A stretch of 64,000 nucleotides of DNA from Arthrobacter jinronghuae (GTDB lineage Bacteria > Actinomycetota > Actinomycetes > Actinomycetales > Micrococcaceae), in NCBI RefSeq assembly GCF_025244825.1, contig NZ_CP104263.1:3224001-3288000 (forward strand), read 5' to 3'. The notes under the pieces were generated by a model, which ran no database searches, was not told the origin of the DNA, and was given only the letters and a program-made list of their open reading frames with translations. Positions 1 through 64,000 of the stretch are shown piece by piece. Each line of letters starts with the position of its first letter. Positions within the stretch are counted from its first letter, which is position 1. Made by a program: the position numbers and the translations under genes.

Positions 1-498
1 GGCGTGCGCCTCCGGCCGATCAACTTCGAAGTTGTGCTCGGAGCCATAGTCAACGAGCAGCTGCGCGATGATGCTGATGATGTCCGAGACGTCAGGCATC
101 GGTATGGTGTTGAACGCAGCCTGGATCTCACGGCGCCGGTTGTGCTCAGCGATCATCACGCGGAAGTACGCGATTGCCTGTGCGCCAGTGCCGGCCCTAG
201 TCGCCGCGACCAGGGCGCCAACCAGCCGATCCTCAGCGGACCCCTCGCCTGATCCGTCGCGCTGCCGAAGCTCGCGCAACCGCTGCCCGAGCTCCATGCT
301 TCCATGCTGCAGAACAGCTTTGAAGAGCTCGAGCTTGTCCGCGAAGTGCGCGTAGACCGTCGTCTTGGACACTCCTGCCTGAGCGGCCACCGCGTCCATG
401 GATGTGCCGTCATACCCGTTGAGCAGCAACAGTTCAACGGCTGCATCGAGCACCGCGTCGCGCTTGCTGCGCCCACCGCTTCGTTTGGCCCGTGGCAT
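1..498 (-). CDS. TetR-family transcriptional regulator (3' end cut by window edge)
   Basis: The reading frame opens with ATG at 498 (MPRAKRSGGRSKRD) and stays open for 166 codons to base 1, so the C-terminus is missing. Residues about 10-55 form the TetR helix-turn-helix, with the family pattern GVSKTTVYAHFADKLELF. The remainder is helical and would be the ligand-binding domain. An AGGAGAG ribosome site precedes the ATG. The gene is divergent from the flavin monooxygenase at 657, the usual arrangement for a local repressor, and an 11-base motif in the shared control region recurs upstream of the ABC importer at 4900. The ligand cannot be told from sequence. Confidence 0.9.
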   Translation of the reverse strand, partial: MPRAKRSGGRSKRDAVLDAAVELLLLNGYDGTSMDAVAAQAGVSKTTVYAHFADKLELFKAVLQHGSMELGQRLRELRQRDGSGEGSAEDRLVGALVAATRAGTGAQAIAYFRVMIAEHNRRREIQAAFNTIPMPDVSDIISIIAQLLVDYGSEHNFEVDRPEAHA

Positions 499-574
499 TC
501 GGCTCTCCTCTGTATACGCTCCGACTCAACCCGCACACCTGCGGGTTGCCGCTCATCGCCATCCTATGCTCTGG

Positions 575-588
575 ACCGACCAGTACGG
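575..588. promoter_or_regulatory. Candidate TetR operator between regulator and monooxygenase
   Basis: Bases 576-588 read CCGACCAGTACGG, an imperfect palindrome with CCG and CGG arms as in many TetR operators. Bases 575-585 (ACCGACCAGTA) occur exactly again at 4970-4980, upstream of the ABC importer. A second GTAC-A-GTAC palindrome lies at 622-630. Both are seen in the sequence; binding by the adjacent TetR protein is inferred. Confidence 0.45.
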
Positions 589-656
589 AAAGACATGCAT
601 GGACAACTTGCGCACTGATCCGTACAGTACACCCCAGCCATACAGACGGAGATGAC

Positions 657-1988
657 ATGACTGACACGATTCCCCAGCCACCTGACGAGCTGACTCCGGG
701 CCTCCCCCCGGGGCCTCCCCCTGAGCGGTCAACCCCTCTGGATGCACCGGCATCCAGGTACCTCAGCGCGGAGGGGAAGCGGCTCGCAGCCGGAGTGCGC
801 ACCCTCCAGAACCGCATTCGGGAGCTCGCCCCCGAGGCCGAGCGCCGCGGCCGACTCAGCCCGGAGATTGTCGAGGCCTTCACCGAGCTTGGCCTCTACC
901 GCGCCTGTGCCCCCATCGAGTACGGCGGCTCCGCTCTGGGTGCCCGCGACATCGCTGAGATTGCGCGGGCACTGGGACGAGGCGACGCCGCGGCAAACTG
1001 GACCTTCTTCGTCGGCACCAGCCTCCGTATGGTCAGCACCTTCCCCAAGCCCTTGGTAGACGAACTCTACAGCCGGCAGCAGGGCCATATCGGCCCGCTG
1101 GCCGCCGGGGGTTCGACGTTCGCTGCCGTGACGGGCAAGGCGGTCAGAGTGGAAGGGGGATGGAACGTTGAGGGTAAGTGGACCTACGTATCGGGAAATC
1201 ACGACGCCGCCTGGCTTTTCGGCGGTGCCGCATGGACGGACGGAAACCGCAGCGGCCATGCATTATTCATGATGGACCCAGCCGACATCGAACCGGTTGA
1301 TGACTGGCACGTGGCCGGCATGATGGCGTCCGACTCCAACTCCATCACCACAACCAAGCCGATGTTCGTGCCCGACCACCGCTTCATCGATATGTCAGAG
1401 CTCCCGATGCACCTGGACAGTGCAGCGGAACGGTTCGCCGGTCTTGCCTACCAGGCGAAGACACGGGCATCCATGATGACCGCAACGGTATTGAACATGG
1501 CCGCCCTGGTCGGCATGGCCGAGGGCGCCCTGGAGGTGTTCCAGGAGCTCGCGCAAAAACGGAAGCCGTTCAGCCCGCCCTACGACACGATTGCCGAAAT
1601 GGCATCGAGCCAGGTCGCAGCCGGTAAGGCAAAGGCGCTTCTCGGCGTTGCGGGCGCGACCGTGCTCCAGTATGCGGACGAGATCGACCATCTCGCGGTT
1701 CGCGGCGAAGACTACACCGGCGACGAGGAAGCGCAGGGCTGCACCGACCTCGCCTTCGCCGGCCAGCTGGCGAAGGACGCGATCGACCTCCTCCTGCGCA
1801 TCCTGGGGTCGTCAGGCATGGCACTGTCCAACCCCCTCCAGCGTTACTCGCGCGACTCGGGCGTCATACTCTCCCACGGTGCAATGCGTCTCGAATCCCT
1901 TGCGGAGATCAGTGGCCGCCGGCTCCTCGGACAGCCCCCGTTCAAGATGTTCGCCGGTGGACTGCAGGACAAGGGTGCGCAGAAGTAA
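657..1988 (+). CDS. Flavin-dependent monooxygenase, acyl-CoA dehydrogenase fold (HpaH/DszC-like)
   Basis: A 443-residue protein starting at ATG 657 behind an ACGGAG ribosome site; an upstream in-frame start at 492 would run across the control region and lacks a ribosome site. The first 40 residues are Pro-rich. The rest has the acyl-CoA dehydrogenase fold: N-terminal helices with an EYGGSALG segment, a central beta domain around VEGKWTYVSGNHDA, and a C-terminal helical domain. This arrangement is typical of two-component, reduced-flavin-using oxygenases such as 4-hydroxyphenylacetate hydroxylase C2 or DszC rather than true acyl-CoA dehydrogenases. No flavin reductase gene is adjacent, so FMNH2 would have to come from elsewhere. 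Substrate unknown. Confidence 0.8.
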   Translation: MTDTIPQPPDELTPGLPPGPPPERSTPLDAPASRYLSAEGKRLAAGVRTLQNRIRELAPEAERRGRLSPEIVEAFTELGLYRACAPIEYGGSALGARDIAEIARALGRGDAAANWTFFVGTSLRMVSTFPKPLVDELYSRQQGHIGPLAAGGSTFAAVTGKAVRVEGGWNVEGKWTYVSGNHDAAWLFGGAAWTDGNRSGHALFMMDPADIEPVDDWHVAGMMASDSNSITTTKPMFVPDHRFIDMSELPMHLDSAAERFAGLAYQAKTRASMMTATVLNMAALVGMAEGALEVFQELAQKRKPFSPPYDTIAEMASSQVAAGKAKALLGVAGATVLQYADEIDHLAVRGEDYTGDEEAQGCTDLAFAGQLAKDAIDLLLRILGSSGMALSNPLQRYSRDSGVILSHGAMRLESLAEISGRRLLGQPPFKMFAGGLQDKGAQK

Positions 1989-2009
1989 CCGGCACGGTAA
2001 ACGCTGACC

Positions 2010-2041
2010 GTCCCGGGTGGAGCTTTCATTCCACCCGGGAC
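2010..2041. terminator. Bidirectional hairpin terminator
   Basis: A perfect 12-bp stem (GTCCCGGGTGGA at 2010-2021 against 2030-2041) with an 8-nt loop lies between the convergent monooxygenase and ABC ATPase genes. There is only a weak T-rich tail, so the structure is clear but the termination role is inferred. Confidence 0.65.
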
Positions 2042-2106
2042 CGCGCTTTCAGGGCTACAGCCGTGGAGCGGAAGCACGTCTGCCCAGCTTCCGCTCTGCG
2101 TTCAGC

Positions 2107-2883
2107 TCAGGACTCCAGGACACCCTCTTGGACGGAGGCGCCCGTGATCCAGCCGATAACGCTTTCCTTGTCGACTGACCCCGTCGCAGTGTCTGCCACC
2201 TTGCGCCCGCGGTTGAGGACGACGGTGCGGTCGGACACGGCGAAGGCGAGTGGAAGGTTGTGGGTGACTACGACAATCGAGGTGCCGCGCGCAGCGAGGG
2301 TCTTGATGAGCTCCTCGACGAGTTCGGTCTGCTCGTGTCCGAGCGCAGCCGTCGGCTCATCCATGAGGAGGATGCCCTGCTCGGGCAAGCGCGCGCTTGC
2401 CCGAGCAATGGCGATAACCTGGCGCTGCCCACCGGACAGCATCTCGACGGGGCGGGTCACCGGCGCCGTCCGGATGCCCAACTCGTCGAGTTCGCGCTCC
2501 GATTCACGCCGCATCGCCTTGTGGTCGAGGAACCCGAGCCACCCGAGAGGCCCACGCATGAGTTGCTCCCGGCCCAGGGTGAGGTTCCCGGCGATATCCA
2601 TCGCCTCCACCAGTGCGAGGTCCTGATACACCATCTGGACACCGGCACCGGAAGCATCCCTCGGCGACTTGAAATCCACCGGGCGCCCGTGCACGAGGAT
2701 CTGCCCCGAACTGGGGCTGTGCGCACCCGACATGACTTTCAGCAGCGTCGACTTGCCGGCACCGTTGTCGCCCAACAGCGCGACTACCTCACCTGCATGG
2801 ACGGTCAGGGACACTCCCTCCAGGGCACGGGCATATCCGTAGTGGACCGAGATGTCCTTCAGTTCCAATGCGGCGTCACTCAT
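2107..2883 (-). CDS. ABC importer ATP-binding protein, single-domain CUT2 (FrcA-like)
   Basis: A 258-residue cytoplasmic ATPase. Walker A is GDNGAGKST, the signature is LSGGQRQ and Walker B is ILLMDEPT, with the switch histidine in VVVTHN. It carries one nucleotide-binding domain, unlike the double-domain RbsA, so it matches the FrcA type. ATG at 2883 is chosen because AGAGGAA precedes it; it overlaps the permease stop by 4 nt, indicating translational coupling. A longer frame reaching 3219 would overlap the permease heavily. Forms an importer with the two genes upstream. Confidence 0.88.
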   Translation of the reverse strand: MSDAALELKDISVHYGYARALEGVSLTVHAGEVVALLGDNGAGKSTLLKVMSGAHSPSSGQILVHGRPVDFKSPRDASGAGVQMVYQDLALVEAMDIAGNLTLGREQLMRGPLGWLGFLDHKAMRRESERELDELGIRTAPVTRPVEMLSGGQRQVIAIARASARLPEQGILLMDEPTAALGHEQTELVEELIKTLAARGTSIVVVTHNLPLAFAVSDRTVVLNRGRKVADTATGSVDKESVIGWITGASVQEGVLES

Positions 2884-3926
2884 CGTGTTCCTCTTTTCGC
2901 GCCGTCGTCGCCACTGGCGAGAAGGAGCTTTGACGTTGTGTTTGCCGTCCACATGTTCAGTCCGAGACCGCCGACCAGCAGCACGCCCGTCACCACCGAA
3001 GACCAGTCCGCCGGCACCTTCGCCAGCAACAGTCCGGCAGAGATCGTCGCTACCACAATCACGCCGAGACCGACCCTGGGGAGGCTCCCCCGCCCACCGA
3101 CGAACGGCACCCCCGCCAGCGCAACAGCTGTCATTGCGGTGAAGACGGTGCCCACGCTGGCGCTCGGGACCGCGGTCGTGATGTACGCCGCCGTCACGAT
3201 TCCTCCGAGGGCTGCGCACAGACCCGAGATCGCGAAGCCGAGGATGCGGTACCAGTTAACCGCGATGCCGACGCGGCGGGCGGCCTCGGCGCTGCCGCCG
3301 ACGGCCAGCAGACGTGTCCCCCCGCGGGTGAAATTGAGGAACACAGTGAGGATAATGAAGAGGACCACCGCGATGTACACCGGTGCGGGAATGCCGAAGT
3401 ATGTCCGCGTTCCCATGAACACCAGCTGGGTGAGCCCCGAGATGTTGTAACTGCCGGCGATCAGGAGCGATGCACCGCTGAGCACGCTGAGCATGGCGAT
3501 GGTGACGATGAGGGGATTGAACCCCCGGAGTACGACCACGGCGTTGACAAGACCCACGACGAGTCCCACCAGCAAGCCGCACATGATAGCCGCCCCCACC
3601 GGCAGCCCCTCCTGAAGGAGGCGCCCGGTGACGACGCCGGCCAATGCGGCTGTGCCAGGCACCGAGAGGTCCAGCACTCCCGTCATGATCCCCACAGCGA
3701 CACCCGCGGCGAAGATGCTCGCGATCGCTGCCGCGTTCAATATCGAGATAGCGGTGGGCAGGGTGAGGAAGTACGGTGCCCCCCAGAACGCGAAGACGGC
3801 GATGATCGCGAGGAAGAGTGCCAGGAGGCCTTGGTCACGGATCAGGAGCAGCCCACGGATCTTCCACGGCAGGGCGTTGTTCGGCGAGAGCTGACTCACC
3901 GTGTCGGCCCGGGTAACAAGCGCCAT
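2880..3926 (-). CDS. ABC importer permease, RbsC/FrcC family
   Basis: A 348-residue very hydrophobic protein with about nine or ten membrane segments and the BPD_transp_2 pattern, including the conserved loop ALAGVPFVGGRG near the C-terminal third, as in RbsC and FrcC. It would form the membrane channel of the importer. The start lies 2 nt beyond the stop of the binding-protein gene, and its stop overlaps the ATPase start by 4 nt, so the three genes form one transcript in the order binding protein, permease, ATPase. The substrate class (sugar, polyol or another small molecule) is not decided by the sequence. Confidence 0.87.
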   Translation of the reverse strand: MALVTRADTVSQLSPNNALPWKIRGLLLIRDQGLLALFLAIIAVFAFWGAPYFLTLPTAISILNAAAIASIFAAGVAVGIMTGVLDLSVPGTAALAGVVTGRLLQEGLPVGAAIMCGLLVGLVVGLVNAVVVLRGFNPLIVTIAMLSVLSGASLLIAGSYNISGLTQLVFMGTRTYFGIPAPVYIAVVLFIILTVFLNFTRGGTRLLAVGGSAEAARRVGIAVNWYRILGFAISGLCAALGGIVTAAYITTAVPSASVGTVFTAMTAVALAGVPFVGGRGSLPRVGLGVIVVATISAGLLLAKVPADWSSVVTGVLLVGGLGLNMWTANTTSKLLLASGDDGAKRGTR

Positions 3927-3928
3927 AT

Positions 3929-4900
3929 TCAGTTACCGCCCGTAGCCTTAACCGGAGTCTCGATGATCCCGCCCTGGGATGTGGGGTCAGAGATCAGGCG
4001 AATGAGGTCTGCTCCGGCCTCGTCAACGGCGCTGGAGTAGTCCCAGCTGACGACAGCCGTGATGTCTCCGGCCTCCTGCGCGGCCACGGCCCCGTCACCG
4101 CCGCCGCCGGCCACGATGCAGGCCGGGGTCTTGTTGGCAGCCTTGAAGGCACCCGCCGCACCGAGCGCGGTCTCGTCGCTCGCCGCAATGATGACGTTCG
4201 CATCGGGGTTGGCGATGAGGAGCTGCGAGACGGTGGTCTGTGCACTCGAAATGTCCGCAGCCTCGCCGGTCGCGACGATGGGGACGTCCGGGGCTCCGGC
4301 TGCAAAGGAATTCTCGATGGCACCGATGACCTGCTCTGTGCCGCCGGCGGCGTCAGGCGGCATCAGGAACAGCGCCTCGCGCCCTTCGCCGTCAACGGCG
4401 CACTTCGCTGCGGTGTCGCCGATCATCGTCCCGTACTTCATGAAGTCCGGCTCGTCGAACGCAATTCCCGGCTGAGGCCCCTCCAACCCGACCGACATGG
4501 GCGGACCCTCCACAACCACGGGAATCTTCGCCGCCTGCAGCGCCGCGAGGCTCTGAGCGGCGGTCTCAGGCGCCACGGGCATGATCCACGCCCCCACGAT
4601 GCTGCGCGTGTCGATGGCCTGCTGAATCTGCTGGGCCTGCTTCACCGCGTCGAAGCCCGCGTCCTGGATGGTGACGGTGTAACCCTCACCCTCGAAGTAC
4701 TCGACCACGCCGTCGGCTAGCGCCGCGACGACGTCGATCTGGGAGGACGGAGTGAAGAAGGCAATCTCTCCCTTCGACTCAGCGCCGGCGGAACCGGCGG
4801 GCTCGGCAGCCGCTTCCTCGGATGCGGCGCATCCGGGAAGGGTCAACAGGCTGACCGCGAGCGCGGTGCCTGCGATTGTGAGGACGCGAGTATTCTTCAT
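3929..4900 (-). CDS. ABC importer substrate-binding lipoprotein (Peripla_BP_4 class)
   Basis: A 323-residue protein from ATG 4900, preceded by AAGGAGA at good spacing. The N-terminus has a basic start, a hydrophobic stretch and a lipobox LPGC with the lipidated Cys at residue 24, so it is tethered outside the membrane. The mature part follows the ribose-binding-protein type I fold, with segments such as IMPVAPETAAQSLAALQAAK and VIIAASDETALGAAGAFKAA. It captures substrate for the permease at 2880 and the ATPase at 2107. Though this family usually binds sugars, several relatives bind other ligands, and the shared operator with the monooxygenase suggests a link to its substrate. Confidence 0.87.
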   Translation of the reverse strand: MKNTRVLTIAGTALAVSLLTLPGCAASEEAAAEPAGSAGAESKGEIAFFTPSSQIDVVAALADGVVEYFEGEGYTVTIQDAGFDAVKQAQQIQQAIDTRSIVGAWIMPVAPETAAQSLAALQAAKIPVVVEGPPMSVGLEGPQPGIAFDEPDFMKYGTMIGDTAAKCAVDGEGREALFLMPPDAAGGTEQVIGAIENSFAAGAPDVPIVATGEAADISSAQTTVSQLLIANPDANVIIAASDETALGAAGAFKAANKTPACIVAGGGGDGAVAAQEAGDITAVVSWDYSSAVDEAGADLIRLISDPTSQGGIIETPVKATGGN

Positions 4901-4949
4901 TGAATCTCCTTGTGCACAGGGGCAGCATTGCCTGCGAAAGACACCAGAC

Positions 4950-4980
4950 ATTATCGGTTTCTGCACTGTACCGACCAGTA
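4950..4980 (-). promoter_or_regulatory. Promoter and candidate operator of the ABC importer
   Basis: On the minus strand a -10 hexamer GATAAT (4955-4950) lies 17 nt from a weak -35 CTGGTC (4978-4973). The 11-base motif at 4970-4980, identical to that at 575-585, covers this -35. The sequence match is seen; repression by the TetR protein at 498 is inferred. Confidence 0.45.
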
Positions 4981-5745
4981 GCCTAATGCGCAATACCCCC
5001 ACCCGGCGGCGCCCAAGCCTCTTCTCCCTCCAGACATGAATGTCTGCGACTGCAGCAGCGGCGGGATGCTGCGGGCAACTCGTTGATCGCGGGCGGCCGG
5101 AACCCACCAAGCAACCCCTGCCGTCACATCCTTCACCACCGCAGAGACCCCAAAGCGGAACGGTTTCGCAACGGTTTCTGGATGGAGTTTGCCTGGCCCG
5201 GAGGACGTACTGGATGGGTTTACTGGGAGATGGGTTCCAAGATCGGCCGAGGGGCCCGCAGCCTTCCGACCCCGTCCGCCAGGAAAGTCAAAACCGCTCT
5301 AATGAAGCTTCGTCCCATGTACATGGGCGTATACAGAAGCGCCATCTACCCCCGGCCCAGGTGTCGAAGAAATCCTCGTCCAATGAATAGAAGTGTCGCG
5401 GGGACGATGCAGAGCGCCAAAGAATAACGGGGGCCAGCGGCATCTACTGAGCAGGTAACGGGGTTATTCCGCGCGGATACGCCCGTTATCTACTCAGTAG
5501 ACCGTTTGCACGCGCAAATTGCTTCGTCTCCGCTCGCTTCCGGGCTACGCCGCTTCCCGGCCTCGCATCCACAGGACCATGTCCATAGCGCGGAGCCGGG
5601 AAATTGGGTGGTGCCGGCGATTGCGGGCCATCAGCTTGCCCGCCCGCGTCTGCCCCCCTGCCCTCCGTCTTTCCTGAACCAGGAGTGTACAGATTCCGGC
5701 CCACCAATCCCGGTTGGCCCGCCCCTGTCCCCTAGAGTGATCGCC
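4981..5745. other. Long intergenic region without a supported gene
   Basis: No convincing gene is seen in these 765 bases. A frame at 5083-5427 could start with TTG, or at an internal ATG near 5180, but it has no ribosome site, weak third-position GC and no recognised family. The stretch does hold the hairpin repeat at 5444-5500 and, at its right end, the -10 hexamer of the next gene. It may be the remnant of a decayed gene. Confidence 0.5.
5444..5500. repeat. Long hairpin repeat, copy A
   Basis: Arms CTACTGAG (5444-5451) and CTCAGTAG (5493-5500) continue inward through GTAACGGG and CCCGTTAT to a TCCGCGCGGA core, giving a nearly continuous stem. The same architecture and much of the sequence recur at 30244-30300 and 30490-30548, about 25 kb away, so this is a dispersed palindromic element in intergenic positions. 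Confidence 0.75.
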
Positions 5746-6294
5746 ATGGACTCGCCGCCCCAAATTGCCCTCATTGCGTTCACTGCCCTCGTCATATGCA
5801 TCGGTCCCGCCCTGCTCGTGCCGGGTGTTCTCGCATATTCCGGCCGCTGGACGTCTTGGGTAGGCCCCTCCGGCCCCAAGTCGACGGCAAAGCACTCCCG
5901 GCTGGGTTTCATGATGTTCTGGGCCGGCGCGCCGATGACCGTGATGGATGTTCTCCTCGGACTGGAGGCACTGGGGGTGGACGCCTCCGTGACAAGGGAT
6001 CTCGGCCTGGCTCCTTTTATGTTGTGCGTGCCCATAGCGATGATGCACGTCTTTTTCCTCCCAAAGGTCCTCCGGCCCCTCCTGCTGCCTCAGTGGTACC
6101 GGGACTGGGAGGACCCGATCAACGAGCGCGACGACCGGGAGGCGGAAGTGCGCCGTGCCAGACGCAAGCGCCTCCGGAAACTGCCCCGGGCTGAAAGACG
6201 CCGGATCCGGCTTCAGGAAAAGGGCCCGCTTGAACCCTGGATAGTCGTCGAGGTTGATCAGAAGGTTATTTGGGAAAAAACCTCGCGCTACTAG
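5746..6294 (+). CDS. Hypothetical membrane protein
   Basis: A 182-residue protein starting at ATG 5746. Three or so hydrophobic segments are visible (residues about 6-28, 55-72 and 85-108), followed by a strongly basic region of alternating Arg, Lys and Glu (about 125-165) that should be cytoplasmic. I recognise no family. There is no ribosome site; instead a -10 hexamer TAGAGT at 5733-5738 sits 7 nt before the ATG, suggesting a leaderless transcript. The 3' end overlaps the convergent DoxX-like gene by 4 nt. Coding status is supported by the transmembrane pattern and the clean start. Confidence 0.6.
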   Translation: MDSPPQIALIAFTALVICIGPALLVPGVLAYSGRWTSWVGPSGPKSTAKHSRLGFMMFWAGAPMTVMDVLLGLEALGVDASVTRDLGLAPFMLCVPIAMMHVFFLPKVLRPLLLPQWYRDWEDPINERDDREAEVRRARRKRLRKLPRAERRRIRLQEKGPLEPWIVVEVDQKVIWEKTSRY

Positions 6295-6749
6295 CCCTTC
6301 AGCCCCGCCCGCAGCGCCTTCCACGCACCGGTGGACCAGAGTGCCCACAGCACCAGTGGCGGCTGGAAGAACAGCCGGGCCAGTCGGGCGCCGTCGGACT
6401 CCAGACCGAATGCGTCCGTATGCGTCACGTACTGGGAAATGTTGCCCGGAAAGATCGCGATGAAGAACGCAGCCGCAGCCAGGCCCACCGGCACCCGCCG
6501 CTTCCGCAGCAGGATCAGGGCCGCGCCCAGGCTGATTTCGGCCACGCCGGAGAACAGCACCACGGCGTCCTCGTTCAGCGGGACCCAGTCCGGCACCTGC
6601 GCCTGGAATTCCTGCCGGGCAAAGGTCAGGTGCGAGGTGCCGGCGAAGGCCAGGAACGTCCCAAGTCCGACGGCGGCCCAGCGGCGTGGTTTCGACGTCG
6701 GCGGCGCGGGGCGGGCGGCAAGGGCAAGGACCTTCTTCAGGGCGGACAT
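6291..6749 (-). CDS. DoxX-like small membrane protein
   Basis: A 152-residue protein with four predicted membrane segments and the DoxX-like layout: a GTSHLTF segment after the first helix, VVLFSGVAEISLGAALIL as the second, a basic turn, then AAAAFFIAIFPGNISQYV. DoxX relatives are inner-membrane proteins of poorly defined, sometimes redox-linked, role. The ATG at 6749 has no ribosome site, but TAGCGT lies 7 nt upstream on the minus strand, so it is another leaderless candidate. It converges with the membrane protein gene on its left. Confidence 0.7.
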   Translation of the reverse strand: MSALKKVLALAARPAPPTSKPRRWAAVGLGTFLAFAGTSHLTFARQEFQAQVPDWVPLNEDAVVLFSGVAEISLGAALILLRKRRVPVGLAAAAFFIAIFPGNISQYVTHTDAFGLESDGARLARLFFQPPLVLWALWSTGAWKALRAGLKG

Positions 6750-6808
6750 GTGCCCGACGCTACACCCCTGCCCCGAACGCCCGCAGGAGCCGGGCGCACC
6801 GCGGCCGC

Positions 6809-7984
6809 CTAGGTGAGCCGGTTGTAGGCCAGCTGCGCCAGGGCGGCGGCCTGGTCCCCCAGCACCGAGTCATCAAAAACCACCCGGGGCGAATGGTTCC
6901 AGGCGGCGGTGACCGGATTGACCGACGGCGGCGTCGCACCGAGGAAGATGAAGGTGCCGGGGACCTCGTTGAGCACCAGCGAAAAGTCCTCCGATCCCAT
7001 CAGCGGATCGCGGGATTCCAGCACCCGGTCCTCGCCGAAGATCTGCCGCAGCCCGGTGACGGCTTCCCGGGTCCGGTCGGGATCGTTGCAGGTGACGGGG
7101 TAGCGGATGGTGAAGTCCACCTCCGCGCTGCAGCCGTGCGCGGCGGCGATGCCCTCGGCGAGCGCCTTGGATTCCACGATCACCCGGTCCAGGGATTCCT
7201 CCGAGAGGGTACGGACCGAGGCGCCGAGGCTGGCCGTATCCGGGATGACGTTGATCGCTTCCCCTGCGGAAAGCTGGGTCACGGTAAGCACGATCGGGTC
7301 GAAGGCGGAGAACCGGCGGGTGGCCATGGTCTGCAGCGCCGTGGCGATTTCGGTGAGGGCCGGAACGGGGTCGATGGCCGTCTGCGGCTGCGAGCTGTGC
7401 CCGCCGGAGCCCTTCACGGTGATCCGCAGTTCGTTCGCGCCGGCCATCAGCGTGCCGGGCTTGGTGCGGAAGACTCCCAGCGGGCCGGGCCGGACGTGGA
7501 TGCCGTAGGCGGCTACGGGACGTTCCCCCGCGGCGTCGAGCACTCCCTCGTCAATCATCAGGCTCGCGCCGTCGTGGCCCTCCTCCCCTGGCTGGAACAT
7601 AAAGATCACGTTGCCGGAGAGGTCCTGCTGCTGGGCGCTGAGCAGCCGGGCAGCGCCGACCAGGCCGGCGACGTGCAGGTCATGGCCGCAGGCGTGCATG
7701 GCGCCGTTGGTGGAGGCATAGTCCAGATCGGTCAGCTCGCTCACCGGCAGCGCGTCCATATCCCCGCGCAGCAGGACGGTGGGCCCGGGCTCGGCGCCGC
7801 GGAGCACGGCGACCACGGAGGTGGTCTTCACGCCCAGGGTGATTTCCAGGCCCAGTCCCTCAAGGGCGGCGAGGACCTTTTCCTGGGTGCGGGGCAGGTT
7901 GATTCCGGTCTCCGGATCCCGGTGCAGCTCCCGCCGCAGGGCCACCAGTTCAGGCAGGATCGCCTGTGCTTCCTGTACAAACAT
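6809..7984 (-). CDS. M20-family amidohydrolase (hippurate or N-acyl-amino-acid hydrolase type)
   Basis: A 391-residue metallo-hydrolase. The M20D layout is plain: LRRELHRDPE near the N-terminus, GDMDALP at 74-80, the metal motif HACGHD at 97-102 and QPGEEG at 131-136 with the catalytic glutamates. A dimerisation domain follows (about 180-295) and the last metal ligand would be the His in the MGSEDF-containing C-terminal region or nearby. Members release acyl groups from N-acylated amino acids in the cytoplasm. AGGA stands 9 nt before ATG 7984. It appears to be a single-gene unit; the exact acyl substrate cannot be read. Confidence 0.88.
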   Translation of the reverse strand: MFVQEAQAILPELVALRRELHRDPETGINLPRTQEKVLAALEGLGLEITLGVKTTSVVAVLRGAEPGPTVLLRGDMDALPVSELTDLDYASTNGAMHACGHDLHVAGLVGAARLLSAQQQDLSGNVIFMFQPGEEGHDGASLMIDEGVLDAAGERPVAAYGIHVRPGPLGVFRTKPGTLMAGANELRITVKGSGGHSSQPQTAIDPVPALTEIATALQTMATRRFSAFDPIVLTVTQLSAGEAINVIPDTASLGASVRTLSEESLDRVIVESKALAEGIAAAHGCSAEVDFTIRYPVTCNDPDRTREAVTGLRQIFGEDRVLESRDPLMGSEDFSLVLNEVPGTFIFLGATPPSVNPVTAAWNHSPRVVFDDSVLGDQAAALAQLAYNRLT

Positions 7985-8240
7985 GCTTGAAGTCCTGTCA
8001 TCTACGCTGATGGCCGGCCGCCGTTCGGGCTGCCGCTACCTACGCAGTAAATCACTCCTTCGCCTCCAGCACAGCCTTGCAGACAGTCCGGCGCAGCCGG
8101 GCGGTAATAGTCGGGACCAACGCCTTAGGACGCCGGTCCCACCGCCTGCCCGCCACGCGTCCATGGGTACTTCTCCCCATGGACGTTATTGACCACCCCG
8201 AGGTTATGTATAGTGACCGCACATAAAGGGGGGGAAGGGA

Positions 8241-8603
8241 ATGTCTTACGACATAGATGTTCCGTCGTTGCAGGCCATACTGATGGCTGTGGCCACGGAG
8301 GGCACGGCGCTCCACGACGCCGTCAACGCAGCCAAAACCGGCGGGGATGACACCGCTGGCCAGTTCGGTACCGCAACGGAAGTGGCGGAAGCCTTTACCT
8401 CGTTCTGGACTCCGCGCGCCGACGTGGGCCAGAGGATATCCAGCCTGGTCTTCCGGAAGGCAGAGACAGTTGCCGTGGCTACCCAGGCATTTCTGGTCGG
8501 AGACGATGAGATGCACTACAACGCCCACAGCATCATGACGCGGGTAGACACCGGCTATGTTCCCCCGCTTTTCCGCCCCCAACCGCTGACCCCGTTGGAC
8601 TAG
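8241..8603 (+). CDS. Small WXG100-like (DUF6507-type) protein
   Basis: A 120-residue protein with a very strong purine-rich ribosome site just before ATG 8241. It opens with SYDIDVPSLQAIL and is mostly helical, about the size of ESX/WXG100 substrates, and looks like the DUF6507 group that accompanies actinobacterial secreted proteins. A tryptophan sits mid-protein in the segment FTSFWTPR. It lies 4 nt before a large DUF1023 hydrolase and in the same unit as a lipoprotein. By analogy it may be co-secreted with, or act as chaperone for, the hydrolase; no ESX ATPase is in the window. Confidence 0.65.
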   Translation: MSYDIDVPSLQAILMAVATEGTALHDAVNAAKTGGDDTAGQFGTATEVAEAFTSFWTPRADVGQRISSLVFRKAETVAVATQAFLVGDDEMHYNAHSIMTRVDTGYVPPLFRPQPLTPLD

Positions 8604-8607
8604 CGCC

Positions 8608-10509
8608 ATGGCCGTCATAGAAAGCATTCCGGACATCGACGTACCGTGGGAGAAACTGGGCGAGGCGGCTGCCGTCATGCGGGACAAGGCTTCTTCTGCA
8701 ATCAGTCAACTTGATGCTGCCTCCGCTGCATGGGATGGGCTGCAGCAGGCCTACAAGGAAAGTCACACACAGGACCGGGTCTACGCTGCGCTCACGGACC
8801 TGCGCGACCCTGCCGTTGACTGGGCGGTTGCGCTCTCTTCCGCCGCAGCCGTACTCGAGGACTTCGCCGTAACCGGTAAGCCGCTGCAGCAGGAGGCCGA
8901 AACCCTCAAGACGGAGCGGACCGGGCTGCTCAGCAGAACCGCGTCCTCCGATATTCCCGGTGATGATGAAGCGCAGGACGCGCTGAACCGTGAAGTCTCG
9001 GAGCTCAACGAACGGGTTCTGAGCCTGCAGCGCAACTGGTCCCAGACTGTGGAAACCGCCGTCTCGGATTTGTCTCTGATATCCGGCGGAACAGGGGATA
9101 CCCTGCCGGTGCTTGCTGCCCTGGGCGGCCCGGTGCTTCCCTCCCCCGACTGGATCGGCTTGACCTCCACCCTGGACGATTTCGGGGAATTGGATCCCGC
9201 GGCCGTGGCCGCCTCGCTCATCGATCTGAACGAAGAGGAACTGCGCGAGTGGGCAAAGGTGAATCCCGAAGCAGCCCTGCTTCTCTCGAACAATAAACTT
9301 CCCGAACCACCGCCTCCGGGGTCTGCCGAGGCAGCGATGCTGGAGGTCATGAACACCATGTATGACCGCCCCCGGGGGACACCTGATCTGCCCGCCGATC
9401 TGGCCGCCGAAGGCATCAGGAAGATCAACGAGGCCTGGGGACTGCTCTCGGAGGATGATCAGAAGCGGCTTCTCCTGCTGTATCCGGCTGTCTTCGGAAA
9501 CCTCAACGGTGTGCCCATGGCCCAGCGGGCCCGTGCAAACACGGTGACGGCGGCCGGCTACCGCGAAGAACTTACCCGGCAGCTGGCGGCTCTGGGCGAG
9601 GGCGACGGGAGTAAAAGGGGCCAGGAGATCCGTGAGTCGCTTACCAAAAAGAAGCAGGGCCTCGACCACGTCATTAACAACGACCTGCAGACGGTGATGG
9701 TCAACATTGAGGCGGATGGGAGCATAGTCACCATGAACGGGACCCCCTCGCCCCGCACCAGGACCAGCACCTTGCTGGTCCCCGGGACGGAGGCCGATTT
9801 GGCCAGCGTGGGGGATTACACCGGCAAGCTGGCGGACCTCACGGCCGGGGCAGGAGCAGACGATCTCTCCTTCTACTGGCAGGGCGCAGACCTTCCCGAC
9901 AAGATAGGCAGCAACGCCACGGGTTACTACAACACGGAAGGCGGACGAAAACTGGCCGCCTTCGACGCGGCACTGGACCTTGAACTGCCGTCAGACGCAG
10001 CCACCACAGGCATCGGTTACAGCGCCGGAGCCGCTATGTTGGGCACGGCGGAACGGATGGGCCTGGATATCGACAACGTAATTTATCTGGCACCTTCGGG
10101 AGCGGGTGAAGGGGTTAGCAGCGTCGAAAACACGACCAACCCGGACGCAAACCGATACTGGATCCAGTCCCGGGATGATCCGATCAACTTGGCTCAGTGG
10201 GCCGGCGGGATATTCCAGGGCGCTGATCCCAACGATATGGGCGTGACACGGCTGGAATCAGGTTTCATCAATCACGACGACGGCGGAGAAGTGGTGGGCG
10301 GGCACACGGAATACTTCCGTAAGGACTCTACGGCGATGAGGAACATGCGGGGCGTGATTTACGGGCAGGAACTTTATCCCTTCGTACCTTATGAACCGGA
10401 CAACTACGTCATCACTGAAGGGGGTGTGGTGTTGAGTAATCCGCTGGAGGAAACCCCGGAGGCTTACAAGGGTGACCGGATGCACTCAATTCCAGGTTCC
10501 GGGAAGTGA
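8608..10509 (+). CDS. DUF1023 alpha/beta hydrolase with long helical N-terminus
   Basis: A 633-residue protein. Residues about 1-330 are helical and resemble the N-terminal parts of ESX-associated proteins; the C-terminal 300 residues match the DUF1023 alpha/beta hydrolase, with the nucleophile elbow GYSAGA at Ser472 and an RDDPINLA segment later. The start ATG 8608 has no ribosome site and lies 4 nt past the previous stop, so translation is probably coupled. No classical signal peptide is seen, which together with the small WXG100-like partner suggests export through a type VII-like route. The lipoprotein gene downstream starts within a few bases of its stop. Substrate is unknown. Confidence 0.8.
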   Translation: MAVIESIPDIDVPWEKLGEAAAVMRDKASSAISQLDAASAAWDGLQQAYKESHTQDRVYAALTDLRDPAVDWAVALSSAAAVLEDFAVTGKPLQQEAETLKTERTGLLSRTASSDIPGDDEAQDALNREVSELNERVLSLQRNWSQTVETAVSDLSLISGGTGDTLPVLAALGGPVLPSPDWIGLTSTLDDFGELDPAAVAASLIDLNEEELREWAKVNPEAALLLSNNKLPEPPPPGSAEAAMLEVMNTMYDRPRGTPDLPADLAAEGIRKINEAWGLLSEDDQKRLLLLYPAVFGNLNGVPMAQRARANTVTAAGYREELTRQLAALGEGDGSKRGQEIRESLTKKKQGLDHVINNDLQTVMVNIEADGSIVTMNGTPSPRTRTSTLLVPGTEADLASVGDYTGKLADLTAGAGADDLSFYWQGADLPDKIGSNATGYYNTEGGRKLAAFDAALDLELPSDAATTGIGYSAGAAMLGTAERMGLDIDNVIYLAPSGAGEGVSSVENTTNPDANRYWIQSRDDPINLAQWAGGIFQGADPNDMGVTRLESGFINHDDGGEVVGGHTEYFRKDSTAMRNMRGVIYGQELYPFVPYEPDNYVITEGGVVLSNPLEETPEAYKGDRMHSIPGSGK

Positions 10510-10514
10510 GGACA

Positions 10515-11147
10515 ATGCGTCGCTCCCTCCTCATGTGCCTTATCGTGCTGCCGGTTGCTGCCCTCGGAGCATGCGCCCCCGCGCTGTCGCCGGGCACCGC
10601 GGAATCCGCCTCGCCGTCCGCCCGCCCCGCGGCTGCCGTGCTGCCCGGCTTGGATCCCCTCCTGCCCAACCTCCTCGAGGCGGCCGGCGAAGGGTCGCCC
10701 CTGCGGATCAGCGACGCGAAAGAGGAATCCTGTCTGGACCTCACGCACGATGACAATTGGAACACCCTCACTCGAACCATGGCATCGGTGGACGGCAGGT
10801 ACGCTGATCACCCGTCCGCCCAGGGATCAATGGACGCGCTAAAGGCCTATTTGCAGGAGGACGGCTGGGCACTGGATGACGAGGTGCGGAACGAGGAGAA
10901 CAAAAACGGGGTGGTCTACGAGGTCAGCTTCCACAAGGATGAGCTGTCCCTTACCGCTCGATACGATCACGCCGCCCGAGACGGAAGGCGTTTTGTGGAG
11001 CTGGTCATCACGTCGCCCTGCGTGGAAAACCCCGATGACCACCAGATGATCCGCTCCAGCCTGGACCCGGAGTACGGTTCCTTCAGCCAGCACTATGACC
11101 ACAACGCCGAAAAGGCAGACGGTTCCGGCGCAGTCTCCACCCCATGA
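10515..11147 (+). CDS. Hypothetical lipoprotein
   Basis: A 210-residue protein whose N-terminus, MRRSLLMCLIVLPVAALGAC, is a lipoprotein signal ending in the lipobox LGAC with Cys20. The mature part is polar and begins with an Ala/Ser/Pro-rich spacer; it contains two cysteines in CLDLTHDDN and VITSPCVEN that could pair. ATG 10515 is preferred because GGGAAG lies 8 nt upstream; an in-frame GTG at 10506 would overlap the hydrolase stop by 4 nt. No family recognised. As last gene of the DUF1023 set it may anchor or neutralise the hydrolase outside the cell; this is only inference. Confidence 0.7.
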   Translation: MRRSLLMCLIVLPVAALGACAPALSPGTAESASPSARPAAAVLPGLDPLLPNLLEAAGEGSPLRISDAKEESCLDLTHDDNWNTLTRTMASVDGRYADHPSAQGSMDALKAYLQEDGWALDDEVRNEENKNGVVYEVSFHKDELSLTARYDHAARDGRRFVELVITSPCVENPDDHQMIRSSLDPEYGSFSQHYDHNAEKADGSGAVSTP

Positions 11148-11200
11148 GCAGCCGGTAGTACGGTTCCAATGCAGAGAATCCGCGTAACCGGTTCGACCGC

Positions 11201-11221
11201 GCAGGTCACCGAGAGACCTGC
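11201..11221 (+). terminator. Hairpin downstream of the lipoprotein gene
   Basis: GCAGGTC and GACCTGC (11201-11207 and 11215-11221) form a 7-bp perfect stem with a 7-nt loop, followed by a second stem (TCCGCCGC with GCGGCGGA, about 11229-11259). No T-run follows. Position after 11147 and before the kinase promoter suggests a transcription stop. Confidence 0.4.
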
Positions 11222-11296
11222 CCACTGGATCCGCCGCACGTCGTTCATCCCTGCGGCGGAGCCCGCGCCGGCGGTGCAACTCCTAGACTGGGCACC

Positions 11297-12700
11297 ATGA
11301 TCGAGACCATGGCCTTCGACACGGCCGACGCCGGGTCGGAACAGCACGCACGGACCCGGCCCGGCTGGCTCGCCCGCCTCCCCTGGCGAACCGGGGAGGA
11401 CTGGGAACGCCCGGGGCCTACCGTCGCGCAGCAGCGCCACGACGTCATCGGAACCCTGGTCGTGTTGCTGGTCTCCGCTCTCGTTATGGAGGTGAGCCGC
11501 GGAATCGGTGCCCTCGCCGGGGAAACCCGGCCCATCTGGCTCCAGCATCTGGCGCTGGCCCTGATCATCCTGCCCTTGGCGGTGCGCCGCCGTTACCCGG
11601 TGGCCGTGATGCTGGTCTGCAGCGCCGCGTTCCTGGGCCTGGGACTGCTGGTGCCCATGGTTGCCACGCAGACGAGCTTCCAGGCTGCCTATTTCGCGTC
11701 GCTCTACACCGCCGTGGCCTGGGCGAAGGACCGCAGGATGCTCTGGCTCGGCACCACCGTGGTCATTGCCGTGATGGCACTGTGGATTATCCTTGCCTTC
11801 ACCGTCTCCTCCGCCTATGACGGCATGCTGGAACGGGTCATGGAGGGCGATGACACCTACCGCGGTTTCCTGCCGCCGCTGGCATCCCTGGCGCTCTACA
11901 ACTTCGCCATCAACGCCGCTTTCTTCGGCGGAGCCATTATGTTCGGCATGAGCGCCTGGCGCAGCGCGCACCAGCGCGAGCTGCTGGTCAAACAGTCCGC
12001 CCAGCTGGAAATCCAGGCGACGGAACTGGCCCGGCAGGCGGTGCTGGATGAGCGGCTGCGCATCGCCCGGGAACTGCACGACGTCGTCGCGCACCACATC
12101 GCGGTGATCGGTGTCCAGGCCGGCGCAGCCCGGCGGGTGCTGGAGAAGAAACCCGAGGCCACCGCGGGCGCCCTGCAGACCATCGAGGCATCCTCCCGCG
12201 AAGCAGTGGAACAGATGCGTTCCCTGCTGGGCGTACTCCGCGCGGGCGAGGAACCGGGATCGGAGTCCGACGGCGGTGCGCGGCGAACCCCCGAGCCCGG
12301 CCTCGCGGACCTCCCGGCACTGGTGGCAGAGCACGGGCAACTGGGCCTGTCCGTGTCCTACCACCGGTCCGAAGACGTGCCCGGCTCGCTGGACCGGGTC
12401 CCCGCACCGCTGGGCCTCTCGATTTACCGCACCGTCCAGGAGTCCCTCGCCAACGTCCGCCGCCACTCCACCGCAGGCTCCGCCGTCGTCGCACTCCGCA
12501 CGGGCACCACGGGGACCGGCAACAGCTGGGTGGAGGTGGAGACCGTGGACAACGGCAGGCCGCGCACCGGCAGCACCGCGGGGTCCGGCTTCGGCATCCG
12601 CGGTATCCGCGAACGGGCCGACCTGCACGGCGGCACCACCGAAATCGGACCGCGTTCCGGCGGCGGCTGGCGCGTCCGGGTCCGGTTTCCGCTGCACTGA
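11297..12700 (+). CDS. NarL-type sensor histidine kinase
   Basis: A 467-residue membrane kinase. Five or six hydrophobic segments lie between residues about 48 and 220, with no large extracellular domain. The HisKA_3 box ARELHDVVAHHI places the phosphorylated His at 261, and the HATPase_c part (about 370-465) shows NVRRHS and the glycine-rich FGIRGIRERA motif. The start at ATG 11297 has no ribosome site but TAGACT lies 7 nt upstream, so the message is probably leaderless. With the response regulator and ABC-2 exporter that follow it likely senses envelope stress or a membrane-active compound and switches the exporter; the signal is unknown. Confidence 0.88.
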   Translation: MIETMAFDTADAGSEQHARTRPGWLARLPWRTGEDWERPGPTVAQQRHDVIGTLVVLLVSALVMEVSRGIGALAGETRPIWLQHLALALIILPLAVRRRYPVAVMLVCSAAFLGLGLLVPMVATQTSFQAAYFASLYTAVAWAKDRRMLWLGTTVVIAVMALWIILAFTVSSAYDGMLERVMEGDDTYRGFLPPLASLALYNFAINAAFFGGAIMFGMSAWRSAHQRELLVKQSAQLEIQATELARQAVLDERLRIARELHDVVAHHIAVIGVQAGAARRVLEKKPEATAGALQTIEASSREAVEQMRSLLGVLRAGEEPGSESDGGARRTPEPGLADLPALVAEHGQLGLSVSYHRSEDVPGSLDRVPAPLGLSIYRTVQESLANVRRHSTAGSAVVALRTGTTGTGNSWVEVETVDNGRPRTGSTAGSGFGIRGIRERADLHGGTTEIGPRSGGGWRVRVRFPLH

Positions 12701-12771
12701 CCGTTACCGTGGTTGCCGAAGGCCGCATACTGCGGCCGGCAGAACTCCTTCGAAAGGGAGAAGCGTAAGTA

Positions 12772-13527
12772 ATGGAACCGATCCGCGTTCTGCTGGCTGA
12801 TGACCAGGCCCTGCTGCGGGCGGGCTTTGCCATGATGCTCTCAGTGGAGGACGAAATCGAGGTGGTGGGCCAGGCCGCCAACGGCGCCGAAGCCGTGGAC
12901 TTTGCCGCCGCACACCCCGTGGACATCATCCTCATGGACGTGCAGATGCCGGTCCTGGACGGGATCCGGGCCACCGAGCAGGTGGTGCGGGCCGGCACCG
13001 CGAAGGTCATCATCCTCACCACCTTTGAACGCGACGACTACCTTTTTGATGCCATCAGCGCCGGTGCCAGCGGCTTCCTGCTGAAGAACTCCGACCCGGA
13101 CGACCTGGTGGCAGCGGTCCACGCCGTCGCCGGCGGCCACGCCCTGCTGGCACCGGAGATGACGGTGCGGGTCATCGAACGCTTTGCCCGGCAGCTGCAC
13201 GCAGAGGCTGCCGGCGCGGCTGCCCACCCAAACGGCCGCCCAACCGCCACCCCCGCCGCCGTCGGGACCCGTCCGCCGTCGGGGTCCGCTCAGCAGCAGA
13301 AACTGCTGGACTCGCTGACTTCCCGCGAGCGCGAAGTGCTCGTGAACGTTGCCGCGGGCCGGAGCAACGCCGAGATCGCGGCCGGGATGTTCGTGGCCGA
13401 GGCGACCGTCAAGACCCATGTCTCCAACCTGCTGGGCAAGATCCAGGTCCGGGACCGGGTGCAGGCAGTGGTGTTCGCCTACGAGTCCGGCCTCATCCTC
13501 CCGGGGGACAAACCGGCCGCCGGCTGA
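12772..13527 (+). CDS. LuxR/NarL-type response regulator
   Basis: A 251-residue regulator. The receiver domain (1-120) has the acidic pair DD near residue 10, the phospho-acceptor Asp56 in IILMDVQMP, and Lys in the KNSDPDDL region. A Pro/Ala-rich linker of about 30 residues precedes the C-terminal LuxR helix-turn-helix (SREREVLVNVAAGRSNAEIA, then ATVKTHVSNLLGKI). AAAGGGAGA stands before ATG 12772. It is the partner of the kinase 71 nt upstream and most likely activates the ABC exporter genes that follow. Confidence 0.92.
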   Translation: MEPIRVLLADDQALLRAGFAMMLSVEDEIEVVGQAANGAEAVDFAAAHPVDIILMDVQMPVLDGIRATEQVVRAGTAKVIILTTFERDDYLFDAISAGASGFLLKNSDPDDLVAAVHAVAGGHALLAPEMTVRVIERFARQLHAEAAGAAAHPNGRPTATPAAVGTRPPSGSAQQQKLLDSLTSREREVLVNVAAGRSNAEIAAGMFVAEATVKTHVSNLLGKIQVRDRVQAVVFAYESGLILPGDKPAAG

Positions 13528-13634
13528 CCCGGAAAGGTTCCATCCCGCGGCCGATCCGCCGTGCTGCTCTTCTGCCTAAGCTCGAAGCAGAAGTTCATCA
13601 CTAGGCCCGGCTTCTTCCGGGGAAGGAGCAGCAC

Positions 13635-14516
13635 ATGCTGCAGGTCCGCAATCTCACCCGACGCTTCGGGGACAAAACCGCCGTCGACGACGTCACGTTC
13701 GACATTCCGTCCGGCCGCATGACCGGCTTCGTCGGCGCGAACGGCGCCGGTAAAACCACCACCATGCGCATGATCATGGGCGTCCTGACCGCCACGGCCG
13801 GCGATGTGCTGCTGGACGGGGCCCCCGTAACCGCCGCGCAGCGCGCACAGTTCGGATACATGCCCGAAGAGCGCGGCCTCTACCCCAAGCAGCCCATCAT
13901 CGACCAGCTGGTCTACCTCGGCCAGCTGCACCGGATGAGCCAGTCCTCGGCCCGGCGCGAGGCAATGGAACTGCTGGACCGGTTTAATCTGGCCGACCGG
14001 AGCAAGGACAAGCTCGAATCGCTCTCCCTGGGCAACCAGCAGCGCGTGCAGATCGCCGCCTCACTGCTGCACCGTCCCACCGCCCTGATCCTGGACGAGC
14101 CGTTCTCCGGCCTGGACCCGATCGCCGTCGACTCCATGGTGGAGCTGCTGCGCGAACGGACCGCCGCCGGTGTCCCGGTACTGTTCTCCAGCCACCAGCT
14201 GGACCTGGTGGACCGGCTCTGCGACAACCTGGTGGTCCTGCAGGGCGGGCGCCTCATGGCTGCCGGCAGCGGCGACGAACTTCGTGCCACGGCACCCCGC
14301 CGCCACCGCATCATGGTCTCCCCCGACGCCGGCTGGCTGCGCGAGGAAACCGGACTCACCGTCATCGACGTCGCCGGTCCCTCCGCACTCGTGGAGTTCG
14401 ACGACGACGCGCACGCCCAGCGCACCCTGGCCGCCGCCCTCTCCCGCGGCACGGTGCAGGAATTCGCCCCCATCCGCCCGTCCCTGAGCGACATCTACCG
14501 TGAGGTGACAGCATGA
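13635..14516 (+). CDS. ABC exporter ATP-binding protein (NatA-like)
   Basis: A 293-residue ATPase with Walker A GANGAGKTT, signature LSLGNQQR and Walker B ALILDEPFSGLDP, then a C-terminal extension of about 80 residues typical of ABC-2 drug or Na+ exporters. GGAAGGAG precedes ATG 13635. The stop overlaps the permease start by 4 nt. Placed behind a kinase and regulator, it resembles two-component controlled exporters of antimicrobial compounds or sodium; which one is not decided. Confidence 0.88.
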   Translation: MLQVRNLTRRFGDKTAVDDVTFDIPSGRMTGFVGANGAGKTTTMRMIMGVLTATAGDVLLDGAPVTAAQRAQFGYMPEERGLYPKQPIIDQLVYLGQLHRMSQSSARREAMELLDRFNLADRSKDKLESLSLGNQQRVQIAASLLHRPTALILDEPFSGLDPIAVDSMVELLRERTAAGVPVLFSSHQLDLVDRLCDNLVVLQGGRLMAAGSGDELRATAPRRHRIMVSPDAGWLREETGLTVIDVAGPSALVEFDDDAHAQRTLAAALSRGTVQEFAPIRPSLSDIYREVTA

Positions 14517-15742
14517 GCACCGAAACCCGCACTCCCGTAGCCAAACCCGGACAGGCACCCGAGGCCCCGGATACCACGCCGGCCTGGGCAATCGTGACGC
14601 TGCGCGAAGTCATGGTCAAGATGCGTGACCGCACCTACCTGCTGTCCACAGTCGCGACCCTGGTCCTCATCGTGGGCACGATCCTGTTCAACGCCTATAT
14701 GTCATCCCGCGGCTCGGACCATACCGTGGCTGTGGCAGATACCGCTGCCACGGAGATCATCACCGCCGCCGATGCCGCCGGCCAGGAGGGAGACGGGAAC
14801 ACCACCTTCGAAGCCGTAACGGCAGACTCCCCCGAAGCCGCCCTGCAGCTGGTCCGCGATGAAGAAGCCGACGCGGCCCTGATTCAGGACGATGACGGCA
14901 GCTGGACCCTGACCGGGAAGGACGAAATCGGTTCCGGGATCCGCGGACCTGTCTCCGAGGCCCTGACCAGCTACGTCATCAGTGCCAACGCCGCTGCGGC
15001 CGGCACCACCGCAGCGGAGCTGACCGCCGGCAGCGAGCTCGAAGAAGCGCTGCTGGAAGGCGACGCCGAGCAGGCCGGAATCGCGGCCGCCGTCGGCTTC
15101 GCGTTCAGCTTCCTCTTCTACATGGCCACGATCATCTTCGGCCTGGCGATCGCAACCTCCGTGCTGGAGGAAAAGCAGAACCGGGTGGTGGAAATCCTCG
15201 CCACCGCCATCCCCATCCGCCAGCTCCTCTACGGCAAGGTGATCGGCAACACCGTCCTGGCCGTGGTGCAGCTGGCACTCTACGGCGGGGCGGCTCTCCT
15301 GGCGCTGAACCTCACCGGTACCGCGGACATGGTGGGCTCCATCATTCCGATCTCGGGCTGGTTCCTGGTCTTCTTCCTGATCGGGTTCCTGATCCTGGCC
15401 GCCGGCTGGGCGATGCTCGGCTCCATGGCCAGCCGTTCAGAGGACCTGAACAGCAGCTCCACCCCGGTGATGGCGGTCATCTTCGCCGCCCTGTTTGCCG
15501 GCATGTTCGCCAAGGGGCAGCTGCTGGTCATCGCCTCGTTTGTGCCGGTGATTTCCTCAGTGGCCATGCCTATCCGGATGCTCAGCTCGGAGGTGCCGCT
15601 CTGGCAGACCTTCGCTTCGCTGGCCATCGCGCTAGCCGCTGCCTACGCCCTGCTGGGCTTTGCCGCGAAGATCTACCGGCGGGCCGTGCTGCAGAGCGGA
15701 GGCTCGCTGACGCTGCGCAAGGCCATGAAGCTGGAGCAGTAG
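14513..15742 (+). CDS. ABC-2 exporter permease (NatB-like)
   Basis: A 409-residue protein of the ABC2_membrane_3 type. One N-terminal membrane segment (about 42-62) is followed by a long polar extracellular part (65-185) and then five clustered membrane helices. The cytoplasmic motif EEKQNRVVEILATAIP, seen after the second helix, is a hallmark of NatB-like permeases. The start overlaps the ATPase stop in ATGA. The pair is the only transporter in this two-component operon, and transcription ends in a strong hairpin at 15766. Confidence 0.88.
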   Translation: MSTETRTPVAKPGQAPEAPDTTPAWAIVTLREVMVKMRDRTYLLSTVATLVLIVGTILFNAYMSSRGSDHTVAVADTAATEIITAADAAGQEGDGNTTFEAVTADSPEAALQLVRDEEADAALIQDDDGSWTLTGKDEIGSGIRGPVSEALTSYVISANAAAAGTTAAELTAGSELEEALLEGDAEQAGIAAAVGFAFSFLFYMATIIFGLAIATSVLEEKQNRVVEILATAIPIRQLLYGKVIGNTVLAVVQLALYGGAALLALNLTGTADMVGSIIPISGWFLVFFLIGFLILAAGWAMLGSMASRSEDLNSSSTPVMAVIFAALFAGMFAKGQLLVIASFVPVISSVAMPIRMLSSEVPLWQTFASLAIALAAAYALLGFAAKIYRRAVLQSGGSLTLRKAMKLEQ

Positions 15743-15765
15743 CCCCGGCGGGAGAATCACAGCGG

Positions 15766-15797
15766 CAGGCGGGGAGCATCGGCTCCCCGCCTGTTTC
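15766..15797 (+). terminator. Rho-independent terminator after the exporter operon
   Basis: A perfect 12-bp stem CAGGCGGGGAGC with its complement at 15782-15793, closing a 4-nt ATCG loop, is followed by TTTCATTTG. It ends the 11297-15742 operon and faces the end of the minus-strand ligase gene at 15811. Confidence 0.85.
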
Positions 15798-15810
15798 ATT
15801 TGTGCTGCAG

Positions 15811-17424
15811 TCAGTCCGGGTATTGCCGGCGCAGCTCGGCCTTGCGGATCTTTCCGCTCGCCGTCCGGGGAAAGTCCTCCACCATCGTCACGCTGCGCGG
15901 CACCTTGTACCGGGCCAGGCGGCCGAAGAGGTGTTCCTGCACTTCTTCGGCCGTCAGCGTGTATCCCTCCCGCAGGCTGATGACCGCGCGGGGAACTTCA
16001 CCCCATCTGCTGTCCGGCACCCCGATCACGGCAACGGCTGCCACGGCCTCCAGTTCCGCAATAATCTGCTCGACCTCGGCCGGATAAATGTTTTCCCCGC
16101 CGGAGATGATCATGTCCTTGAGCCGGTCGGATATGAACAGGTACCCGTCGTCGTCGAAATAGCCCATGTCCCCCGACCGGAACCAAGCGTCCTCCGCATA
16201 GGCTTCCGCAGTGGCGTCGGGCCGGTTCCAATAGGAGCGGACGACGTTGGGGCCGGAAATCTGGATCTCCCCCACCTCACCCGCCGGGAGCACCCCGCCG
16301 TCCGGACCCGTGATCCGAACGTCCGTAAAGAAGTGCGGCAATCCGGCGGAACCGGCCTTTTCCCTGGACCGGGCGGCCGGAAGCGCCGTGGCTCCCGGGG
16401 CCGTTTCGGTCATTCCGTAGCCGTTGGAGAAGGACAGGCCGCGGGCTTCATAGGCTTCCAGGACCCGCAGGGGCACCGCGGATCCGCCGCAGGTGATGGT
16501 GGTCAACGAGCTGATGTCCCGCTTGTCCCAGTCCGGATGTTCACACAGCATCTGGTACGTGGTGGGCACGCCGCTGATGTAGGTGGCTGCATACTGTTCA
16601 ATCGCGGCAAGCGTGCGTCCCGGTTCGAACCTGGTTTCCAGCACCACCGTCCCGCCCTTGAGGAGCACCGGCAGGACGCCCATGTCCAGGGAAGCGACAT
16701 GGAACATCGGGGAGATCATCAGTGCGACCTCCGTCCCGGACACGTCATAGTCCACCAGCACGTTGTAGCAGTTCCAGGCCAGGTTGGCGTGGGACAGCAG
16801 GGCGCCTTTGGGCCGGCCGGTGGTGCCGGAGGTGTAGAGGATCATCGCGCCGTCGTCTCCCCCGACCGGCAGGTCCAGCCGGTCCGGGGATGCCGCGGCG
16901 ATCACGGCGTCGAAGTCGGACACATTTTCTCCGCCCGATCCGCCCGATCCGCCCTCCTCGGCCGCTGCCGGACCGTCGGCCGACGCCGCGCCGCCGGCCT
17001 GCGCGCCGCCGTCGGCCGACGCCGCGCCGTCGGCCACCTCCAGCCGCACCGTCACCGAGGTGCCGGCTGACCCCAGCTGCGCCAGCCGCGCGAGCGCACC
17101 GGTGTACACCAGCACCGAACTGCCCGAATCCTGCAGCGCAAACTGAATCTCGGGCGGCGCCAGGCGGGTGTTCAACGGAACAAAGACGGCGCCCAGCGTT
17201 CCGGCGGCGAAAAACGTCTCCAGGAATGCGGGATGGTTATCCCCGAGGAAAGCCACCCGGGAGCCGTGGTCCACACCGGCTGCCCGCAATGCCTGTGCCA
17301 GCCGGTTGATCCGCTCGTCCAGCTCCGTGTAGCTGATGCCCCGACCCTGGAAGACCAGCGCCGTCCGGCCGGCGGACTTCAGGCGCCGGCGGTGTATCCA
17401 CGATCCCAGCCCCTGGTTCTCCAT
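15811..17424 (-). CDS. AMP-forming acyl-CoA ligase
   Basis: A 537-residue ANL-family enzyme that would activate a carboxylic acid with ATP and CoA. The phosphate loop YTSGTTGRPKG is at about 197-207, the substrate-side motif GYGMTETAPG near 355, the hinge GDMGYFDDDGY and RLKDMIISGGENIYP follow, and the catalytic Lys is in ASGKIRKAEL near the end. An unusual Ala/Gly/Ser-rich stretch at about 131-166, encoded by a 36-bp tandem repeat, interrupts the N-terminal domain where relatives have a short loop. The start is 4 nt after the stop of the binding-protein gene, so the two form one unit. Probable aromatic or fatty acid substrate, not resolved. Confidence 0.85.
   Translation of the reverse strand: MENQGLGSWIHRRRLKSAGRTALVFQGRGISYTELDERINRLAQALRAAGVDHGSRVAFLGDNHPAFLETFFAAGTLGAVFVPLNTRLAPPEIQFALQDSGSSVLVYTGALARLAQLGSAGTSVTVRLEVADGAASADGGAQAGGAASADGPAAAEEGGSGGSGGENVSDFDAVIAAASPDRLDLPVGGDDGAMILYTSGTTGRPKGALLSHANLAWNCYNVLVDYDVSGTEVALMISPMFHVASLDMGVLPVLLKGGTVVLETRFEPGRTLAAIEQYAATYISGVPTTYQMLCEHPDWDKRDISSLTTITCGGSAVPLRVLEAYEARGLSFSNGYGMTETAPGATALPAARSREKAGSAGLPHFFTDVRITGPDGGVLPAGEVGEIQISGPNVVRSYWNRPDATAEAYAEDAWFRSGDMGYFDDDGYLFISDRLKDMIISGGENIYPAEVEQIIAELEAVAAVAVIGVPDSRWGEVPRAVISLREGYTLTAEEVQEHLFGRLARYKVPRSVTMVEDFPRTASGKIRKAELRRQYPD
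16974..17045. repeat. 36-bp tandem repeat inside the acyl-CoA ligase gene
   Basis: Nineteen bases starting at 16974 (CGTCGGCCGACGCCGCGCC) recur exactly at 17010, giving a 36-bp period, equal to 12 codons, so the frame is kept. It encodes the repeated segment GAASADG. Two further short repeats of CCGCCCGAT lie just left. Likely product of slippage in a surface loop. Confidence 0.7.
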
Positions 17425-17428
17425 GGCG

Positions 17429-18442
17429 CTACTGCACCGTCATGGCATCGACGTCCGGTTCCTTTGCCACGAACTCGTACTTCAGCATGAGTGCGCCCAG
17501 GTCATCCAGCTCGTCGCTTCGAAGTTCGCCGTCGAACTCCTCCATCTTCAGGTTCTCGGCGACCGCCGCGTCCATCCCCATAAACGTCGGAAGGGTGGCG
17601 CGGACGTCGTCGACGTTGGCCTGCGCTTGGGTGAGCGTTTCGGTGACGGCCTCCTTGAACGCCGCCACGGTTTCCTCGTTTTCGTCCGCATACCGGCCGG
17701 AGGTAAACGTGACCATCGTAGGCATCCCGGCGACCGCTTCCTGGTTCGGATAGCCCACCAGGACGTAGTCGGGATTGGCCAGGGCGCGGCTCAGGAAAGG
17801 CTCGGGCAGCCAGACCGCGTCCGTATTGCCTCGCTCGAGCGCGGCTTCCATGTCCTGGAACGGCAGCTCGTTGAAGTTGAGCTGCTCCGGATCGGCGCCG
17901 GCCAGGGCGGCGCTTTCCATGATGGTCAGATCGCCCTGGGTATTGACCGCGTTGACGGTGGTGGTTTTGCCTTCCAGATCGGCGAAGGACGTGATCCCGG
18001 AGTCCGCACGCGCCACCACACCGTTGATGTCGTCGCCTTCGGCGAGGGAATTGGAGTACCCGGACACGATCTTCATATCCAGGCCCTTGTCCTTGGCCAC
18101 CATGACCGACAGCGGGTTACCCACGGCAAAATGGATGTCGCCGGTGGAGACCGCCGGCAGCATGGCTGCCCCGCCGGTGCCGCGCTGGAGCTCGATCTCC
18201 AGCCCGTGCTTCTCGAAAATGCCTTCATCGATGCCGTACTGCATGGCCGAGGACGGTGCGATGGACAACACCCCCACCACTACCTGCTGGAGTTCACCGC
18301 TGCCGGAACTTTCGCTGCCCGACGGCGACGACTCGGCGTCGGATCCGGCGGTCGAACCGCCGGAGCAGCCGGTCAGTGCCAGTGCCAGCAGAACTCCGCC
18401 TGCCGCAGCCGTGGACAGTTTCCTGGTGATCGTGTTCCTCAT
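17429..18442 (-). CDS. NitT/TauT-type ABC substrate-binding lipoprotein (orphan)
   Basis: A 337-residue lipoprotein with signal peptide and lipobox ALTGC (Cys26), then a Ser/Gly linker. The mature part is of the NMT1/SsuA class, with a typical segment FADLEGKTTTVNAVNTQGD. It is a clear relative of the binding protein at 41546 in this window (shared DLEGKT and similar layout). No permease or ATPase lies next to it; the only downstream gene is the acyl-CoA ligase. It may serve a transporter encoded elsewhere, for instance the ATPase beginning at 63703 or the importer at 42627. The adjacent ligase suggests an organic acid ligand. Confidence 0.85.
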   Translation of the reverse strand: MRNTITRKLSTAAAGGVLLALALTGCSGGSTAGSDAESSPSGSESSGSGELQQVVVGVLSIAPSSAMQYGIDEGIFEKHGLEIELQRGTGGAAMLPAVSTGDIHFAVGNPLSVMVAKDKGLDMKIVSGYSNSLAEGDDINGVVARADSGITSFADLEGKTTTVNAVNTQGDLTIMESAALAGADPEQLNFNELPFQDMEAALERGNTDAVWLPEPFLSRALANPDYVLVGYPNQEAVAGMPTMVTFTSGRYADENEETVAAFKEAVTETLTQAQANVDDVRATLPTFMGMDAAVAENLKMEEFDGELRSDELDDLGALMLKYEFVAKEPDVDAMTVQ

Positions 18443-18602
18443 GACCTACCTCTTCATTGTGGTGGTAAGAGTGGTGCCCTGGCCGTTACCCGGACGGGGA
18501 ATCCCGGAACCCGCGACGGCGGATGGCTCCATGTCACCCCGGATCGTTGAGAATGTCAACAGTATTGTTTCCCGCATACCGCCAGGGCCTCAGCAAGCGC
18601 AC

Positions 18603-18640
18603 AAAAAACGGCGCGGCGGTCCGCAATAGCAGACCGCCGC
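18603..18640 (-). terminator. Rho-independent terminator of the malQ gene
   Basis: Read on the minus strand, a 9-bp perfect stem GCGGCGGTC (18640-18632 with 18621-18613) and 10-nt loop are followed after 4 nt by six T (18608-18603). It lies about 55 nt beyond the malQ stop. Confidence 0.75.
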
Positions 18641-18694
18641 ACCGGCACTTGATCTTGACCGCCGCAACGCCCGAAGGCGAGGACGGGTGTAACC

Positions 18695-20881
18695 CTAGAT
18701 TCCCTTTTGCATCAGGGCGGCCAGGGAGCGGAACCTTTCGTTCTGCTCCAGGTCGTCCAGCAGCACCGCCTCGCCGTCGGGACCGCAGAGGGGAATCCGC
18801 CAGTTCGGATACTCATCGGCTGTCCCCGGCTGGTTCTGGGTCTTTTTCTCGCCCACCAGGTCGGCCAGGGCCACGCCGAGAAGCACCGACGGCGTCTGCA
18901 GGATGAACTCGTGCAGCGCCTCCACCGTCTGCTGCACTTCCTCGCCGTGCATCTGGCCGGCCATCTGGTCTGAGGCGGATTCGGGCAGCAGCCCGCGCTG
19001 CCGGAGCGCCTCCAGGACAGCTTCCTGTGCTTCGCTGTCCGCCTTCCGCTCTTCCTCCACCGGACGGTTGAGCAGGCCGAGGGACTCGCGCAGGTTCACA
19101 TGTTCACCGGCCAGGTAGCCGGCGGTCGGCGGGAGGTCGTGGGTGTTGACGCTGGTCAGGGCGCCCACCCGGTATTCCTCCGGATCGCGCGGGCCGTCCT
19201 CGGTCTGCTCGAACCACAGGATGGAGGTGCCCAGCACCCCCCGCTCCCCGAGGTATTCCTGGACCCACGGTTCAAAGACGCCCAGGTCCTCACCGATAAC
19301 GACGGCGCCGGCCCGCTGCGCTTCCAGCGCGAGGATGCCGATCATCGCCTCGTGGTCGTAGTAGACATACGCGCCCTCGCCCGGTGAAGCGGCGTCCTGC
19401 GGGATCCACCAGAGCCGGAACAGGCCCAGGATGTGGTCCACCCGGATGCCGCCGGCGTGCCGGAGGATGGTGCGGATCATGTCCCGGTAGGCGGCATAGC
19501 CGGACTCGGCCAGCCGTCCGGGGTGCCACGGCGGCTGGCTCCAGTCCTGGCCGCGCTGGTTGAACATGTCCGGCGGGGCGCCGACGGAGATGCCGGAGGT
19601 CAGCACGTCGCGGAGCATCCACGCATCGGCGCCGCTGGGGTGCACACCCACGGCGAGGTCGTGGATCACGCCGATCCCCATGCCCGCCTTCTTCGCGGCC
19701 AGCTGCACGCCCTCCAGCTGTTCGTCGCAGATCCACTGCAGCCACTTGAAGAAGTCGATGCGTTCCTGCAGCTTGGGCAGCTGACGGAGCACGTAATCGC
19801 TGTCCGGGCCCGTGGCCTCGGCCCATTCCGGTGCGTCGGGGGCCAGTTCCTCGGCCAGGGCGCACCAGCGGGCGAAGTTCTCCAGGCCCTGCCCGGCGTC
19901 GGCCTTGAAGGCGTCGAACTGTTTCTGCCGGCTCGGGCTGCGTTCCACTTGGTACACGTCCTGCAGCACGCGGAGCTTGGCCGCATAGCTGGCGTTGCGG
20001 TCCAGTTCCGCCGCGGAGGTGTTGGCCGGGTACAGGGATCGGGCTGCCTCTTCGGCGGCCTGCCGCTGGCCGTCGGTCAGGTAGGCGTATTCCGGCACTG
20101 CTTCCACCCGGATGTACAGCGGGTTGAAGAACCGCCGCGTGGTGGGCAGGTACGGGGAGGGTTCAATGGGCGGCACCGGCTCCGCTGCGTGCAGCGGATT
20201 GATCAGGACAAACCCGGCGTCGTAATCCGTGCCGGCGACGGCGGCGAGATCCGCCAGATCGGTCAGGTCGCCGATCCCCCAGGACCGGGAAGAACGGACC
20301 GAGTAGAGCTGGGCCTGCACGCCCCAGGCGCGATCGGTTTCCAGCTTATCCGCGGTGTCGAGCCGGTCCGGGGTGACCACCAGCACGGCACTGCCGGAGA
20401 TGTCGCCGCTTGCCACTTCCAACCGGTGCCAGCCCAGCTCCAACCCCTCGGGCAGGGGAACCAGGGTACGTGCCACGGCCGAGCCGTCGATGTCCCGTTC
20501 CTCCTCGGGCTGCTCCGGCCACGCGAGTTCCTGCTCTGAGCCGTCTTCCAGCCGCAGGGTCAGTATCGCAGTGCTGCCGGGCGGCAGGTGGACGGGCACG
20601 CTGCCGGGCTTGCCCTGGCGTACGACGGCGGTCGGCGGCAGCGGGCGCTTCCAGGCGGCCGCCTTTGACTCCGCGAGGGACCGTTCCAGGTCCTGTTCCG
20701 ATTCGACGGCCAGGCCCAGCGCGGAAAGGACGCTGCGCAGCGTGGCGTCGGATACCTGCTGCTCGGAACCGTCCCAGCCGGTGAACGTGGTGGCTACCTT
20801 GTGAAAGTCGGCAAGCTGGCGGAGGAGGCCGGCGGCGTCCGGAACAGGTTGGGCGGACGGGGCTTTTGGCTTTTCACTCAT
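18695..20881 (-). CDS. malQ: 4-alpha-glucanotransferase (GH77 amylomaltase)
   Basis: A 728-residue cytoplasmic enzyme that moves alpha-1,4-glucan segments between maltodextrins. GH77 hallmarks are visible: the nucleophile region IRVDHILGLFRLWWIP, the acid/base region VIGEDLGVFEPWVQEYL and the transition-state aspartate in VNTHDLPPTAGY. The length, with an extra N-terminal beta domain of about 150 residues, matches the actinobacterial and enterobacterial MalQ type. ATG 20881 lacks a ribosome site; TAGATT lies 6 nt upstream on the minus strand, so it may be leaderless. No other maltose genes are adjacent. Confidence 0.93.
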   Translation of the reverse strand: MSEKPKAPSAQPVPDAAGLLRQLADFHKVATTFTGWDGSEQQVSDATLRSVLSALGLAVESEQDLERSLAESKAAAWKRPLPPTAVVRQGKPGSVPVHLPPGSTAILTLRLEDGSEQELAWPEQPEEERDIDGSAVARTLVPLPEGLELGWHRLEVASGDISGSAVLVVTPDRLDTADKLETDRAWGVQAQLYSVRSSRSWGIGDLTDLADLAAVAGTDYDAGFVLINPLHAAEPVPPIEPSPYLPTTRRFFNPLYIRVEAVPEYAYLTDGQRQAAEEAARSLYPANTSAAELDRNASYAAKLRVLQDVYQVERSPSRQKQFDAFKADAGQGLENFARWCALAEELAPDAPEWAEATGPDSDYVLRQLPKLQERIDFFKWLQWICDEQLEGVQLAAKKAGMGIGVIHDLAVGVHPSGADAWMLRDVLTSGISVGAPPDMFNQRGQDWSQPPWHPGRLAESGYAAYRDMIRTILRHAGGIRVDHILGLFRLWWIPQDAASPGEGAYVYYDHEAMIGILALEAQRAGAVVIGEDLGVFEPWVQEYLGERGVLGTSILWFEQTEDGPRDPEEYRVGALTSVNTHDLPPTAGYLAGEHVNLRESLGLLNRPVEEERKADSEAQEAVLEALRQRGLLPESASDQMAGQMHGEEVQQTVEALHEFILQTPSVLLGVALADLVGEKKTQNQPGTADEYPNWRIPLCGPDGEAVLLDDLEQNERFRSLAALMQKGI

Positions 20882-20945
20882 GCAACCAATCTATGGCCCG
20901 CAGGCCGGTGCCGCACCCTCGGCATCGCTGGCAGCGAACGGACCG

Positions 20946-21272
20946 TTAGGGCCGTTCCTGCGTCAGGCGCCAGTTGTCCTGGAAGTCCGGATGGTCCTCG
21001 TGCACGGCCGCGAGGGCGGAGAGCGCCAGCCGGGTCCACTCCAGCTCCTCACGGAATTGGGGATCGTCGTCCGGGTCCACAATCATGCGCGAGAGGGCAT
21101 GGCGGCGGGCGCCCCCGATGATCTCGATGAGCATGAGCTTCGTTTCGCATTCCTTCAACAGCCGCTCCTCGTACCAGCGGTCGGAGAGCGAAACGTCGGA
21201 GGATGCGAGTAGTTTGCGGGCCTCGGAGATGTCTTCCTGGAAACGCGTGACCAGGAAATCGACGATATCCAT
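20946..21272 (-). CDS. DUF6221 family protein
   Basis: A 108-residue soluble, acidic, helical protein beginning MDIVDFLVTRFQEDISEAR, the pattern of the actinobacterial DUF6221 family, whose function is not established. The ATG at 21272 has no ribosome site but is preceded by TAGGAT with a 6-nt gap, like several other leaderless candidates in this window. It is a single-gene unit upstream of malQ in the same direction, 64 nt away. Confidence 0.7.
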   Translation of the reverse strand: MDIVDFLVTRFQEDISEARKLLASSDVSLSDRWYEERLLKECETKLMLIEIIGGARRHALSRMIVDPDDDPQFREELEWTRLALSALAAVHEDHPDFQDNWRLTQERP

Positions 21273-21385
21273 GGCCGAATCCTACCCGGCGCACTGCCCG
21301 CCGGTCAGGGGTCCATACGCGAACGGGAATATTTAAGGGCTATGCGCTGGTTAGTGTAAGTATCAACTAATTCAGGAGATGCCTT

Positions 21386-21619
21386 TTGCCGGTAGCCAGT
21401 GCCCACTCCCCCTCCACGAAAGCACGTGCAAAGCGCGTGCGCAGCATCCGTTCCCTCCGCCGCGGAGACATTGTTGAAGCGCGCAGCGGCGGCACAATCT
21501 ATTTCCACGGCGAGGTCCAGGACACGGCCCCCGGTCTGTCCACCGTCTGGATCCGCGATGAATCCACCGGCCAGCGGACTGCGGCCAGCATGGACGATTT
21601 CACCCTCTGGAAGCTGTAG
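21386..21619 (+). CDS. Small basic conserved-looking protein (TTG start)
   Basis: A 77-residue protein. The TTG at 21386 is chosen because AGGAG (21374-21378) stands 7 nt before it; the nearby ATG at 21379 is out of frame and too close. The N-terminal 30 residues are very basic (repeated Arg/Lys/Ser), and the rest, GDIVEARSGGTIYFHGEV and VWIRDESTGQRTAASMDDF, looks like a small beta-barrel, perhaps KOW- or SH3-like. I recognise no named family. Basic tail plus small barrel would fit nucleic-acid binding, which is inference only. Confidence 0.6.
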   Translation: MPVASAHSPSTKARAKRVRSIRSLRRGDIVEARSGGTIYFHGEVQDTAPGLSTVWIRDESTGQRTAASMDDFTLWKL

Positions 21620-21643
21620 CGGCGGTCATGCCGCGGAACCTGG

Positions 21644-22405
21644 TCAGTCGATCAGGGCACCGGCACTGATGTTCAGCGTTGCGGCGGTCATGCTGGCAGC
21701 CCGGTCCGAAGCAGCGAAGGCTGCTGCATAGCCCACATCCTCCAGCGTGGCGGCGCGGCCCAGCATGGTGGAGCGAATCATGGCGTCGGCGATCTCGCCG
21801 GCGCCTTCCATGTTTTCCGGCAGAGTCTCCGGGACACCGCCGCTGCGCAGGGTCACCACCCGGATCCCGTGGGTTCCCAGTTCGCTGGAAAGCTGGCGGC
21901 GCATGGACTCCATCGCTTCAAACGCCGTCTGCAGCCCGCCCAGGTACAGACCGGGCACCGGGTCACCCGAGCCGCCGAACGCCAGGATCACGCCGGAGTG
22001 CTGGCGCATCATATGCCGGGCGGCCGCCTGCGAGGTCAGGAAAAAGGTCTGAACGGCCGTGGAAACGGGACGCAGATAATCGGCGACGGACATTTCGGCC
22101 ATAGGGGTCCCCTGCACGTCCCCGTGCTGGATCACGTTCATTGAGATGTCCAGGCTCCCGGCGGCGGCCGCGACGTCGTCGGCATGTTCGTTAACCGCCC
22201 GCTCGTTGGTGGCATCCAGCAGCGCGATGTCCGCCGTACCCCCGGCATGCCGGATCCGCTCCGCCACGGCCTCGAGCGGCTCCGGCGTGCGTCCGGCAAG
22301 GAAAACCCGCGCGCCTTCCCGGGCGAAGGCCTGCGCCACGGCGCCGCCGATGCCTCCTCCGCCGCCGTAGACCACCGCGTTCTTCCCGATGAGCAGTTGC
22401 TCCAT
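21644..22405 (-). CDS. SDR-family protein with altered catalytic residues
   Basis: A 253-residue short-chain dehydrogenase/reductase fold. The nucleotide-binding glycine motif GGGGGIGGAVA is at 14-24. Aligned to ordinary SDRs by the following LSSELGTHGIRV segment, the catalytic YxxxK positions are Leu158 and Phe162, although a Tyr is present four residues earlier at 154. So it may be a non-classical SDR or a binding protein. GGAGGCG stands 6 nt before ATG 22405. The gene is divergent from the AMP-forming ligase at 22595. Confidence 0.8.
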   Translation of the reverse strand: MEQLLIGKNAVVYGGGGGIGGAVAQAFAREGARVFLAGRTPEPLEAVAERIRHAGGTADIALLDATNERAVNEHADDVAAAAGSLDISMNVIQHGDVQGTPMAEMSVADYLRPVSTAVQTFFLTSQAAARHMMRQHSGVILAFGGSGDPVPGLYLGGLQTAFEAMESMRRQLSSELGTHGIRVVTLRSGGVPETLPENMEGAGEIADAMIRSTMLGRAATLEDVGYAAAFAASDRAASMTAATLNISAGALID

Positions 22406-22594
22406 GGTCCCGCCTCCCGGTTGCCCTGCCGGTCACGGCCCGACCGTCCCGATCCGTCCCCGACGGCTTTCGGTCCCCATCATGGACCGCGCCCGGCGAG
22501 GAGGCAATGTCCTGTCCCCGCCCGAGCGGGCCTAGCATGGAGACTACGGCCGGGAGTGATCCACGGCACACTTGATGGAACGGAGCCGCATAAG

Positions 22595-24235
22595 ATGTTC
22601 AACGCCCTCACTGTCCAGGAACCGGTAGCGCCTGCCGCACTGCTGTGCGACCGGCATCCCGCAGACTCGGTTGCTTTTACCGTCATTGAGCAGGACCTCT
22701 CGGCCACGGACCTGACCTACGGGGAGCTGCGGGAGGGTTCGGAGCGGGCCGCGGCGGCCTTCGCCCGGCTGGGGGTACGCCCCGGGGACCGGGTGGCAAC
22801 CCTGATGGGCAAGAGCGGTGATCTGGTGACGGTGCTGCTGGGCCTGTGGCGTCTGGGCGCGGTCCACGTGCCGTTGTTCACGGCGTTTGCCACGCCGGCC
22901 ATTTCCGTACGCCTGTCCTCCAGCGGTGCCCGGCTGGTGGTCGCCGACGGAAACCAGCTGGCCAAAGTGGCGCCCCTGGTCCCGGAGCTGGGCCTCACGG
23001 TCCTGGCCGTCGGAACGGACGGTGCCGGCGCCGATACCCCGGACGCCGACGGTGCGGCGGACGCCCTGGACTGGACACAGCTGCTCTCCGCCGAGCAGCC
23101 CGGCATACCGGCGGCAGTCCTGGACCCGGAGGACCTGCTCGTGGAGATCTTCACGTCGGGCACCACCGGCGCACCGAAGGGCGTTCCCGTACCGGTGCGG
23201 GCCCTCGAAGCGTTCTCCGCCTACTTCCACTACGGACTGGACGTGCAGCAGGAGGACGTGTTCTGGAACGCCGCTGATCCGGGCTGGGCCTACGGCCTCT
23301 ACTACGGGATCCTGGCGCCGATGGCCGCGGGCCGCCGGAACCTGCTGCTGCGTGGCGGCTTCAGCGCGAAGCTGTGCTGGCAGGTGCTGGAGCGGTTCGG
23401 CGTCACGAACTTTGCGGCCGCGCCCACCATCTTCCGCTCGCTCCGGGCCGAGGCACCCGACGGCGTCGGCCCCCTGGCGCTGCAGCGCGCCTCCAGCGCT
23501 GGCGAGCCCCTCGACGCGGAAACCATCAACTGGGCCACCCGCTGCCTGGGCACCGCTGTGCGGGACCACTACGGGCAGACGGAAATGGGGATGTGCATTG
23601 TGAACGGCTGGGAAGCGTCCGTGTCCCGGGAGATCCGGCCCGGCTCGATGGGCCATGCCCTGCCCGGCTACCGCACCGAAGTGCTGTCGCTGGAAGAAGA
23701 TTCCCCGGCCGCAACGGCCGAGAAGGGACGGGTGGCCATTGATGTTCCGGCCAGCCCGCTGATGTGGTTTAGCGGTTACACGGACAATCCGGAGAAAACC
23801 GCCGAACGCTACAGCAGCGACGGCCGCTGGTACTACACCGGCGACACCGGTTCGCGGGATGCCGACGGTTACACCTATTTCTCCGCCCGGGATGACGATG
23901 TGATCATCATGGCCGGCTACCGGATCGGCCCGTTTGAGGTCGAATCCGTGCTGGCCACGCACCCGGAGGTGGCCGAGAGCGCCGTGATCGGCGTGCCGGA
24001 CGAGCTGCGCGGGGAACGGCTTGAAGCGTACGTGGTGCTCCGGTCCGGCTCCGGCTCCCCCGAGCTGGCGGCGGAACTGCAGCAGCTGGTGAAAACCCAG
24101 TACGCCGCCCACGCCTATCCGCGGGCCGTGCACTTTGTGGACGAGCTACCCAAAACGCCGAGCGGGAAGCTGCAGCGTTTCGTACTGCGTGCTTCCCGCT
24201 CGGCGTCGGATTCCGAACCTCCGGTGAACGCCTAG
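22595..24235 (+). CDS. AMP-forming acyl-CoA synthetase (acetyl-CoA-synthetase-like)
   Basis: A 546-residue ANL enzyme from ATG 22595, behind a CGGAG site. The phosphate loop is FTSGTTGAPKG, the mid motif is DHYGQTEMG and the hinge region is YYTGDTGSRDADGY with DDVIIMAGYRIGPFEVE, the version typical of acetyl-, propionyl- or medium-chain acyl-CoA synthetases; the catalytic Lys is in TPSGKLQRF. A longer frame from 22184 would run over the divergent SDR gene and is rejected. The end overlaps the convergent putA gene by 4 nt. Confidence 0.86.
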   Translation: MFNALTVQEPVAPAALLCDRHPADSVAFTVIEQDLSATDLTYGELREGSERAAAAFARLGVRPGDRVATLMGKSGDLVTVLLGLWRLGAVHVPLFTAFATPAISVRLSSSGARLVVADGNQLAKVAPLVPELGLTVLAVGTDGAGADTPDADGAADALDWTQLLSAEQPGIPAAVLDPEDLLVEIFTSGTTGAPKGVPVPVRALEAFSAYFHYGLDVQQEDVFWNAADPGWAYGLYYGILAPMAAGRRNLLLRGGFSAKLCWQVLERFGVTNFAAAPTIFRSLRAEAPDGVGPLALQRASSAGEPLDAETINWATRCLGTAVRDHYGQTEMGMCIVNGWEASVSREIRPGSMGHALPGYRTEVLSLEEDSPAATAEKGRVAIDVPASPLMWFSGYTDNPEKTAERYSSDGRWYYTGDTGSRDADGYTYFSARDDDVIIMAGYRIGPFEVESVLATHPEVAESAVIGVPDELRGERLEAYVVLRSGSGSPELAAELQQLVKTQYAAHAYPRAVHFVDELPKTPSGKLQRFVLRASRSASDSEPPVNA

Positions 24236-27200
24236 ATCAGGGCGTCTGAGAGGAAGTTCGGCGTTCCGAAGCGGTGCGCGGTGATGCTGACGGCCTGCTC
24301 ATGCAGGAACGGCAGCAGCTCCAGGCGGCCGGATTCGGTGACGGGCTGGGCGTAGACGGCAATGTCCGGAGTGCCGCCGGTGGCTTCGGCCAGCGCCTGC
24401 ACGGAGCCGCCGATCAGCCGGACCCGTCCGGACGTCAGCGAGGCAGCGGAAGCCAGCCACGCGGCATCGTCCTGAACCCGGAACTGAAGTCCGAGTTCGG
24501 TCAGCACAGCCCGCAGACCGGCCGGGAGGTCGACGGCGGTGGACACGCTGACTGCCGATCCGGCAGTCAGCGCTGCGGCCAGGACCCGGACCAGCAGGGC
24601 TGCGGGCTGGCCTTCGGCGAGGCGGACAGTCACCGGAACGGGTACGTACCGGAAGACGTTGCGCTCGGCGGACAGGGCGGACACGTCCTTGGCGGTGCCG
24701 AATTCGCCGTTCCAGGCCCGCGCGTCGCTGTTCGCGGCGCGGCGGAGGAAGGCGGCGTCGTCGGCGGTGAAGGCCGAGCCTGCGGATTCGGCGGCGGCGA
24801 TCAGGCGTGCAGCCGGCGCCGCGGCGGGCAGCTCGGCGGGTGCCTCGGAGGTCCCGTTCACTGCTTCCCAGTTGCCCAGGCCGATCAGGTAGTTCGGGCC
24901 GCCGGCCTTGGTGCCCGCACCCACGGCGGACTTCTTCCAGCCGCCGAAGGGCTGGCGGCGGACGATGGCGCCGGTGATGCCGCGGTTCACGTACAGGTTG
25001 CCTGCCTGGATGCGGTTCAGCCAGACGTCCATTTCCGCCGGCTCGAGGGAATGCAGCCCGGCGGTGAGGCCGTAGTCGATGTCATTCGCCATATCGATGG
25101 CCTCTTCGAGCGTCTCGGCGGTCATGACGCCGAGGATCGGGCCGAAGTACTCGGTGAGGTGGTACTCCGAGCCGCGGCGGACGCCGGTGCGGATGCCCGG
25201 GCTCCACAGCCGGCCGCTCTCGTCGAGCTGTTCGGGCTGCAGCAGCCAGGCCTCGCCTTCACCCAGCTCGGTGAGGCCTCGAAGCAGCTTGCCGGCGGCG
25301 GGCTCGATGACCGGGCCCATCTGCGTGGTGGGGTCTTCGGGGTAGCCGACCTTCAATGACTGGACGGCGTCCACGAGCTGGTTCCGGAAGCGCGGGGACT
25401 TGGCCACGGAACCGACCAGGATCACCAGGGAGGCCGCGGAGCATTTCTGCCCGGCGTGCCCGAAGGCGGACGCGGCGACGTCGCGGGCGGCGAGGTCGAA
25501 GTCCGCGCTCGGGGTGACGATCACGGTGTTCTTGCCCGACGTTTCCGCCAGCAGCGGCAGGTCGTGACGGAAGGAGCGGAACAGCTCGGCGGTTTCGTAG
25601 CCGCCGGTCAGGATCACGCGGTCCACGGCCGGGTTGGAAATCAGCTGGCGGCCGAGTTCCTTTTCACCCAGCTGGACGAACTGCAGGACGTCGCGCGGAA
25701 CGCCGGCCTCCCAGAGCGCTTCCACCATGACCGCACCGCAGCGGGCGGACTGGCGGGCGGGCTTGATGACGACGGCGGACCCGGCGGCCAGGGCGGCGAG
25801 GGTCGAGCCGGCGGGGATGGCTACCGGGAAGTTCCACGGCGGGGTGACCACGGTCAGGCGGGACGGGACGAAGCGGGCGCCCTCCACGTTGTCGAGTTCG
25901 CGGGCGAGCTCGGCGTAATAATGCGCGAAGTCGATGGCTTCCGAAACCTCGGGGTCCGACTGGTCCAGGGTCTTGCCGGTTTCGGCGGCCATGACCTCCA
26001 TCAGGTCGGCGCGGCGTGCCTCGAGGACTTCACCTGCGCGGTGCAGGACCTCGGCGCGTTCGGCACCGCTGAGTGCACCCCATGCCTTGCCCTTGGTGAC
26101 GGCGGTGTTGATGACGGCGTCGAGCTCCGCCTCGGTGCCGACGGCGGCGGCGGCCACGGCGGCCTTGCCCAGGTCGGATCCGGGGACGCGGGCGAGGATG
26201 CCCCGGCCCCAAGCCTGGTTGGCGGGCAGCGACGGGTCGCTGTCCGGGGTGTTGTCGAAGCTGTCCGTGGCGGCAGCCGCTGCGGGGAGACTGCGGTCCT
26301 GCACGCGGTGCGGGGCGGGAACAGCGGTGTCCAGATTCTCCAGCGAGGCCAGGAAGCGCAGCTTCTCGCGTTCGAACAATGCCTCGTTGTCGGCCAGTTC
26401 AAACACGGCGGACATGAAGTTCTCCGAGCTGGCGCCTTCCTCCAGCCGGCGGATCAGGTATGCGATGGCGACGTCGAATTCCGCCGGGTGCACTACCGGG
26501 GTGTAGAGCAGGAGGCTGCCGACGTCGCGGCGCACCACCTCGGCCTGGCCGGCGGCCATGCCGAGCAGCATTTCGAACTCGATGCCGTCCCGCACGCCGC
26601 GTTCCCCGGCCAGCAGCCAGGCGAACGCGACGTCGAACAGGTTGTGTCCGGCGACGCCGATCCGCACGTTCTTGATGCGGTCCGGGTGCAGGGCGTAGTT
26701 GATAACGCGCTTGTAGTTGGTGTCGCTGTCCGCCTTGGTGTGCCAGGTGGCCAGCGGCCAGCCGTGCAGGGAGGCTTCCACCTGTTCCATGGGCAGGTTG
26801 GCGCCCTTGACCACGCGGACCTTGATGGCGGCACCGCCGTCGGCACGGCGCTCGGCAGCGAATTCCTGCAGGCGCATCATGGCCGAGAGGGCATCCGGGA
26901 GGTAGGCCTGGAGCACGATGCCGGCTTCCAGGTCCTTGAACTCGGGCTGCGAGAGGATTCCGGTGAAGACCGCCATGGTCATCTCCAGGTCCTTGTACTC
27001 CTCCATGTCCAGGTTGATGAACTTCTTCACCGGGGACTGCGCGGCGCGGCGGAAGAGCGGGGTCAGGGATTCAATGACGTGCTGCACGGCCTCGTTGAAA
27101 GCCCACGGGGAGTGCGGGGCCACGGTGGAGGACACCTTGATGGAGACGTAGTCGACGTCGTCGCGGGCCAGGAGGGCATGGGTGCCTTCCAGCCGGCGGG

Positions 27201-27696
27201 CTGCCTCATGCTGGCCGAGGACGGCCTCGCCCAGGAGGTTCATGTTCAGCCGGGTGTTGTCCTTGCGGATGCCGGCAATGGCCTTGCCCAGCTTCGCGTC
27301 CGTGGCGTCGACAATCAGGTGCCCGACCATTTCGCGCAGCACCTTGCGGGCGGCGGGAATGACAATCTGCGGGACCACGGGACCGAGGATGCCGCCGGCG
27401 CGCACAGCCGCGCGCATGTACCAGGGCAGGAAGCCGGGAACGCGGGGAGCCAGGGCGGCGAGGTTGCGGGCTGCCACGCGGATATCTTCGGGGCGCACGA
27501 CGCCGTCCACGAAGCCCACGGTGAAACCCAGGCCGTCCGGGTCCTTCAGGACGCCGGCCAGCTGCGCGGCAGAGGCGTCCACGGGGACGGCCGAGGCCTC
27601 GGTCAGCCAGCGGCGGACGAGGGCTACGGACTGCTCTGCCAGCTCGGCGCTGGGGGCGGCGTCGGCGGTGGCGCGGTCCTCAAAGATATCGGTCAT
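24232..27696 (-). CDS. putA: Bifunctional proline dehydrogenase / L-glutamate gamma-semialdehyde dehydrogenase
   Basis: A 1154-residue enzyme converting proline to glutamate in two steps with channelling of the semialdehyde. The FAD-dependent proline dehydrogenase barrel covers about 60-460 (VDYVSIKVSS, KVRVVKGANLPME, HNLFDVAFA). The NAD-dependent aldehyde dehydrogenase part covers about 490-980, with PWNFPVAIPAG, the catalytic Cys in GHAGQKCSAAS and PFGGWKKSAVG. A C-terminal extension of about 150 residues remains of unclear role. No N-terminal ribbon-helix-helix DNA-binding domain is present, so regulation must come from elsewhere, probably the divergent LysR gene. It is a separate transcription unit. 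Confidence 0.94.
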   Translation of the reverse strand: MTDIFEDRATADAAPSAELAEQSVALVRRWLTEASAVPVDASAAQLAGVLKDPDGLGFTVGFVDGVVRPEDIRVAARNLAALAPRVPGFLPWYMRAAVRAGGILGPVVPQIVIPAARKVLREMVGHLIVDATDAKLGKAIAGIRKDNTRLNMNLLGEAVLGQHEAARRLEGTHALLARDDVDYVSIKVSSTVAPHSPWAFNEAVQHVIESLTPLFRRAAQSPVKKFINLDMEEYKDLEMTMAVFTGILSQPEFKDLEAGIVLQAYLPDALSAMMRLQEFAAERRADGGAAIKVRVVKGANLPMEQVEASLHGWPLATWHTKADSDTNYKRVINYALHPDRIKNVRIGVAGHNLFDVAFAWLLAGERGVRDGIEFEMLLGMAAGQAEVVRRDVGSLLLYTPVVHPAEFDVAIAYLIRRLEEGASSENFMSAVFELADNEALFEREKLRFLASLENLDTAVPAPHRVQDRSLPAAAAATDSFDNTPDSDPSLPANQAWGRGILARVPGSDLGKAAVAAAAVGTEAELDAVINTAVTKGKAWGALSGAERAEVLHRAGEVLEARRADLMEVMAAETGKTLDQSDPEVSEAIDFAHYYAELARELDNVEGARFVPSRLTVVTPPWNFPVAIPAGSTLAALAAGSAVVIKPARQSARCGAVMVEALWEAGVPRDVLQFVQLGEKELGRQLISNPAVDRVILTGGYETAELFRSFRHDLPLLAETSGKNTVIVTPSADFDLAARDVAASAFGHAGQKCSAASLVILVGSVAKSPRFRNQLVDAVQSLKVGYPEDPTTQMGPVIEPAAGKLLRGLTELGEGEAWLLQPEQLDESGRLWSPGIRTGVRRGSEYHLTEYFGPILGVMTAETLEEAIDMANDIDYGLTAGLHSLEPAEMDVWLNRIQAGNLYVNRGITGAIVRRQPFGGWKKSAVGAGTKAGGPNYLIGLGNWEAVNGTSEAPAELPAAAPAARLIAAAESAGSAFTADDAAFLRRAANSDARAWNGEFGTAKDVSALSAERNVFRYVPVPVTVRLAEGQPAALLVRVLAAALTAGSAVSVSTAVDLPAGLRAVLTELGLQFRVQDDAAWLASAASLTSGRVRLIGGSVQALAEATGGTPDIAVYAQPVTESGRLELLPFLHEQAVSITAHRFGTPNFLSDALI

Positions 27697-27741
27697 GAGT
27701 TGGTGCTCTTTTCATCTAACAGGCAGTTATCCCCCCGGAGG

Positions 27742-27754
27742 TACTGACTCAGTA
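27742..27754. promoter_or_regulatory. Palindrome in the putA / lysR divergent control region
   Basis: TACTGACTCAGTA is a perfect 13-bp palindrome 46 nt upstream of the putA start and 83 nt from the LysR start. Direct copies of AATTAGA also occur at about 27770 and 27820. These are candidate binding sites for the LysR protein; no other gene uses this region. Confidence 0.4.
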
Positions 27755-27836
27755 TCCGCCTGTTGTTCAATTAGATAAAGCGATCTTTTCCGACCGATAC
27801 AGTTTGGTTCTGCTTACTAATTAGAAAGGTGCCCGC

Positions 27837-28742
27837 GTGCTCGATATCCGCCGGCTGCGGCTGCTGCGCGAACTCAAGGTCCGGGGCACGCTGGCATCCG
27901 TTGCCGCGGCCCTGAACTTCAGTCCGTCCTCGGTGTCGCAGCAGTTGGCACTGCTGGAGAACGAGGTAGGGGTGCCCCTGCTGCGCAAGACCGGACGCCG
28001 GGTCACCCTCACACCGCAGGCCGAAATCCTGGTGGACCACGCCGCCGGGATCCTCGACGCCATGGAGCGGGCGGAAGCGGATCTGGCCGAGTCCCTGACC
28101 ACCGTGACGGGAACGGTCCGGGTGGCCGTCTTCCAGTCAGCGGCACTGGCCCTGATGCCCGATGCCCTCACCATCCTGGGGCGGGACTATCCCGAGGTGC
28201 GGATCGAAATGACCCAGCGCGAACCCGAAACCGCACTGTATGAAACCTGGGCCCGGGATTTCGACCTGGTGATCGCCGAACAGTACCCCGGGCATGCCGC
28301 ACCCCGGCATCCCGGCCTGGACCGCGTGCAGCTCACCACGGATGCCATCCATCTGGCGGTGCCCGCCGAGTCCCTGGGCGGCGGGGACATCCGTTCCATC
28401 GCGGACACCGCCTCCCGAGCCTGGGTGATGGAACCCCGCGGCGCGGCCTCCCGGCATTGGGCGGAGCAGGCGTGCCGGCAGGCCGGGTTCGAGCCGGACG
28501 TCCGCTATGAAACGGCCGACCTGCAGGCGCAGATCCGGCTGATCGAGTCCGGCAACGCCGTCGGCCTCATGCCGGAGCTGGTGTGGACGGGCCGCACACC
28601 GACGGTCCGGCTGCTGGATCTGCCGGGCCGGCCGCGGCGGACCATCTTCACATCGGTCCGGGAAGCGGGGAGCCAGCGTCCAGCCATCCTCGCGTGCCGG
28701 GAGGTCCTGGAGCGGACGGCCCGGCTGCTGTCCTCCGCGTAG
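27837..28742 (+). CDS. LysR-family regulator, probable putA regulator
   Basis: A 301-residue regulator starting at GTG 27837 behind AAAGGTG. The N-terminal winged helix (1-62) has the LysR pattern LASVAAALNFSPSSVSQQLALLENEVGVPLLRKT in pieces, and a coiled linker and periplasmic-binding-like sensor domain follow (about 90-295). Its divergent position, 140 nt from putA, suggests proline-dependent control of that gene, as divergent LysR genes usually regulate their neighbour. The ligand is inferred, not seen. Confidence 0.88.
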   Translation: MLDIRRLRLLRELKVRGTLASVAAALNFSPSSVSQQLALLENEVGVPLLRKTGRRVTLTPQAEILVDHAAGILDAMERAEADLAESLTTVTGTVRVAVFQSAALALMPDALTILGRDYPEVRIEMTQREPETALYETWARDFDLVIAEQYPGHAAPRHPGLDRVQLTTDAIHLAVPAESLGGGDIRSIADTASRAWVMEPRGAASRHWAEQACRQAGFEPDVRYETADLQAQIRLIESGNAVGLMPELVWTGRTPTVRLLDLPGRPRRTIFTSVREAGSQRPAILACREVLERTARLLSSA

Positions 28743-28763
28743 GGGCGTGCGGGTTGGGTGGGG

Positions 28764-28881
28764 ATTCTCCCTGCCGGTTTGGGATTCTTCTGCCAGTTGT
28801 GGGGTCTCCTGCCGGTTTGGGACATCCCTCCGCTGCGCTGTGGCAGGGTTTTCCCAACCCGGTCTATTTGACCCAAACCGG
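28764..28881. repeat. 19-bp direct repeats with inverted partner
   Basis: Three copies of a 15-base unit at exactly 19-bp spacing lie at 28770-28784, 28789-28803 and 28808-28822; the first and third are identical (CCTGCCGGTTTGGGA) and the middle differs at a few bases. CCCAAACCGG at 28872-28881 is the inverse of CCGGTTTGGG at 28812-28821, so a long hairpin can form. The array lies between two converging genes; it could be a terminator or part of a repeat family. Confidence 0.55.
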
Positions 28882-28936
28882 AGGGTTCAAGCCCGCGTAT
28901 GCCAGCGACCGCCGATGTGCCCACCGCATTACCGCC

Positions 28937-29752
28937 CTATTGCGGTTCCTCAGGTCCCGGCTTCACGCCGGACCAGCTGGCGGCACCCCCGGCGTCGGGA
29001 AAGAGGGTTGCCTTCATGGCGCGGTCCCCGGCCACGCCGCCCGGAACGTAGTAAGACAACAGGTCAGGAACGTTGGGGTCGTATGGCGCGTAGAGTCCCG
29101 GCGCCAGTGCAACCACCAGCCCGTCAACGAGCTTGCTGTCGAACCAGCCGGCCACCCGATAGTCCACAGAGGCGGCGTTCACGATCAGTGGGTAGCCCGG
29201 GAACGCGGCGCTGGCCTCGGCCGCTTTGGACGGGGCAGACGCATCGGGTGACGCGCCGGCGTCGCTGGCCGTGACCTCGTAGGGCGCGCACTGGGCGAGG
29301 ATCTCCGATACAGCGTTTCTCCAGGCGTAGATATCGAAGTGCCAGGCGGAACCGGAGTCCCCGGCCACCGGTATGACGCTTTCAATCGGGGCCGACAACT
29401 CCTTTAGCAGGACGTCCATCCCCTCCGGGGCGCTGTCGGCTATACCGCGGACTTCCGTGTTGAGCGCGTTTGCACCCGTACCGTCGGAGCCCTCGAAGCC
29501 GAACGTTGAACCGTTGTCTTTCACGAAGTAGATGGCCCGATAGAGGGGGCCGTTACCCTCGGTCCCTAGGAGCTTGCGGCACGTTCCCTCTGCCGAGTCC
29601 AGTGCCACCGTCTCGGCGGTTGACCCGGCAGCTGCCGCGGCGGAAGCAGGGGCGGAGGCACCGGCGGAGGCAGGTCCGGGCTCCGCTGCTTCCGCGCCGC
29701 AGCCGGTGACGAACAGCAGGGCCAAGGCCGGAATGGCTGCGGTTTTTTTCAT
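28937..29752 (-). CDS. Hypothetical lipoprotein
   Basis: A 271-residue secreted lipoprotein from ATG 29752, behind GGGGGAA. Signal MKKTAAIPALALLFVTGC ends with lipobox VTGC (Cys18), then an Ala/Ser/Pro-rich spacer of about 30 residues. The mature domain contains two Cys (TCRKLLGTE and QCAPYEV) that could pair. The layout resembles small actinobacterial lipoproteins of unknown role, including the one at 10515, though I see no clear sequence match between them. It stands alone and faces the repeat island. Confidence 0.7.
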   Translation of the reverse strand: MKKTAAIPALALLFVTGCGAEAAEPGPASAGASAPASAAAAAGSTAETVALDSAEGTCRKLLGTEGNGPLYRAIYFVKDNGSTFGFEGSDGTGANALNTEVRGIADSAPEGMDVLLKELSAPIESVIPVAGDSGSAWHFDIYAWRNAVSEILAQCAPYEVTASDAGASPDASAPSKAAEASAAFPGYPLIVNAASVDYRVAGWFDSKLVDGLVVALAPGLYAPYDPNVPDLLSYYVPGGVAGDRAMKATLFPDAGGAASWSGVKPGPEEPQ

Positions 29753-29965
29753 GGTTCCCCCGGGACTTCGTGGACAGTTGCCCCAACCTAGCACCTGCAT
29801 CGGACCGGCGGGGTTTTTGGTCCCGCTGCGGAGCCGGGCTTCGGATTCATAGTGCAGCAGATGCTGCCTGTTGAGGGGTCAGGCTGCGTCTACTGCACTA
29901 TGAATGTCGGGACCGTGGGCTTGGGCCGCCGTCGGGCTTCGACCGGGGTGCCGGGCTCCAGTCGG

Positions 29966-30217
29966 GCCGGCATCGGACAGAGGATCCCACCACGTGGTGC
30001 CGTTGTGGCTGATGGGGTCCCACGAGGCAACAGCCGCCCCACCCTGTGGGACGCTGTGCCGGCAGCGGACAGAGGATCCCACCCGGTGGTGCTGTTGTGC
30101 CAGATAGGGTCCCACGAGGCAACAGCAACCCCACCCTGTGGGACGCTGTGCCGGCAGCGGACAGAGGGATCCCACCCGGTGGTGCTGTTGTGGCGGATGG
30201 GGCCCCACAAGAACTGC
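29966..30217. repeat. 92-bp tandem repeat array (2.7 units)
   Basis: Units begin with GCCGGCAKCGGACAGAGG at 29966, 30058 and 30150, an exact 92-bp period. Each holds a CACC/GGTG palindrome (a perfect CACCACGTGGTG in the first), a stem between GCTGTTG and CAACAGC, and a GTCCCAC/GTGGGAC pair. The last unit breaks off after about 68 bp. The units are nearly identical, so the duplication is recent or maintained. Confidence 0.85.
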
Positions 30218-30243
30218 GGATGTTCCAGTCCGCACAACTCATC

Positions 30244-30300
30244 CACTGAGCAGTTAATGGGGTTATGGCCGCTCCATAAGCCCGTTATCTGCTCAACAGA
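30244..30300. repeat. Long hairpin repeat, copy B
   Basis: TGAGCAGTTAATGGG (30247-30261) pairs with CCCGTTATCTGCTCA (30281-30295), and the stem continues through TTATGG and CCATAA to a 5-nt CCGCT loop. About 60 bp including the preceding ACAACTCAT are repeated with few changes at 30490. Same family as 5444-5500. Confidence 0.8.
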
Positions 30301-30353
30301 TGCGGGAACGCCGCCGCTAAGCCCGTTATCTGCTCAACAGATGCGGGAACGCC
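30281..30353. repeat. 41-bp tandem duplication of the hairpin right arm
   Basis: CCCGTTATCTGCTCAACAGA starts at 30281 and again at 30322, followed in both by TGCGGGAACGCC. The second copy lacks its own left arm, so only one can pair with the hairpin at 30247. Confidence 0.75.
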
Positions 30354-30362
30354 CGGCCCGGG

Positions 30363-30468
30363 GCCGGCAGCGGACAGAGGATCCCACCCGGTGGTGCTGT
30401 TGTGCCAGATAGGGTCCCACGAGGCAACAGCAGCCCCACCCTGTGGGATGCTGTGCTGGCACTGCGGA
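30363..30468. repeat. Separate copy of the 92-bp unit
   Basis: The unit restarts at 30363 (GCCGGCAGCGGACAGAGG) and runs to about 30454 with few changes from units two and three, then is followed again by the ACAACTCAT plus hairpin module. The whole unit-plus-hairpin block therefore occurs twice in this island. Confidence 0.8.
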
Positions 30469-30489
30469 GCGGCAGCCTACACAACTCAT

Positions 30490-30548
30490 CTACTGAGCAG
30501 TTAATGGGGTTATGACCGCTCCATAAGCCCGTTATCTGCTCACTAGTT
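30490..30548. repeat. Long hairpin repeat, copy C
   Basis: CTACTGAGCAG (30490-30500) pairs with CTGCTCACTAG (30537-30547) with one mismatch, enclosing the same GTTAATGGGG and CCCGTTAT arms as copy B. Further degenerate pieces follow to about 30650. Confidence 0.8.
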
Positions 30549-30757
30549 GCAGGAACCCCGCGGATAAGCCCGTTCAATAGATCCGGGAGCCCCGCGCAAA
30601 GTGCGGGCCGTCCGCAGAAACCCCATCGTCTGCTCAATAGCCCCGGCCAGCGGAGCAACAAAGCAGCCCCCGACCGGACACAGCAAAACGGCGGACCCCG
30701 GAAACCCGGGACCCGCCGTCGTGCTGATGAAGCCGTCGTACGTTGAAGAGCTAGGAC

Positions 30758-31723
30758 CTAGCGGCGGCTGCCGCCGGACCCGGACCCGCCGGACCCCGAC
30801 CCCGAGGACCCCGAAGACCCCGACCCGCCGGACTTTTTCCCGTGGGAGGAGGAATCGTTGACGTCCGTGTCGATCTGCTCCTTGCGGACCTCTTCGGAAA
30901 CGCTCTCGGTGCCGCTCACCGTCTCGGTGTCCAGGCGAACGCGTTCCACCGGCTCGGTGTGCTTGGAAACCACAGCTTCCTCGGCGTGGAGCGTCACCTC
31001 GTGCTCGTCTTCGCTGAGTTCGACACCTGACAGGGCATCCCCCGCATTGGCGTCCGTGATGGGCTCCCGCTCGATCCGCACTTCCTCGTGGCTGACCGGC
31101 ACCTGCTTGGTGACGGTCTCCGTCACGATGTACTTGCGCAGCCGGGCCTTACCCACAGCGCGGTTCTCGGTGCCGACGTTGAGTCGCTCCTCCGAACGGG
31201 TCATCGCGTCGTCCCCGCTGGATCCCGAACCGGAGGAACCGGAGGACGAGGAAAGGCCGGACGTGCCGCTGCTGCTGGAGGTTCCGGATGTCTGGCTCTC
31301 CGACACCGTGGAGGTGCCGCTGCTCATGTCACTGCCCCGCATGCCGCTGTCCCGCGTCTCGGTAATGGTGTCGGTTTCCGAAACGGATTCCGAAGAACCG
31401 TCGTCGTAACTGAAGCCGTAGTACCGGTAGAGCGTGACTTCCTCATCGGGGCTGATCGAACCGTCGCTTTCAATGTGCGGCGCGTTCTTGACCTCTTCCT
31501 TGGAGTAGGGCACCAGGACGTCGGCGCCCTCGACGGTTGCCTCACTGAGGGGGATAAACGTTTCCGACGTGCCGAAGAGGCCGGTGTTCACGGTGACCCA
31601 TGCCGGTTCGTCGGTCTGGTCGTCCAGGTAGAAGGTACCAACGGAACCGATTCGGTCACCGTTCGAGCCAACTACACTGCCCGAACCGCTCATGAGTCCT
31701 TCGACCTGCTGATTCGTGATCAT
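30758..31723 (-). CDS. PRC-barrel and DUF2382 domain stress protein
   Basis: A 321-residue soluble protein. Residues about 1-80 form a PRC-barrel (VVGSNGDRIGSVGTFYLDD, then WVTVNTGLFG). A Ser/Gly/Thr-rich linker spans about 108-175. Residues about 178-290 form a YsnF-type DUF2382 domain with the pattern EERLNVGTENRAVGKARLRK and ETVTKQVPVSHEEVRIEREP. The tail from 297 is Gly/Ser-rich. Relatives are abundant in desiccation- or general-stress-tolerant bacteria, but the molecular role is not settled. GAGGAGAA stands 7 nt before ATG 31723. No operon partners. Confidence 0.87.
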   Translation of the reverse strand: MITNQQVEGLMSGSGSVVGSNGDRIGSVGTFYLDDQTDEPAWVTVNTGLFGTSETFIPLSEATVEGADVLVPYSKEEVKNAPHIESDGSISPDEEVTLYRYYGFSYDDGSSESVSETDTITETRDSGMRGSDMSSGTSTVSESQTSGTSSSSGTSGLSSSSGSSGSGSSGDDAMTRSEERLNVGTENRAVGKARLRKYIVTETVTKQVPVSHEEVRIEREPITDANAGDALSGVELSEDEHEVTLHAEEAVVSKHTEPVERVRLDTETVSGTESVSEEVRKEQIDTDVNDSSSHGKKSGGSGSSGSSGSGSGGSGSGGSRR

Positions 31724-31939
31724 CTTGTTCTCCTCGCGACAGCGAATCCGCCGAATCGGTTGACCGACGGTGATTCACCACCGGCCTGTTCGGAGACAGA
31801 CGACGAGGCGGTCGGTATCCGCCTGCGGCTCCGGGCCGGCTGGTTGACTGGTGAGGAACCTGGCATGCATACCAAGCCCACTTACAATTCCAGCCCTCCG
31901 CCGGATACCCGTCAATAGGTACTTACTGCGAGGAGGGGA

Positions 31940-33628
31940 CTACGCGTCCTGCAGCAGGGCGTCCCGCACCTGGCGGCGCAGCACCTTGCCCAGCATGGAC
32001 TTGGGCAGGTCCTCGATGACCACGATCTTCCGCGGCACCTTGTAAGGCGTGAGCCGCTCACGGCAGTAGGCGCGCAGAGCTGCTTCATCGAGCTCGGCAC
32101 CTTCCTGCAGGACGACGGCGGCCACCACCTGCTCGCCGCCGTCGGCCCGGGGCAGGCCCACCACGGCGGCGTCGAGGATGTGCTGGTGGGTGCGCAGCAC
32201 GTCCTCGACCTCCGACGGCGAAACGTTGAAACCGCCGGTGATGATGAGTTCCTTGCGGCGGTCCACCACCTTCACGAAGCCGTCCTCATCGACGGTGACA
32301 ATGTCGCCGGTCCGCAGCCAGCCGCCGTCGAGCAGCACCTCCGCTGTGTCCTCGGGGTTGTTCCAGTAACCGGCGAAGACCTGCGGCCCGCGGACCAGGA
32401 GCTCGCCGGCGGCGCCGGGTTCGACGTCGTTCACCGGGTTTTCCGGGTCCACCACGCGCATCTCGGTGCTGGGGAACGGAACACCGATGGTGCCGTTGCG
32501 GCGCGATTCGGCGAAGGGGTTGCCCAGGGCCACCGGAGAGGATTCGGTCAGGCCGTACCCCTCGACCAGCAGACCGCCGGAGACCTCTTCCCAGAGCTTC
32601 ACCGTGGCGGCCGGGAGGGTCATGGCCCCGGAAATGGCGTAGCGGATGGTGGACAGGTCCACGCCGCGCTTCTTCGACTCGTGCGCGGTCTTTTCGTAGA
32701 TCGGCGGGACGGCGCAGAAGACGGTGGGCTTGGATTTCTTCGCGGCGGACAGGACCAGATCCACGTCGAACTTGGGGAACAAGACGAGCCGCGACCCGGT
32801 GAGGACGGAGAAGGTCAGGTAGAGGGTGAGGCCGAAGGCGTGGAACATGGGCAGCACGCCGTAAATGACTTCCTTGCCCTCCTGCGCGCCGTGCATCCAG
32901 GCCTTGCCCTGCAACGCGTTGGACCGCAGGTTGTAATGCGTCAGCATGACGCCCTTGGGGATGCCGGTGGTGCCCGAGGTGTACTGCAGGGCCGCCAGGT
33001 CGGAAACGGACGGGCGGGGGTGGTCCGCGGACAGCGGAGCGTTGTCGAGCAGTTCCTCCCAGGACATGGTGCGCTCGGTCTTGGCGGTCAGGCCCGCGCG
33101 GGTGCGCCGCAGGGAGGGAACCGGAAGGGCCAGTGCCATCCGCTTGATCCGCGGCATCGCCTTGGTGATGTTCACGGCCACGATGGTTTCCACGGCCACG
33201 TCGCCGGGGAAATCCTGCACCTTCTCCACTGCCTTGTCCCAGACGATGGCCACCTTGGCGCCGTGGTTCTCGAACTGGTGGCGCAGCTCGCGCTCCGTGT
33301 AGAGCGGGTTGTGGCCGACGACGACGGCGCCCAGCCGGAGCACGGCGTAGAACGCGATGAGGTACTGCGGGCAGTTGGGGAGGATGACCGCCACCCGGTG
33401 GCCCTTCCGCACGCCCAGCTTGCGCAGGCCTTCGGCGGCCCGGTTGATCCGGTCCCCCAGGTCCTTGTAGGTGGTTTCAGCGCCGAAGAATTCCAGGGCC
33501 ACCTTGCTGCCGAACCGCTCCACGGCGTCTTCCATCATGGCGGTGAGGGATTCGGTGGGCAGCTCAATCTGCGCGGGAACGCCGGGCTGGTAGTTCTTGA
33601 CCCAATGCGGTTCCAGGGCAGCGGACAT
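31940..33628 (-). CDS. Long-chain-fatty-acid--CoA ligase
   Basis: A 562-residue ANL enzyme from ATG 33628, preceded by AAGGAGA; an in-frame start 30 nt upstream lacks this. The phosphate loop YTSGTTGIPKG is near residue 215, the motif GYGLTESSP near 370, the hinge TGDIVTVDEDGFVKVVDRRK follows and the catalytic Lys is in PKSMLGKVLRR at the C-terminus. It resembles FadD-type enzymes that activate fatty acids for beta-oxidation or lipid synthesis. Single-gene unit. Confidence 0.88.
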   Translation of the reverse strand: MSAALEPHWVKNYQPGVPAQIELPTESLTAMMEDAVERFGSKVALEFFGAETTYKDLGDRINRAAEGLRKLGVRKGHRVAVILPNCPQYLIAFYAVLRLGAVVVGHNPLYTERELRHQFENHGAKVAIVWDKAVEKVQDFPGDVAVETIVAVNITKAMPRIKRMALALPVPSLRRTRAGLTAKTERTMSWEELLDNAPLSADHPRPSVSDLAALQYTSGTTGIPKGVMLTHYNLRSNALQGKAWMHGAQEGKEVIYGVLPMFHAFGLTLYLTFSVLTGSRLVLFPKFDVDLVLSAAKKSKPTVFCAVPPIYEKTAHESKKRGVDLSTIRYAISGAMTLPAATVKLWEEVSGGLLVEGYGLTESSPVALGNPFAESRRNGTIGVPFPSTEMRVVDPENPVNDVEPGAAGELLVRGPQVFAGYWNNPEDTAEVLLDGGWLRTGDIVTVDEDGFVKVVDRRKELIITGGFNVSPSEVEDVLRTHQHILDAAVVGLPRADGGEQVVAAVVLQEGAELDEAALRAYCRERLTPYKVPRKIVVIEDLPKSMLGKVLRRQVRDALLQDA

Positions 33629-33709
33629 GGCGGTCTCCTTCAGGTTGGGCAATACCACGACTATATCGAGGCCGCAGCCCTGTGGATAAAAAAGTTGAGC
33701 CGCACCACG

Positions 33710-34675
33710 CTATTCCGCGGCCGGCACCAGGGACGCCAGATACCGGGCCAGGGCGCGGGGCGCGGACCGCGGAGCCACTGCTTCGATGGCGGCGTTGTAG
33801 TTGGTGTTCGTGTTGACGTCATAGGTCAGCAGCCGGCCGTCGGCGGCCTCGATGAACTCTATGCCGCAGACCTCCAACCGGTTCCGGCGGGCGAACTCCA
33901 AATACTTGCCGATTACCGGGTGGTCGAAGTCCTCGCGCAGGCTGAACAGCTGGGTGTCCGCGTCCGGTGCAATGGTGGCGCCGGGCGGCATGATCGGCTT
34001 GCCGGTGGACGGGTCGATGGCGCAGGCATCGGCCGGGCAGAGCTGGAAGCCCCCGCGGGCCGTGTCCGCCTTGATGGCATAGACGAATTCCCCGCCCACA
34101 ATCTCCGCCCGCGTAATGAAGGGTTCGGCCGCAACAATGTATTCCTGGATCAGGGTGATGCCGTCCGCAGGCTCCTCGAACTCCTCCGACGCCACGTAGT
34201 CCGCCAGTTCCCCGTGGGATTCGAACTTCCGCACCCCGAGGCCCTTGCCGCCCTGGTTGTGCTTGGTGATGAACGGTGCGGGGAATTCCTTGGCCGCGGC
34301 CAGGATCTGGTGGCGCCCGACGGCGGCCACGGTGCGCGGGGTGTCGATGCCCGCGGCACGCAGGGCGGTCAGCTGGTCCACCTTGCTCATTTCCAGTTCC
34401 AGCACCCGGCGGCCGTTGACCGTGCGCCGTCCATGCGCTTCCAGCCAGGACAGCACCGCCCGGGCGTAGTCCTTGGACAACCCGTGGTCCCGGGTGTGCG
34501 AGGAGGCGCTGATCCGAGACCAGAAAATCCCCTCCGGCGGCACCGAGTCCAGATCCAGGACGCCGTCCGTCAGCAGCCATTCCTCCACATGCACGCCTTC
34601 GGCCTCAAAGGCGCGGGCAAAGGGCGGGAACCATTCGGGATTCTCATGCAGGGCATAGACCGTGGGGGTGCTCAT
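33710..34675 (-). CDS. ATP-grasp (RimK-like) ligase
   Basis: A 321-residue protein with an ATP-grasp core: an N-terminal domain with SVPPEGIFWSRISASSHTRD, the ATP-lid region PFITKHNQGGKGLGVRKFES at about 135-155, and the Mg-binding C-terminal part with EVCGIEFIEAADGRLLTYDVNTN cut across about 260-285. Such enzymes join a carboxylate to an amine or thiol through an acyl phosphate. ATG 34675 is preferred over a GTG 15 nt upstream for its spacing. A 16-bp perfect palindrome lies 122 nt upstream. Substrate unknown. Confidence 0.78.
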   Translation of the reverse strand: MSTPTVYALHENPEWFPPFARAFEAEGVHVEEWLLTDGVLDLDSVPPEGIFWSRISASSHTRDHGLSKDYARAVLSWLEAHGRRTVNGRRVLELEMSKVDQLTALRAAGIDTPRTVAAVGRHQILAAAKEFPAPFITKHNQGGKGLGVRKFESHGELADYVASEEFEEPADGITLIQEYIVAAEPFITRAEIVGGEFVYAIKADTARGGFQLCPADACAIDPSTGKPIMPPGATIAPDADTQLFSLREDFDHPVIGKYLEFARRNRLEVCGIEFIEAADGRLLTYDVNTNTNYNAAIEAVAPRSAPRALARYLASLVPAAE

Positions 34676-34796
34676 GGGACTCGCTTTCACCGGTTTCGTC
34701 GTCGGCCCGGGCAGGGCCGGGGATACAAAGCCACCCTAGGGCCGGCGGGGAAACCGCGCCAGCTTCCATGACGCGCGGCAACAAGGGCCCAGACGC

Positions 34797-34812
34797 TGCA
34801 CCGCGCGGTGCA
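34797..34812. promoter_or_regulatory. 16-bp perfect palindrome
   Basis: TGCACCGCGCGGTGCA lies 4 nt beyond the esterase stop and upstream of the ATP-grasp gene. It may be a regulator site for the ATP-grasp gene or part of a transcription stop for the esterase. Confidence 0.35.
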
Positions 34813-34816
34813 GACA

Positions 34817-35812
34817 TCAAAGTCGGACACGGGCAGCAGACCGTTCACGCAGTAGCCGGCCCATCCATGCGGCGCGGGTCCTGATGGTGCTGGCCGTTAT
34901 CTCACTGTCCGGTGCCAGCTGGTCGTAGCGATGGAAGCCGCCGGCCCACATGTGCAGTTCGGCATCATTACCGGCAGCCCACAAATCCGCAGCGTAGGCG
35001 ACGGTTTCATCACGGAAGACCTCCGCGGTGCCGCACTCGAGAAAAGCCGGCGGCAGGCCGGCGAGGTTCCCCGTCCGTGCTGGTGCCGCATACGGATCCG
35101 TCGCCCGCCGCCCGTGGTCCTGCCCGAGGAGCGCACTCCAGCCAAACCGGTTCGCCTGCCGGTCCCATCCACCCGTGCCGTCAAACTGGCGCAAGGATTC
35201 GGTGGCGTCGCGGTCATCGAGCATGGGGCTTAGCAGAAGCTGTCCCGAAATCCGCGGGCCCCTCCGGTCCCTCGCCATCAAGGCCAGGGATGCCGTGATG
35301 CCGCCTCCAGCACTCTGTCCGGCGACAATCAGCGGCTGTCTGCGAAGGTTGAGCCGTTCCGCCTGGGCAACAGTCCACTCCAGCCCGGCGTAGGCGTCTT
35401 CGCGGGGAAAGGGGTCGGGAAACTCAGGGGCCAGTCGGTACTCGACAGTGACGATGGCGGCATCAAACATCTCAATCCAGTCCAGGAACGCTGTTATCCC
35501 GCTCCAACGGTCTCCTGCCACCATGCCTCCGCCGTGGCTGTGATAGATCAGCGGACCGGTGGGGGTGGGTGTTCCCCTCAAGACGGACAGCCCGATTCGG
35601 CCGCCCTGGTATCCGGGGATCTCATGGTGCTCCGCCACGATTGGCTGGCCCGCGGACTTGAGCAGGTCTGCGACGTCGGACGGAGACGACGTTGATGCCT
35701 GGCGGACCGCTGCCAGCGATTCCATGGTGAAGCCGGCGCCGCCGGCGTACTTGGCCCGGAAGATTTCGGAAATCTGCGGGTCGTAGGGCGGCCGTACCGG
35801 GGTTCCGTTCAT
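34817..35812 (-). CDS. Alpha/beta hydrolase of the hormone-sensitive-lipase (esterase) family
   Basis: A 331-residue esterase. The oxyanion motif HSHGGGMV is at about 91-98, the nucleophile elbow GQSAGG at about 162-167, and the acid and His are expected in the last 90 residues (for example the FHRYDQLAPD segment). A strong AAGGAGAAGG site precedes ATG 35812. It is divergent from mhpB and shares 225 bp of control region with the aromatic cluster. Since the cluster encodes a Baeyer-Villiger monooxygenase, which makes esters, this hydrolase is a good candidate to open them. That is inference from context. Confidence 0.83.
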   Translation of the reverse strand: MNGTPVRPPYDPQISEIFRAKYAGGAGFTMESLAAVRQASTSSPSDVADLLKSAGQPIVAEHHEIPGYQGGRIGLSVLRGTPTPTGPLIYHSHGGGMVAGDRWSGITAFLDWIEMFDAAIVTVEYRLAPEFPDPFPREDAYAGLEWTVAQAERLNLRRQPLIVAGQSAGGGITASLALMARDRRGPRISGQLLLSPMLDDRDATESLRQFDGTGGWDRQANRFGWSALLGQDHGRRATDPYAAPARTGNLAGLPPAFLECGTAEVFRDETVAYAADLWAAGNDAELHMWAGGFHRYDQLAPDSEITASTIRTRAAWMGRLLRERSAARVRL

Positions 35813-35911
35813 GGATGTCCTTCTCCTTGTTCGTTACTGGGTTCCTGGTTCGCCGTTTGGGGCTTGCGCAGCGGCCACACGATCGGCCGGAGGGGCTCCG
35901 CTGTTGTCTAG

Positions 35912-35964
35912 ATCACATTGCCTCTAGCCAGATGTGATGTAATTCACTAGAATCAACATTCTAG
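35912..35964. promoter_or_regulatory. Divergent control region of the mhp cluster with two inverted repeats
   Basis: ATCACAT (35912-35918) and ATGTGAT (35932-35938) form one inverted repeat. CTAGAA-tcaaca-TTCTAG at 35947-35964 is a second, perfect one, and it contains TAGAAT, a good -10 for mhpB. A repressor on this site would block the promoter. Which regulator binds is not shown; the TetR gene at 47117 is the obvious candidate. Confidence 0.5.
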
Positions 35965-36037
35965 ACGACGTAGTCCAGAACCGAGACTCGCCGAAAACTC
36001 ATCAAATGGCCCCAGAGGCCTGAGAGGAAATGACGCC

Positions 36038-36982
36038 ATGACTCTTGCAGTGGCCGCAATGTCCCACGCCCCCTCCTTCGGAAACGTAGATCCGGGCGGA
36101 ACGATTTTTGCTGAAATCAATTCGGCAATTGACGACGTCCGGGCTTTCGTTGAGGATTTCGCGCCGGACGTCACCATCGCGCTGGGACCGGATCACTTCA
36201 ATGGCGTGATGTACGAGATGATGCCCCCGTTCTGCGTAGGTGCGCAGGCCAACGGAGTCGGAGACTGGGGCACCGCTGCCGGCCCGCTGCCCGTTGACAG
36301 CGATACCGCGCGGGAGCTGCACCGACTCATCCTCGAGGACGGTATCGACATCGCCCGGTCCGAACGGCTTCAGGTGGATCACGGGGTACTACAGCCCCTG
36401 GAGTTTGTCTACGGACACGACTTCAAGAATCCGTTTGTACCCATTTTCGTGAACTCTGTGGGGCTGCCGCTCACACCCATGAACCGTGTTCGTGCCTTTG
36501 GCGAAGCAGTGGGCCGGGCCGCGCAGAAACTCGACAAGAAGGTTCTGATCTTCGCCTCCGGCGGGCTATCCCACAACCCTCCCATCCCGGTCTGGGACGG
36601 CGCGTCCGACGAGGTGAAGGAACGGCTCATCCACTTGGAAATGACGCCGGAACAGCGCGAGGTCCGCGAATCCACGATGCTCAACAACATCCGGAAGTTT
36701 GCTGAGGGAAAGGCGACCACCCAGCCCCTCAATGCCGAGTGGGACACCAAGGTGCTCGACGTCTTCCGTGCCGGCGATATGACTGTCGTGGACTCGTGGA
36801 CCAACGAGTGGTTCGGCGCCGAAGGCGGCAGCGGAGCACATGAGGTGCGCACCTGGATCGCTGCTTTCAGCGCCCTGTCCACTGCCGGCAGCTACAGCTT
36901 CCAGGTTGACCGCTACTGGCCGGTTGAAACCTGGGGTGCCGGATTCGGTGTAGTTGCAGCAGTCACGGACAGCGCTGCATGA
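36038..36982 (+). CDS. mhpB: 2,3-dihydroxyphenylpropionate 1,2-dioxygenase (type II extradiol)
   Basis: A 314-residue iron-dependent ring-cleavage enzyme that opens 2,3-dihydroxyphenylpropionate to 2-hydroxy-6-oxonona-2,4-dienedioate. The match to E. coli MhpB runs along the whole chain: MSHAPSFGNVDP at the start, MPPFC near 62, LQVDHGVLQPLEF with His115, and ASGGLSHNPPIP with His179, the same numbers as the catalytic histidines of the E. coli enzyme. GAGGAAA precedes ATG 36038. It is the first gene of a long run of coupled genes, sharing a 4-nt overlap with mhpC. Confidence 0.94.
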   Translation: MTLAVAAMSHAPSFGNVDPGGTIFAEINSAIDDVRAFVEDFAPDVTIALGPDHFNGVMYEMMPPFCVGAQANGVGDWGTAAGPLPVDSDTARELHRLILEDGIDIARSERLQVDHGVLQPLEFVYGHDFKNPFVPIFVNSVGLPLTPMNRVRAFGEAVGRAAQKLDKKVLIFASGGLSHNPPIPVWDGASDEVKERLIHLEMTPEQREVRESTMLNNIRKFAEGKATTQPLNAEWDTKVLDVFRAGDMTVVDSWTNEWFGAEGGSGAHEVRTWIAAFSALSTAGSYSFQVDRYWPVETWGAGFGVVAAVTDSAA

Positions 36983-37845
36983 GCCATCAGCTTGAGTCGC
37001 TGTGGCAGCAGATCGGGGACCTCCCCCATCAACTGTTCTATCTCGAGATCGGGGGCTGGCGTACCCGCGTCCTGTCGGTGGGCGAGGGCAGCGACACCAT
37101 CGTGATGATGGCCGGTACCAGCGGTCACCTCGAGGCCTTCACACAGAACATTCGGGCGCTGGCCCGGACCCACACCGTGATCGCCTACGACTACCCCGGC
37201 CACGGATTCTCCAGTCTGGCAGGAGCCGATCTCGAGATAGCGGACTATGAAAAACACCTGGTCGGGCTGCTGGATGCCCTGAATGTCGACCGGGCACATC
37301 TCTGCGGTGAATCGCTCGGCGGATGGATCGCACTGAAGTTTGCCCAGTCACACGCGGATCGGGTCAGGACCTTGATCCTGAGCGCTCCGGGCGGGCAGAT
37401 CATCAAAACCTCAGCGATGGGTAAGGCGCGTTCGGTCAGCCGCGAGGCCGTCGAGAATCCAACCTTTGCCAACGTCAAAGCGAGGCTGCAGGTAGTCATC
37501 CATGATCCCGAGCTCATCACTGACGAGCTAGTGCACATGCGCCAGGCCGTCTACAGCCGGGAGGGTTTTGCCCGCTCCATGGATCACATCCTGGCCCTGC
37601 AGCAGCCGGAGATCCGCTTCCGCAACCGAGTCACTGAGGAAGATTACGCGGCCCTGACCGTCCCGACTCTGCTCGTGTGGACGGATCATGAGCCCTCGGG
37701 CGGCATCGAGACGGGTGAACGGTTCGCAGCGGCAATACCCGACGGCGAACTGCTGGTTATCCGCAACGCAGCCCACTGGCCCCAGTGGGAAGACCCAGAG
37801 GCCTTCAACGAATGCGCCCTCGATTTCCTGGCAAGAAAGGGGTGA
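36979..37845 (+). CDS. mhpC: Meta-cleavage product hydrolase (alpha/beta hydrolase, MhpC-like)
   Basis: A 288-residue alpha/beta hydrolase. The nucleophile elbow is CGESLGG with Ser112; the acid is likely the Asp in LLVWTDHEPSG (about 236) and the base the His in RNAAHWPQWEDPEAF (about 265). The ring-cleavage product would be split into 2-hydroxypenta-2,4-dienoate and succinate. The ATGA overlap with mhpB couples translation. Identity rests on fold plus position between dioxygenase and hydratase; as a sequence it is less close to E. coli MhpC than MhpB is. Confidence 0.85.
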   Translation: MSHQLESLWQQIGDLPHQLFYLEIGGWRTRVLSVGEGSDTIVMMAGTSGHLEAFTQNIRALARTHTVIAYDYPGHGFSSLAGADLEIADYEKHLVGLLDALNVDRAHLCGESLGGWIALKFAQSHADRVRTLILSAPGGQIIKTSAMGKARSVSREAVENPTFANVKARLQVVIHDPELITDELVHMRQAVYSREGFARSMDHILALQQPEIRFRNRVTEEDYAALTVPTLLVWTDHEPSGGIETGERFAAAIPDGELLVIRNAAHWPQWEDPEAFNECALDFLARKG

Positions 37846-37848
37846 CGG

Positions 37849-38649
37849 ATGTCACCGATTATCCAAAAAATTGCCGACGACCTCTATGCGGCCCGGCAGA
37901 ACCTCACACCGATTGACCACATCCGGCATCAGCTGCCCGGTGGCGATCTGGCTTCCGCCTATGCAATCTCCGAGATCAACACACAACGGCGGGTCCAGGA
38001 GCAGAAGCTTCGGCGTGTTGGCCGCAAAGTCGGCCTGACCAATCCCATGGTGCAAAGAAAGGCCGGTGTGGATCAGCCCGACTACGGCATCATTCTCGAG
38101 GACATGGTTTTCCCGGGAGGCGTGGTCCGTCCGAGATCCGCATTCATCAAACCGAAGATCGAGGCGGAGCTCGCTTTCGTCCTCAAGGAAGACCTGCTCT
38201 CCTCGGACCTCGCTGCCGTTGAAGCTGCCATCGATTACGTGGTGCCCGCGATAGAGCTCGTTGACTGCCGGTACCACAACTACGGAATGAGCATTCTCGA
38301 TACCGTCGCGGACAACGCGGCCTGTGAGGGCGTGGTGACCGGGGCGGTCCGCAAACCTTACGGTGAAATCGACCTCAACGAGGTCGAAATGATCCTGTAC
38401 CGCGGCGACGAGGAAGTGACCCGGGGCATCGGCAGGAATGTCCTGGCCGGTCCGGTCAACGCCATCCAGTGGCTCGCCGAGACATCGCTTCGGATCAATA
38501 AGCCGCTGCGTGCCGGCGAAATCCTACTCTCCGGATCAATCGGCATGATCGTCGATTGGGAGACCGATGTCCCCTACACCGCTGTTTACTCGCACGGATT
38601 CGGTTCCGTGTCAGCCACTCTCGATTCCAAGGATCTACACCATGCCTGA
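37849..38649 (+). CDS. mhpD: 2-keto-4-pentenoate hydratase
   Basis: A 266-residue enzyme that adds water to 2-hydroxypenta-2,4-dienoate to give 4-hydroxy-2-oxovalerate. The family features GRKVGLTNPMVQRKAGVDQPDYG, split here as GRKVGLTN at about 62 and VDQPDYGIILEDM at about 76-88, plus KPKIEAELAF and VPAIELVDCRYHN, carry the metal-binding acidic residues. Length agrees with the E. coli enzyme. It begins 3 nt after the mhpC stop behind AAAGGGG. Confidence 0.9.
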   Translation: MSPIIQKIADDLYAARQNLTPIDHIRHQLPGGDLASAYAISEINTQRRVQEQKLRRVGRKVGLTNPMVQRKAGVDQPDYGIILEDMVFPGGVVRPRSAFIKPKIEAELAFVLKEDLLSSDLAAVEAAIDYVVPAIELVDCRYHNYGMSILDTVADNAACEGVVTGAVRKPYGEIDLNEVEMILYRGDEEVTRGIGRNVLAGPVNAIQWLAETSLRINKPLRAGEILLSGSIGMIVDWETDVPYTAVYSHGFGSVSATLDSKDLHHA

Positions 38650-39094
38650 AGTCACCAGCGAAATACGCGCTGAAATTGAACAGCTTGTCACGGAGCACCA
38701 CTGGCTGCTTGACCACGGGCATGCCGACCGTTTGTACACGCTGTACGCGGAGGACGCGGTGTCCACCGGGCCGCTGGGAACAATGGACGGCCGGGAGGCC
38801 GTGAAGGCCTGGGGCGAACGCCGGGCAAAGATGGATGCGGGGGTCGTCCGGCACTTTTCCGGGGGAACCCGGTTGGCCTTCGAAAACGGCGTCCTTTGCG
38901 GCACCACCTACTACATGACCTTTCGGGACAGTCAGTCCGATCCGCTCCATCCGGCCAGCGTGGGAGAGTTCCGTGAGCAGTACACCCAAGTGGATGGCCG
39001 GTGGCTTATCTATCGCCGTGAGATCGCTCCGATTTTCGGCGCGGCAAACGCCGCTGCCCACGCACAGCGCATAGCCGCAGGAGAGGCTAAATGA
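38642..39094 (+). CDS. NTF2-like (SnoaL-type) protein
   Basis: A 150-residue protein from ATG 38642, overlapping mhpD by 8 nt and the aldolase start by 4 nt. The cone fold is suggested by EHHWLLDHGHADRLYTLYAE, GTMDGREAVKAWGE and VDGRWLIYRRE. This family includes ketosteroid isomerase-like enzymes, dehydratases and small subunits of ring-hydroxylating dioxygenases, as well as non-enzymes. Its place in the middle of a ring-cleavage operon suggests an isomerase or accessory step; there is no counterpart in the E. coli mhp operon. Confidence 0.75.
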   Translation: MPEVTSEIRAEIEQLVTEHHWLLDHGHADRLYTLYAEDAVSTGPLGTMDGREAVKAWGERRAKMDAGVVRHFSGGTRLAFENGVLCGTTYYMTFRDSQSDPLHPASVGEFREQYTQVDGRWLIYRREIAPIFGAANAAAHAQRIAAGEAK

Positions 39095-39837
39095 GTCTCG
39101 GCCAGTCGGCAGCGCCTGTGCTGCTTCACATTGCCACACCATCAATGGCTGCCGCTGAAAACGCGTTGGACGCCGGTTACGACGGCGTCATGCTCGACCT
39201 GCAGCACGGAGAGATCGGACTGGACCAGGCAAGCAACATGCTGCGGTCCATACCCCGAGGCAATGCATACCTGTTTGCCCGCGTGGCCTGCATTGACTCC
39301 GGTGTCATCGGGCGGCTGCTGGACAGCGGCGCCCGCGGAATAGTCGCTCCCACGGTCGAATCCGCGGAACAGGCACAGGCACTGGTATCGGCTACAAAGT
39401 ACCCGCCGCTCGGTCGACGCAGCCTTGGCCCCAGCCGGCCCGCCCTCTACTCCGGAGCCGACTACTGCGCTGCGGGGAACCAAGCTGTATCCACAGTGGT
39501 GCAAATTGAAACCGCTGCCGGTGTTGAAGCAGCAGACCGGATACTCAGTGTGGACGGTGTGGACTCGCTCTACATCGGACCCTCCGACCTGGCGGTCTCC
39601 TACGGCCTACCCGGGCGCCCGGACTGGTCCGACGGCCCGGTTGCCGACGCCGTCGCCCACCTCGCCGAAAGGGCACGGGTCCACGGAGTCAAAGTGGGCC
39701 TGTACTGCAGCGACCCCGCCTTCGCCGCCGGGCAGATACTGCAGACCGGCCTGGACTATGTGGGACTGGGCATCGACCTGATGTTCATCAGCAAACAGGC
39801 CCGCGCCTCCCTCGCGGCTCTCAAGGAGGCATCATGA
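39091..39837 (+). CDS. HpcH/HpaI-family class II aldolase, probable 4-hydroxy-2-oxovalerate aldolase
   Basis: A 248-residue TIM-barrel aldolase. The motifs DLQHG (His39), VQIETAAGVE (Glu140) and IGPSDLAVSYG (Asp166) are the acid/base and metal sites of HpaI-type enzymes. In this context it would split 4-hydroxy-2-oxovalerate to pyruvate and acetaldehyde. E. coli and most mhp clusters use the unrelated MhpE together with an acetaldehyde dehydrogenase MhpF; neither is present here. Overlaps both neighbours by 4 nt. Confidence 0.85.
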   Translation: MSLGQSAAPVLLHIATPSMAAAENALDAGYDGVMLDLQHGEIGLDQASNMLRSIPRGNAYLFARVACIDSGVIGRLLDSGARGIVAPTVESAEQAQALVSATKYPPLGRRSLGPSRPALYSGADYCAAGNQAVSTVVQIETAAGVEAADRILSVDGVDSLYIGPSDLAVSYGLPGRPDWSDGPVADAVAHLAERARVHGVKVGLYCSDPAFAAGQILQTGLDYVGLGIDLMFISKQARASLAALKEAS

Positions 39838-41549
39838 CGGAACAAACCGAAATCCTGATCATCGGAGCGGGACCCACCGGGCTGACGCTGGCCAATCTGC
39901 TGGGCCGCCGGGGCATCCGTACCATCCTCATCGAGGCACGGGACAAGCTCATCGACTACCCGCGGGCCGTTGGCATCGACGACGAGTCGCTGCGCGCCAT
40001 GCAGGGGCTGGGACTGGTGGACAAGGTGCTTGAGCACACTGTCCCCGATCAGCAGATCCGCATCGTCAACGGTGCGGGCAAGATCATCGCCGGAATCAAT
40101 CCAACCACCCGCGAGTTTGGCTGGCCCCGCCGCAACGGATTCGTGCAGCCGCTGGTGGACCAGATCCTCCTGGAAGGCGCACAGCGCTATGACTGCGTCG
40201 AGGTCCGCCTCGGAGCCAAGGCCACCGATGTGGTTCAGGACGCCGACGGAGTCACTGTCACGGTGCATTCCCAAGGCAAAGACTCCTCCATCCGCGCGGA
40301 ATACCTGGTGGGTTGCGAGGGCGGGCGCTCATTCACCCGCCAAAAGCTGGGGATTCCCTTCACCGGCGAGACCCGGCGCCAACGCGGTTTGGTGATCGAC
40401 GTCGCCAATGATCCGCTGGGGACACCCCACGCGGTCTTCGGCGGGGACCCCACCCGGGGATACGCCACCCTAAGCCTGCCGCACGGCATACGCCGGTGGG
40501 AGTTCATGCTGCTGGACGGCGAGGACGACGACCTAATCAACAGCGACGAATTTCTCCATCAACTGCTCCGGGACCATGTGGCGGAGCCGGCCGAGTTGGA
40601 TGTCATCCGCCGCCGCGTCTACGAGCACCACGCGCGCCTTGCGGACCGTTTCCGGGACGGGCGGGTCCTGTTGGCCGGCGACGCCGCCCATGTAATGCCG
40701 GTGGTCGCCGGGCAGGGATGGAATTCCTGCATCCGTGACGCCCTGAACCTTGGCTGGAAGCTGCCGGCAGTTGTCCGAGGGCTGGCCGATGACCGGCTGC
40801 TCGACACCTATGCGGAGGAACGCCGCGACCATGTCAAGGCAATGATCGACCTGTCGGTAGGAATGTCCAAGGTCGTGACGAACCGGAGCAAGGTCACGTC
40901 TGCAGTACGTGACACCGCAGCCGCCGTGATCGACCGCCTGCCAAAACTCAAGTCCTACGTCTCGGGCCAGGGATTCAAACCCATGCCGAAGTACACCCGC
41001 GGCGTGGTCGTCCCGGGAAAGTGGCCGGAGTCGAAGTCGGTGCCCATCGAGGACGGAGTGCAGCCGGGCACGGGCACGCTGTTCCCGCAGCCGCACGTCC
41101 GCACCGCTGATGGAGAGGATGTCCTGCTCGACGACGTCACGGGTGACGGATGGCGGATCTTCGTCTGGAACAACAACCCGGAGCATTTCCTTTCCGCGGA
41201 TTCCCTCGCTGCCCTGACCGCTTTGGACGCCACCCTCGTCCATGCGGTGCCGGCAACCCAGCTCCGTTGGACCGCCGCCCATGCAACCCCGGGCGTGTGT
41301 GTGGTCGGAGACGCTTCGGGAATGTTGAAGTCCTGGTTCCATGCGCGTCCGGTTTCCGTCGCGATCGTCCGGCCTGACCACGTCATTGCCGCCGAATGCC
41401 TGGCTCAGGACCTGAACCGTACTCTGCAGAAGGTCTTCGGCAGTGCCTATCTGCTCCCGGCAGATGGCACTCCACTCCCCGCGGGGTCCGGCCCCGGGAC
41501 AGATTCTTCACACTTCGTTTCCTCAAGGAAGAGAGAACTCACGTCATGA
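39834..41549 (+). CDS. mhpA: 3-(3-hydroxyphenyl)propionate hydroxylase-type FAD monooxygenase
   Basis: A 571-residue single-component hydroxylase of the PheA/TfdB/MhpA family. FAD is bound by GAGPTG at residues 11-16, the DG motif region is VGCEGGRSFTRQKLG, and the GD motif is LLAGDAAHVMPVVAGQGWN at about 280-298. It inserts a hydroxyl ortho to the phenol group to make the catechol for MhpB, using NAD(P)H and O2. A C-terminal thioredoxin-like domain of about 170 residues is as in MhpA. Overlaps the aldolase stop and the binding-protein start by 4 nt each. Confidence 0.9.
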   Translation: MTEQTEILIIGAGPTGLTLANLLGRRGIRTILIEARDKLIDYPRAVGIDDESLRAMQGLGLVDKVLEHTVPDQQIRIVNGAGKIIAGINPTTREFGWPRRNGFVQPLVDQILLEGAQRYDCVEVRLGAKATDVVQDADGVTVTVHSQGKDSSIRAEYLVGCEGGRSFTRQKLGIPFTGETRRQRGLVIDVANDPLGTPHAVFGGDPTRGYATLSLPHGIRRWEFMLLDGEDDDLINSDEFLHQLLRDHVAEPAELDVIRRRVYEHHARLADRFRDGRVLLAGDAAHVMPVVAGQGWNSCIRDALNLGWKLPAVVRGLADDRLLDTYAEERRDHVKAMIDLSVGMSKVVTNRSKVTSAVRDTAAAVIDRLPKLKSYVSGQGFKPMPKYTRGVVVPGKWPESKSVPIEDGVQPGTGTLFPQPHVRTADGEDVLLDDVTGDGWRIFVWNNNPEHFLSADSLAALTALDATLVHAVPATQLRWTAAHATPGVCVVGDASGMLKSWFHARPVSVAIVRPDHVIAAECLAQDLNRTLQKVFGSAYLLPADGTPLPAGSGPGTDSSHFVSSRKRELTS

Positions 41550-42544
41550 CCACTCGAACCCTCCGCTTGCTAGGCAGCGGCGCGCTCGCCGCCGCACTCA
41601 CCCTGACCGGTTGCGCATCCGGTTCCATCTCCGGAGGCGCGGACACAGGTGCAGGCGGCAGTGCATCCGACTCCGAGCTCCGCGACGTCAAGATTGGCCT
41701 GTTCCCCTCGTCGGCTGTGGCTGCTATTCAGCTGGGCGTTAACAAGGGCTATTTCGAAGAGGAAGGCCTGAACCTCGAAATGCTCCTGGGACAGGGAAGC
41801 GCCGCCCAGTTGCCCTCGTTGAGTTCCGGCAGCCTGGACTTCATGCTCTCGAGCCCCACCACCCCACTGGTGGCCACGGCCCAGGGGCTCGACTTGAAGA
41901 TCGTCTCCGGATACGCCAGCAATCGGCCGGAAATGGTCGAAGACTCCGTCGCGGTGATGGTCGGTCCCAACTCCGACATTCACAGGGCGAAGGACCTGGA
42001 GGGCAAAACAGTCTCCATCAACGCCCTGGGCAGTATCGGGGACATCGGTATCCGCGAAGCCGTTGAGCTCGACGGCGGCGACCCCGACAAGGTGACCTTT
42101 GTGCAGCTCGGTTTCAACGAGGTCGGAGCCCAGCTTGAGAGCGGCCAGATCCAGGCCGGAATGGTGGGCCCTCCGTTCATGCAGCAGATCACCGCTGACG
42201 GCGGTGCTGTCATTAGCGACTTTATCCAGGAGGCCGGGCTCGGCGGCGCGGAACTGGTCATCGCTTCCAGCGGCGCCCTCGTCGAACAGGATCCGGAGGT
42301 GGTGGAAAGTTTCATTTCCGCCCTGGACAAGACCCTCAGCTACGCAGAAGAGCATCAGGACGAGGTGCGGGACCTACTGCCCGAAGTTCTCGGAACGTCC
42401 CCCGAGATGGCAGCCAAAACAGACTTCATTGCGTGGAACGCCCACCTGGATGTTGACGCCCTGAAACAGTTTGCCGATCTCATGACGAAACACGGCATCG
42501 TCGAGACGCGCCCGGACCTTGATGCCACGGTCTGGAGCAAGTAA
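41546..42544 (+). CDS. NitT/TauT-type ABC substrate-binding lipoprotein
   Basis: A 332-residue lipoprotein from ATG 41546, behind AAGGAAGAGAG and overlapping mhpA in ATGA. The lipobox is LTGC with Cys23. The mature part is of the NMT1/SsuA class (VKIGLFPSSAVAAIQLGVNKG, then DLEGKTVSINALGSIGD). It is related to the orphan at 17429. Its coupling to mhpA and to the permeases and ATPase downstream makes it the capture protein for the aromatic growth substrate. Direct ligand evidence is absent. Confidence 0.87.
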   Translation: MTTRTLRLLGSGALAAALTLTGCASGSISGGADTGAGGSASDSELRDVKIGLFPSSAVAAIQLGVNKGYFEEEGLNLEMLLGQGSAAQLPSLSSGSLDFMLSSPTTPLVATAQGLDLKIVSGYASNRPEMVEDSVAVMVGPNSDIHRAKDLEGKTVSINALGSIGDIGIREAVELDGGDPDKVTFVQLGFNEVGAQLESGQIQAGMVGPPFMQQITADGGAVISDFIQEAGLGGAELVIASSGALVEQDPEVVESFISALDKTLSYAEEHQDEVRDLLPEVLGTSPEMAAKTDFIAWNAHLDVDALKQFADLMTKHGIVETRPDLDATVWSK

Positions 42545-42626
42545 CGGCGGAGGCAGGCGGCCTCTCCGTGGGAACGGCCGCCCGCCCTGGGCACGATCAC
42601 AAAAACTGAAAGGGGAGCTGGTCATC

Positions 42627-43451
42627 ATGACCAACCCGACGACATCGGTGCCGCTTGGCGCCCGACGTTCATTGCTCTGGCTCAGGTTTGGGCCGGCGCT
42701 TCTGGGAACCTGCGGGATCCTCGGATTCCTAGGCATCTGGCAGGCGGCTTCCGTCACGGGGATTGTTGACCCCCGGCACCTGCCGCCGCCCACGGTGGTC
42801 TTTGCACGGTTCTTCGAGAACCTGGCCTACACGCAGTTCTGGGTAGCCACAGGACACACGTTGCGTGCCTGGATACTGGGCGTCCTGATTTCCTCGGTGG
42901 GCGGCCTGGTCCTGGGCGTCATCATCGGCTCCAGCCGGTTCCTAGTCCGGGCAACGCATTCAACCATCGAATTCCTGCGTCCCATTCCGGCCGTGGCGCT
43001 GATCCCCCTCGCTGCGCTGCTTTTCGGCCCCCGCCTCGGATCCGAGCTGATGATTATCATTTACGCCTGTTTCTGGGTCGTACTGATTCAGGTGCTGTAC
43101 GGCATTGCAGACCTTGACCGGGTTGCAATGGACACAGCTCGGACCCTGCGCCTGAGTTTCCTCCAGCGGGTCCGGTACGTCGTTTTCCCGACGCTGCTTC
43201 CGTACCTCATGACCGGCCTGCGCCTGGCCGCCACGGTGGCCCTGGTCCTTGCCATCAGTGTTGAGCTGATTGTCGGCACACCGGGTCTTGGCCAGGAGGT
43301 TGCCTTTGCCCAAATCAACGGATCGGCACCGGCCATCTATGCCCTGATCATCACCAGTGGCCTGCTGGGAATCGCAATCAACTCACTCATGCGGTTCATC
43401 GAGCGTAAATCCCTTTTCTGGCATGAGTCCGTACGCGGAGGAGCAGCGTGA
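42627..43451 (+). CDS. NitT/TauT-type ABC permease, first
   Basis: A 274-residue membrane protein from ATG 42627 with AAAGGGGAG 9 nt upstream; the frame open back to 42519 overlaps the previous gene and is rejected. Six membrane segments are visible. The EAA-type cytoplasmic loop is DTARTLRLSFLQRVRYVVFP, typical of SsuC and TauC. It starts 82 nt after the binding protein and overlaps the second permease by 4 nt. Confidence 0.87.
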   Translation: MTNPTTSVPLGARRSLLWLRFGPALLGTCGILGFLGIWQAASVTGIVDPRHLPPPTVVFARFFENLAYTQFWVATGHTLRAWILGVLISSVGGLVLGVIIGSSRFLVRATHSTIEFLRPIPAVALIPLAALLFGPRLGSELMIIIYACFWVVLIQVLYGIADLDRVAMDTARTLRLSFLQRVRYVVFPTLLPYLMTGLRLAATVALVLAISVELIVGTPGLGQEVAFAQINGSAPAIYALIITSGLLGIAINSLMRFIERKSLFWHESVRGGAA

Positions 43452-44221
43452 TATCAACACTGAAGAGAGCCGGATACTTTCTGGGGCTCCCCCTGATCCT
43501 GCTGGCAGCATGGATCGGCTACACGTCCGTTCAGACAAACTTCTTCATCCCCGAACCGGCTGTGCTGGCCGACCGTTTTTTCCACATCTGGTTTTCCGAA
43601 CGCCTGATGTCCGATGTGCTCCCCAGCATTGGCAGGCTTCTTGCGGGGCTGGGGCTGTCCATCGTCGCCGGCGTCACCATCGGTGTGATTATCGGCTACG
43701 TGCGTTGGATCCGGTGGCTGTTCGAGCCGCTCTTCGAGTTCATTCGAGCGGTTCCCTCTACCATCCTCATCCCGGTGCTCCTGCTGCTGATCGGGATCAA
43801 TGACGCCATGAAGATCACCCTGATCGTCTGCAGTTGCATCTGGCCTATTCTGCTGAACACCGTTGCCGGTGTGACGTCCATCGATGAGGTCCTGCAGAAC
43901 ACAGCGAAAGTCATAGGGCTCAAAAAGCTGGACCGCATGCGCTATCTCGTGCTCCCGGCCGCTTCGCCGCAGATCATGGCGGGAATCCGCCAGAGCCTGG
44001 CCGTGGCGCTCATCCTGATGGTGGTTTCGGAGATGTTCGCGTCCACCGACGGGATCGGCCACTGGACAATCAATTTCCAGAACCGCGTCGCCATACCTGA
44101 AATGTGGAGCGGTATTTTGCTGCTGGGCATTATTGGCGTCGTCCTTTCAGTGGTTTTCCACTGGATTCAGAAACGAATTCTTGCCTGGTACGAAGGATTG
44201 AAGGAGAACGAAAATGACTAG
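43448..44221 (+). CDS. NitT/TauT-type ABC permease, second
   Basis: A 257-residue SsuC/TauC-like permease starting with GTG 43448, overlapping the first. Six membrane segments; EAA loop NTAKVIGLKKLDRMRYLVLP. Two different permease genes in one system imply a heterodimeric channel, which is less common than the homodimer of SsuC. Overlaps the ATPase by 8 nt. Confidence 0.87.
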   Translation: MISTLKRAGYFLGLPLILLAAWIGYTSVQTNFFIPEPAVLADRFFHIWFSERLMSDVLPSIGRLLAGLGLSIVAGVTIGVIIGYVRWIRWLFEPLFEFIRAVPSTILIPVLLLLIGINDAMKITLIVCSCIWPILLNTVAGVTSIDEVLQNTAKVIGLKKLDRMRYLVLPAASPQIMAGIRQSLAVALILMVVSEMFASTDGIGHWTINFQNRVAIPEMWSGILLLGIIGVVLSVVFHWIQKRILAWYEGLKENEND

Positions 44222-45047
44222 TGGATCCCAGCAGGTCCGGCTCAGCGTAAAGCGGGTCCAGAAGATTTACCAGACAGGATCAGGCACCCGGTTCGAAGCG
44301 GTTCGGTCCCTGACCTTCGATCTGCATGACGGAGAATTCGCCTGCCTGGTGGGCCCGTCCGGAAGCGGGAAGACAACGCTTCTTAAGTGCATCGCCGGCC
44401 TGATGCAGACAACCTCGGGTGAGGTGGCGCTGGATGGGTCCCCGGTCTCCGGACCCGCCGCTGGCATGGCCGTTGTGTTTCAGGAATACGGGCGCAGCTT
44501 GTTCCCGTGGATGACAGTTGCCGCCAATGTGGGTCTTCCGCTGAAAACGGGCGGGGTCCCCAAGTCCGAGCGTGCTGGACGTGTGCGCGAGGCCTTGGAA
44601 GCCGTGGGACTCAGCGCTGCCGGAGCGAAGTATCCCTGGCAGCTCTCGGGCGGAATGCAGCAGCGTGTGGCGATTGCCCGCGCCGTCGCTGCCCGGCCGA
44701 GTGTGCTGCTGATGGATGAGCCCTTCGCCGCCGTCGATGCCCAGACGCGTGCCGAGCTTGAGGACCTGGTCCGCCGAATCTGGAAAGAACACAACATGAC
44801 CATCCTGTTCGTGACCCACGACATCGATGAGTCCGTGTACCTGGCTGAACGCGTGCTGGTCCTTTCAAGCTCGCCCACCGTAATCCAGAACGACATCAAG
44901 ATTGATCTGCCGGAGGAACGCGACCAACTGGTGACCCGCTCGGCGCCGCGCTTTGCCGAACTGCGCGCGGAGGTCTACGAACGAGTGCAGTTCGCCAAGA
45001 CCAACATCAACGGCGAGGTTGAGCCGGCCAGGCAGGTGCTCGCATGA
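44214..45047 (+). CDS. NitT/TauT-type ABC ATP-binding protein
   Basis: A 277-residue ATPase with Walker A GPSGSGKTT, signature LSGGMQQR and Walker B VLLMDEPFAAVD, followed by VTHDIDESVYLAERV, the usual SsuB/TauB series. AAGGAGAA precedes ATG 44214. Energises the importer formed with the three genes upstream. Its stop overlaps the monooxygenase start in ATGA, so transport and the BVMO are made together. Confidence 0.9.
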   Translation: MTSGSQQVRLSVKRVQKIYQTGSGTRFEAVRSLTFDLHDGEFACLVGPSGSGKTTLLKCIAGLMQTTSGEVALDGSPVSGPAAGMAVVFQEYGRSLFPWMTVAANVGLPLKTGGVPKSERAGRVREALEAVGLSAAGAKYPWQLSGGMQQRVAIARAVAARPSVLLMDEPFAAVDAQTRAELEDLVRRIWKEHNMTILFVTHDIDESVYLAERVLVLSSSPTVIQNDIKIDLPEERDQLVTRSAPRFAELRAEVYERVQFAKTNINGEVEPARQVLA

Positions 45048-47023
45048 GCGCCGCCGGGGTGCGCTCCGTGCAGGCTGCCGCCGATGACTTGTTCTGGCAG
45101 GACACTTACGAACCGGTCATCGAGTCGGATGAGGAACTTCTGCGGATTGTCGAAGGGGCCGACCTCCCGGCGCTCCTTGCGGCCCTGGCAGCCGCCACGG
45201 GAGACACAACCATCCTTACACCGGACCTGCGCCCGCCGCTGGTTCCCGTTGATACCGTCAACCACCCCCACGGCGGGATGACGCCCGACCAACAAGAACG
45301 GGGGCGGCGCACGGCCCTCAGCGCGTTGCGCCGTCTGCGCGACGAGGAAATCACCAGCGTGGGTATCCTCTCCGCGGACGACACCAACACTATTCTTGAG
45401 TTCCTCTGCAATGGACACAGCGAGTGGACCGGCATGCTGCAGCACGAGCTTGACCTGGCACCCAACAAAGGCGGCGCCCCGCAATGGCGCTTTGAGGACA
45501 TCGCCGACGGGCGGGACTTCTCGGTGCTTATCGTCGGCTCGGGTGTAGCAGGCATTGCCGCGGCACATCGGTTCAGCCAAGCCGGCGTTCCTCTGACAAT
45601 CATCGAGGCCGGAGACCGCTTGGGCGGCACCTGGCAGAAAAACCGGTATCCCGGAGTACGCCTGGACACACCGACCTTTGGCTACTCATACTCTTTTGCG
45701 CAGCGCGCCGACTGGCCCCATCAGTTCGCCCAGGGGTGTGAAATCCGGGAGTATCTCGAAACAGTGGCGCGCAGGGCAGGCTTGGATGAAAGCATCGAGT
45801 TTGGCAGCCGTCTGGTTCGGGCCGAGTGGATCGAATCGGCACGCGTCTGGCGAGTGACCACCCGGAGCGGAGACGGCGGCGAGAAAACGCGTGAGTTCAA
45901 CGCGGTTATCAGCGCGTGCGGCCAACTGGACATTCCCAATATTCCGGATTTCCCCGGACAGGACGCGTTCACCGGCATTGCCATGCATTCCCAGGACTGG
46001 GACGAATCCGTGGACTGGCGCGGAAAGCGGGTAGCTGTCATCGGCACCGGTGCCAGCGCGTACCAGATTGTCCCCGCCGTCTGTGATGACGTTGACAGCT
46101 TGGTGGTCTTCCAGCGCAGTGCACCATGGATGCTGCCCGCACCGAACTACCACGATGGAATGAGTGAGACATTCTCATGGCTGGCGCGCAAAGTGCCGCA
46201 CTACGCCCAATGGTTCCGACTTTGGGTCCTGATCCTGGGAATCCCCGGCCGGTTCCACACGGTCCGTGCCGAAAGCGGCTGGGAGGGCGCACCTCTGAGC
46301 GTGTCACGGAAAAACCAGGAGGTCAGGGAGGAACTGACCCGTATTCTCACCGAGCAGTTTGCCGGACATCCAGAGCTGCTCAAGCATGCAATCCCTGTAT
46401 ACCCGCCGGGGGCCAAGCGGATGCTGCGGGACAACGGTGTCTGGGCCAAGGCCCTCACTTCCGCCCACACCACGCTCGCTACGTCCCCAATCCGTGAGTT
46501 CACGCCCAATGGCATCGTGACTGAAGACGGCACCGAACACGCCGTCGACATCATCGTCTACGCCACCGGATTCCGCCCTTCCGAGTACCTCGAAGGAATG
46601 GAGATTCTCGGCCGCGGCGGGCACGAAATCCATGACGTGTGGGAAGGGGACGCTCGTGCGTACAACGGAGTCACCGTCCCGGGATTCCCGAACTTCTTTA
46701 TGGTCTACGGACCCAACGTTGGCGGGGTCGTGGCCGGAAGCCTCCACTTTATGCTTGAGAGGGCAGGCGAATATGCCCTCAAAGCGGTCCGCGAACTTCT
46801 TGAACGTCGGGCAAGCGCGCTCGACGTCAAGCAGGCTGCGCTTGAACGGTTCACGGCATGGGTGGACAGCGAAAACAGGCAAATGGCCTGGGGACAGCCC
46901 TATGTGCGCACCTGGTACCAGAACAGCGCCGGCCGCGTATCCCAGATTTGGCCATTCACCAATATCGAATACTGGGACGCAACCGAATCAATCGACCCGG
47001 AGGATTATGAGTTCCTCGCCTGA
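45044..47023 (+). CDS. Baeyer-Villiger monooxygenase resembling 4-hydroxyacetophenone monooxygenase
   Basis: A 659-residue type I Baeyer-Villiger enzyme. FAD is bound by GSGVAG at 165-170; the family fingerprint FxGxxxHxxxWD is exact at 309-320 (FTGIAMHSQDWD); NADPH is bound by GTGASA at about 335. The 150-residue N-terminal extension is unusual for most BVMOs but is known from 4-hydroxyacetophenone monooxygenase. The enzyme would insert oxygen next to a ketone carbonyl to make an aryl ester. Its coupling to the ABC ATPase by ATGA places it in the aromatic cluster. True substrate is inferred. Confidence 0.86.
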   Translation: MSAAGVRSVQAAADDLFWQDTYEPVIESDEELLRIVEGADLPALLAALAAATGDTTILTPDLRPPLVPVDTVNHPHGGMTPDQQERGRRTALSALRRLRDEEITSVGILSADDTNTILEFLCNGHSEWTGMLQHELDLAPNKGGAPQWRFEDIADGRDFSVLIVGSGVAGIAAAHRFSQAGVPLTIIEAGDRLGGTWQKNRYPGVRLDTPTFGYSYSFAQRADWPHQFAQGCEIREYLETVARRAGLDESIEFGSRLVRAEWIESARVWRVTTRSGDGGEKTREFNAVISACGQLDIPNIPDFPGQDAFTGIAMHSQDWDESVDWRGKRVAVIGTGASAYQIVPAVCDDVDSLVVFQRSAPWMLPAPNYHDGMSETFSWLARKVPHYAQWFRLWVLILGIPGRFHTVRAESGWEGAPLSVSRKNQEVREELTRILTEQFAGHPELLKHAIPVYPPGAKRMLRDNGVWAKALTSAHTTLATSPIREFTPNGIVTEDGTEHAVDIIVYATGFRPSEYLEGMEILGRGGHEIHDVWEGDARAYNGVTVPGFPNFFMVYGPNVGGVVAGSLHFMLERAGEYALKAVRELLERRASALDVKQAALERFTAWVDSENRQMAWGQPYVRTWYQNSAGRVSQIWPFTNIEYWDATESIDPEDYEFLA

Positions 47024-47087
47024 ATGCGGCTCCGGGGCCGGCGCCGCGGCTACAAAGGGCAAGATCGGAATAACGTATCGTCGGCGT

Positions 47088-47097
47088 GTAGTACTAC
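47088..47097. promoter_or_regulatory. Palindrome before the internal TetR gene
   Basis: GTAGTACTAC is a perfect 10-bp palindrome 19 nt upstream of the regulator start. Such a site could give the TetR gene its own autoregulated promoter inside the long operon. Confidence 0.35.
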
Positions 47098-47116
47098 GGA
47101 TCGAGAGAGGAGGGAA

Positions 47117-47767
47117 ATGACCGTGACAAGGAGAAGCCGCACGCATCAGTCCACTCCCAGCAACGAGCAGGCGATTTTGGATGCAGCCCTGACCCTGGCC
47201 GTGACTGCCGGCTACGAGGGAACCACCATGGCAGAGGTGGCACGCCTGTCCGGGCTGCCGGTGGGATCCGTCTACTGGCACTTCAATAACAAGGAACAGC
47301 TCTTTTCGGAGCTGATCGATTACTGCTTCGAAACATGGAAAGCGGACCACACCGGCCCCACCAACCGCGACCTGCTCCGCCGCAGCATTGCCGGATCCGC
47401 CGGCGGGTCGGTAAATCCGGAAAACAAGGCTGAGGCGTTCTGGATTTTGGCGCTGCTCTTCGCACTCGAAAAGCGGCTGACCGGCAACCTGGCCCGTGAA
47501 CGGTACTTGGAAGTCCGCAAGCAGATGTTCGAGTTGATGGTCGAGCGGGTGGAACCGCAGATCCCGGACTCGGTGCTTGCCGTGGACCCCGAATTCGGCC
47601 GGAAAATGGTGGTGCTGGGCCGGGCACTTACGGATGGTTTCTACATCGCCGCGTCCTCAGGCGACGATATCGATTTTCTAGAGTTTGCCGATCTCTCCGC
47701 CTCGGCGGTGGAGGCACTTATAGCCCGGCGGGCCGCCGCTGTTGCTGCCGACGAGGAGAAACAATGA
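47117..47767 (+). CDS. TetR-family regulator of the aromatic cluster
   Basis: A 216-residue TetR protein from ATG 47117, behind a strong GAGAGGAGGG site; the frame open back to 47024 has no better start. The helix-turn-helix covers about 18-62 with MAEVARLSGLPVGSVYWHFNNKEQLF. The C-terminal helical domain (70-215) would bind an effector. It lies 93 nt after the BVMO and 4 nt over the SDR. Probably represses the cluster and responds to the aromatic substrate or an intermediate; no direct evidence. Confidence 0.9.
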   Translation: MTVTRRSRTHQSTPSNEQAILDAALTLAVTAGYEGTTMAEVARLSGLPVGSVYWHFNNKEQLFSELIDYCFETWKADHTGPTNRDLLRRSIAGSAGGSVNPENKAEAFWILALLFALEKRLTGNLARERYLEVRKQMFELMVERVEPQIPDSVLAVDPEFGRKMVVLGRALTDGFYIAASSGDDIDFLEFADLSASAVEALIARRAAAVAADEEKQ

Positions 47768-48480
47768 CAGAAGTACTGAAAAGAGCAGCCGTGGTTGTGG
47801 GCGGCGGCTCGGGGATCGGTGCAGCCGTGGTGCGGGACCTTTCGTCGTACGGGTATCGGGTTGCAGCACTTTCGCCCTCCGGGCGGGCCGCAGAGCTGGC
47901 CCGGGAGCACGGAGGCGTTGGCCTGACCGGCTCCAACAGGTCAGTACAGGATCTGCAGTCCATTGTTGACCTGGCCCTGACGGAGTTTGGCCGGATTGAC
48001 GCAGTGATCAACGGGACCGGCCACGGGGCGTCCGGCCCGGTCCTGGATCTGTCGGATGCCGATTGGGAAGATGGAATGGACGGGTTCCTGATGAACGTGG
48101 TGCGCATGGCCCGCATTGTCACCCCGTATTTTGAGAAGGCCGGCGGCGGGTCGATAGTGAACATTTCGACAAGTTCACCCCTTGAACCAAACCCGCGCTA
48201 CCCGGTTTCCGCCGTGTTCCGCGCCTCTCTGGCGTCTTTTACCAAGCTCTACACGGACGAATTCGGGCCAGCGGGGATCCGAATGAACAACGTTCTGCCT
48301 GGATACACGAAGGAGGATCCAAGCACTGTGCCGCCCGAGTGGACTCAGCGGATCCCCTTGCGGCGGGCAGCCAGCACCCAGGAAATAGCCCAGGTGGTGC
48401 GGTTTCTGGCCGGCCAAGAGTCCAGCTACGTGACGGGCCAGAATATCCGTGTGGACGGCGGAGTCACCCGCGCCGTGTAA
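47764..48480 (+). CDS. SDR-family protein with Ser/Arg in place of the Tyr/Lys pair
   Basis: A 238-residue SDR fold, overlapping the TetR stop by 4 nt. The cofactor motif GGGSGIGAAVV is at 13-23 and GRIDAVINGTG near 76. The strand IVNISTSS and the segment SAVFRASLASFTK align with ordinary YxxxK segments, placing Ser149 and Arg153 at the Tyr and Lys positions. A Tyr occurs at 146, not 149. So the enzyme, if active, uses another mechanism. It may act on an alcohol or ketone of the aromatic side chain. Confidence 0.83.
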   Translation: MTEVLKRAAVVVGGGSGIGAAVVRDLSSYGYRVAALSPSGRAAELAREHGGVGLTGSNRSVQDLQSIVDLALTEFGRIDAVINGTGHGASGPVLDLSDADWEDGMDGFLMNVVRMARIVTPYFEKAGGGSIVNISTSSPLEPNPRYPVSAVFRASLASFTKLYTDEFGPAGIRMNNVLPGYTKEDPSTVPPEWTQRIPLRRAASTQEIAQVVRFLAGQESSYVTGQNIRVDGGVTRAV

Positions 48481-48505
48481 CCGACCCTTCGGAGGTAAAC
48501 GTTCC

Positions 48506-48532
48506 GTGCCCGGCTGGGCGGCAGCCGGGCAC
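48506..48532. terminator. Bidirectional hairpin terminator
   Basis: GTGCCCGGCT (48506-48515) pairs perfectly with AGCCGGGCAC (48523-48532) around a 7-nt loop, with TTCC and GGAA extending the stem across one bulged base. It lies between the SDR and the convergent GntR gene and separates the two aromatic modules. Confidence 0.75.
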
Positions 48533-48539
48533 TGGAAGT

Positions 48540-49214
48540 TCAGCTCCCTGCGGACTCTTCGGCTATGCCTGAGTCCAATACCACCCGCACCGTGGTCTCG
48601 TAGTGCTCCCGCAGCAGCCGGACCAGCTCATCGGCATGCCGGCCCAAAGCCGCATTCAGTATTGCCCGGTGCTCCCCCTCCACGTCCCGGCTGCCGGGCT
48701 CCACGTGGGGAGCCGCCCAGCAGCGGTACAGCTCGGTGGAATCGGAAAGATCAGATGCGAGCTTTAGCATCGGCTGGCACGCACAGGCCTCGAGCAACTT
48801 GAGGTGGAACGCCTTATGCGCCTTCTGCCATGCGGCATCCACGTGCCCCGGGTCCTCGGCTGAACGCCGCGGTATGCGTGCAAGTCGGTGATGCACGGCG
48901 ATGAGCTCGGATTCCCACGCTACATCCCCCCGGCTAAGGGCCAGTCTGGCGGCCAGCCCCTCGGTGACGCACCGCAGCTCGGTCAGATCCGAAAGCTCCT
49001 GCAGATTAAGGTCACGTACGAAAAAGCCCCGATTGGGCTTTGTGGTCACCAGGCCGTCTCCGGCCAGGCGGGCCAGGGCCTCGCGGACAACCGTGCTGCT
49101 GGTGCCCAACACTGCTGCCATCGCGACCGGTTGAAGACGCACGCCCGGCCCCCATTCGCCTCTCAGGATCTGCTCGCGTATCTGGCCCACTACGCGGTAT
49201 CCGGTACTCGCCAC
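48540..49214 (-). CDS. GntR-family (FadR-type) regulator
   Basis: A 224-residue regulator starting at GTG 49214; GAGGGAGA lies 5 nt upstream. The winged helix (1-70) shows RVVGQIREQILRGEWGPG and STVVREALARLAGDGLV, and the C-terminal FCD domain (about 80-215) carries the Asp/His metal positions in WQKAHKAFHLKLLEAC and GEHRAILNAAL. Divergent from the second ring-cleavage module, it probably represses it and binds an organic acid effector. Confidence 0.9.
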   Translation of the reverse strand: MASTGYRVVGQIREQILRGEWGPGVRLQPVAMAAVLGTSSTVVREALARLAGDGLVTTKPNRGFFVRDLNLQELSDLTELRCVTEGLAARLALSRGDVAWESELIAVHHRLARIPRRSAEDPGHVDAAWQKAHKAFHLKLLEACACQPMLKLASDLSDSTELYRCWAAPHVEPGSRDVEGEHRAILNAALGRHADELVRLLREHYETTVRVVLDSGIAEESAGS

Positions 49215-49288
49215 TGCATCTCCCTCGTCCGAATTCCGCCTAAACCTACACCGGGCCTACCCCCGATAGTTAAATAGTATTTTATTTG

Positions 49289-49318
49289 TTGACTAGTAGT
49301 CTATTGCTGACCTAGGGT
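49289..49318 (+). promoter_or_regulatory. Promoter with operator-like palindrome for the second module
   Basis: A -35 TTGACT (49289-49294) and a -10 TAGGGT (49313-49318) are 18 nt apart. The 11-bp palindrome GACTAGTAGTC (49291-49301) overlaps the -35, where a repressor would block RNA polymerase. The GntR protein is the natural candidate. Transcription would start about 50 nt before ATG 49377. Confidence 0.6.
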
Positions 49319-49376
49319 TGTGACCTGTCACACACATATGAGTTTGTTTTCCCGGAACACCGAAAAAAGGACCGCC

Positions 49377-50231
49377 ATGAATTACGCAAGTTTCGTGTCA
49401 ACTGAAGGAAACCGCACTTGGGGAATCGTGGAGAACGGCACTGCCTACGATCTCGGTCCCAGCGGCCTTAATCTGGCGCCCACCCTGGCCGACGCGGTCA
49501 GCAGCGGTGTCTTCGGCACGGTCACCCGGGAACAGTACGCCGCAGCCCCCGCCAGCAAGGAGGATGCCATTACGTTCCTGCCGCCCATCACGGCGCCGGG
49601 CAAGATCATTTGCATTGGGGTCAACTACCGCAGCCACCAGGAGGAGACCGGCAAGACAGAGCAGAAGGCACCGACCGTCTTTACCCGGTTCGCGGATACG
49701 CAAATGGGACACCTTCAGCCCGCCGGAATGCCGGACAGCACCACCCAGTTCGATTACGAAGGCGAAATGGCGCTGGTCATCGCCCGAGACGCGTGGCATG
49801 TGTCAAAGGACGAGGCTTTTGACTACGTGGCAGGCTATGCGGCCTACAACGACTTCTCCGTCCGTGACTGGCAGCGTGCCGCGTCCCAGTGGATTCCCGG
49901 AAAGAACTTCCCTGACACCGGAGCGTTCGGTCCCTACCTCGTGCCGGCCGCCGATGTTGAGGAGCTGGACTCAATGGTCCTGGAGACCCGGGTCAACGGC
50001 GAAGTCCGGCAGAAAGCCTCGCTGCGCGATCTCTACTTCCCGATTCCGGACCTCATTGAATACGTCACCGGCTTCACGAAGCTCTCAGCCGGAGACGTCA
50101 TTGTCACTGGTACTCCGGGCGGGGTTGGACTCTTCATGGAACCGCAGGGGCTGCTCAATGACGGAGACGTCGTGGAGGTCGAAATCAGCGGCCTCGGGGT
50201 GCTTCGCAACACCGTCGAACGCGTGGCCTAG
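49377..50231 (+). CDS. Fumarylacetoacetate-hydrolase-family enzyme
   Basis: A 284-residue FAH enzyme from ATG 49377, with AAAAAAGGA upstream. The fold is clear: CIGVNYRSHQEETGK, the metal-binding FDYEGEMALVI, YNDFSVRDWQ and VIVTGTPGGVG. Members cleave or decarboxylate beta-keto acid products of ring cleavage with Mg2+. As first gene of a unit with an aromatic hydroxylase and an extradiol dioxygenase it is the likely hydrolase of the ring-opened product. Substrate is not identifiable from sequence. Confidence 0.88.
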   Translation: MNYASFVSTEGNRTWGIVENGTAYDLGPSGLNLAPTLADAVSSGVFGTVTREQYAAAPASKEDAITFLPPITAPGKIICIGVNYRSHQEETGKTEQKAPTVFTRFADTQMGHLQPAGMPDSTTQFDYEGEMALVIARDAWHVSKDEAFDYVAGYAAYNDFSVRDWQRAASQWIPGKNFPDTGAFGPYLVPAADVEELDSMVLETRVNGEVRQKASLRDLYFPIPDLIEYVTGFTKLSAGDVIVTGTPGGVGLFMEPQGLLNDGDVVEVEISGLGVLRNTVERVA

Positions 50232-50259
50232 TCATCGGAACGGCGGAAGGAACCACGGC

Positions 50260-51870
50260 GTGGAACAGGTGATCGACACGGACATACTGGTTGTGGGAGC
50301 CGGACCTATCGGGTTGACTGCAGCTGCGCTGCTTGCTGACCATGGACTGAAGGTAGTCCTCGTCGAGAAGCAGGCATCGACCAGCGATGCGCCCCGCGCC
50401 ATAAGCGCCACCGATGAGACGCTGCGTGTCATGGCGCAAATCGGGGTGCTGGACCGGCTTGCCCCGGAGATGCTGATGGACACCGGTGCGCGGTACTACG
50501 GGCGCCGGGGGCAGCTTCTTGCCGAGGTACGTCCCGGCCAGGCCAGACTGGGCCACCCGGGCAAATCGCAGTTCGACCAGCCGGTGATGGAATCCCTGCT
50601 CCTCGACGCAGTGCGCCGGCGGTCATCCACCATCGATCTGCGGTTCAGCACGGAGGCCCTGCAGATCTCAGAGCACGGCAATCATGCAGAAACCGTCCTG
50701 TCGGGCCGGGATGGGAAGACAACGGTGCGCTCGCAGTGGGTTCTGGCCTGCGACGGCGGCCGGAGCCCGATCCGCTCCCAGCTCGGTATCGCGTTGGAAG
50801 GCAGCACCCAAACCCAGCACTGGATCGTCGTAGACATCATCAATTCACAGGTTCCAACGGAGAAATTCGCCGAGTTCCATTGCAACGCCCGCCGGCCCGT
50901 GGTCGTGGTCCCCGGGGCGAACGGACGGCGGCGTTACGAGTTCATGCTGCTCCCGGGAGAAACGGCCGGTGATGTCACCGCGCCTGACTTCATTCAAAGC
51001 CTCGTGTCACCGTTCGAATCCGTAGAGCCCCAGAATATCCGCCGCGCCGCGGTGTACGTTGCCCACCAGCGGATTGCCGAGTCTTACCGGCAGGGACGGG
51101 TGATCCTTGCCGGCGATTCTGCGCATCTGATGCCGCCGTTCGCAGGCCAGGCATTGAATGCAGGCATAAGGGATGCAGCAAACATCTCCTGGAAGCTTGC
51201 CGCCAATGTCCTGAACGGCGCCCCTGAGGCCCTGCTGGACACGTACGCCGCAGAACGCAGGCCCCACACCGCGGAAATGGTGCGCCTCTCGCACCTCATC
51301 GGAAAGGTGGTTATGGCCACGAATCCGCTGGCCGCCACGGTGAGGGATGGACTCCTTTCCGCGACAGCACTGGTCCCGCCGCTGAAACGCTGGGTCACGG
51401 GGATGAGGTTCCTCAAGCAGCCCCACTACTCCGACGGGTGCCTGGTGAACGCAGGATCCCGCCAGGCCACGGCGGTGGCTGCTTTCATTGGACGTGCGCT
51501 GCCCCAACCTGCGGTGCGATCCGATTCCGGCGGCACCGATTCTCTCGATTCCCTGCTCGGGCAGGGCTGGAGCATGCTGCGCTTTCACGGAAACAGCCGC
51601 TTTGAGGTTATTCCACTTCCGGCAGGTTCAGATGCCCGCACAGCTGCTGCCGGGATCACCGACAGCGACGGTGCTTTCAACGGGCTGCCTGCAGGCACCT
51701 CGCTCATTGTCCGCCCCGACCGGTATGTCGCTGCTGCAGTCCCCGCCGCAGCGGAGCAGGCCGCTTTGGCGGATTTGTCCCGCCTCGTCCCCGGTTTGCA
51801 CCCCGGGACGGAACAGGGTGCCCCTTCGGCACCGAATCCGTCCGGCAAACCGCTACAACAAACCAGCTAA
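50260..51870 (+). CDS. Aromatic FAD-dependent monooxygenase (PheA/TfdB/MhpA family)
   Basis: A 536-residue enzyme starting at GTG 50260, 8 nt behind GGAAGGA; the much longer open frame upstream is antisense-free overlap with the FAH gene and is rejected. FAD motifs are GAGPIG (13-18), ACDGGRSPIRSQLG and ILAGDSAHLMPPFAGQALN. A C-terminal thioredoxin-like domain follows. It would hydroxylate a phenolic ring to a catechol. It is a relative of MhpA in this window but clearly distinct, so probably acts on another phenol. Confidence 0.87.
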   Translation: MEQVIDTDILVVGAGPIGLTAAALLADHGLKVVLVEKQASTSDAPRAISATDETLRVMAQIGVLDRLAPEMLMDTGARYYGRRGQLLAEVRPGQARLGHPGKSQFDQPVMESLLLDAVRRRSSTIDLRFSTEALQISEHGNHAETVLSGRDGKTTVRSQWVLACDGGRSPIRSQLGIALEGSTQTQHWIVVDIINSQVPTEKFAEFHCNARRPVVVVPGANGRRRYEFMLLPGETAGDVTAPDFIQSLVSPFESVEPQNIRRAAVYVAHQRIAESYRQGRVILAGDSAHLMPPFAGQALNAGIRDAANISWKLAANVLNGAPEALLDTYAAERRPHTAEMVRLSHLIGKVVMATNPLAATVRDGLLSATALVPPLKRWVTGMRFLKQPHYSDGCLVNAGSRQATAVAAFIGRALPQPAVRSDSGGTDSLDSLLGQGWSMLRFHGNSRFEVIPLPAGSDARTAAAGITDSDGAFNGLPAGTSLIVRPDRYVAAAVPAAAEQAALADLSRLVPGLHPGTEQGAPSAPNPSGKPLQQTS

Positions 51871-51879
51871 GGAGCACTC

Positions 51880-52752
51880 ATGTCGTGGGGTTTAATTCGG
51901 GAAATGGGCCATGTGGCCATCCAGACAACTGACATCGAAGCGTCGATCGCTGATGCAACCGGGCTTCTTGGACTGCGTGTCACGGAACAGGCAGGACGCG
52001 AGGTTTACCTGGCGGCGGCGGCAGTTCACCATGAACTGGTGTACGTGGAATCGGATACCAACGGGATCCATGCGCTGGGTCTGGTGGCGCGTGACGGAGA
52101 CGCCCTCAGGGAAATCCGACGGCGGGTGGAAGCCGAGAACCTGCCCGTGATCAGCGACAAGCCGCTTGGCGGGGTGCAGGACGGCTTCAGTTTCATTGGG
52201 CCGGAAGGATGGGTCTTCGATATCTATACCGACCCGCAGCCACACCGGCCCGGGGCGTTGTCCTTCGGTCCGGACCGGTACGGCCATGTGAATCTCCACC
52301 CCCGCAACGTGCGCGGAATGATGGAGTTCCTGGCCCGTGTACTGGATTTCCGGCTCTCCGATGTCATTGGTGATGACTTTGCCTATTTCATGCGCTGTAA
52401 TGCCGACCACCATGGCATCGCCCTCATCCAGGGCCGCGGTACATTCCACCACCACGCCTGGCAGACCCAGTCCATAGCTGACCTCGGAAAACTCGGGGAC
52501 CGGTTGAACCGGGTTGGCCGCGAGCTGATCTGGGGACCGGTGCGCCACGGCGCCGGGCACAACATTGCCGCCTATTATGTTGAAACCTCCGGCGCAGTGG
52601 TGGAGCTCTATACCGACCTGGAACAGGTCTACGATGACACCCGCCCACCGGTGAAATGGGGCGCGGAGGAGAATTGGTGGAACATGTGGGGTTCCTACCG
52701 TCCCGAGGAATTCCGCACCTTTGGCATACCTCCGGTTTCGAACCGGCGTTAA
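51880..52752 (+). CDS. Type I (VOC-fold) extradiol dioxygenase
   Basis: A 290-residue two-domain vicinal-oxygen-chelate enzyme. Iron ligands of the active second domain are His136 in YGHVNLH, His223 in VRHGAGHN and Glu242 in VVELYTD. It would open a catechol ring next to the hydroxyls, using the product of the monooxygenase 9 nt upstream. The fold is unrelated to the type II dioxygenase MhpB at 36038, so the region has two independent ring-cleavage enzymes. Its AGGAG site precedes ATG 51880. Confidence 0.88.
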   Translation: MSWGLIREMGHVAIQTTDIEASIADATGLLGLRVTEQAGREVYLAAAAVHHELVYVESDTNGIHALGLVARDGDALREIRRRVEAENLPVISDKPLGGVQDGFSFIGPEGWVFDIYTDPQPHRPGALSFGPDRYGHVNLHPRNVRGMMEFLARVLDFRLSDVIGDDFAYFMRCNADHHGIALIQGRGTFHHHAWQTQSIADLGKLGDRLNRVGRELIWGPVRHGAGHNIAAYYVETSGAVVELYTDLEQVYDDTRPPVKWGAEENWWNMWGSYRPEEFRTFGIPPVSNRR

Positions 52753-52835
52753 GCGGCGCCGGAGGGAAAGGCCCGTGCCTAGGCCCGCTGCCACGGCTGC
52801 GCCAGCTTCCGTGACGTCCGACGTCGGCCGCTCCC

Positions 52836-53588
52836 CTACCGCCCCCGGCCCGCCAGCCGGGCCACCAGTGCCTGCGGCGCCCGGCTGCCCACCGTGGCCA
52901 GGACCCGGTACCGCTTGGACGGAATCGAGACGCCCTTGCCCGCGAAGGCGTCCGCCAGGGCTTCGCGCACCACGCGGTCCGCATTGAGCCACATCCACTT
53001 GGGGTAAAGGCTCTTGTCCATTTCCATCCGTGCGTGGAAATCCGTGTGTACGAAGCCCGGACATACCGCAGTCACGGTGATGCCGCGGCCCCGGTAGTAG
53101 AGGTTGGCCCAGCGGCTGAAGTTGATCACCCATGCCTTGGCTGCACTGTAGGTTCCGCGGGGAATGAAGCCGGCCACCGAGGCCACGTTGATGATCCGGC
53201 CGCCGCCGTTGGACTGCATCGCGTTCAGTGCAGTGTGGCTCAGCTGCAGCGGCGCCCCCACCAGCACGTTCAGGTGGTCGATCTCAGCCTGCAGCTCGTT
53301 CCGGGCAAAATCGTTTTTCAAGCCGTATCCGGCGTTATTGACCAGGAGTCCGACGTCGGGTTTCTGCACGCGGTCGGCGACGGCGTCCACTCCCTCCCGG
53401 GTGGCGAGGTCGGCCGCGATCCACTCGGTCTTCACGGAGTAGTCCCTGGCCAGTTCCGCCGCGGTGGATTCCAGCCGCTCGGTATTCCGGCCGGTGAGCA
53501 CCAGGTCATAGCCGCGCTGCGCCAGCTGGCGGGCGAACTCCGCACCTATTCCGGAAGTGGCTCCTGTAATCACTGCTGTCTGCGTCAT
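52836..53588 (-). CDS. Short-chain dehydrogenase/reductase
   Basis: A 250-residue classical SDR. The NAD(P) motif TGATSGIGAEFA is at 8-19, NNAG at about 90, the catalytic Ser in INVASVAG and Tyr/Lys in YSAAK at about 155-159. Unlike the two other SDRs in this window the catalytic set is complete. AAAGGTGG stands 5 nt before ATG 53588. No operon partner; substrate unknown. Confidence 0.9.
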   Translation of the reverse strand: MTQTAVITGATSGIGAEFARQLAQRGYDLVLTGRNTERLESTAAELARDYSVKTEWIAADLATREGVDAVADRVQKPDVGLLVNNAGYGLKNDFARNELQAEIDHLNVLVGAPLQLSHTALNAMQSNGGGRIINVASVAGFIPRGTYSAAKAWVINFSRWANLYYRGRGITVTAVCPGFVHTDFHARMEMDKSLYPKWMWLNADRVVREALADAFAGKGVSIPSKRYRVLATVGSRAPQALVARLAGRGR

Positions 53589-53722
53589 AAGGCCACCTTT
53601 CTATGCCGGCCCCGGTTTGGCAACGCGGCGGTTGGGTGGACCCCTTGCCGGTGCCTGCCGCGGTCCCTAGCTTGGGAGGAGCACCGAACCCCATTCTCCG
53701 TCCCACCGGATAACCCCATCCC

Positions 53723-54400
53723 ATGTTCTTCTCCTCCTCCGCCCCCTCCCCCCGCTGGCAGGACCGCGCCGACGCCGGCCGCGCCCTCGCCGTCGGGCTG
53801 TCGGCTTACGCGGGTGTACCGGGCCTGCTGGTGCTGGGCCTCCCCCGCGGCGGGATTCCGGTGGCGGCCGAGGTGGCCCGCGCATTGTCCGCGCCGCTGG
53901 ACGTGGTGGTGGTGCGGAAGATCGGCTATCCGGAACAGCCCGAACTGGCCGCCGGCGCAGTGGCCGGCATCGCGGGAACGGTCTGCACCGTCCGCAATGA
54001 GGACGTGCTCCGGTATTGGCGCAGCCGCACGCAGGACGCAGAGGCCCTATTCGCGGCCGCCGCCGAGGAACAGCTCGGCGAGGTCCGGAGACGGGAGGAG
54101 CTGTTCCGCCACGGATTACCGGAACGTCGCATTGCCGGCTGCACGGTCATTGCGGTGGATGACGGGCTGGCCACCGGAGCGACCATGCGCGCGGCACTTG
54201 GTGCCGTCCGGCAGCTGGACCCGGCCCGGCTGGTCGCCGCCGCGCCGGTAGCGTGCGGCAGTGCGGCGGAGCTGCTCAGCCCACCGGCAGACGACGTCGT
54301 GGTGCCCTGGCCGCACAGCGGACTGGACGCCGTGGGACTGGCGTACCGCCGGTTCGGCCAGACCACCGATGCCGAGGTCCGGGACCTGCTGGGTTTCTAA
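53723..54400 (+). CDS. Phosphoribosyltransferase-fold protein
   Basis: A 225-residue protein with a PRTase fold: LPRGGIPVAAEVA near 44 and the PRPP loop VIAVDDGLATGATMRA at about 140-155, plus VVVRKIGYPEQPELAAGAV. Such stand-alone proteins in actinobacteria usually belong to a group related to orotate PRTases and are often next to dienelactone-hydrolase or universal-stress genes; their substrate is unsettled. Single-gene unit followed by a hairpin at 54430. Confidence 0.8.
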   Translation: MFFSSSAPSPRWQDRADAGRALAVGLSAYAGVPGLLVLGLPRGGIPVAAEVARALSAPLDVVVVRKIGYPEQPELAAGAVAGIAGTVCTVRNEDVLRYWRSRTQDAEALFAAAAEEQLGEVRRREELFRHGLPERRIAGCTVIAVDDGLATGATMRAALGAVRQLDPARLVAAAPVACGSAAELLSPPADDVVVPWPHSGLDAVGLAYRRFGQTTDAEVRDLLGF

Positions 54401-54429
54401 CGGGTGCACCTGTTCCTGACGGTGCCGGG

Positions 54430-54474
54430 CAGCCGCAGTGGTGATCCGGGTCCGGCCGGCCGGTTCTGCGGCTG
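54430..54474 (+). terminator. Hairpin after the phosphoribosyltransferase gene
   Basis: CAGCCGCAG (54430-54438) and CTGCGGCTG (54466-54474) are exact inverse arms of 9 bp around a GC-rich 27-nt loop that can itself fold. A few pyrimidines follow. Probable transcription stop. Confidence 0.45.
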
Positions 54475-54564
54475 TTCCCTAGAGAAGCAGGGTGTTGGCA
54501 TCGGATACTGGGGAGACCGGCGCCCCGCCGGGCCGATGGGGGAATCTCTCTGGAGGTCTTGAGG

Positions 54565-55161
54565 ATGTCCGCTTCAGGCAGCGAGTTCCATCAACAGGGC
54601 GGGTTCGCATTGGACGCCCTGAACCTGGCCAAGTCCGTAGTGCGGGGAATCCGCCTCGGACTGGGCATCACCGGTCTGGTTTCCGTGGTCCTGGGGCTGC
54701 TTATCCTCTTCTGGCCCGGAGCGACGCTCGAGGTGCTCGCGGTCCTCTTTGGCCTGTATTTCCTCATTGCCGGTGCCGTCCGCATCCTGCTCGGCGTTTT
54801 CACCGGATTGGGCGCAGGGCTGAAGATCCTCAACATCCTGGTGGGGTTGGCCCTGCTGGTGGTCGGCGTGATCGCCATGCGCAACCCCATGGAAAGCCTG
54901 ACGGCGCTCGGGCTGGTAATCGGGATCGCGTGGATTGTGGAGGGCGTGATGGCCCTGGCCGAGTCCGACCGCGGCGGCTCCCGCTGGTTCGCCATTGTGC
55001 TGGGCATCCTGAGCATCCTCGCCGGAATAGTGGTGCTCTTCCTCCCCTTGGAGACCCTCGCGGTTCTGGTGATTTACGGCGGGATCTTCCTTGTTGTCCT
55101 GGGTGTAATCCAGATTGTCCGAGCCTTTGCCTTCGGCCGCGGCATGCCCCGTAACGCTTAG
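54565..55161 (+). CDS. HdeD-like (DUF308) membrane protein
   Basis: A 198-residue protein with six membrane segments arranged as three similar pairs, as in the HdeD family. GGAGG lies 8 nt before ATG 54565; a TTG 6 nt upstream is less well placed. Conserved spacing of FWPGATLEVLAVLFGLYFLIAG and the later FLPLETLAVLVIYGGIFLVVLG shows an internal repeat. HdeD relatives are linked to acid stress in enterobacteria; role here unknown. Confidence 0.78.
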   Translation: MSASGSEFHQQGGFALDALNLAKSVVRGIRLGLGITGLVSVVLGLLILFWPGATLEVLAVLFGLYFLIAGAVRILLGVFTGLGAGLKILNILVGLALLVVGVIAMRNPMESLTALGLVIGIAWIVEGVMALAESDRGGSRWFAIVLGILSILAGIVVLFLPLETLAVLVIYGGIFLVVLGVIQIVRAFAFGRGMPRNA

Positions 55162-55227
55162 TCCGCGGTCGGCCCCCGCGCCCCCGCCCTGCACGTCCAG
55201 AAACCTCCCAGCAGACATCCAGACCGC

Positions 55228-55244
55228 GTTAACGCAGCGCTAAC
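55228..55244. promoter_or_regulatory. Candidate GlnR-type site upstream of amt
   Basis: GTTAACGCAGCGCTAAC is a quasi-palindrome (GTTAnCGCnGCGnTAAC) that contains the AC-n9-AC spacing conserved in actinobacterial GlnR sites. It lies 161 nt upstream of the ammonium transporter. Only the sequence is seen; regulation by GlnR is inferred. Confidence 0.4.
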
Positions 55245-55405
55245 CTGCAGGCGCTCCCGGCCGAAACATACCGGCCCCATGCTTAAACCAGCGCCGCCGG
55301 TACCGGGGTGCCGGCCAGCCGCGGGGGGCTGGCCCGTCCATATTCTCCGCCCGGCTGCATCGGCAGAGGCAGGAACGGGCGCACAACCCGAACGGGAGTA
55401 CCTCC

Positions 55406-56692
55406 ATGGACTCTGGAAACACGGCCTGGCTGCTGGCCAGCTCCGCATTGGTCTGCCTGATGATCCCCGGAATCGCCTTCTTCTACGGCGGCATGGTGGG
55501 CTCACGGCGGATCCTGAACATGATGATGATGTGCTTTGGCGGGGCCAGCCTCGTGGCCGTCCTTTGGGTGCTTTACGGCTATTCCGCCGCGTTCGGCGAC
55601 TCGCTGGGCGGCATGGGCCTGCTGGGCGACCCGCTGGAATACCTCGGCCTCTCCGAACTCCTTACAGAAGATCCGGCCGCATCCATCCCGGTGGCCCTGT
55701 TTGCCGTCTTCCAGCTGATGTTCGCGTGTGTAACCACCGCCCTGGTTGCCGGCTCCGCGGCCGGACGGATGAAGTTCGGCGCCTGGATGGTCTTCGCCGG
55801 GCTCTGGGCCACGCTGGTCTACTTCCCGGTGGCGCACTGGGTGTTCGCTTTCGACAACGCCGAGGGCACCGTCGTCGGCGGCTGGATCGCCAACCAGCTG
55901 GGCGCCATCGACTTCGCCGGCGGCACCGCGGTGCACCTGAACGCCGGCGTTGCCGCCCTGGCCCTGGCACTGGTCCTGGGCCGCAGCAAAGGCTGGCCGC
56001 ACTCGCACGGCCAGCCGCACAGCCGCCCGCTGATCCTGCTGGGAGCAAGCCTGCTCTGGATCGGGTGGTACGGCTTCAACGCCGGTTCCGCCCTCAGCGC
56101 CGGCCACTCAGCCGCCGTCGTCTTCCTTAATACGGCAGTCGCGGCAGCTGCGGGCATGCTCGGCTGGATGCTGATGGAACGCCTGCGGCTGGGCCGCTCC
56201 TCGAGCCTGGGGGCGGCGTCAGGCCTGATCGCCGCATTGGTGGCCATCACCCCCGCCTGCGGGGCGGTCAGCCCCCTGGGCGCCGTCGCCATCGGTGCGA
56301 TCGCCGGACTGGTCTGCTCGCTGGCCATCGAGTTGAAGTTCCGCCTTGGCTTCGACGACTCGCTGGACGTGGTGGCGGTACACGCCGTCGGCGGCCTGCT
56401 GGGCACCCTCCTGATTGGCCTGTTCGCCACCGAGGCGGCACCTAACGGAGTCAGTGGCCTCTTCTACGGCGGCGGCTTCTCCCTGCTCGGCAGCCAGGCA
56501 ATCGCCTGCGGAGCCGTACTGGTCTACTCCTTCGTGGTGACCTGGCTGATTGCCAAGGTGCTGCAGCTGACCATCGGCCTGCGCATCCCCGAGGAAAGTG
56601 AACTTCGGGGCATCGACCTCATGGCCCACTCCGAGTCTGCCTACCTGAATGATGAGGAACCCGTGGAGCTCGGCGCGCCGACCCGCACCTAG
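55406..56692 (+). CDS. amt: Ammonium transporter
   Basis: A 428-residue Amt/MEP/Rh channel with eleven membrane helices. The twin histidines of the pore are in TAVHLNAGVAALALALV and VVAVHAVGGLLGTLLIG; the early motif FYGGMVGSRR and later GWYGFNAGSALS are typical. GGGAG lies 7 nt before ATG 55406. No glnB or glnD is adjacent, so the usual amtB-glnK linkage is missing here. The end faces a strong hairpin at 56710. Confidence 0.93.
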   Translation: MDSGNTAWLLASSALVCLMIPGIAFFYGGMVGSRRILNMMMMCFGGASLVAVLWVLYGYSAAFGDSLGGMGLLGDPLEYLGLSELLTEDPAASIPVALFAVFQLMFACVTTALVAGSAAGRMKFGAWMVFAGLWATLVYFPVAHWVFAFDNAEGTVVGGWIANQLGAIDFAGGTAVHLNAGVAALALALVLGRSKGWPHSHGQPHSRPLILLGASLLWIGWYGFNAGSALSAGHSAAVVFLNTAVAAAAGMLGWMLMERLRLGRSSSLGAASGLIAALVAITPACGAVSPLGAVAIGAIAGLVCSLAIELKFRLGFDDSLDVVAVHAVGGLLGTLLIGLFATEAAPNGVSGLFYGGGFSLLGSQAIACGAVLVYSFVVTWLIAKVLQLTIGLRIPEESELRGIDLMAHSESAYLNDEEPVELGAPTRT

Positions 56693-56709
56693 GACGGGCA
56701 CCGAACGGA

Positions 56710-56744
56710 GGAACGGGCGCACCCACCGCGGGTGCGCCCGTTCC
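56710..56744. terminator. Bidirectional hairpin terminator
   Basis: A perfect 15-bp stem (GGAACGGGCGCACCC at 56710-56724 with 56730-56744) with a 5-nt loop lies between the convergent amt and ThDP-enzyme genes. This is the longest perfect inverted repeat noticed in the window. Confidence 0.8.
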
Positions 56745-56782
56745 GGTGTCCGGGGTTGTTCCCTGCCTCCCCCTCCGCCTGC

Positions 56783-58576
56783 TCAGAGGTCCCGGTACAG
56801 GCCTTCTTCCTGCTCCAGGTAAATATCCAGCAGCCGGCGCGCGTGCTCGCCCGCGGCGCCCTCCTGCGCCAGGCCGTCCTTCATGGTTTCGGCCTGGGCG
56901 GCCCCGCTGGGGAACGGCGGAAGCAGCGGTACTGCGGGATCGGTGATTACCTCGATCAGGAACGGCCGGGTGGCGGCGAGCGCCACGTCCCAGGCCTCGC
57001 CCAGGAGCTCAGGATCCTCCACCCGGATGCTTTCCAGTCCCAGCAGCTTGGCGTACTCGGCGTACTTGAAGTCCGGCAGCGACTGGCTGTCCTCGAACCG
57101 GGGATCACCCTCCATCTCGCGCTGTTCCCAGGTGACCTCCGCCAGCTCGCGGTTGTTCAGTACGCAGAGAACGAACCGCGGATCCTCCCACTTCTGCCAG
57201 AGCCGGCTGAGGGTGATCAGTTCGGTCACCCCGGCCATCTGCATGGCGCCGTCGCCGGAGAGCGCCACCACCGGACGGTCCGGATAGGCCAGCTTCGCGG
57301 CCAGTCCGTACGGCACGGCGCAGCCCATGCTGGCCAGCGTGCTGGACAGGTGCGCCGGCACGCCCTCCGGAAGGTGCAGCTGCCGCGCGTACCAGTACAC
57401 GGAACTGCCGACGTCGACCGCCACCTGCGCATTGTCCGGCAGGCGGCGGTTCAGCTCGTAGACCACGCGTTCGGGGTTCACCGGATCGGCAGGCGTCATG
57501 GCCCGCACCCGGGCCAGGTCGTGCCAGCGGCGCACGCTTTCCTCCACCTGCCGCCGCCAGGGAGCATCCGGTTTAGCTTCCAGCAACGGAATCAGGGCGT
57601 CCAGGCTGGCTACGGCATCTCCCGTGATGCCGACCTCCACCGGGTAGCGGTTCCCGATTGCCGAAGCGTCCCGGTCAATCTGCACCCCGCGCGCGGTCCC
57701 CGGCTTGGGATAGAACTCCGTCCATGGGTCGCTGGACCCGATGATCAGCAGGGTGTCGCAGTTGTCCATCACGTAGCCGGCGGAACTGGTGCCAAGGTGC
57801 CCCATGGTTCCGGCGGCGAGCGGCAGGGTTTCATCCACGTACGGTTTGCCGAGCAGGCTGGTGGTGATGCCCGCACCGATCTTCTCAGCCAAGGCGGCGA
57901 CCTGGGCGCGGGCGTCGCGGGCGCCCTGCCCAACCAGCAGGGCCACCCGCTCGCCGGAATTGATCAGATCCGCGGCAGCCCGGATGTCCGCTTCGGCCGG
58001 TGAGGTCCGCGCGGGGCTGAACACCGGGACGGTGTTCAGGATGCCGTGCTCCTGTTCCAGTTCCGGCGCCGGGGCCTGCTGCACGTCATGCGGGATGATG
58101 ACGACGGCGGGCGTGCCGGTGGCCAGCGCCTTCTTGAACGCGCGGTCCAGCACCAGCGGGACCTGCTCCGGGGAATTGATCTGCTGGCGGAACGCCGAGG
58201 CAACGTCCCGGGTCAGGTTCATCAGATCCACCTCCTGCATGTAGGAGGACCCCAGCACGCTGCGGGACTGCTGTCCGACAATGGCCACCACGGGCGCCCC
58301 GTCCAGCCTGGCGTCGTACAGGCCGTTGAGCAGGTGGATGGCGCCGGGCCCCTGGGTGGACATCATCACCCCTACCCCGCCGGTGTACTTCGCGTGCCCC
58401 ACCGCCATGAATGCGGCGTTCTCCTCGTGCCGGACCTGGATGAACTCGGGGTCACCGCTGCGGCGCATCGCGCCCAGGACCGTGTTAATGCCGTCTCCGC
58501 TGTAGCCGAACACCCGGTCCACGTTCCAGGCCTGCAGTCGTTCGACAATCAGATCCGCTACGAGCCGCTCACTCAT
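56783..58576 (-). CDS. ThDP-dependent enzyme, PoxB/acetolactate-synthase family
   Basis: A 597-residue enzyme with three domains: N-terminal pyrimidine-binding (catalytic Glu in VRHEENAAFMA at about 51), central (about 190-330), and C-terminal diphosphate-binding domain with GDGAMQMAGVTELITL and NNRELAEV. It resembles pyruvate:quinone oxidoreductase PoxB and could make acetate from pyruvate, though other 2-oxo acid decarboxylases of the family are possible. GGAAGGA precedes ATG 58576 by 6 nt. Confidence 0.82.
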   Translation of the reverse strand: MSERLVADLIVERLQAWNVDRVFGYSGDGINTVLGAMRRSGDPEFIQVRHEENAAFMAVGHAKYTGGVGVMMSTQGPGAIHLLNGLYDARLDGAPVVAIVGQQSRSVLGSSYMQEVDLMNLTRDVASAFRQQINSPEQVPLVLDRAFKKALATGTPAVVIIPHDVQQAPAPELEQEHGILNTVPVFSPARTSPAEADIRAAADLINSGERVALLVGQGARDARAQVAALAEKIGAGITTSLLGKPYVDETLPLAAGTMGHLGTSSAGYVMDNCDTLLIIGSSDPWTEFYPKPGTARGVQIDRDASAIGNRYPVEVGITGDAVASLDALIPLLEAKPDAPWRRQVEESVRRWHDLARVRAMTPADPVNPERVVYELNRRLPDNAQVAVDVGSSVYWYARQLHLPEGVPAHLSSTLASMGCAVPYGLAAKLAYPDRPVVALSGDGAMQMAGVTELITLSRLWQKWEDPRFVLCVLNNRELAEVTWEQREMEGDPRFEDSQSLPDFKYAEYAKLLGLESIRVEDPELLGEAWDVALAATRPFLIEVITDPAVPLLPPFPSGAAQAETMKDGLAQEGAAGEHARRLLDIYLEQEEGLYRDL

Positions 58577-58805
58577 GTTTTTTCCTTCCGTACTGTCGCG
58601 CCCGGCCGGCTGAAATCACCGACTCGGAAATGATCAGGCTACTTATGGTTCACTGCCTATCAACCTATCCCAGATGCTTGGTTGAACGCCCCCCTGCAGC
58701 TGCGAAAGACTCCGCTCGGAACATTCTTGGGCAAGTAATTCCATTCCGGCCTGCTAAGCCCGCCCGCACTACTTCCCTCCCGTTGCCGAGGGCTATCCTC
58801 ATCCC

Positions 58806-59348
58806 ATGCCCAAGGTCATCTATTACGTCGCATCCTCCCTTGACGGTTTTATTGCCACCGATGACGACCGCCTGGACTGGCTGCTCCAGTTCGGTTTCGA
58901 GGCGTTCCAGGACCACTACGACAGGTTCATGGCCGACGTCGGCGCGGTGGTTATGGGGGCGGAAACCTACCGCTGGGTCCGGGCGGAGCAACCGGAAAGC
59001 TGGGAGTACACCCAGCCGTGCTGGGTACTCACGCACGGGGAGGAGTCCGCTCCGGCGCAGGGGGACGTACGGTTTGCCTCCGGTGACGTACGGAAGGTCT
59101 TCGAGGCGGCTCGTGATGCGGCGGGAGAAGGGAACATCTGGGTGGTGGGCGGAGGCAACGTGGCGGCGCAGTTCGCCGAAGCCGGACTGCTGGACGAACT
59201 GTGGGTCACTTACATGCCGGTGGCGTTGGGCAGCGGGCGGCGCCTCCTGCCGGTGTCCGGTCCCACCGCCCCCATGCGCATGATCGCCAGCACGCAGTTC
59301 GACGGCGGCGCAGCGGAACTCCGCTATGCCGTGGCGAAAAAGCGGTAG
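58806..59348 (+). CDS. Dihydrofolate-reductase-like (RibD C-terminal domain) protein
   Basis: A 180-residue protein with the RibD_C fold: YYVASSLDGFIATDDDRLDWL at the start, VVMGAETYRWV near 57, and IWVVGGGNVAAQFAEAGLLDELWVTY near 115-140. Members bind NADPH and reduce varied substrates; few are true dihydrofolate reductases. ATG 58806 lacks a ribosome site and TATCCT lies 6 nt upstream, so a leaderless start is likely. A hairpin starts at its stop codon. Confidence 0.83.
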   Translation: MPKVIYYVASSLDGFIATDDDRLDWLLQFGFEAFQDHYDRFMADVGAVVMGAETYRWVRAEQPESWEYTQPCWVLTHGEESAPAQGDVRFASGDVRKVFEAARDAAGEGNIWVVGGGNVAAQFAEAGLLDELWVTYMPVALGSGRRLLPVSGPTAPMRMIASTQFDGGAAELRYAVAKKR

Positions 59349-59378
59349 TTACCGTTTTCGGGGTGCTAAACGGTAACT
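59347..59378 (+). terminator. Hairpin at the stop of the reductase gene
   Basis: AGTTACCGTTT (59347-59357) and AAACGGTAACT (59368-59378) form an 11-bp perfect stem with a 10-nt loop, beginning at the TAG stop. No strong T-run follows. A partial ACCGTTTTC also occurs near 59419. Confidence 0.5.
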
Positions 59379-59569
59379 GATGCACTTTCGATTGGTGAGT
59401 GGGGCCGGAAGGACAACCGTTTTCCCGGCATTACAACCGGCCCTCGACAGCGCATTTCCATATGCGTCCCCGCTGGCCGTTTAAGCGGTATTGGACCTGT
59501 AATATTTGCTGAGACTCGGCTCACGGCAATGCGGGCACGGAATAAGAAGAAAAGCAGGCGTACAGGTTA

Positions 59570-60385
59570 ATGAAGACTGATATCCGCACCCGGAACAATG
59601 TTCGCGTACTGGGACGAGCGGACGGACCGGTACTGCTTTTCGCCCACGGTTTCGGCTGCGACCAGGGCATGTGGTCCCGGGTACTGCCCCGTTTCACCGA
59701 CGAGTACAAAGTGGTTCTCTTCGACCACGTCGGTGCCGGGGGTTCCGACCTCGCTGCCTACACCCCGGCGAAGTACGCCACGCTGGACGGCTACGTAGCC
59801 GATGTCCTGGAACTGTGTGTTGATCTGGACCTGCGGGACGTCACCTTTATCGGCCACAGTGTCAGCGCCATGATGGCCATTGCTGCCGGGGCCACCGATT
59901 CGGAACGCTTTGCCCGGATCATCCTGGTAGCCCCGTCGCCCAGTTACCTGGACTATCCCGAGGACGGCTACGAAGGCGGTTTCAGCCGGGCGGACCTGGA
60001 CGAACTTCTTGTTTCCCTGGACACCAATTACCTCGTCTGGGCCGCCACCATGGCGCCGGTAATCATGGGCAACCCGGCAGCTCCGGCTTTGGGCGCCGAA
60101 CTCGAAGGCAGTTTCTGCCGGGTCAACCCCGGCATCGCCCGCCAGTTTGCCCGCGTGGCATTCCTGACCGATGTCAGGAGCCTGCTGCCCCGGGTGTCTG
60201 TCCCCGCGCTGATCATGCAGGCATCCGCGGACCTGCTGGCCCCGGACCATGTGGGCCGCTACCTGCAGGAACACATTCCGCAAAGCACGCTGGTGCAGAT
60301 GAAGGCCACCGGCCATCTCCCCCATGTCAGTGCGCCCGAGGAGACCGCAGACATCATCCTCGCCTACCTGCAACAGTCGAAGTAG
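59570..60385 (+). CDS. RsbQ-like alpha/beta hydrolase (signalling)
   Basis: A 271-residue hydrolase closely matching B. subtilis RsbQ along the chain: FAHGFGCDQGMW, LFDHVGAGGSD, GHSVSAMM (Ser97), VAPSPSYL, FCRVNPGIARQFARVAFLTD, then Asp221 in SADLLAP and His249 in ATGHLPHVS. RsbQ is a sensor of energy stress that works with the PAS phosphatase RsbP, and the family also includes the plant hormone receptors KAI2 and D14. Here the gene is 7 nt upstream of a PAS histidine kinase instead, which suggests the two act as a pair. The ribosome site is weak. Confidence 0.88.
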   Translation: MKTDIRTRNNVRVLGRADGPVLLFAHGFGCDQGMWSRVLPRFTDEYKVVLFDHVGAGGSDLAAYTPAKYATLDGYVADVLELCVDLDLRDVTFIGHSVSAMMAIAAGATDSERFARIILVAPSPSYLDYPEDGYEGGFSRADLDELLVSLDTNYLVWAATMAPVIMGNPAAPALGAELEGSFCRVNPGIARQFARVAFLTDVRSLLPRVSVPALIMQASADLLAPDHVGRYLQEHIPQSTLVQMKATGHLPHVSAPEETADIILAYLQQSK

Positions 60386-60392
60386 GCGCATC

Positions 60393-61955
60393 GTGGACCT
60401 GGATTTCCGGCTCGACTACCGCGCCCTGTCCCAAACCGCTCCGGCGGGCTATTTCATCACCCTGACGGACGGCACGGTGGTGGACGCCAACGGCACCGCG
60501 CAGAAATGGCTCGGCAAGGCGTTGGACGAGGTCCGCGGCACCAGCTTCCTGAAGCTGCTGCCCGTGGGCGACCGGATTGTCTACACCACCCACGCCATGC
60601 CGCAGCTGGCGTTGAACGCCGCGTTTGCCGAACTCGCCGTCGACCTTTTGGGCCCCGAAGGCCAGCGCATCCCGGTCCTGCTCTCCGCCACCCGCTCCCC
60701 CGCAGCCGGCGGCCGGCCGGCCCTTGACCAGGTGGTTGCCTTCTATGCGCACGAGCGGCGGTTGTATGAGCGTGACCTCATCTCGGCCCTGCGCACCGCC
60801 GAGGACGCCGAGGCCGCCCGCGCCGAGGCTGAGGCCAGCCTCACCGCCCAGGCAGTGGTGCTGCAGGAAAAGGACGTGGTCCTGCAGGCTTCGCTGATGG
60901 AGAGCCTGCGCAAGGAATCGATGCTGGAAACCATCCTGAACACCATCCGGGTGGGGGTGGCGGTCATTGACGGGGACGGCCGACGCATCCTGACTAATTC
61001 GCGCCAGCAGCTCCACGAACGCCTCGCCGCCCCTTCCTTCACCACCCGCCCCACCGAAGCGGAGATGTACATTTTCGGACCGGACCGCACCACGCCCATC
61101 CCGGTGGACCAGCGCCCGGTGAAGCGGGCAGCCCGGGGCCAGTCCTTCTCCGACCAACTGGTCTGGTACGGGACCGGCGAAGAGCAGAAGGCGCTGAGCG
61201 TCTCGGCCCGCTCCGTCAAGGGCGACGGCGACGCCTTCCGCGGTTCCGTGATCGCCTACAGCGACGTCACCGGCCTGGTGAACGCCGTGGCGGCGAAGGA
61301 CGATTTCGTGGCGAATGTGTCCCACGAACTGCGTACCCCGTTGACCTCGATCATGGGCTATCTGGAACTGGCGCTGGATGAAGAGGATGCGATCCCGGCA
61401 TATGTGGCCTCCTCGCTGAAGGTGGCCCAGCGGAATTCCGAGAAGCTGCTGCACCTGGTCTCGGACCTGCTCACGGCCGCAGCCGGTTCCGCCAACGTTC
61501 AGCAGGAAGTCACCGACCTCAGCGATCTGGTCCGCTCCGGCATCACCTCCGCCGCACCGCGTGCCGAAATCAACGCGGTCACCATCGTTGCCGAGGTCCC
61601 CGAGACCCTGCCTGCAATGGTCGATCCCAAGCGCATTTCCCAGGTGCTGGATAACCTGCTCTCCAACGCGGTGAAATACTCGCCCGACGGCGGCCAGGTG
61701 ACGGTCAGCGCCTGGCGCACCGAAGGCGGCTCCACTGTCCTTCGGGTAGCGGACGCCGGCATTGGCATGACCGAGGCCGAGCAGGCGGAGGTCTTCACCA
61801 AGTTCTTCCGCTCCGGAACCGCACGCCGGGCGCAGATCCCCGGCGTCGGGCTCGGCCTGGTGATCACCAAGCGCATTGTGGAAGAGCACGGGGGCACCAT
61901 CGCAATGGAAAGCGAGGCCGGCAAAGGCACTGTATTTACGGTCACATTGCCCTGA
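60393..61955 (+). CDS. PAS-domain sensor histidine kinase coupled to the RsbQ-like hydrolase
   Basis: A 520-residue soluble kinase from GTG 60393, 7 nt after the hydrolase stop. An N-terminal PAS domain (about 10-118), a coiled coil (about 128-178), a second PAS-like region (about 180-295), then HisKA with FVANVSHELRTPLTS (His311) and HATPase_c with NLLSNAVKYSPDG and GVGLGLVITKRIV. No membrane segment is seen. The upstream hydrolase may deliver a small molecule to the first PAS, as proposed for RsbQ and RsbP. No response regulator gene is nearby, so the kinase would act on one encoded elsewhere. Confidence 0.85.
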   Translation: MDLDFRLDYRALSQTAPAGYFITLTDGTVVDANGTAQKWLGKALDEVRGTSFLKLLPVGDRIVYTTHAMPQLALNAAFAELAVDLLGPEGQRIPVLLSATRSPAAGGRPALDQVVAFYAHERRLYERDLISALRTAEDAEAARAEAEASLTAQAVVLQEKDVVLQASLMESLRKESMLETILNTIRVGVAVIDGDGRRILTNSRQQLHERLAAPSFTTRPTEAEMYIFGPDRTTPIPVDQRPVKRAARGQSFSDQLVWYGTGEEQKALSVSARSVKGDGDAFRGSVIAYSDVTGLVNAVAAKDDFVANVSHELRTPLTSIMGYLELALDEEDAIPAYVASSLKVAQRNSEKLLHLVSDLLTAAAGSANVQQEVTDLSDLVRSGITSAAPRAEINAVTIVAEVPETLPAMVDPKRISQVLDNLLSNAVKYSPDGGQVTVSAWRTEGGSTVLRVADAGIGMTEAEQAEVFTKFFRSGTARRAQIPGVGLGLVITKRIVEEHGGTIAMESEAGKGTVFTVTLP

Positions 61956-62097
61956 TCCGGCTTGCATCGGCACGGATTTTGAGGCCAAATCCACTTTGTG
62001 CCATCATCCGAAAGGTAAAAGTCCCTCCCCGCGTGTGCGCACCGGCAAGGGCAGGAAGCTGCGTCCCGCAGCAATGCGTTGAACGGATTTTTCGGTA

Positions 62098-62568
62098 ATG
62101 GCAGAAACCAGCAAGGTGCGCGCAATCGTCCGCCGTCTGGGCTCGTTTTCGGCAGTCGGCGCCGTCGCCTTCGTGGTAGACGTAGGCCTGTTCAATATTC
62201 TCTCCGCCACCCTGGTACCGGACAGCCCGATTCTCGCCAAGACCATCTCCGTGGCGGCGGCCACGACCGTTTCGTGGCTGGGCAGCCGTTACCTGACCTT
62301 CCGGAAGCTGCGCACCCGGAGCATCCGCAGCGAGACGCTGCTGTTCGCCCTCACCAACCTGGTGGGACTGCTCATTTCCACCGGCTGCCTGTACATCTCC
62401 CACTACGTGCTGGGTTTCCGCAGCACGTTTGCGGACAACATTTCCGGCAACGTGGTGGGAATCGCCTTGGGCAATATCTTCCGCTATTTCGCCTACCGGT
62501 ATGTGGTATTCAACGGGCGAAGCGAACGCGCAGGGCAATCGGAACCGGACAACGTCCGCTCGGCTTAG
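62098..62568 (+). CDS. GtrA-family membrane protein
   Basis: A 156-residue protein with four membrane segments and the GtrA patterns FSAVGAVAFVVDVGLFN and, at the end, GIALGNIFRYFAYRYVVFN. GtrA proteins act as flippases for lipid-linked sugars or as accessory membrane proteins in wall polysaccharide assembly. No clear ribosome site precedes ATG 62098. Single-gene unit between the kinase and the DUF6282 gene. Confidence 0.82.
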   Translation: MAETSKVRAIVRRLGSFSAVGAVAFVVDVGLFNILSATLVPDSPILAKTISVAAATTVSWLGSRYLTFRKLRTRSIRSETLLFALTNLVGLLISTGCLYISHYVLGFRSTFADNISGNVVGIALGNIFRYFAYRYVVFNGRSERAGQSEPDNVRSA

Positions 62569-62675
62569 CCGGACCCTGCCGCCACCAGAATCCGCGCGCC
62601 GGCGCATTTCGCGTCGGCGCTGTTCATTGTCCTGCCCGAATTGTGGGCGATTGTGAAGCAGGTCACTTTTGAACA

Positions 62676-62705
62676 TTGACAACCGTTGACATTATTGGCG
62701 ACAAT
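62676..62705 (+). promoter_or_regulatory. Promoter and operator-like palindrome of the DUF6282 operon
   Basis: TTGACA (62676-62681) and GACAAT (62700-62705) are 18 nt apart. The 15-bp quasi-palindrome TGACAACCGTTGACA (62677-62691), of the form TGnCAACnGTTGnCA, covers the -35. A regulator is likely but not identified. Confidence 0.5.
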
Positions 62706-62740
62706 TTGGGCACCAACCGCTGAACAGGCAAGGGAGCCTT

Positions 62741-63706
62741 ATGTCCGACCATCACCAGCCCTCCGCCCGCGCACGGGACCTGGTCCGGGACGCCTATGAC
62801 GTCCACGTGCACATTGCGCCGGACGTTATGCACCGCCGAATTGACGATATTGATCTAGCCGCCCGTTTCGCGGAGCTCGGAATGGCCGGATTTGTGCTCA
62901 AGTCCCACTACACGCCCACCGCAGAGCGCGCCGCCGTCGTCCGCAAGGTACACCCGGACGTGGATGTCCTTGGGGCCATCACCCTGAACGCCTCCGTGGG
63001 GGGCCTGAACCCTATCGCCGTGGAGATCGCCGCCCGTGGCGGAGCGCAGTTTGTCTGGCTGCCAACCGTGGACAGCTCAAACCAGCGGTCCTGCCTCTCG
63101 GAAGAACCCGAAGGCGCGACCCCGCCCATGTGGGCCCAGCTGCAGGAGGACCTGCGCGCCGCCGGCATGGCCGCACCCGCTGTGGAGGTGGAATCCGGGG
63201 GCGGGCTGGTTCCAGAGGCCCGCCAGGTCCTGGAGCTGATCGCAAAGCACGACATGACGCTCGCAACCGGCCACCTGCACGCCGACGAATCGGGCAGCCT
63301 GATTCCGGCAGCCGTGGAGTTGGGCGTACGCCGGATGGTGATTACCCACCCGGAGTTCACCTCCCAGCGCATGTTGCTGGATCAGCAGCGGGAGCTGGCG
63401 GAGCAGGGAGCCCTGCTGGAGCGGTGCCTGACCACTCCCCTTACCGGCAAGGTCTCCTGGGACCTCTGGTTCTCCAACATCCGCCATGCCGGCCCTGAGA
63501 ACTCAGTCATCAGCAGTGACCTCGGACAGCCCTTCAACCCTCCCGTCGAGGACGGGTTGGCCATCGCCGCGGACCTGCTGCTGGCGCAGGATTTCACGGA
63601 GGAAGAGGTCCGGTTGATGACGGTGCATAACAGCCGCTGGCTGGCCGGCGCGGAACCGCTCCCGGATGCCCCGTCCCACCACCGGAGCAAGGTGCAGGCC
63701 GTATGA
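62741..63706 (+). CDS. DUF6282 (amidohydrolase-like) protein
   Basis: A 321-residue protein with a TIM-barrel amidohydrolase look: YDVHVHIAPDVMHRRI near 18-33, KSHYTPT near 55, ATGHLHADES near 185 and ISSDLGQPFNPPVEDGL near 260. The His/Asp residues in these segments are positioned as metal ligands. It belongs to the DUF6282 family, whose substrate is not established. AAGGGAG precedes ATG 62741. Its stop overlaps the next ABC ATPase by 4 nt, so it probably processes what that transporter imports. Confidence 0.75.
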   Translation: MSDHHQPSARARDLVRDAYDVHVHIAPDVMHRRIDDIDLAARFAELGMAGFVLKSHYTPTAERAAVVRKVHPDVDVLGAITLNASVGGLNPIAVEIAARGGAQFVWLPTVDSSNQRSCLSEEPEGATPPMWAQLQEDLRAAGMAAPAVEVESGGGLVPEARQVLELIAKHDMTLATGHLHADESGSLIPAAVELGVRRMVITHPEFTSQRMLLDQQRELAEQGALLERCLTTPLTGKVSWDLWFSNIRHAGPENSVISSDLGQPFNPPVEDGLAIAADLLLAQDFTEEEVRLMTVHNSRWLAGAEPLPDAPSHHRSKVQAV

Positions 63707-64000
63707 GCTCCCTACTGGAAATCTCCGGACTGAGCAAGCAGTTCGAGCGCGATAATACCGCCACCGTTGCCCTGCGGGACTTTGACCTTTCCATCGAGGA
63801 AGGCACATTCGTCAGCATCCTCGGCCGCAGCGGCTGCGGGAAATCCACCATGCTGAACCTGCTCTCCGGGCTTACCCGGCCCAGCTCGGGAACCGTGCAT
63901 TACCAAGGCTCGGTACTCAACGGACCCAACGTGGATATCGGCTACCTGACGCAGTCGGACACGCTTATGCCGTGGCGCGACGTCGTTCGCAATGTCGAAA
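63703..64000 (+). CDS. NitT/TauT-type ABC ATP-binding protein (cut by right edge)
   Basis: The first 99 residues of an SsuB/TauB-like ATPase, overlapping the DUF6282 stop in ATGA. Walker A is GRSGCGKST; the Q-loop GYLTQSDTLMPW follows with the LMPW variant typical of this class. The gene is open to the window end. Permease and binding-protein genes may lie beyond; the orphan binding protein at 17429 is also a possible partner. Confidence 0.88.
   Translation, partial: MSSLLEISGLSKQFERDNTATVALRDFDLSIEEGTFVSILGRSGCGKSTMLNLLSGLTRPSSGTVHYQGSVLNGPNVDIGYLTQSDTLMPWRDVVRNVE

What the first reader, a model, noticed from the sequence alone, without database searches (positions are those of the whole stretch)
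36038..48480. Meta-cleavage operon that carries its own ABC importer and a Baeyer-Villiger monooxygenase
Eleven of thirteen genes overlap or abut: MhpB, MhpC, MhpD, NTF2-like, aldolase, MhpA, binding protein, two permeases, ATPase, BVMO, then TetR and SDR. Classical mhp operons use a major facilitator transporter (MhpT) and have no BVMO. Here uptake, side-chain ketone oxidation, ring hydroxylation and ring cleavage are linked in one transcript, suggesting a pathway for an aryl ketone or phenylpropanoid-like compound that I do not recognise as described.
Basis: partly seen in the sequence, partly recalled or inferred. Interest (0 to 1): 0.75.

Follow-up and report, generated by a model that had tools for sequence, protein, structure and literature searches.

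The report
Aryl-ketone breakdown operon with importer
A soil-type bacterium carries a conserved block of genes that probably imports an aromatic ketone, cuts it at the ketone and opens the resulting rings for food; the exact compound is still unknown.

Summary
In detail: 13 co-directional genes at 36038-48480; 10 of 12 junctions overlap or abut, two are gaps of 82 and 93 nt. The aldolase is HpaI-type; no MhpE or MhpF passes its cut-off in the genome. The unit is larger than described: a GntR-flanked module downstream (FAH hydrolase, second MhpA-like hydroxylase, glyoxalase-type dioxygenase; 48540-52752) and a divergent esterase probably belong to it. A palindrome at 35947-35964, unique in the 3.64 Mb genome, lies before mhpB; it recurs exactly in 10 of 12 close MhpB loci and 0 of 40 divergent ones. 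BVMO is in the cluster in 9 of 12 close loci and 0 of 40 controls, the importer in 8 of 12 and (distantly) 1 of 40. In 395 family genomes BVMO and the glyoxalase-type dioxygenase occupy the same 30. In Nocardioides the mhp core, importer, FAH, second hydroxylase, BVMO and a carboxylesterase form one run. Most likely: import of a hydroxyaryl ketone, Baeyer-Villiger oxidation, ester hydrolysis, then two meta-cleavage branches. Substrate undetermined. Boldest reading: a two-ring (dihydrochalcone-like) ketone split into a phenol and a phenylpropionate. New variant of a known kind.

The parts
34817..35812 (-). Abhydrolase_3 (hormone-sensitive-lipase-like) esterase, divergent from mhpB; candidate hydrolase for the BVMO ester
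   Evidence: Pfam PF07859 2.8e-45; divergent homologue (57-58%) beside mhpB in L039 and L040. Role inferred.
35925..35953 (+). promoter-like hexamers whose second hexamer overlaps the palindrome
   Evidence: consensus scan, 9 of 12; number of such sites in the region (4) not above shuffles (3.1, sd 1.4)
35933..35947 (+). CRP/GlxR-like TGTGA-N6-TCAC (weak; resemblance recalled)
   Evidence: TGA invariant in six aligned upstream regions, TGTGA in four, TCAC in four; no binding test
35947..35964 (.). palindrome CTAGAAT-N4-ATTCTAG, proposed TetR operator
   Evidence: only exact CTAGAAN6TTCTAG site in the 3.64 Mb genome; expected 0.01 per window at 1 mismatch; conserved near mhpB in relatives
36038..36982 (+). 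MhpB-like LigB-type extradiol dioxygenase
   Evidence: NF009910 431.2 bits, cut-off 291; D114, H115, H179 present
36979..37845 (+). MhpC/BphD/HsaD-like C-C hydrolase
   Evidence: S112, D236, H266
37849..38649 (+). MhpD-like 2-hydroxypentadienoate hydratase
   Evidence: PF01557; NF008461 202.9 bits, below its cut-off of 350
38642..39094 (+). SnoaL_4/NTF2-like protein, role unknown
   Evidence: PF13577 1.8e-15
39091..39837 (+). HpcH/HpaI-type aldolase
   Evidence: PF03328 7.1e-29; HpaI 137.5 bits, below cut-off 368.8
39834..41549 (+). MhpA-like FAD hydroxylase
   Evidence: NF004831 552.5 bits, cut-off 546
41546..42544 (+). NMT1/SsuA-like substrate-binding lipoprotein
   Evidence: PF09084 1.6e-30; LTGC lipobox
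42627..43451 (+). ABC permease 1
   Evidence: PF00528
43448..44221 (+). ABC permease 2
   Evidence: PF00528
44214..45047 (+). ABC ATPase
   Evidence: PF00005
45044..47023 (+). type I Baeyer-Villiger monooxygenase with ~150-residue N-terminal extension
   Evidence: FTGIAMHSQDWD at 309, GGTWQKNRYPGVRLD at 194; the best PDB BVMOs match from about residue 155-160 on
47117..47767 (+). TetR-family regulator
   Evidence: PF00440
47764..48480 (+). SDR dehydrogenase, possibly carbinol to ketone
   Evidence: PF13561; role inferred
48540..49214 (-). GntR/FCD regulator, probably of the downstream module
   Evidence: PF07729, PF00392; role inferred
49377..50231 (+). FAH-family hydrolase
   Evidence: PF01557 3.9e-65; 72% homologue directly after mhpA in G480
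50260..51870 (+). second MhpA-like FAD hydroxylase
   Evidence: homologue next to a BVMO in nine other genomes
51880..52752 (+). glyoxalase-type (class I) extradiol dioxygenase
   Evidence: PF00903, catechol 2,3-dioxygenase-like; H136, H191/192 and E242 fall at the ligand positions of 1mpy in the alignment (ligand positions recalled)

Best explanation
A TetR-controlled catabolic operon for a hydroxyaryl ketone. Steps: (1) the ABC importer takes up the ketone or its carbinol; (2) the SDR interconverts carbinol and ketone; (3) the BVMO inserts oxygen next to the carbonyl to give an ester; (4) an esterase (divergent Abhydrolase_3 here, a carboxylesterase next to the BVMO elsewhere) splits it into a phenol and an acid; (5) one product is ortho-hydroxylated by the MhpA-like enzyme, cleaved by MhpB and taken through MhpC, MhpD and the HpaI-type aldolase to pyruvate and an aldehyde; (6) the phenolic product goes through the second hydroxylase, the second extradiol dioxygenase and the FAH hydrolase. 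Shown here: gene content, catalytic motifs, conserved order, co-occurrence, a unique and conserved palindrome. Inferred: every reaction, the substrate, co-transcription and TetR binding.
For: Gene families and motifs. Order conserved in four other Micrococcaceae genomes. In G485 (Nocardioides) the run FAH - second LigB-type enzyme - palindrome - MhpB-C-D-SnoaL-Ald-MhpA-SBP-perm-perm-ATP-FAD hydroxylase-BVMO-carboxylesterase-TetR-SDR is on one strand; in G480 MhpB-C-D-SnoaL-Ald-MhpA-FAH-FAD hydroxylase-BVMO. BVMO and the glyoxalase-type dioxygenase occupy the same 30 of 395 genomes. BVMO 0 of 40 in divergent MhpB loci. BVMO relatives occur with a carboxylesterase family found in 19 genomes' neighbourhoods and a 4-phenol oxidase found in 25 genomes, all within the 30: the enzyme order of known bisphenol F (PMC12724174, passages) and, without the oxidase, acetophenone (PMC9618137, passages) routes.
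Against: No substrate or activity is shown. One close locus (G592) has the MhpB-to-MhpA core, TetR, SDR and palindrome but no BVMO in about 44 kb, and only weak scattered SBP (27%) and ATPase (38%) matches; in G135 core and BVMO are about 40 kb apart. Importers are not exclusive to this type: control G391 has a distant one about 11 kb from mhpB. The window genome has no 4-phenol oxidase or HpaB homologue. G485 lacks the glyoxalase-type enzyme in the stretch read, and G480 shows no second dioxygenase there. The co-occurrence counts pool several BVMO clades, used thresholds set after seeing the lists, and are not corrected for kinship. If BVMO and esterase removed the whole side chain, an MhpC step that needs a 3-substituted catechol would have no obvious substrate.
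Confidence: 0.5

Rival explanations
1. Mono-aryl ketone route as in 4-hydroxyacetophenone or acetophenone catabolism: BVMO plus esterase turn a hydroxyacetophenone or hydroxypropiophenone into a diphenol, and the two ring-cleavage modules serve alternative substrates.
For: Several BVMO relatives are named 4-hydroxyacetophenone monooxygenase by JGI or NCBI; esterase adjacency; a 4-phenol oxidase within 20 kb of a BVMO in 24 of 25 genomes that have it; AcpAB precedent.
Against: MhpA and MhpB pass cut-offs for phenylpropionate enzymes, and MhpC-type hydrolysis suits a catechol that still carries a side chain; two ring-cleavage modules are more than one diphenol needs.
Confidence: 0.22
2. Flavonoid or isoflavone catabolism: the second hydroxylase and glyoxalase-type dioxygenase attack the A-ring as FdeE/FdeC or IfcA/IfcB do, and BVMO and Mhp enzymes finish the remainder.
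For: Same enzyme classes as ifcA/ifcB and fdeE/fdeC (PMC11069340, passages); a homologous hydroxylase-FAH-dioxygenase set (42-51% identity) on a plasmid of a lentil-associated Rhizobium.
Against: None of the 13 operon genes or the four downstream-module genes matched a cupin or Rieske family such as IfcD1/D2 or FdeD; FdeE/FdeC and IfcA/IfcB sequences were not fetched, so there is no direct comparison.
Confidence: 0.13
3. An ordinary 3-hydroxyphenylpropionate operon into which an unrelated importer and BVMO have drifted.
For: MhpA and MhpB pass 3HPP cut-offs; G592 has the core without BVMO; a distant importer near one ordinary MhpB locus.
Against: BVMO and importer are kept under purifying selection in the same place across genera and in another order; 0 of 40 divergent MhpB loci have the BVMO; the core itself differs (SnoaL, HpaI-type aldolase, palindrome, each 0 of 40).
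Confidence: 0.12

Closest known systems
Classical mhp operon of E. coli (mhpR, mhpABCDFE, mhpT; recalled)
   Same: MhpA-, MhpB-, MhpC- and MhpD-like enzymes; MhpA and MhpB pass curated cut-offs
   Different: HpaI-type aldolase; no MhpE or MhpF above cut-off in the genome; ABC importer, BVMO, SDR, SnoaL and TetR in the operon
Actinobacterial 3HPP-type operons with MhpB at 33-47% identity (40 loci examined)
   Same: MhpB with MhpA-, MhpC- or MhpD-like neighbours in most
   Different: 0 of 40 have BVMO, SnoaL, HpaI-type aldolase or the palindrome; 1 of 40 (G391) has a distant NMT1-type importer, found only when its stretch was extended
bpfABCD of Sphingobium yanoikuyae DN12 (PMC12724174, passages read)
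   Same: aryl ketone - BVMO - alpha/beta hydrolase logic
   Different: PCMH-type two-component oxidoreductase first; no Mhp module in the passages read; no such oxidase found in the window genome (a VAO-type query)
acpAB of Rhodococcus rhodochrous GD02 (PMC9618137, passages read)
   Same: BVMO plus esterase proposed for an aryl ketone in an actinobacterium
   Different: two-gene cluster; phenol handled elsewhere
fde (Herbaspirillum) and ifc (Variovorax) flavonoid clusters (PMC11303751, PMC11069340, PMC8552027, passages read)
   Same: group A FAD hydroxylase plus glyoxalase-type ring dioxygenase
   Different: their cupin or Rieske partners not seen here; the word Baeyer does not occur in the ifc paper's main text
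Rhodococcus antarcticus plasmid unnamed1 (L076)
   Same: SBP-perm-perm-ATP-BVMO in the same order, 30-56% identity
   Different: beside cupin, FAH and maleylpyruvate-isomerase genes instead of an Mhp module

Membership tests
type I Baeyer-Villiger monooxygenase | fingerprint FxGxxxHxxxW(P/D) and second motif [AG]GxWxxxx[FY]P[GM]xxxD (motifs recalled) | tested here: met
type I Baeyer-Villiger monooxygenase | oxidises a ketone to an ester | not testable with these tools
   needs an enzyme assay
classical mhp operon | MhpA and MhpB equivalogs | tested here: met
   552.5 vs 546 and 431.2 vs 291
classical mhp operon | MhpC and MhpD equivalogs | tested here: not met
   MhpD best 202.9 vs 350; MhpC best listed model HsaD 116.8 vs 400 (25 of 33 models shown, no MhpC model among them)
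classical mhp operon | MhpE aldolase and MhpF acetaldehyde dehydrogenase | tested here: not met
   none above cut-off in G000; none of the 14 control genomes passed the cut-offs either, so the negative is weaker than it looks
classical mhp operon | MFS transporter MhpT in the operon | tested here: not met
   ABC importer instead
BVMO/esterase aryl-ketone route (HAP, Acp, Bpf type) | BVMO with esterase in the same cluster | tested here: inconclusive
   carboxylesterase beside BVMO in G485 and a carboxylesterase family in 19 BVMO genomes; in the window only a divergent Abhydrolase_3
fde/ifc flavonoid clusters | FAD hydroxylase plus glyoxalase-type dioxygenase | tested here: met
   (class level only)
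fde/ifc flavonoid clusters | cupin (IfcD) or Rieske (FdeD) partners | tested here: not met
   none among the genes scanned
TetR operator | palindrome bound by the cluster's TetR | not testable with these tools
   position and conservation only

The most novel reading that the evidence does not exclude
The island degrades a two-ring aryl ketone of dihydrochalcone type. The BVMO inserts oxygen between the carbonyl and one ring; the esterase then yields a phenol, consumed by the second hydroxylase/dioxygenase/FAH branch, and a hydroxyphenylpropionate, consumed by the Mhp branch. This would be an oxidative, importer-coupled alternative to hydrolytic cleavage of such plant compounds, with one ring-cleavage module per half.
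Probability: 0.2. Interest if true: 0.72.

Novelty: new variant of a known kind. Interest (0 to 1): 0.52.

Why it matters
It defines a meta-cleavage operon type that is conserved across actinobacterial families and separable from ordinary 3HPP operons by gene content and by a rare regulatory palindrome. It predicts an uptake-coupled oxidative route for aromatic ketones, gives a native setting to a group of BVMOs that are otherwise named by similarity only, and makes the substrate question testable with a short compound panel.

Tried and rejected
Rejected: that the operon is a plain 3HPP operon. Rejected: that BVMO and Mhp core always go together; 21 of the 30 BVMO genomes have no close MhpB, so the BVMO's tighter partner is the second dioxygenase. 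Corrected on re-checking: I had taken the importer to be absent from all 40 control loci; extending one truncated stretch (G391) showed a distant NMT1-type importer (SBP 22%, permeases 36%, ATPase 54%) about 11 kb from mhpB. Only that one stretch was extended; six of the 40 reach less than 8 kb on one side of mhpB. Not settled: flavonoid origin of the second module. The SBP has only distant solved relatives, thiamine-pyrimidine and nitrate types, so it gives no ligand clue. The genome-contig scan with the BVMO returned only a near-identical strain. A naringenin/Herbaspirillum/BVMO paper search returned nothing; PMC4440368 held none of the searched terms. Structure prediction and fold search were not used, since the families were already clear.
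Full report
Setting. The window is positions 3224001-3288000 of a single-contig 3.64 Mb genome. A 99%-identical BVMO locus is in Arthrobacter sp. zg-Y238. GC is 0.61-0.64 in the 2-kb bins from 36 to 52 kb and 0.63-0.70 elsewhere in the window. MhpB homologues of 60% identity or more are in 9 of 395 family genomes, so the cluster is patchy.

Anatomy. Searches confirm the thirteen genes. Ten of twelve junctions overlap or abut; the exceptions are 82 nt (SBP-permease) and 93 nt (BVMO-TetR). Catalytic residues are in place: MhpB D114/H115/H179, MhpC S112/D236/H266, BVMO fingerprints at 194 and 309 (the residue and motif assignments are recalled). MhpB and MhpA pass curated cut-offs for 3HPP enzymes; MhpC, MhpD and the aldolase pass none of the models listed. 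MhpC is about equally close to HsaD, BphD and MhpC structures. The genome has no match above cut-off to TIGR03215 (acylating acetaldehyde dehydrogenase) or TIGR03217 (4-hydroxy-2-oxovalerate aldolase), but none of the 14 control genomes passed either cut-off. Downstream, behind a GntR/FCD regulator, lie a FAH hydrolase, a second MhpA-like hydroxylase and a glyoxalase-type extradiol dioxygenase that keeps residues at the iron-ligand positions of catechol 2,3-dioxygenase. Upstream, a divergent Abhydrolase_3 esterase shares the intergenic region.

Regulation. A palindrome CTAGAAT-N4-ATTCTAG lies at 35947-35964. It is the only exact CTAGAAN6TTCTAG site in the genome and is expected 0.01 times per window with one mismatch allowed. 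Among the nine family genomes with close MhpB, eight have an exact site upstream of mhpB and the ninth (G359) has one mismatch. All 14 hits in the 1.35 Mb of loci held are such sites; they stand for eight genomes, several loci being duplicates and one (L115) having been fetched by the pattern itself. Outside the family it is exact in G485 (about 70 bp before mhpB) and in G592 (about 100 bp before a TetR gene and 1.5 kb before mhpB), and not found in G480. That makes 10 of 12. It overlaps a promoter-like hexamer (such hexamers are no commoner there than in shuffles).

Conservation of the operon. The order is kept in G172, G279, G151 and G126 at 68-91% protein identity with pN/pS 0.09-0.29. In G359 FAH and the second hydroxylase lie between SDR and BVMO. 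In a class-level set of 394 genomes, besides the window's own, three had MhpB at 57-63%. All three have MhpB-C-D-SnoaL-Ald-MhpA. G485 (contig length equal to that of Nocardioides gilvus) continues SBP-perm-perm-ATP-hydroxylase-BVMO-carboxylesterase-TetR-SDR, with FAH and a second LigB-type dioxygenase (51% to MhpB) just upstream; the glyoxalase-type enzyme was not found in the stretches read. G480 continues FAH-hydroxylase-BVMO, without a second dioxygenase in the stretches read. G592 has no BVMO in about 44 kb, and only weak scattered SBP (27%) and ATPase (38%) matches. Of the 12 close loci, BVMO is in the cluster in 9 (G000, G232, G172, G279, G151, G126, G359, G485, G480); G104 has a BVMO of another clade about 1 kb from the SDR-TetR pair and 4 kb from mhpB; G135 has core and BVMO about 40 kb apart; G592 has none. 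The importer is in 8 of 12. Two of the twelve (G000, G232) are one species.

Contrast. I took the neighbourhoods of all 23 divergent family MhpB loci at E<=1e-40 (33-45% identity) and of the next-best 17 of 47 divergent loci of the class set (43-47%). None of the 40 has a BVMO, SnoaL, HpaI-type aldolase or the palindrome at the thresholds used. None showed the SBP in the stretch first read, but one stretch (L130, G391) began inside ABC genes; extending it showed an NMT1-type importer (SBP 22%, permeases 36%, ATPase 54%) about 11 kb from mhpB, so importers are 1 of 40. L138, L175 and L183 have ATPase homologues alone. Six of the 40 stretches reach less than 8 kb on one side and only L130 was extended.

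Co-occurrence. In the same 395 genomes, BVMO homologues at E<=1e-200 are in 30, the glyoxalase-type dioxygenase at E<=1e-100 in 30, and the sets are identical. In 27 both lie on one contig, 24 of these within 30 kb and the other three at 32, 96 and 110 kb. Hypergeometric P is 1e-45 without kinship correction, and the thresholds were set after seeing the hit lists. A 4-phenol-oxidase-type flavoprotein (VAO family) at E<=1e-200 is in 25 genomes, all within the 30, and within 20 kb of a BVMO in 24. Recurrent neighbours there include carboxylesterase, HpaB, flavin reductase, luciferase-type monooxygenase, MmgE/PrpD, MFS and LysR genes. The window genome lacks the VAO and HpaB homologues. The BVMO tree puts the Mhp-operon BVMOs of the window and its four syntenic relatives, with three database proteins, in one clade of nine rows (support 100/99; one row is a duplicate), apart from the G359 one and from the VAO-linked clades, so the co-occurrence test pools paralogous groups.

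Wider distribution. Ten contig lengths occur in both 120-row lists of BVMO and MhpB homologues, among them contigs of Lysinimonas soli, Nocardioides nematodiphilus and Nocardioides gilvus and anonymous contigs of 13.6-97.8 kb (compared by eye). This suggests, without showing order, that the pair is also linked in Microbacteriaceae and Nocardioidaceae.

Reading. The pairings BVMO-esterase, BVMO-second hydroxylase (adjacent in nine other genomes: G359, G245, G274, G060, G148, G225, G082, G485, G480) and importer-BVMO (also on a Rhodococcus antarcticus plasmid) fit an imported aryl ketone that is oxidised to an ester and hydrolysed, after which the phenol is taken by the second module. The Mhp module is present in a subset, as expected of a branch for the other half. 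Two hydroxylases and two unrelated ring-cleavage dioxygenases, in Nocardioides a second LigB-type one where the glyoxalase type was not found, are the main argument for two rings. This is inference; no substrate was tested.

Literature. Ten searches listed no operon of this composition, judged from the listings shown and from passages of nine papers; most subscription literature is not held. Precedents for parts: BVMO plus hydrolase on 4,4'-dihydroxybenzophenone (PMC12724174), BVMO plus esterase proposed for acetophenone (PMC9618137), hydroxylase plus glyoxalase-type dioxygenase on isoflavones (PMC11069340).

Verdict. Observation confirmed, interpretation partly supported, unit larger than described, substrate open; a new variant of a known kind.

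Noticed in passing
17429-18442 (-) and 15811-17424 (-): A second NMT1-type substrate-binding protein lies directly beside an acyl-CoA ligase, possibly a separate uptake unit.
   Followed up: no
L054 (G104) and L102 (G135), upstream of mhpB: The palindrome starts 44-48 bp before mhpB here, closer than in the window; TetR-SDR is divergent from mhpB in G104 and about 40 kb away, beside a BVMO, in G135. G135's contig length equals that of Sinomonas sp. R1AF57.
   Followed up: partly
L076 6199-11902: A Rhodococcus antarcticus plasmid carries SBP-perm-perm-ATP-BVMO in window order beside cupin, FAH and maleylpyruvate-isomerase genes: the importer-BVMO block may be a movable cassette.
   Followed up: partly
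L078 8826-12894: Rhizobium sp. NZLR1 plasmid p5 has homologues (42-51%) of the second hydroxylase, FAH and glyoxalase-type dioxygenase together, with no BVMO hit in the stretch fetched.
   Followed up: partly
L052 16387-17535: A flavin reductase domain and a GntR/FCD regulator domain in one ORF of a VAO-linked cluster.
   Followed up: no
L169 10473-11396: A second LigB-type dioxygenase (51% to MhpB) next to FAH in Nocardioides, perhaps in place of the glyoxalase-type enzyme.
   Followed up: no
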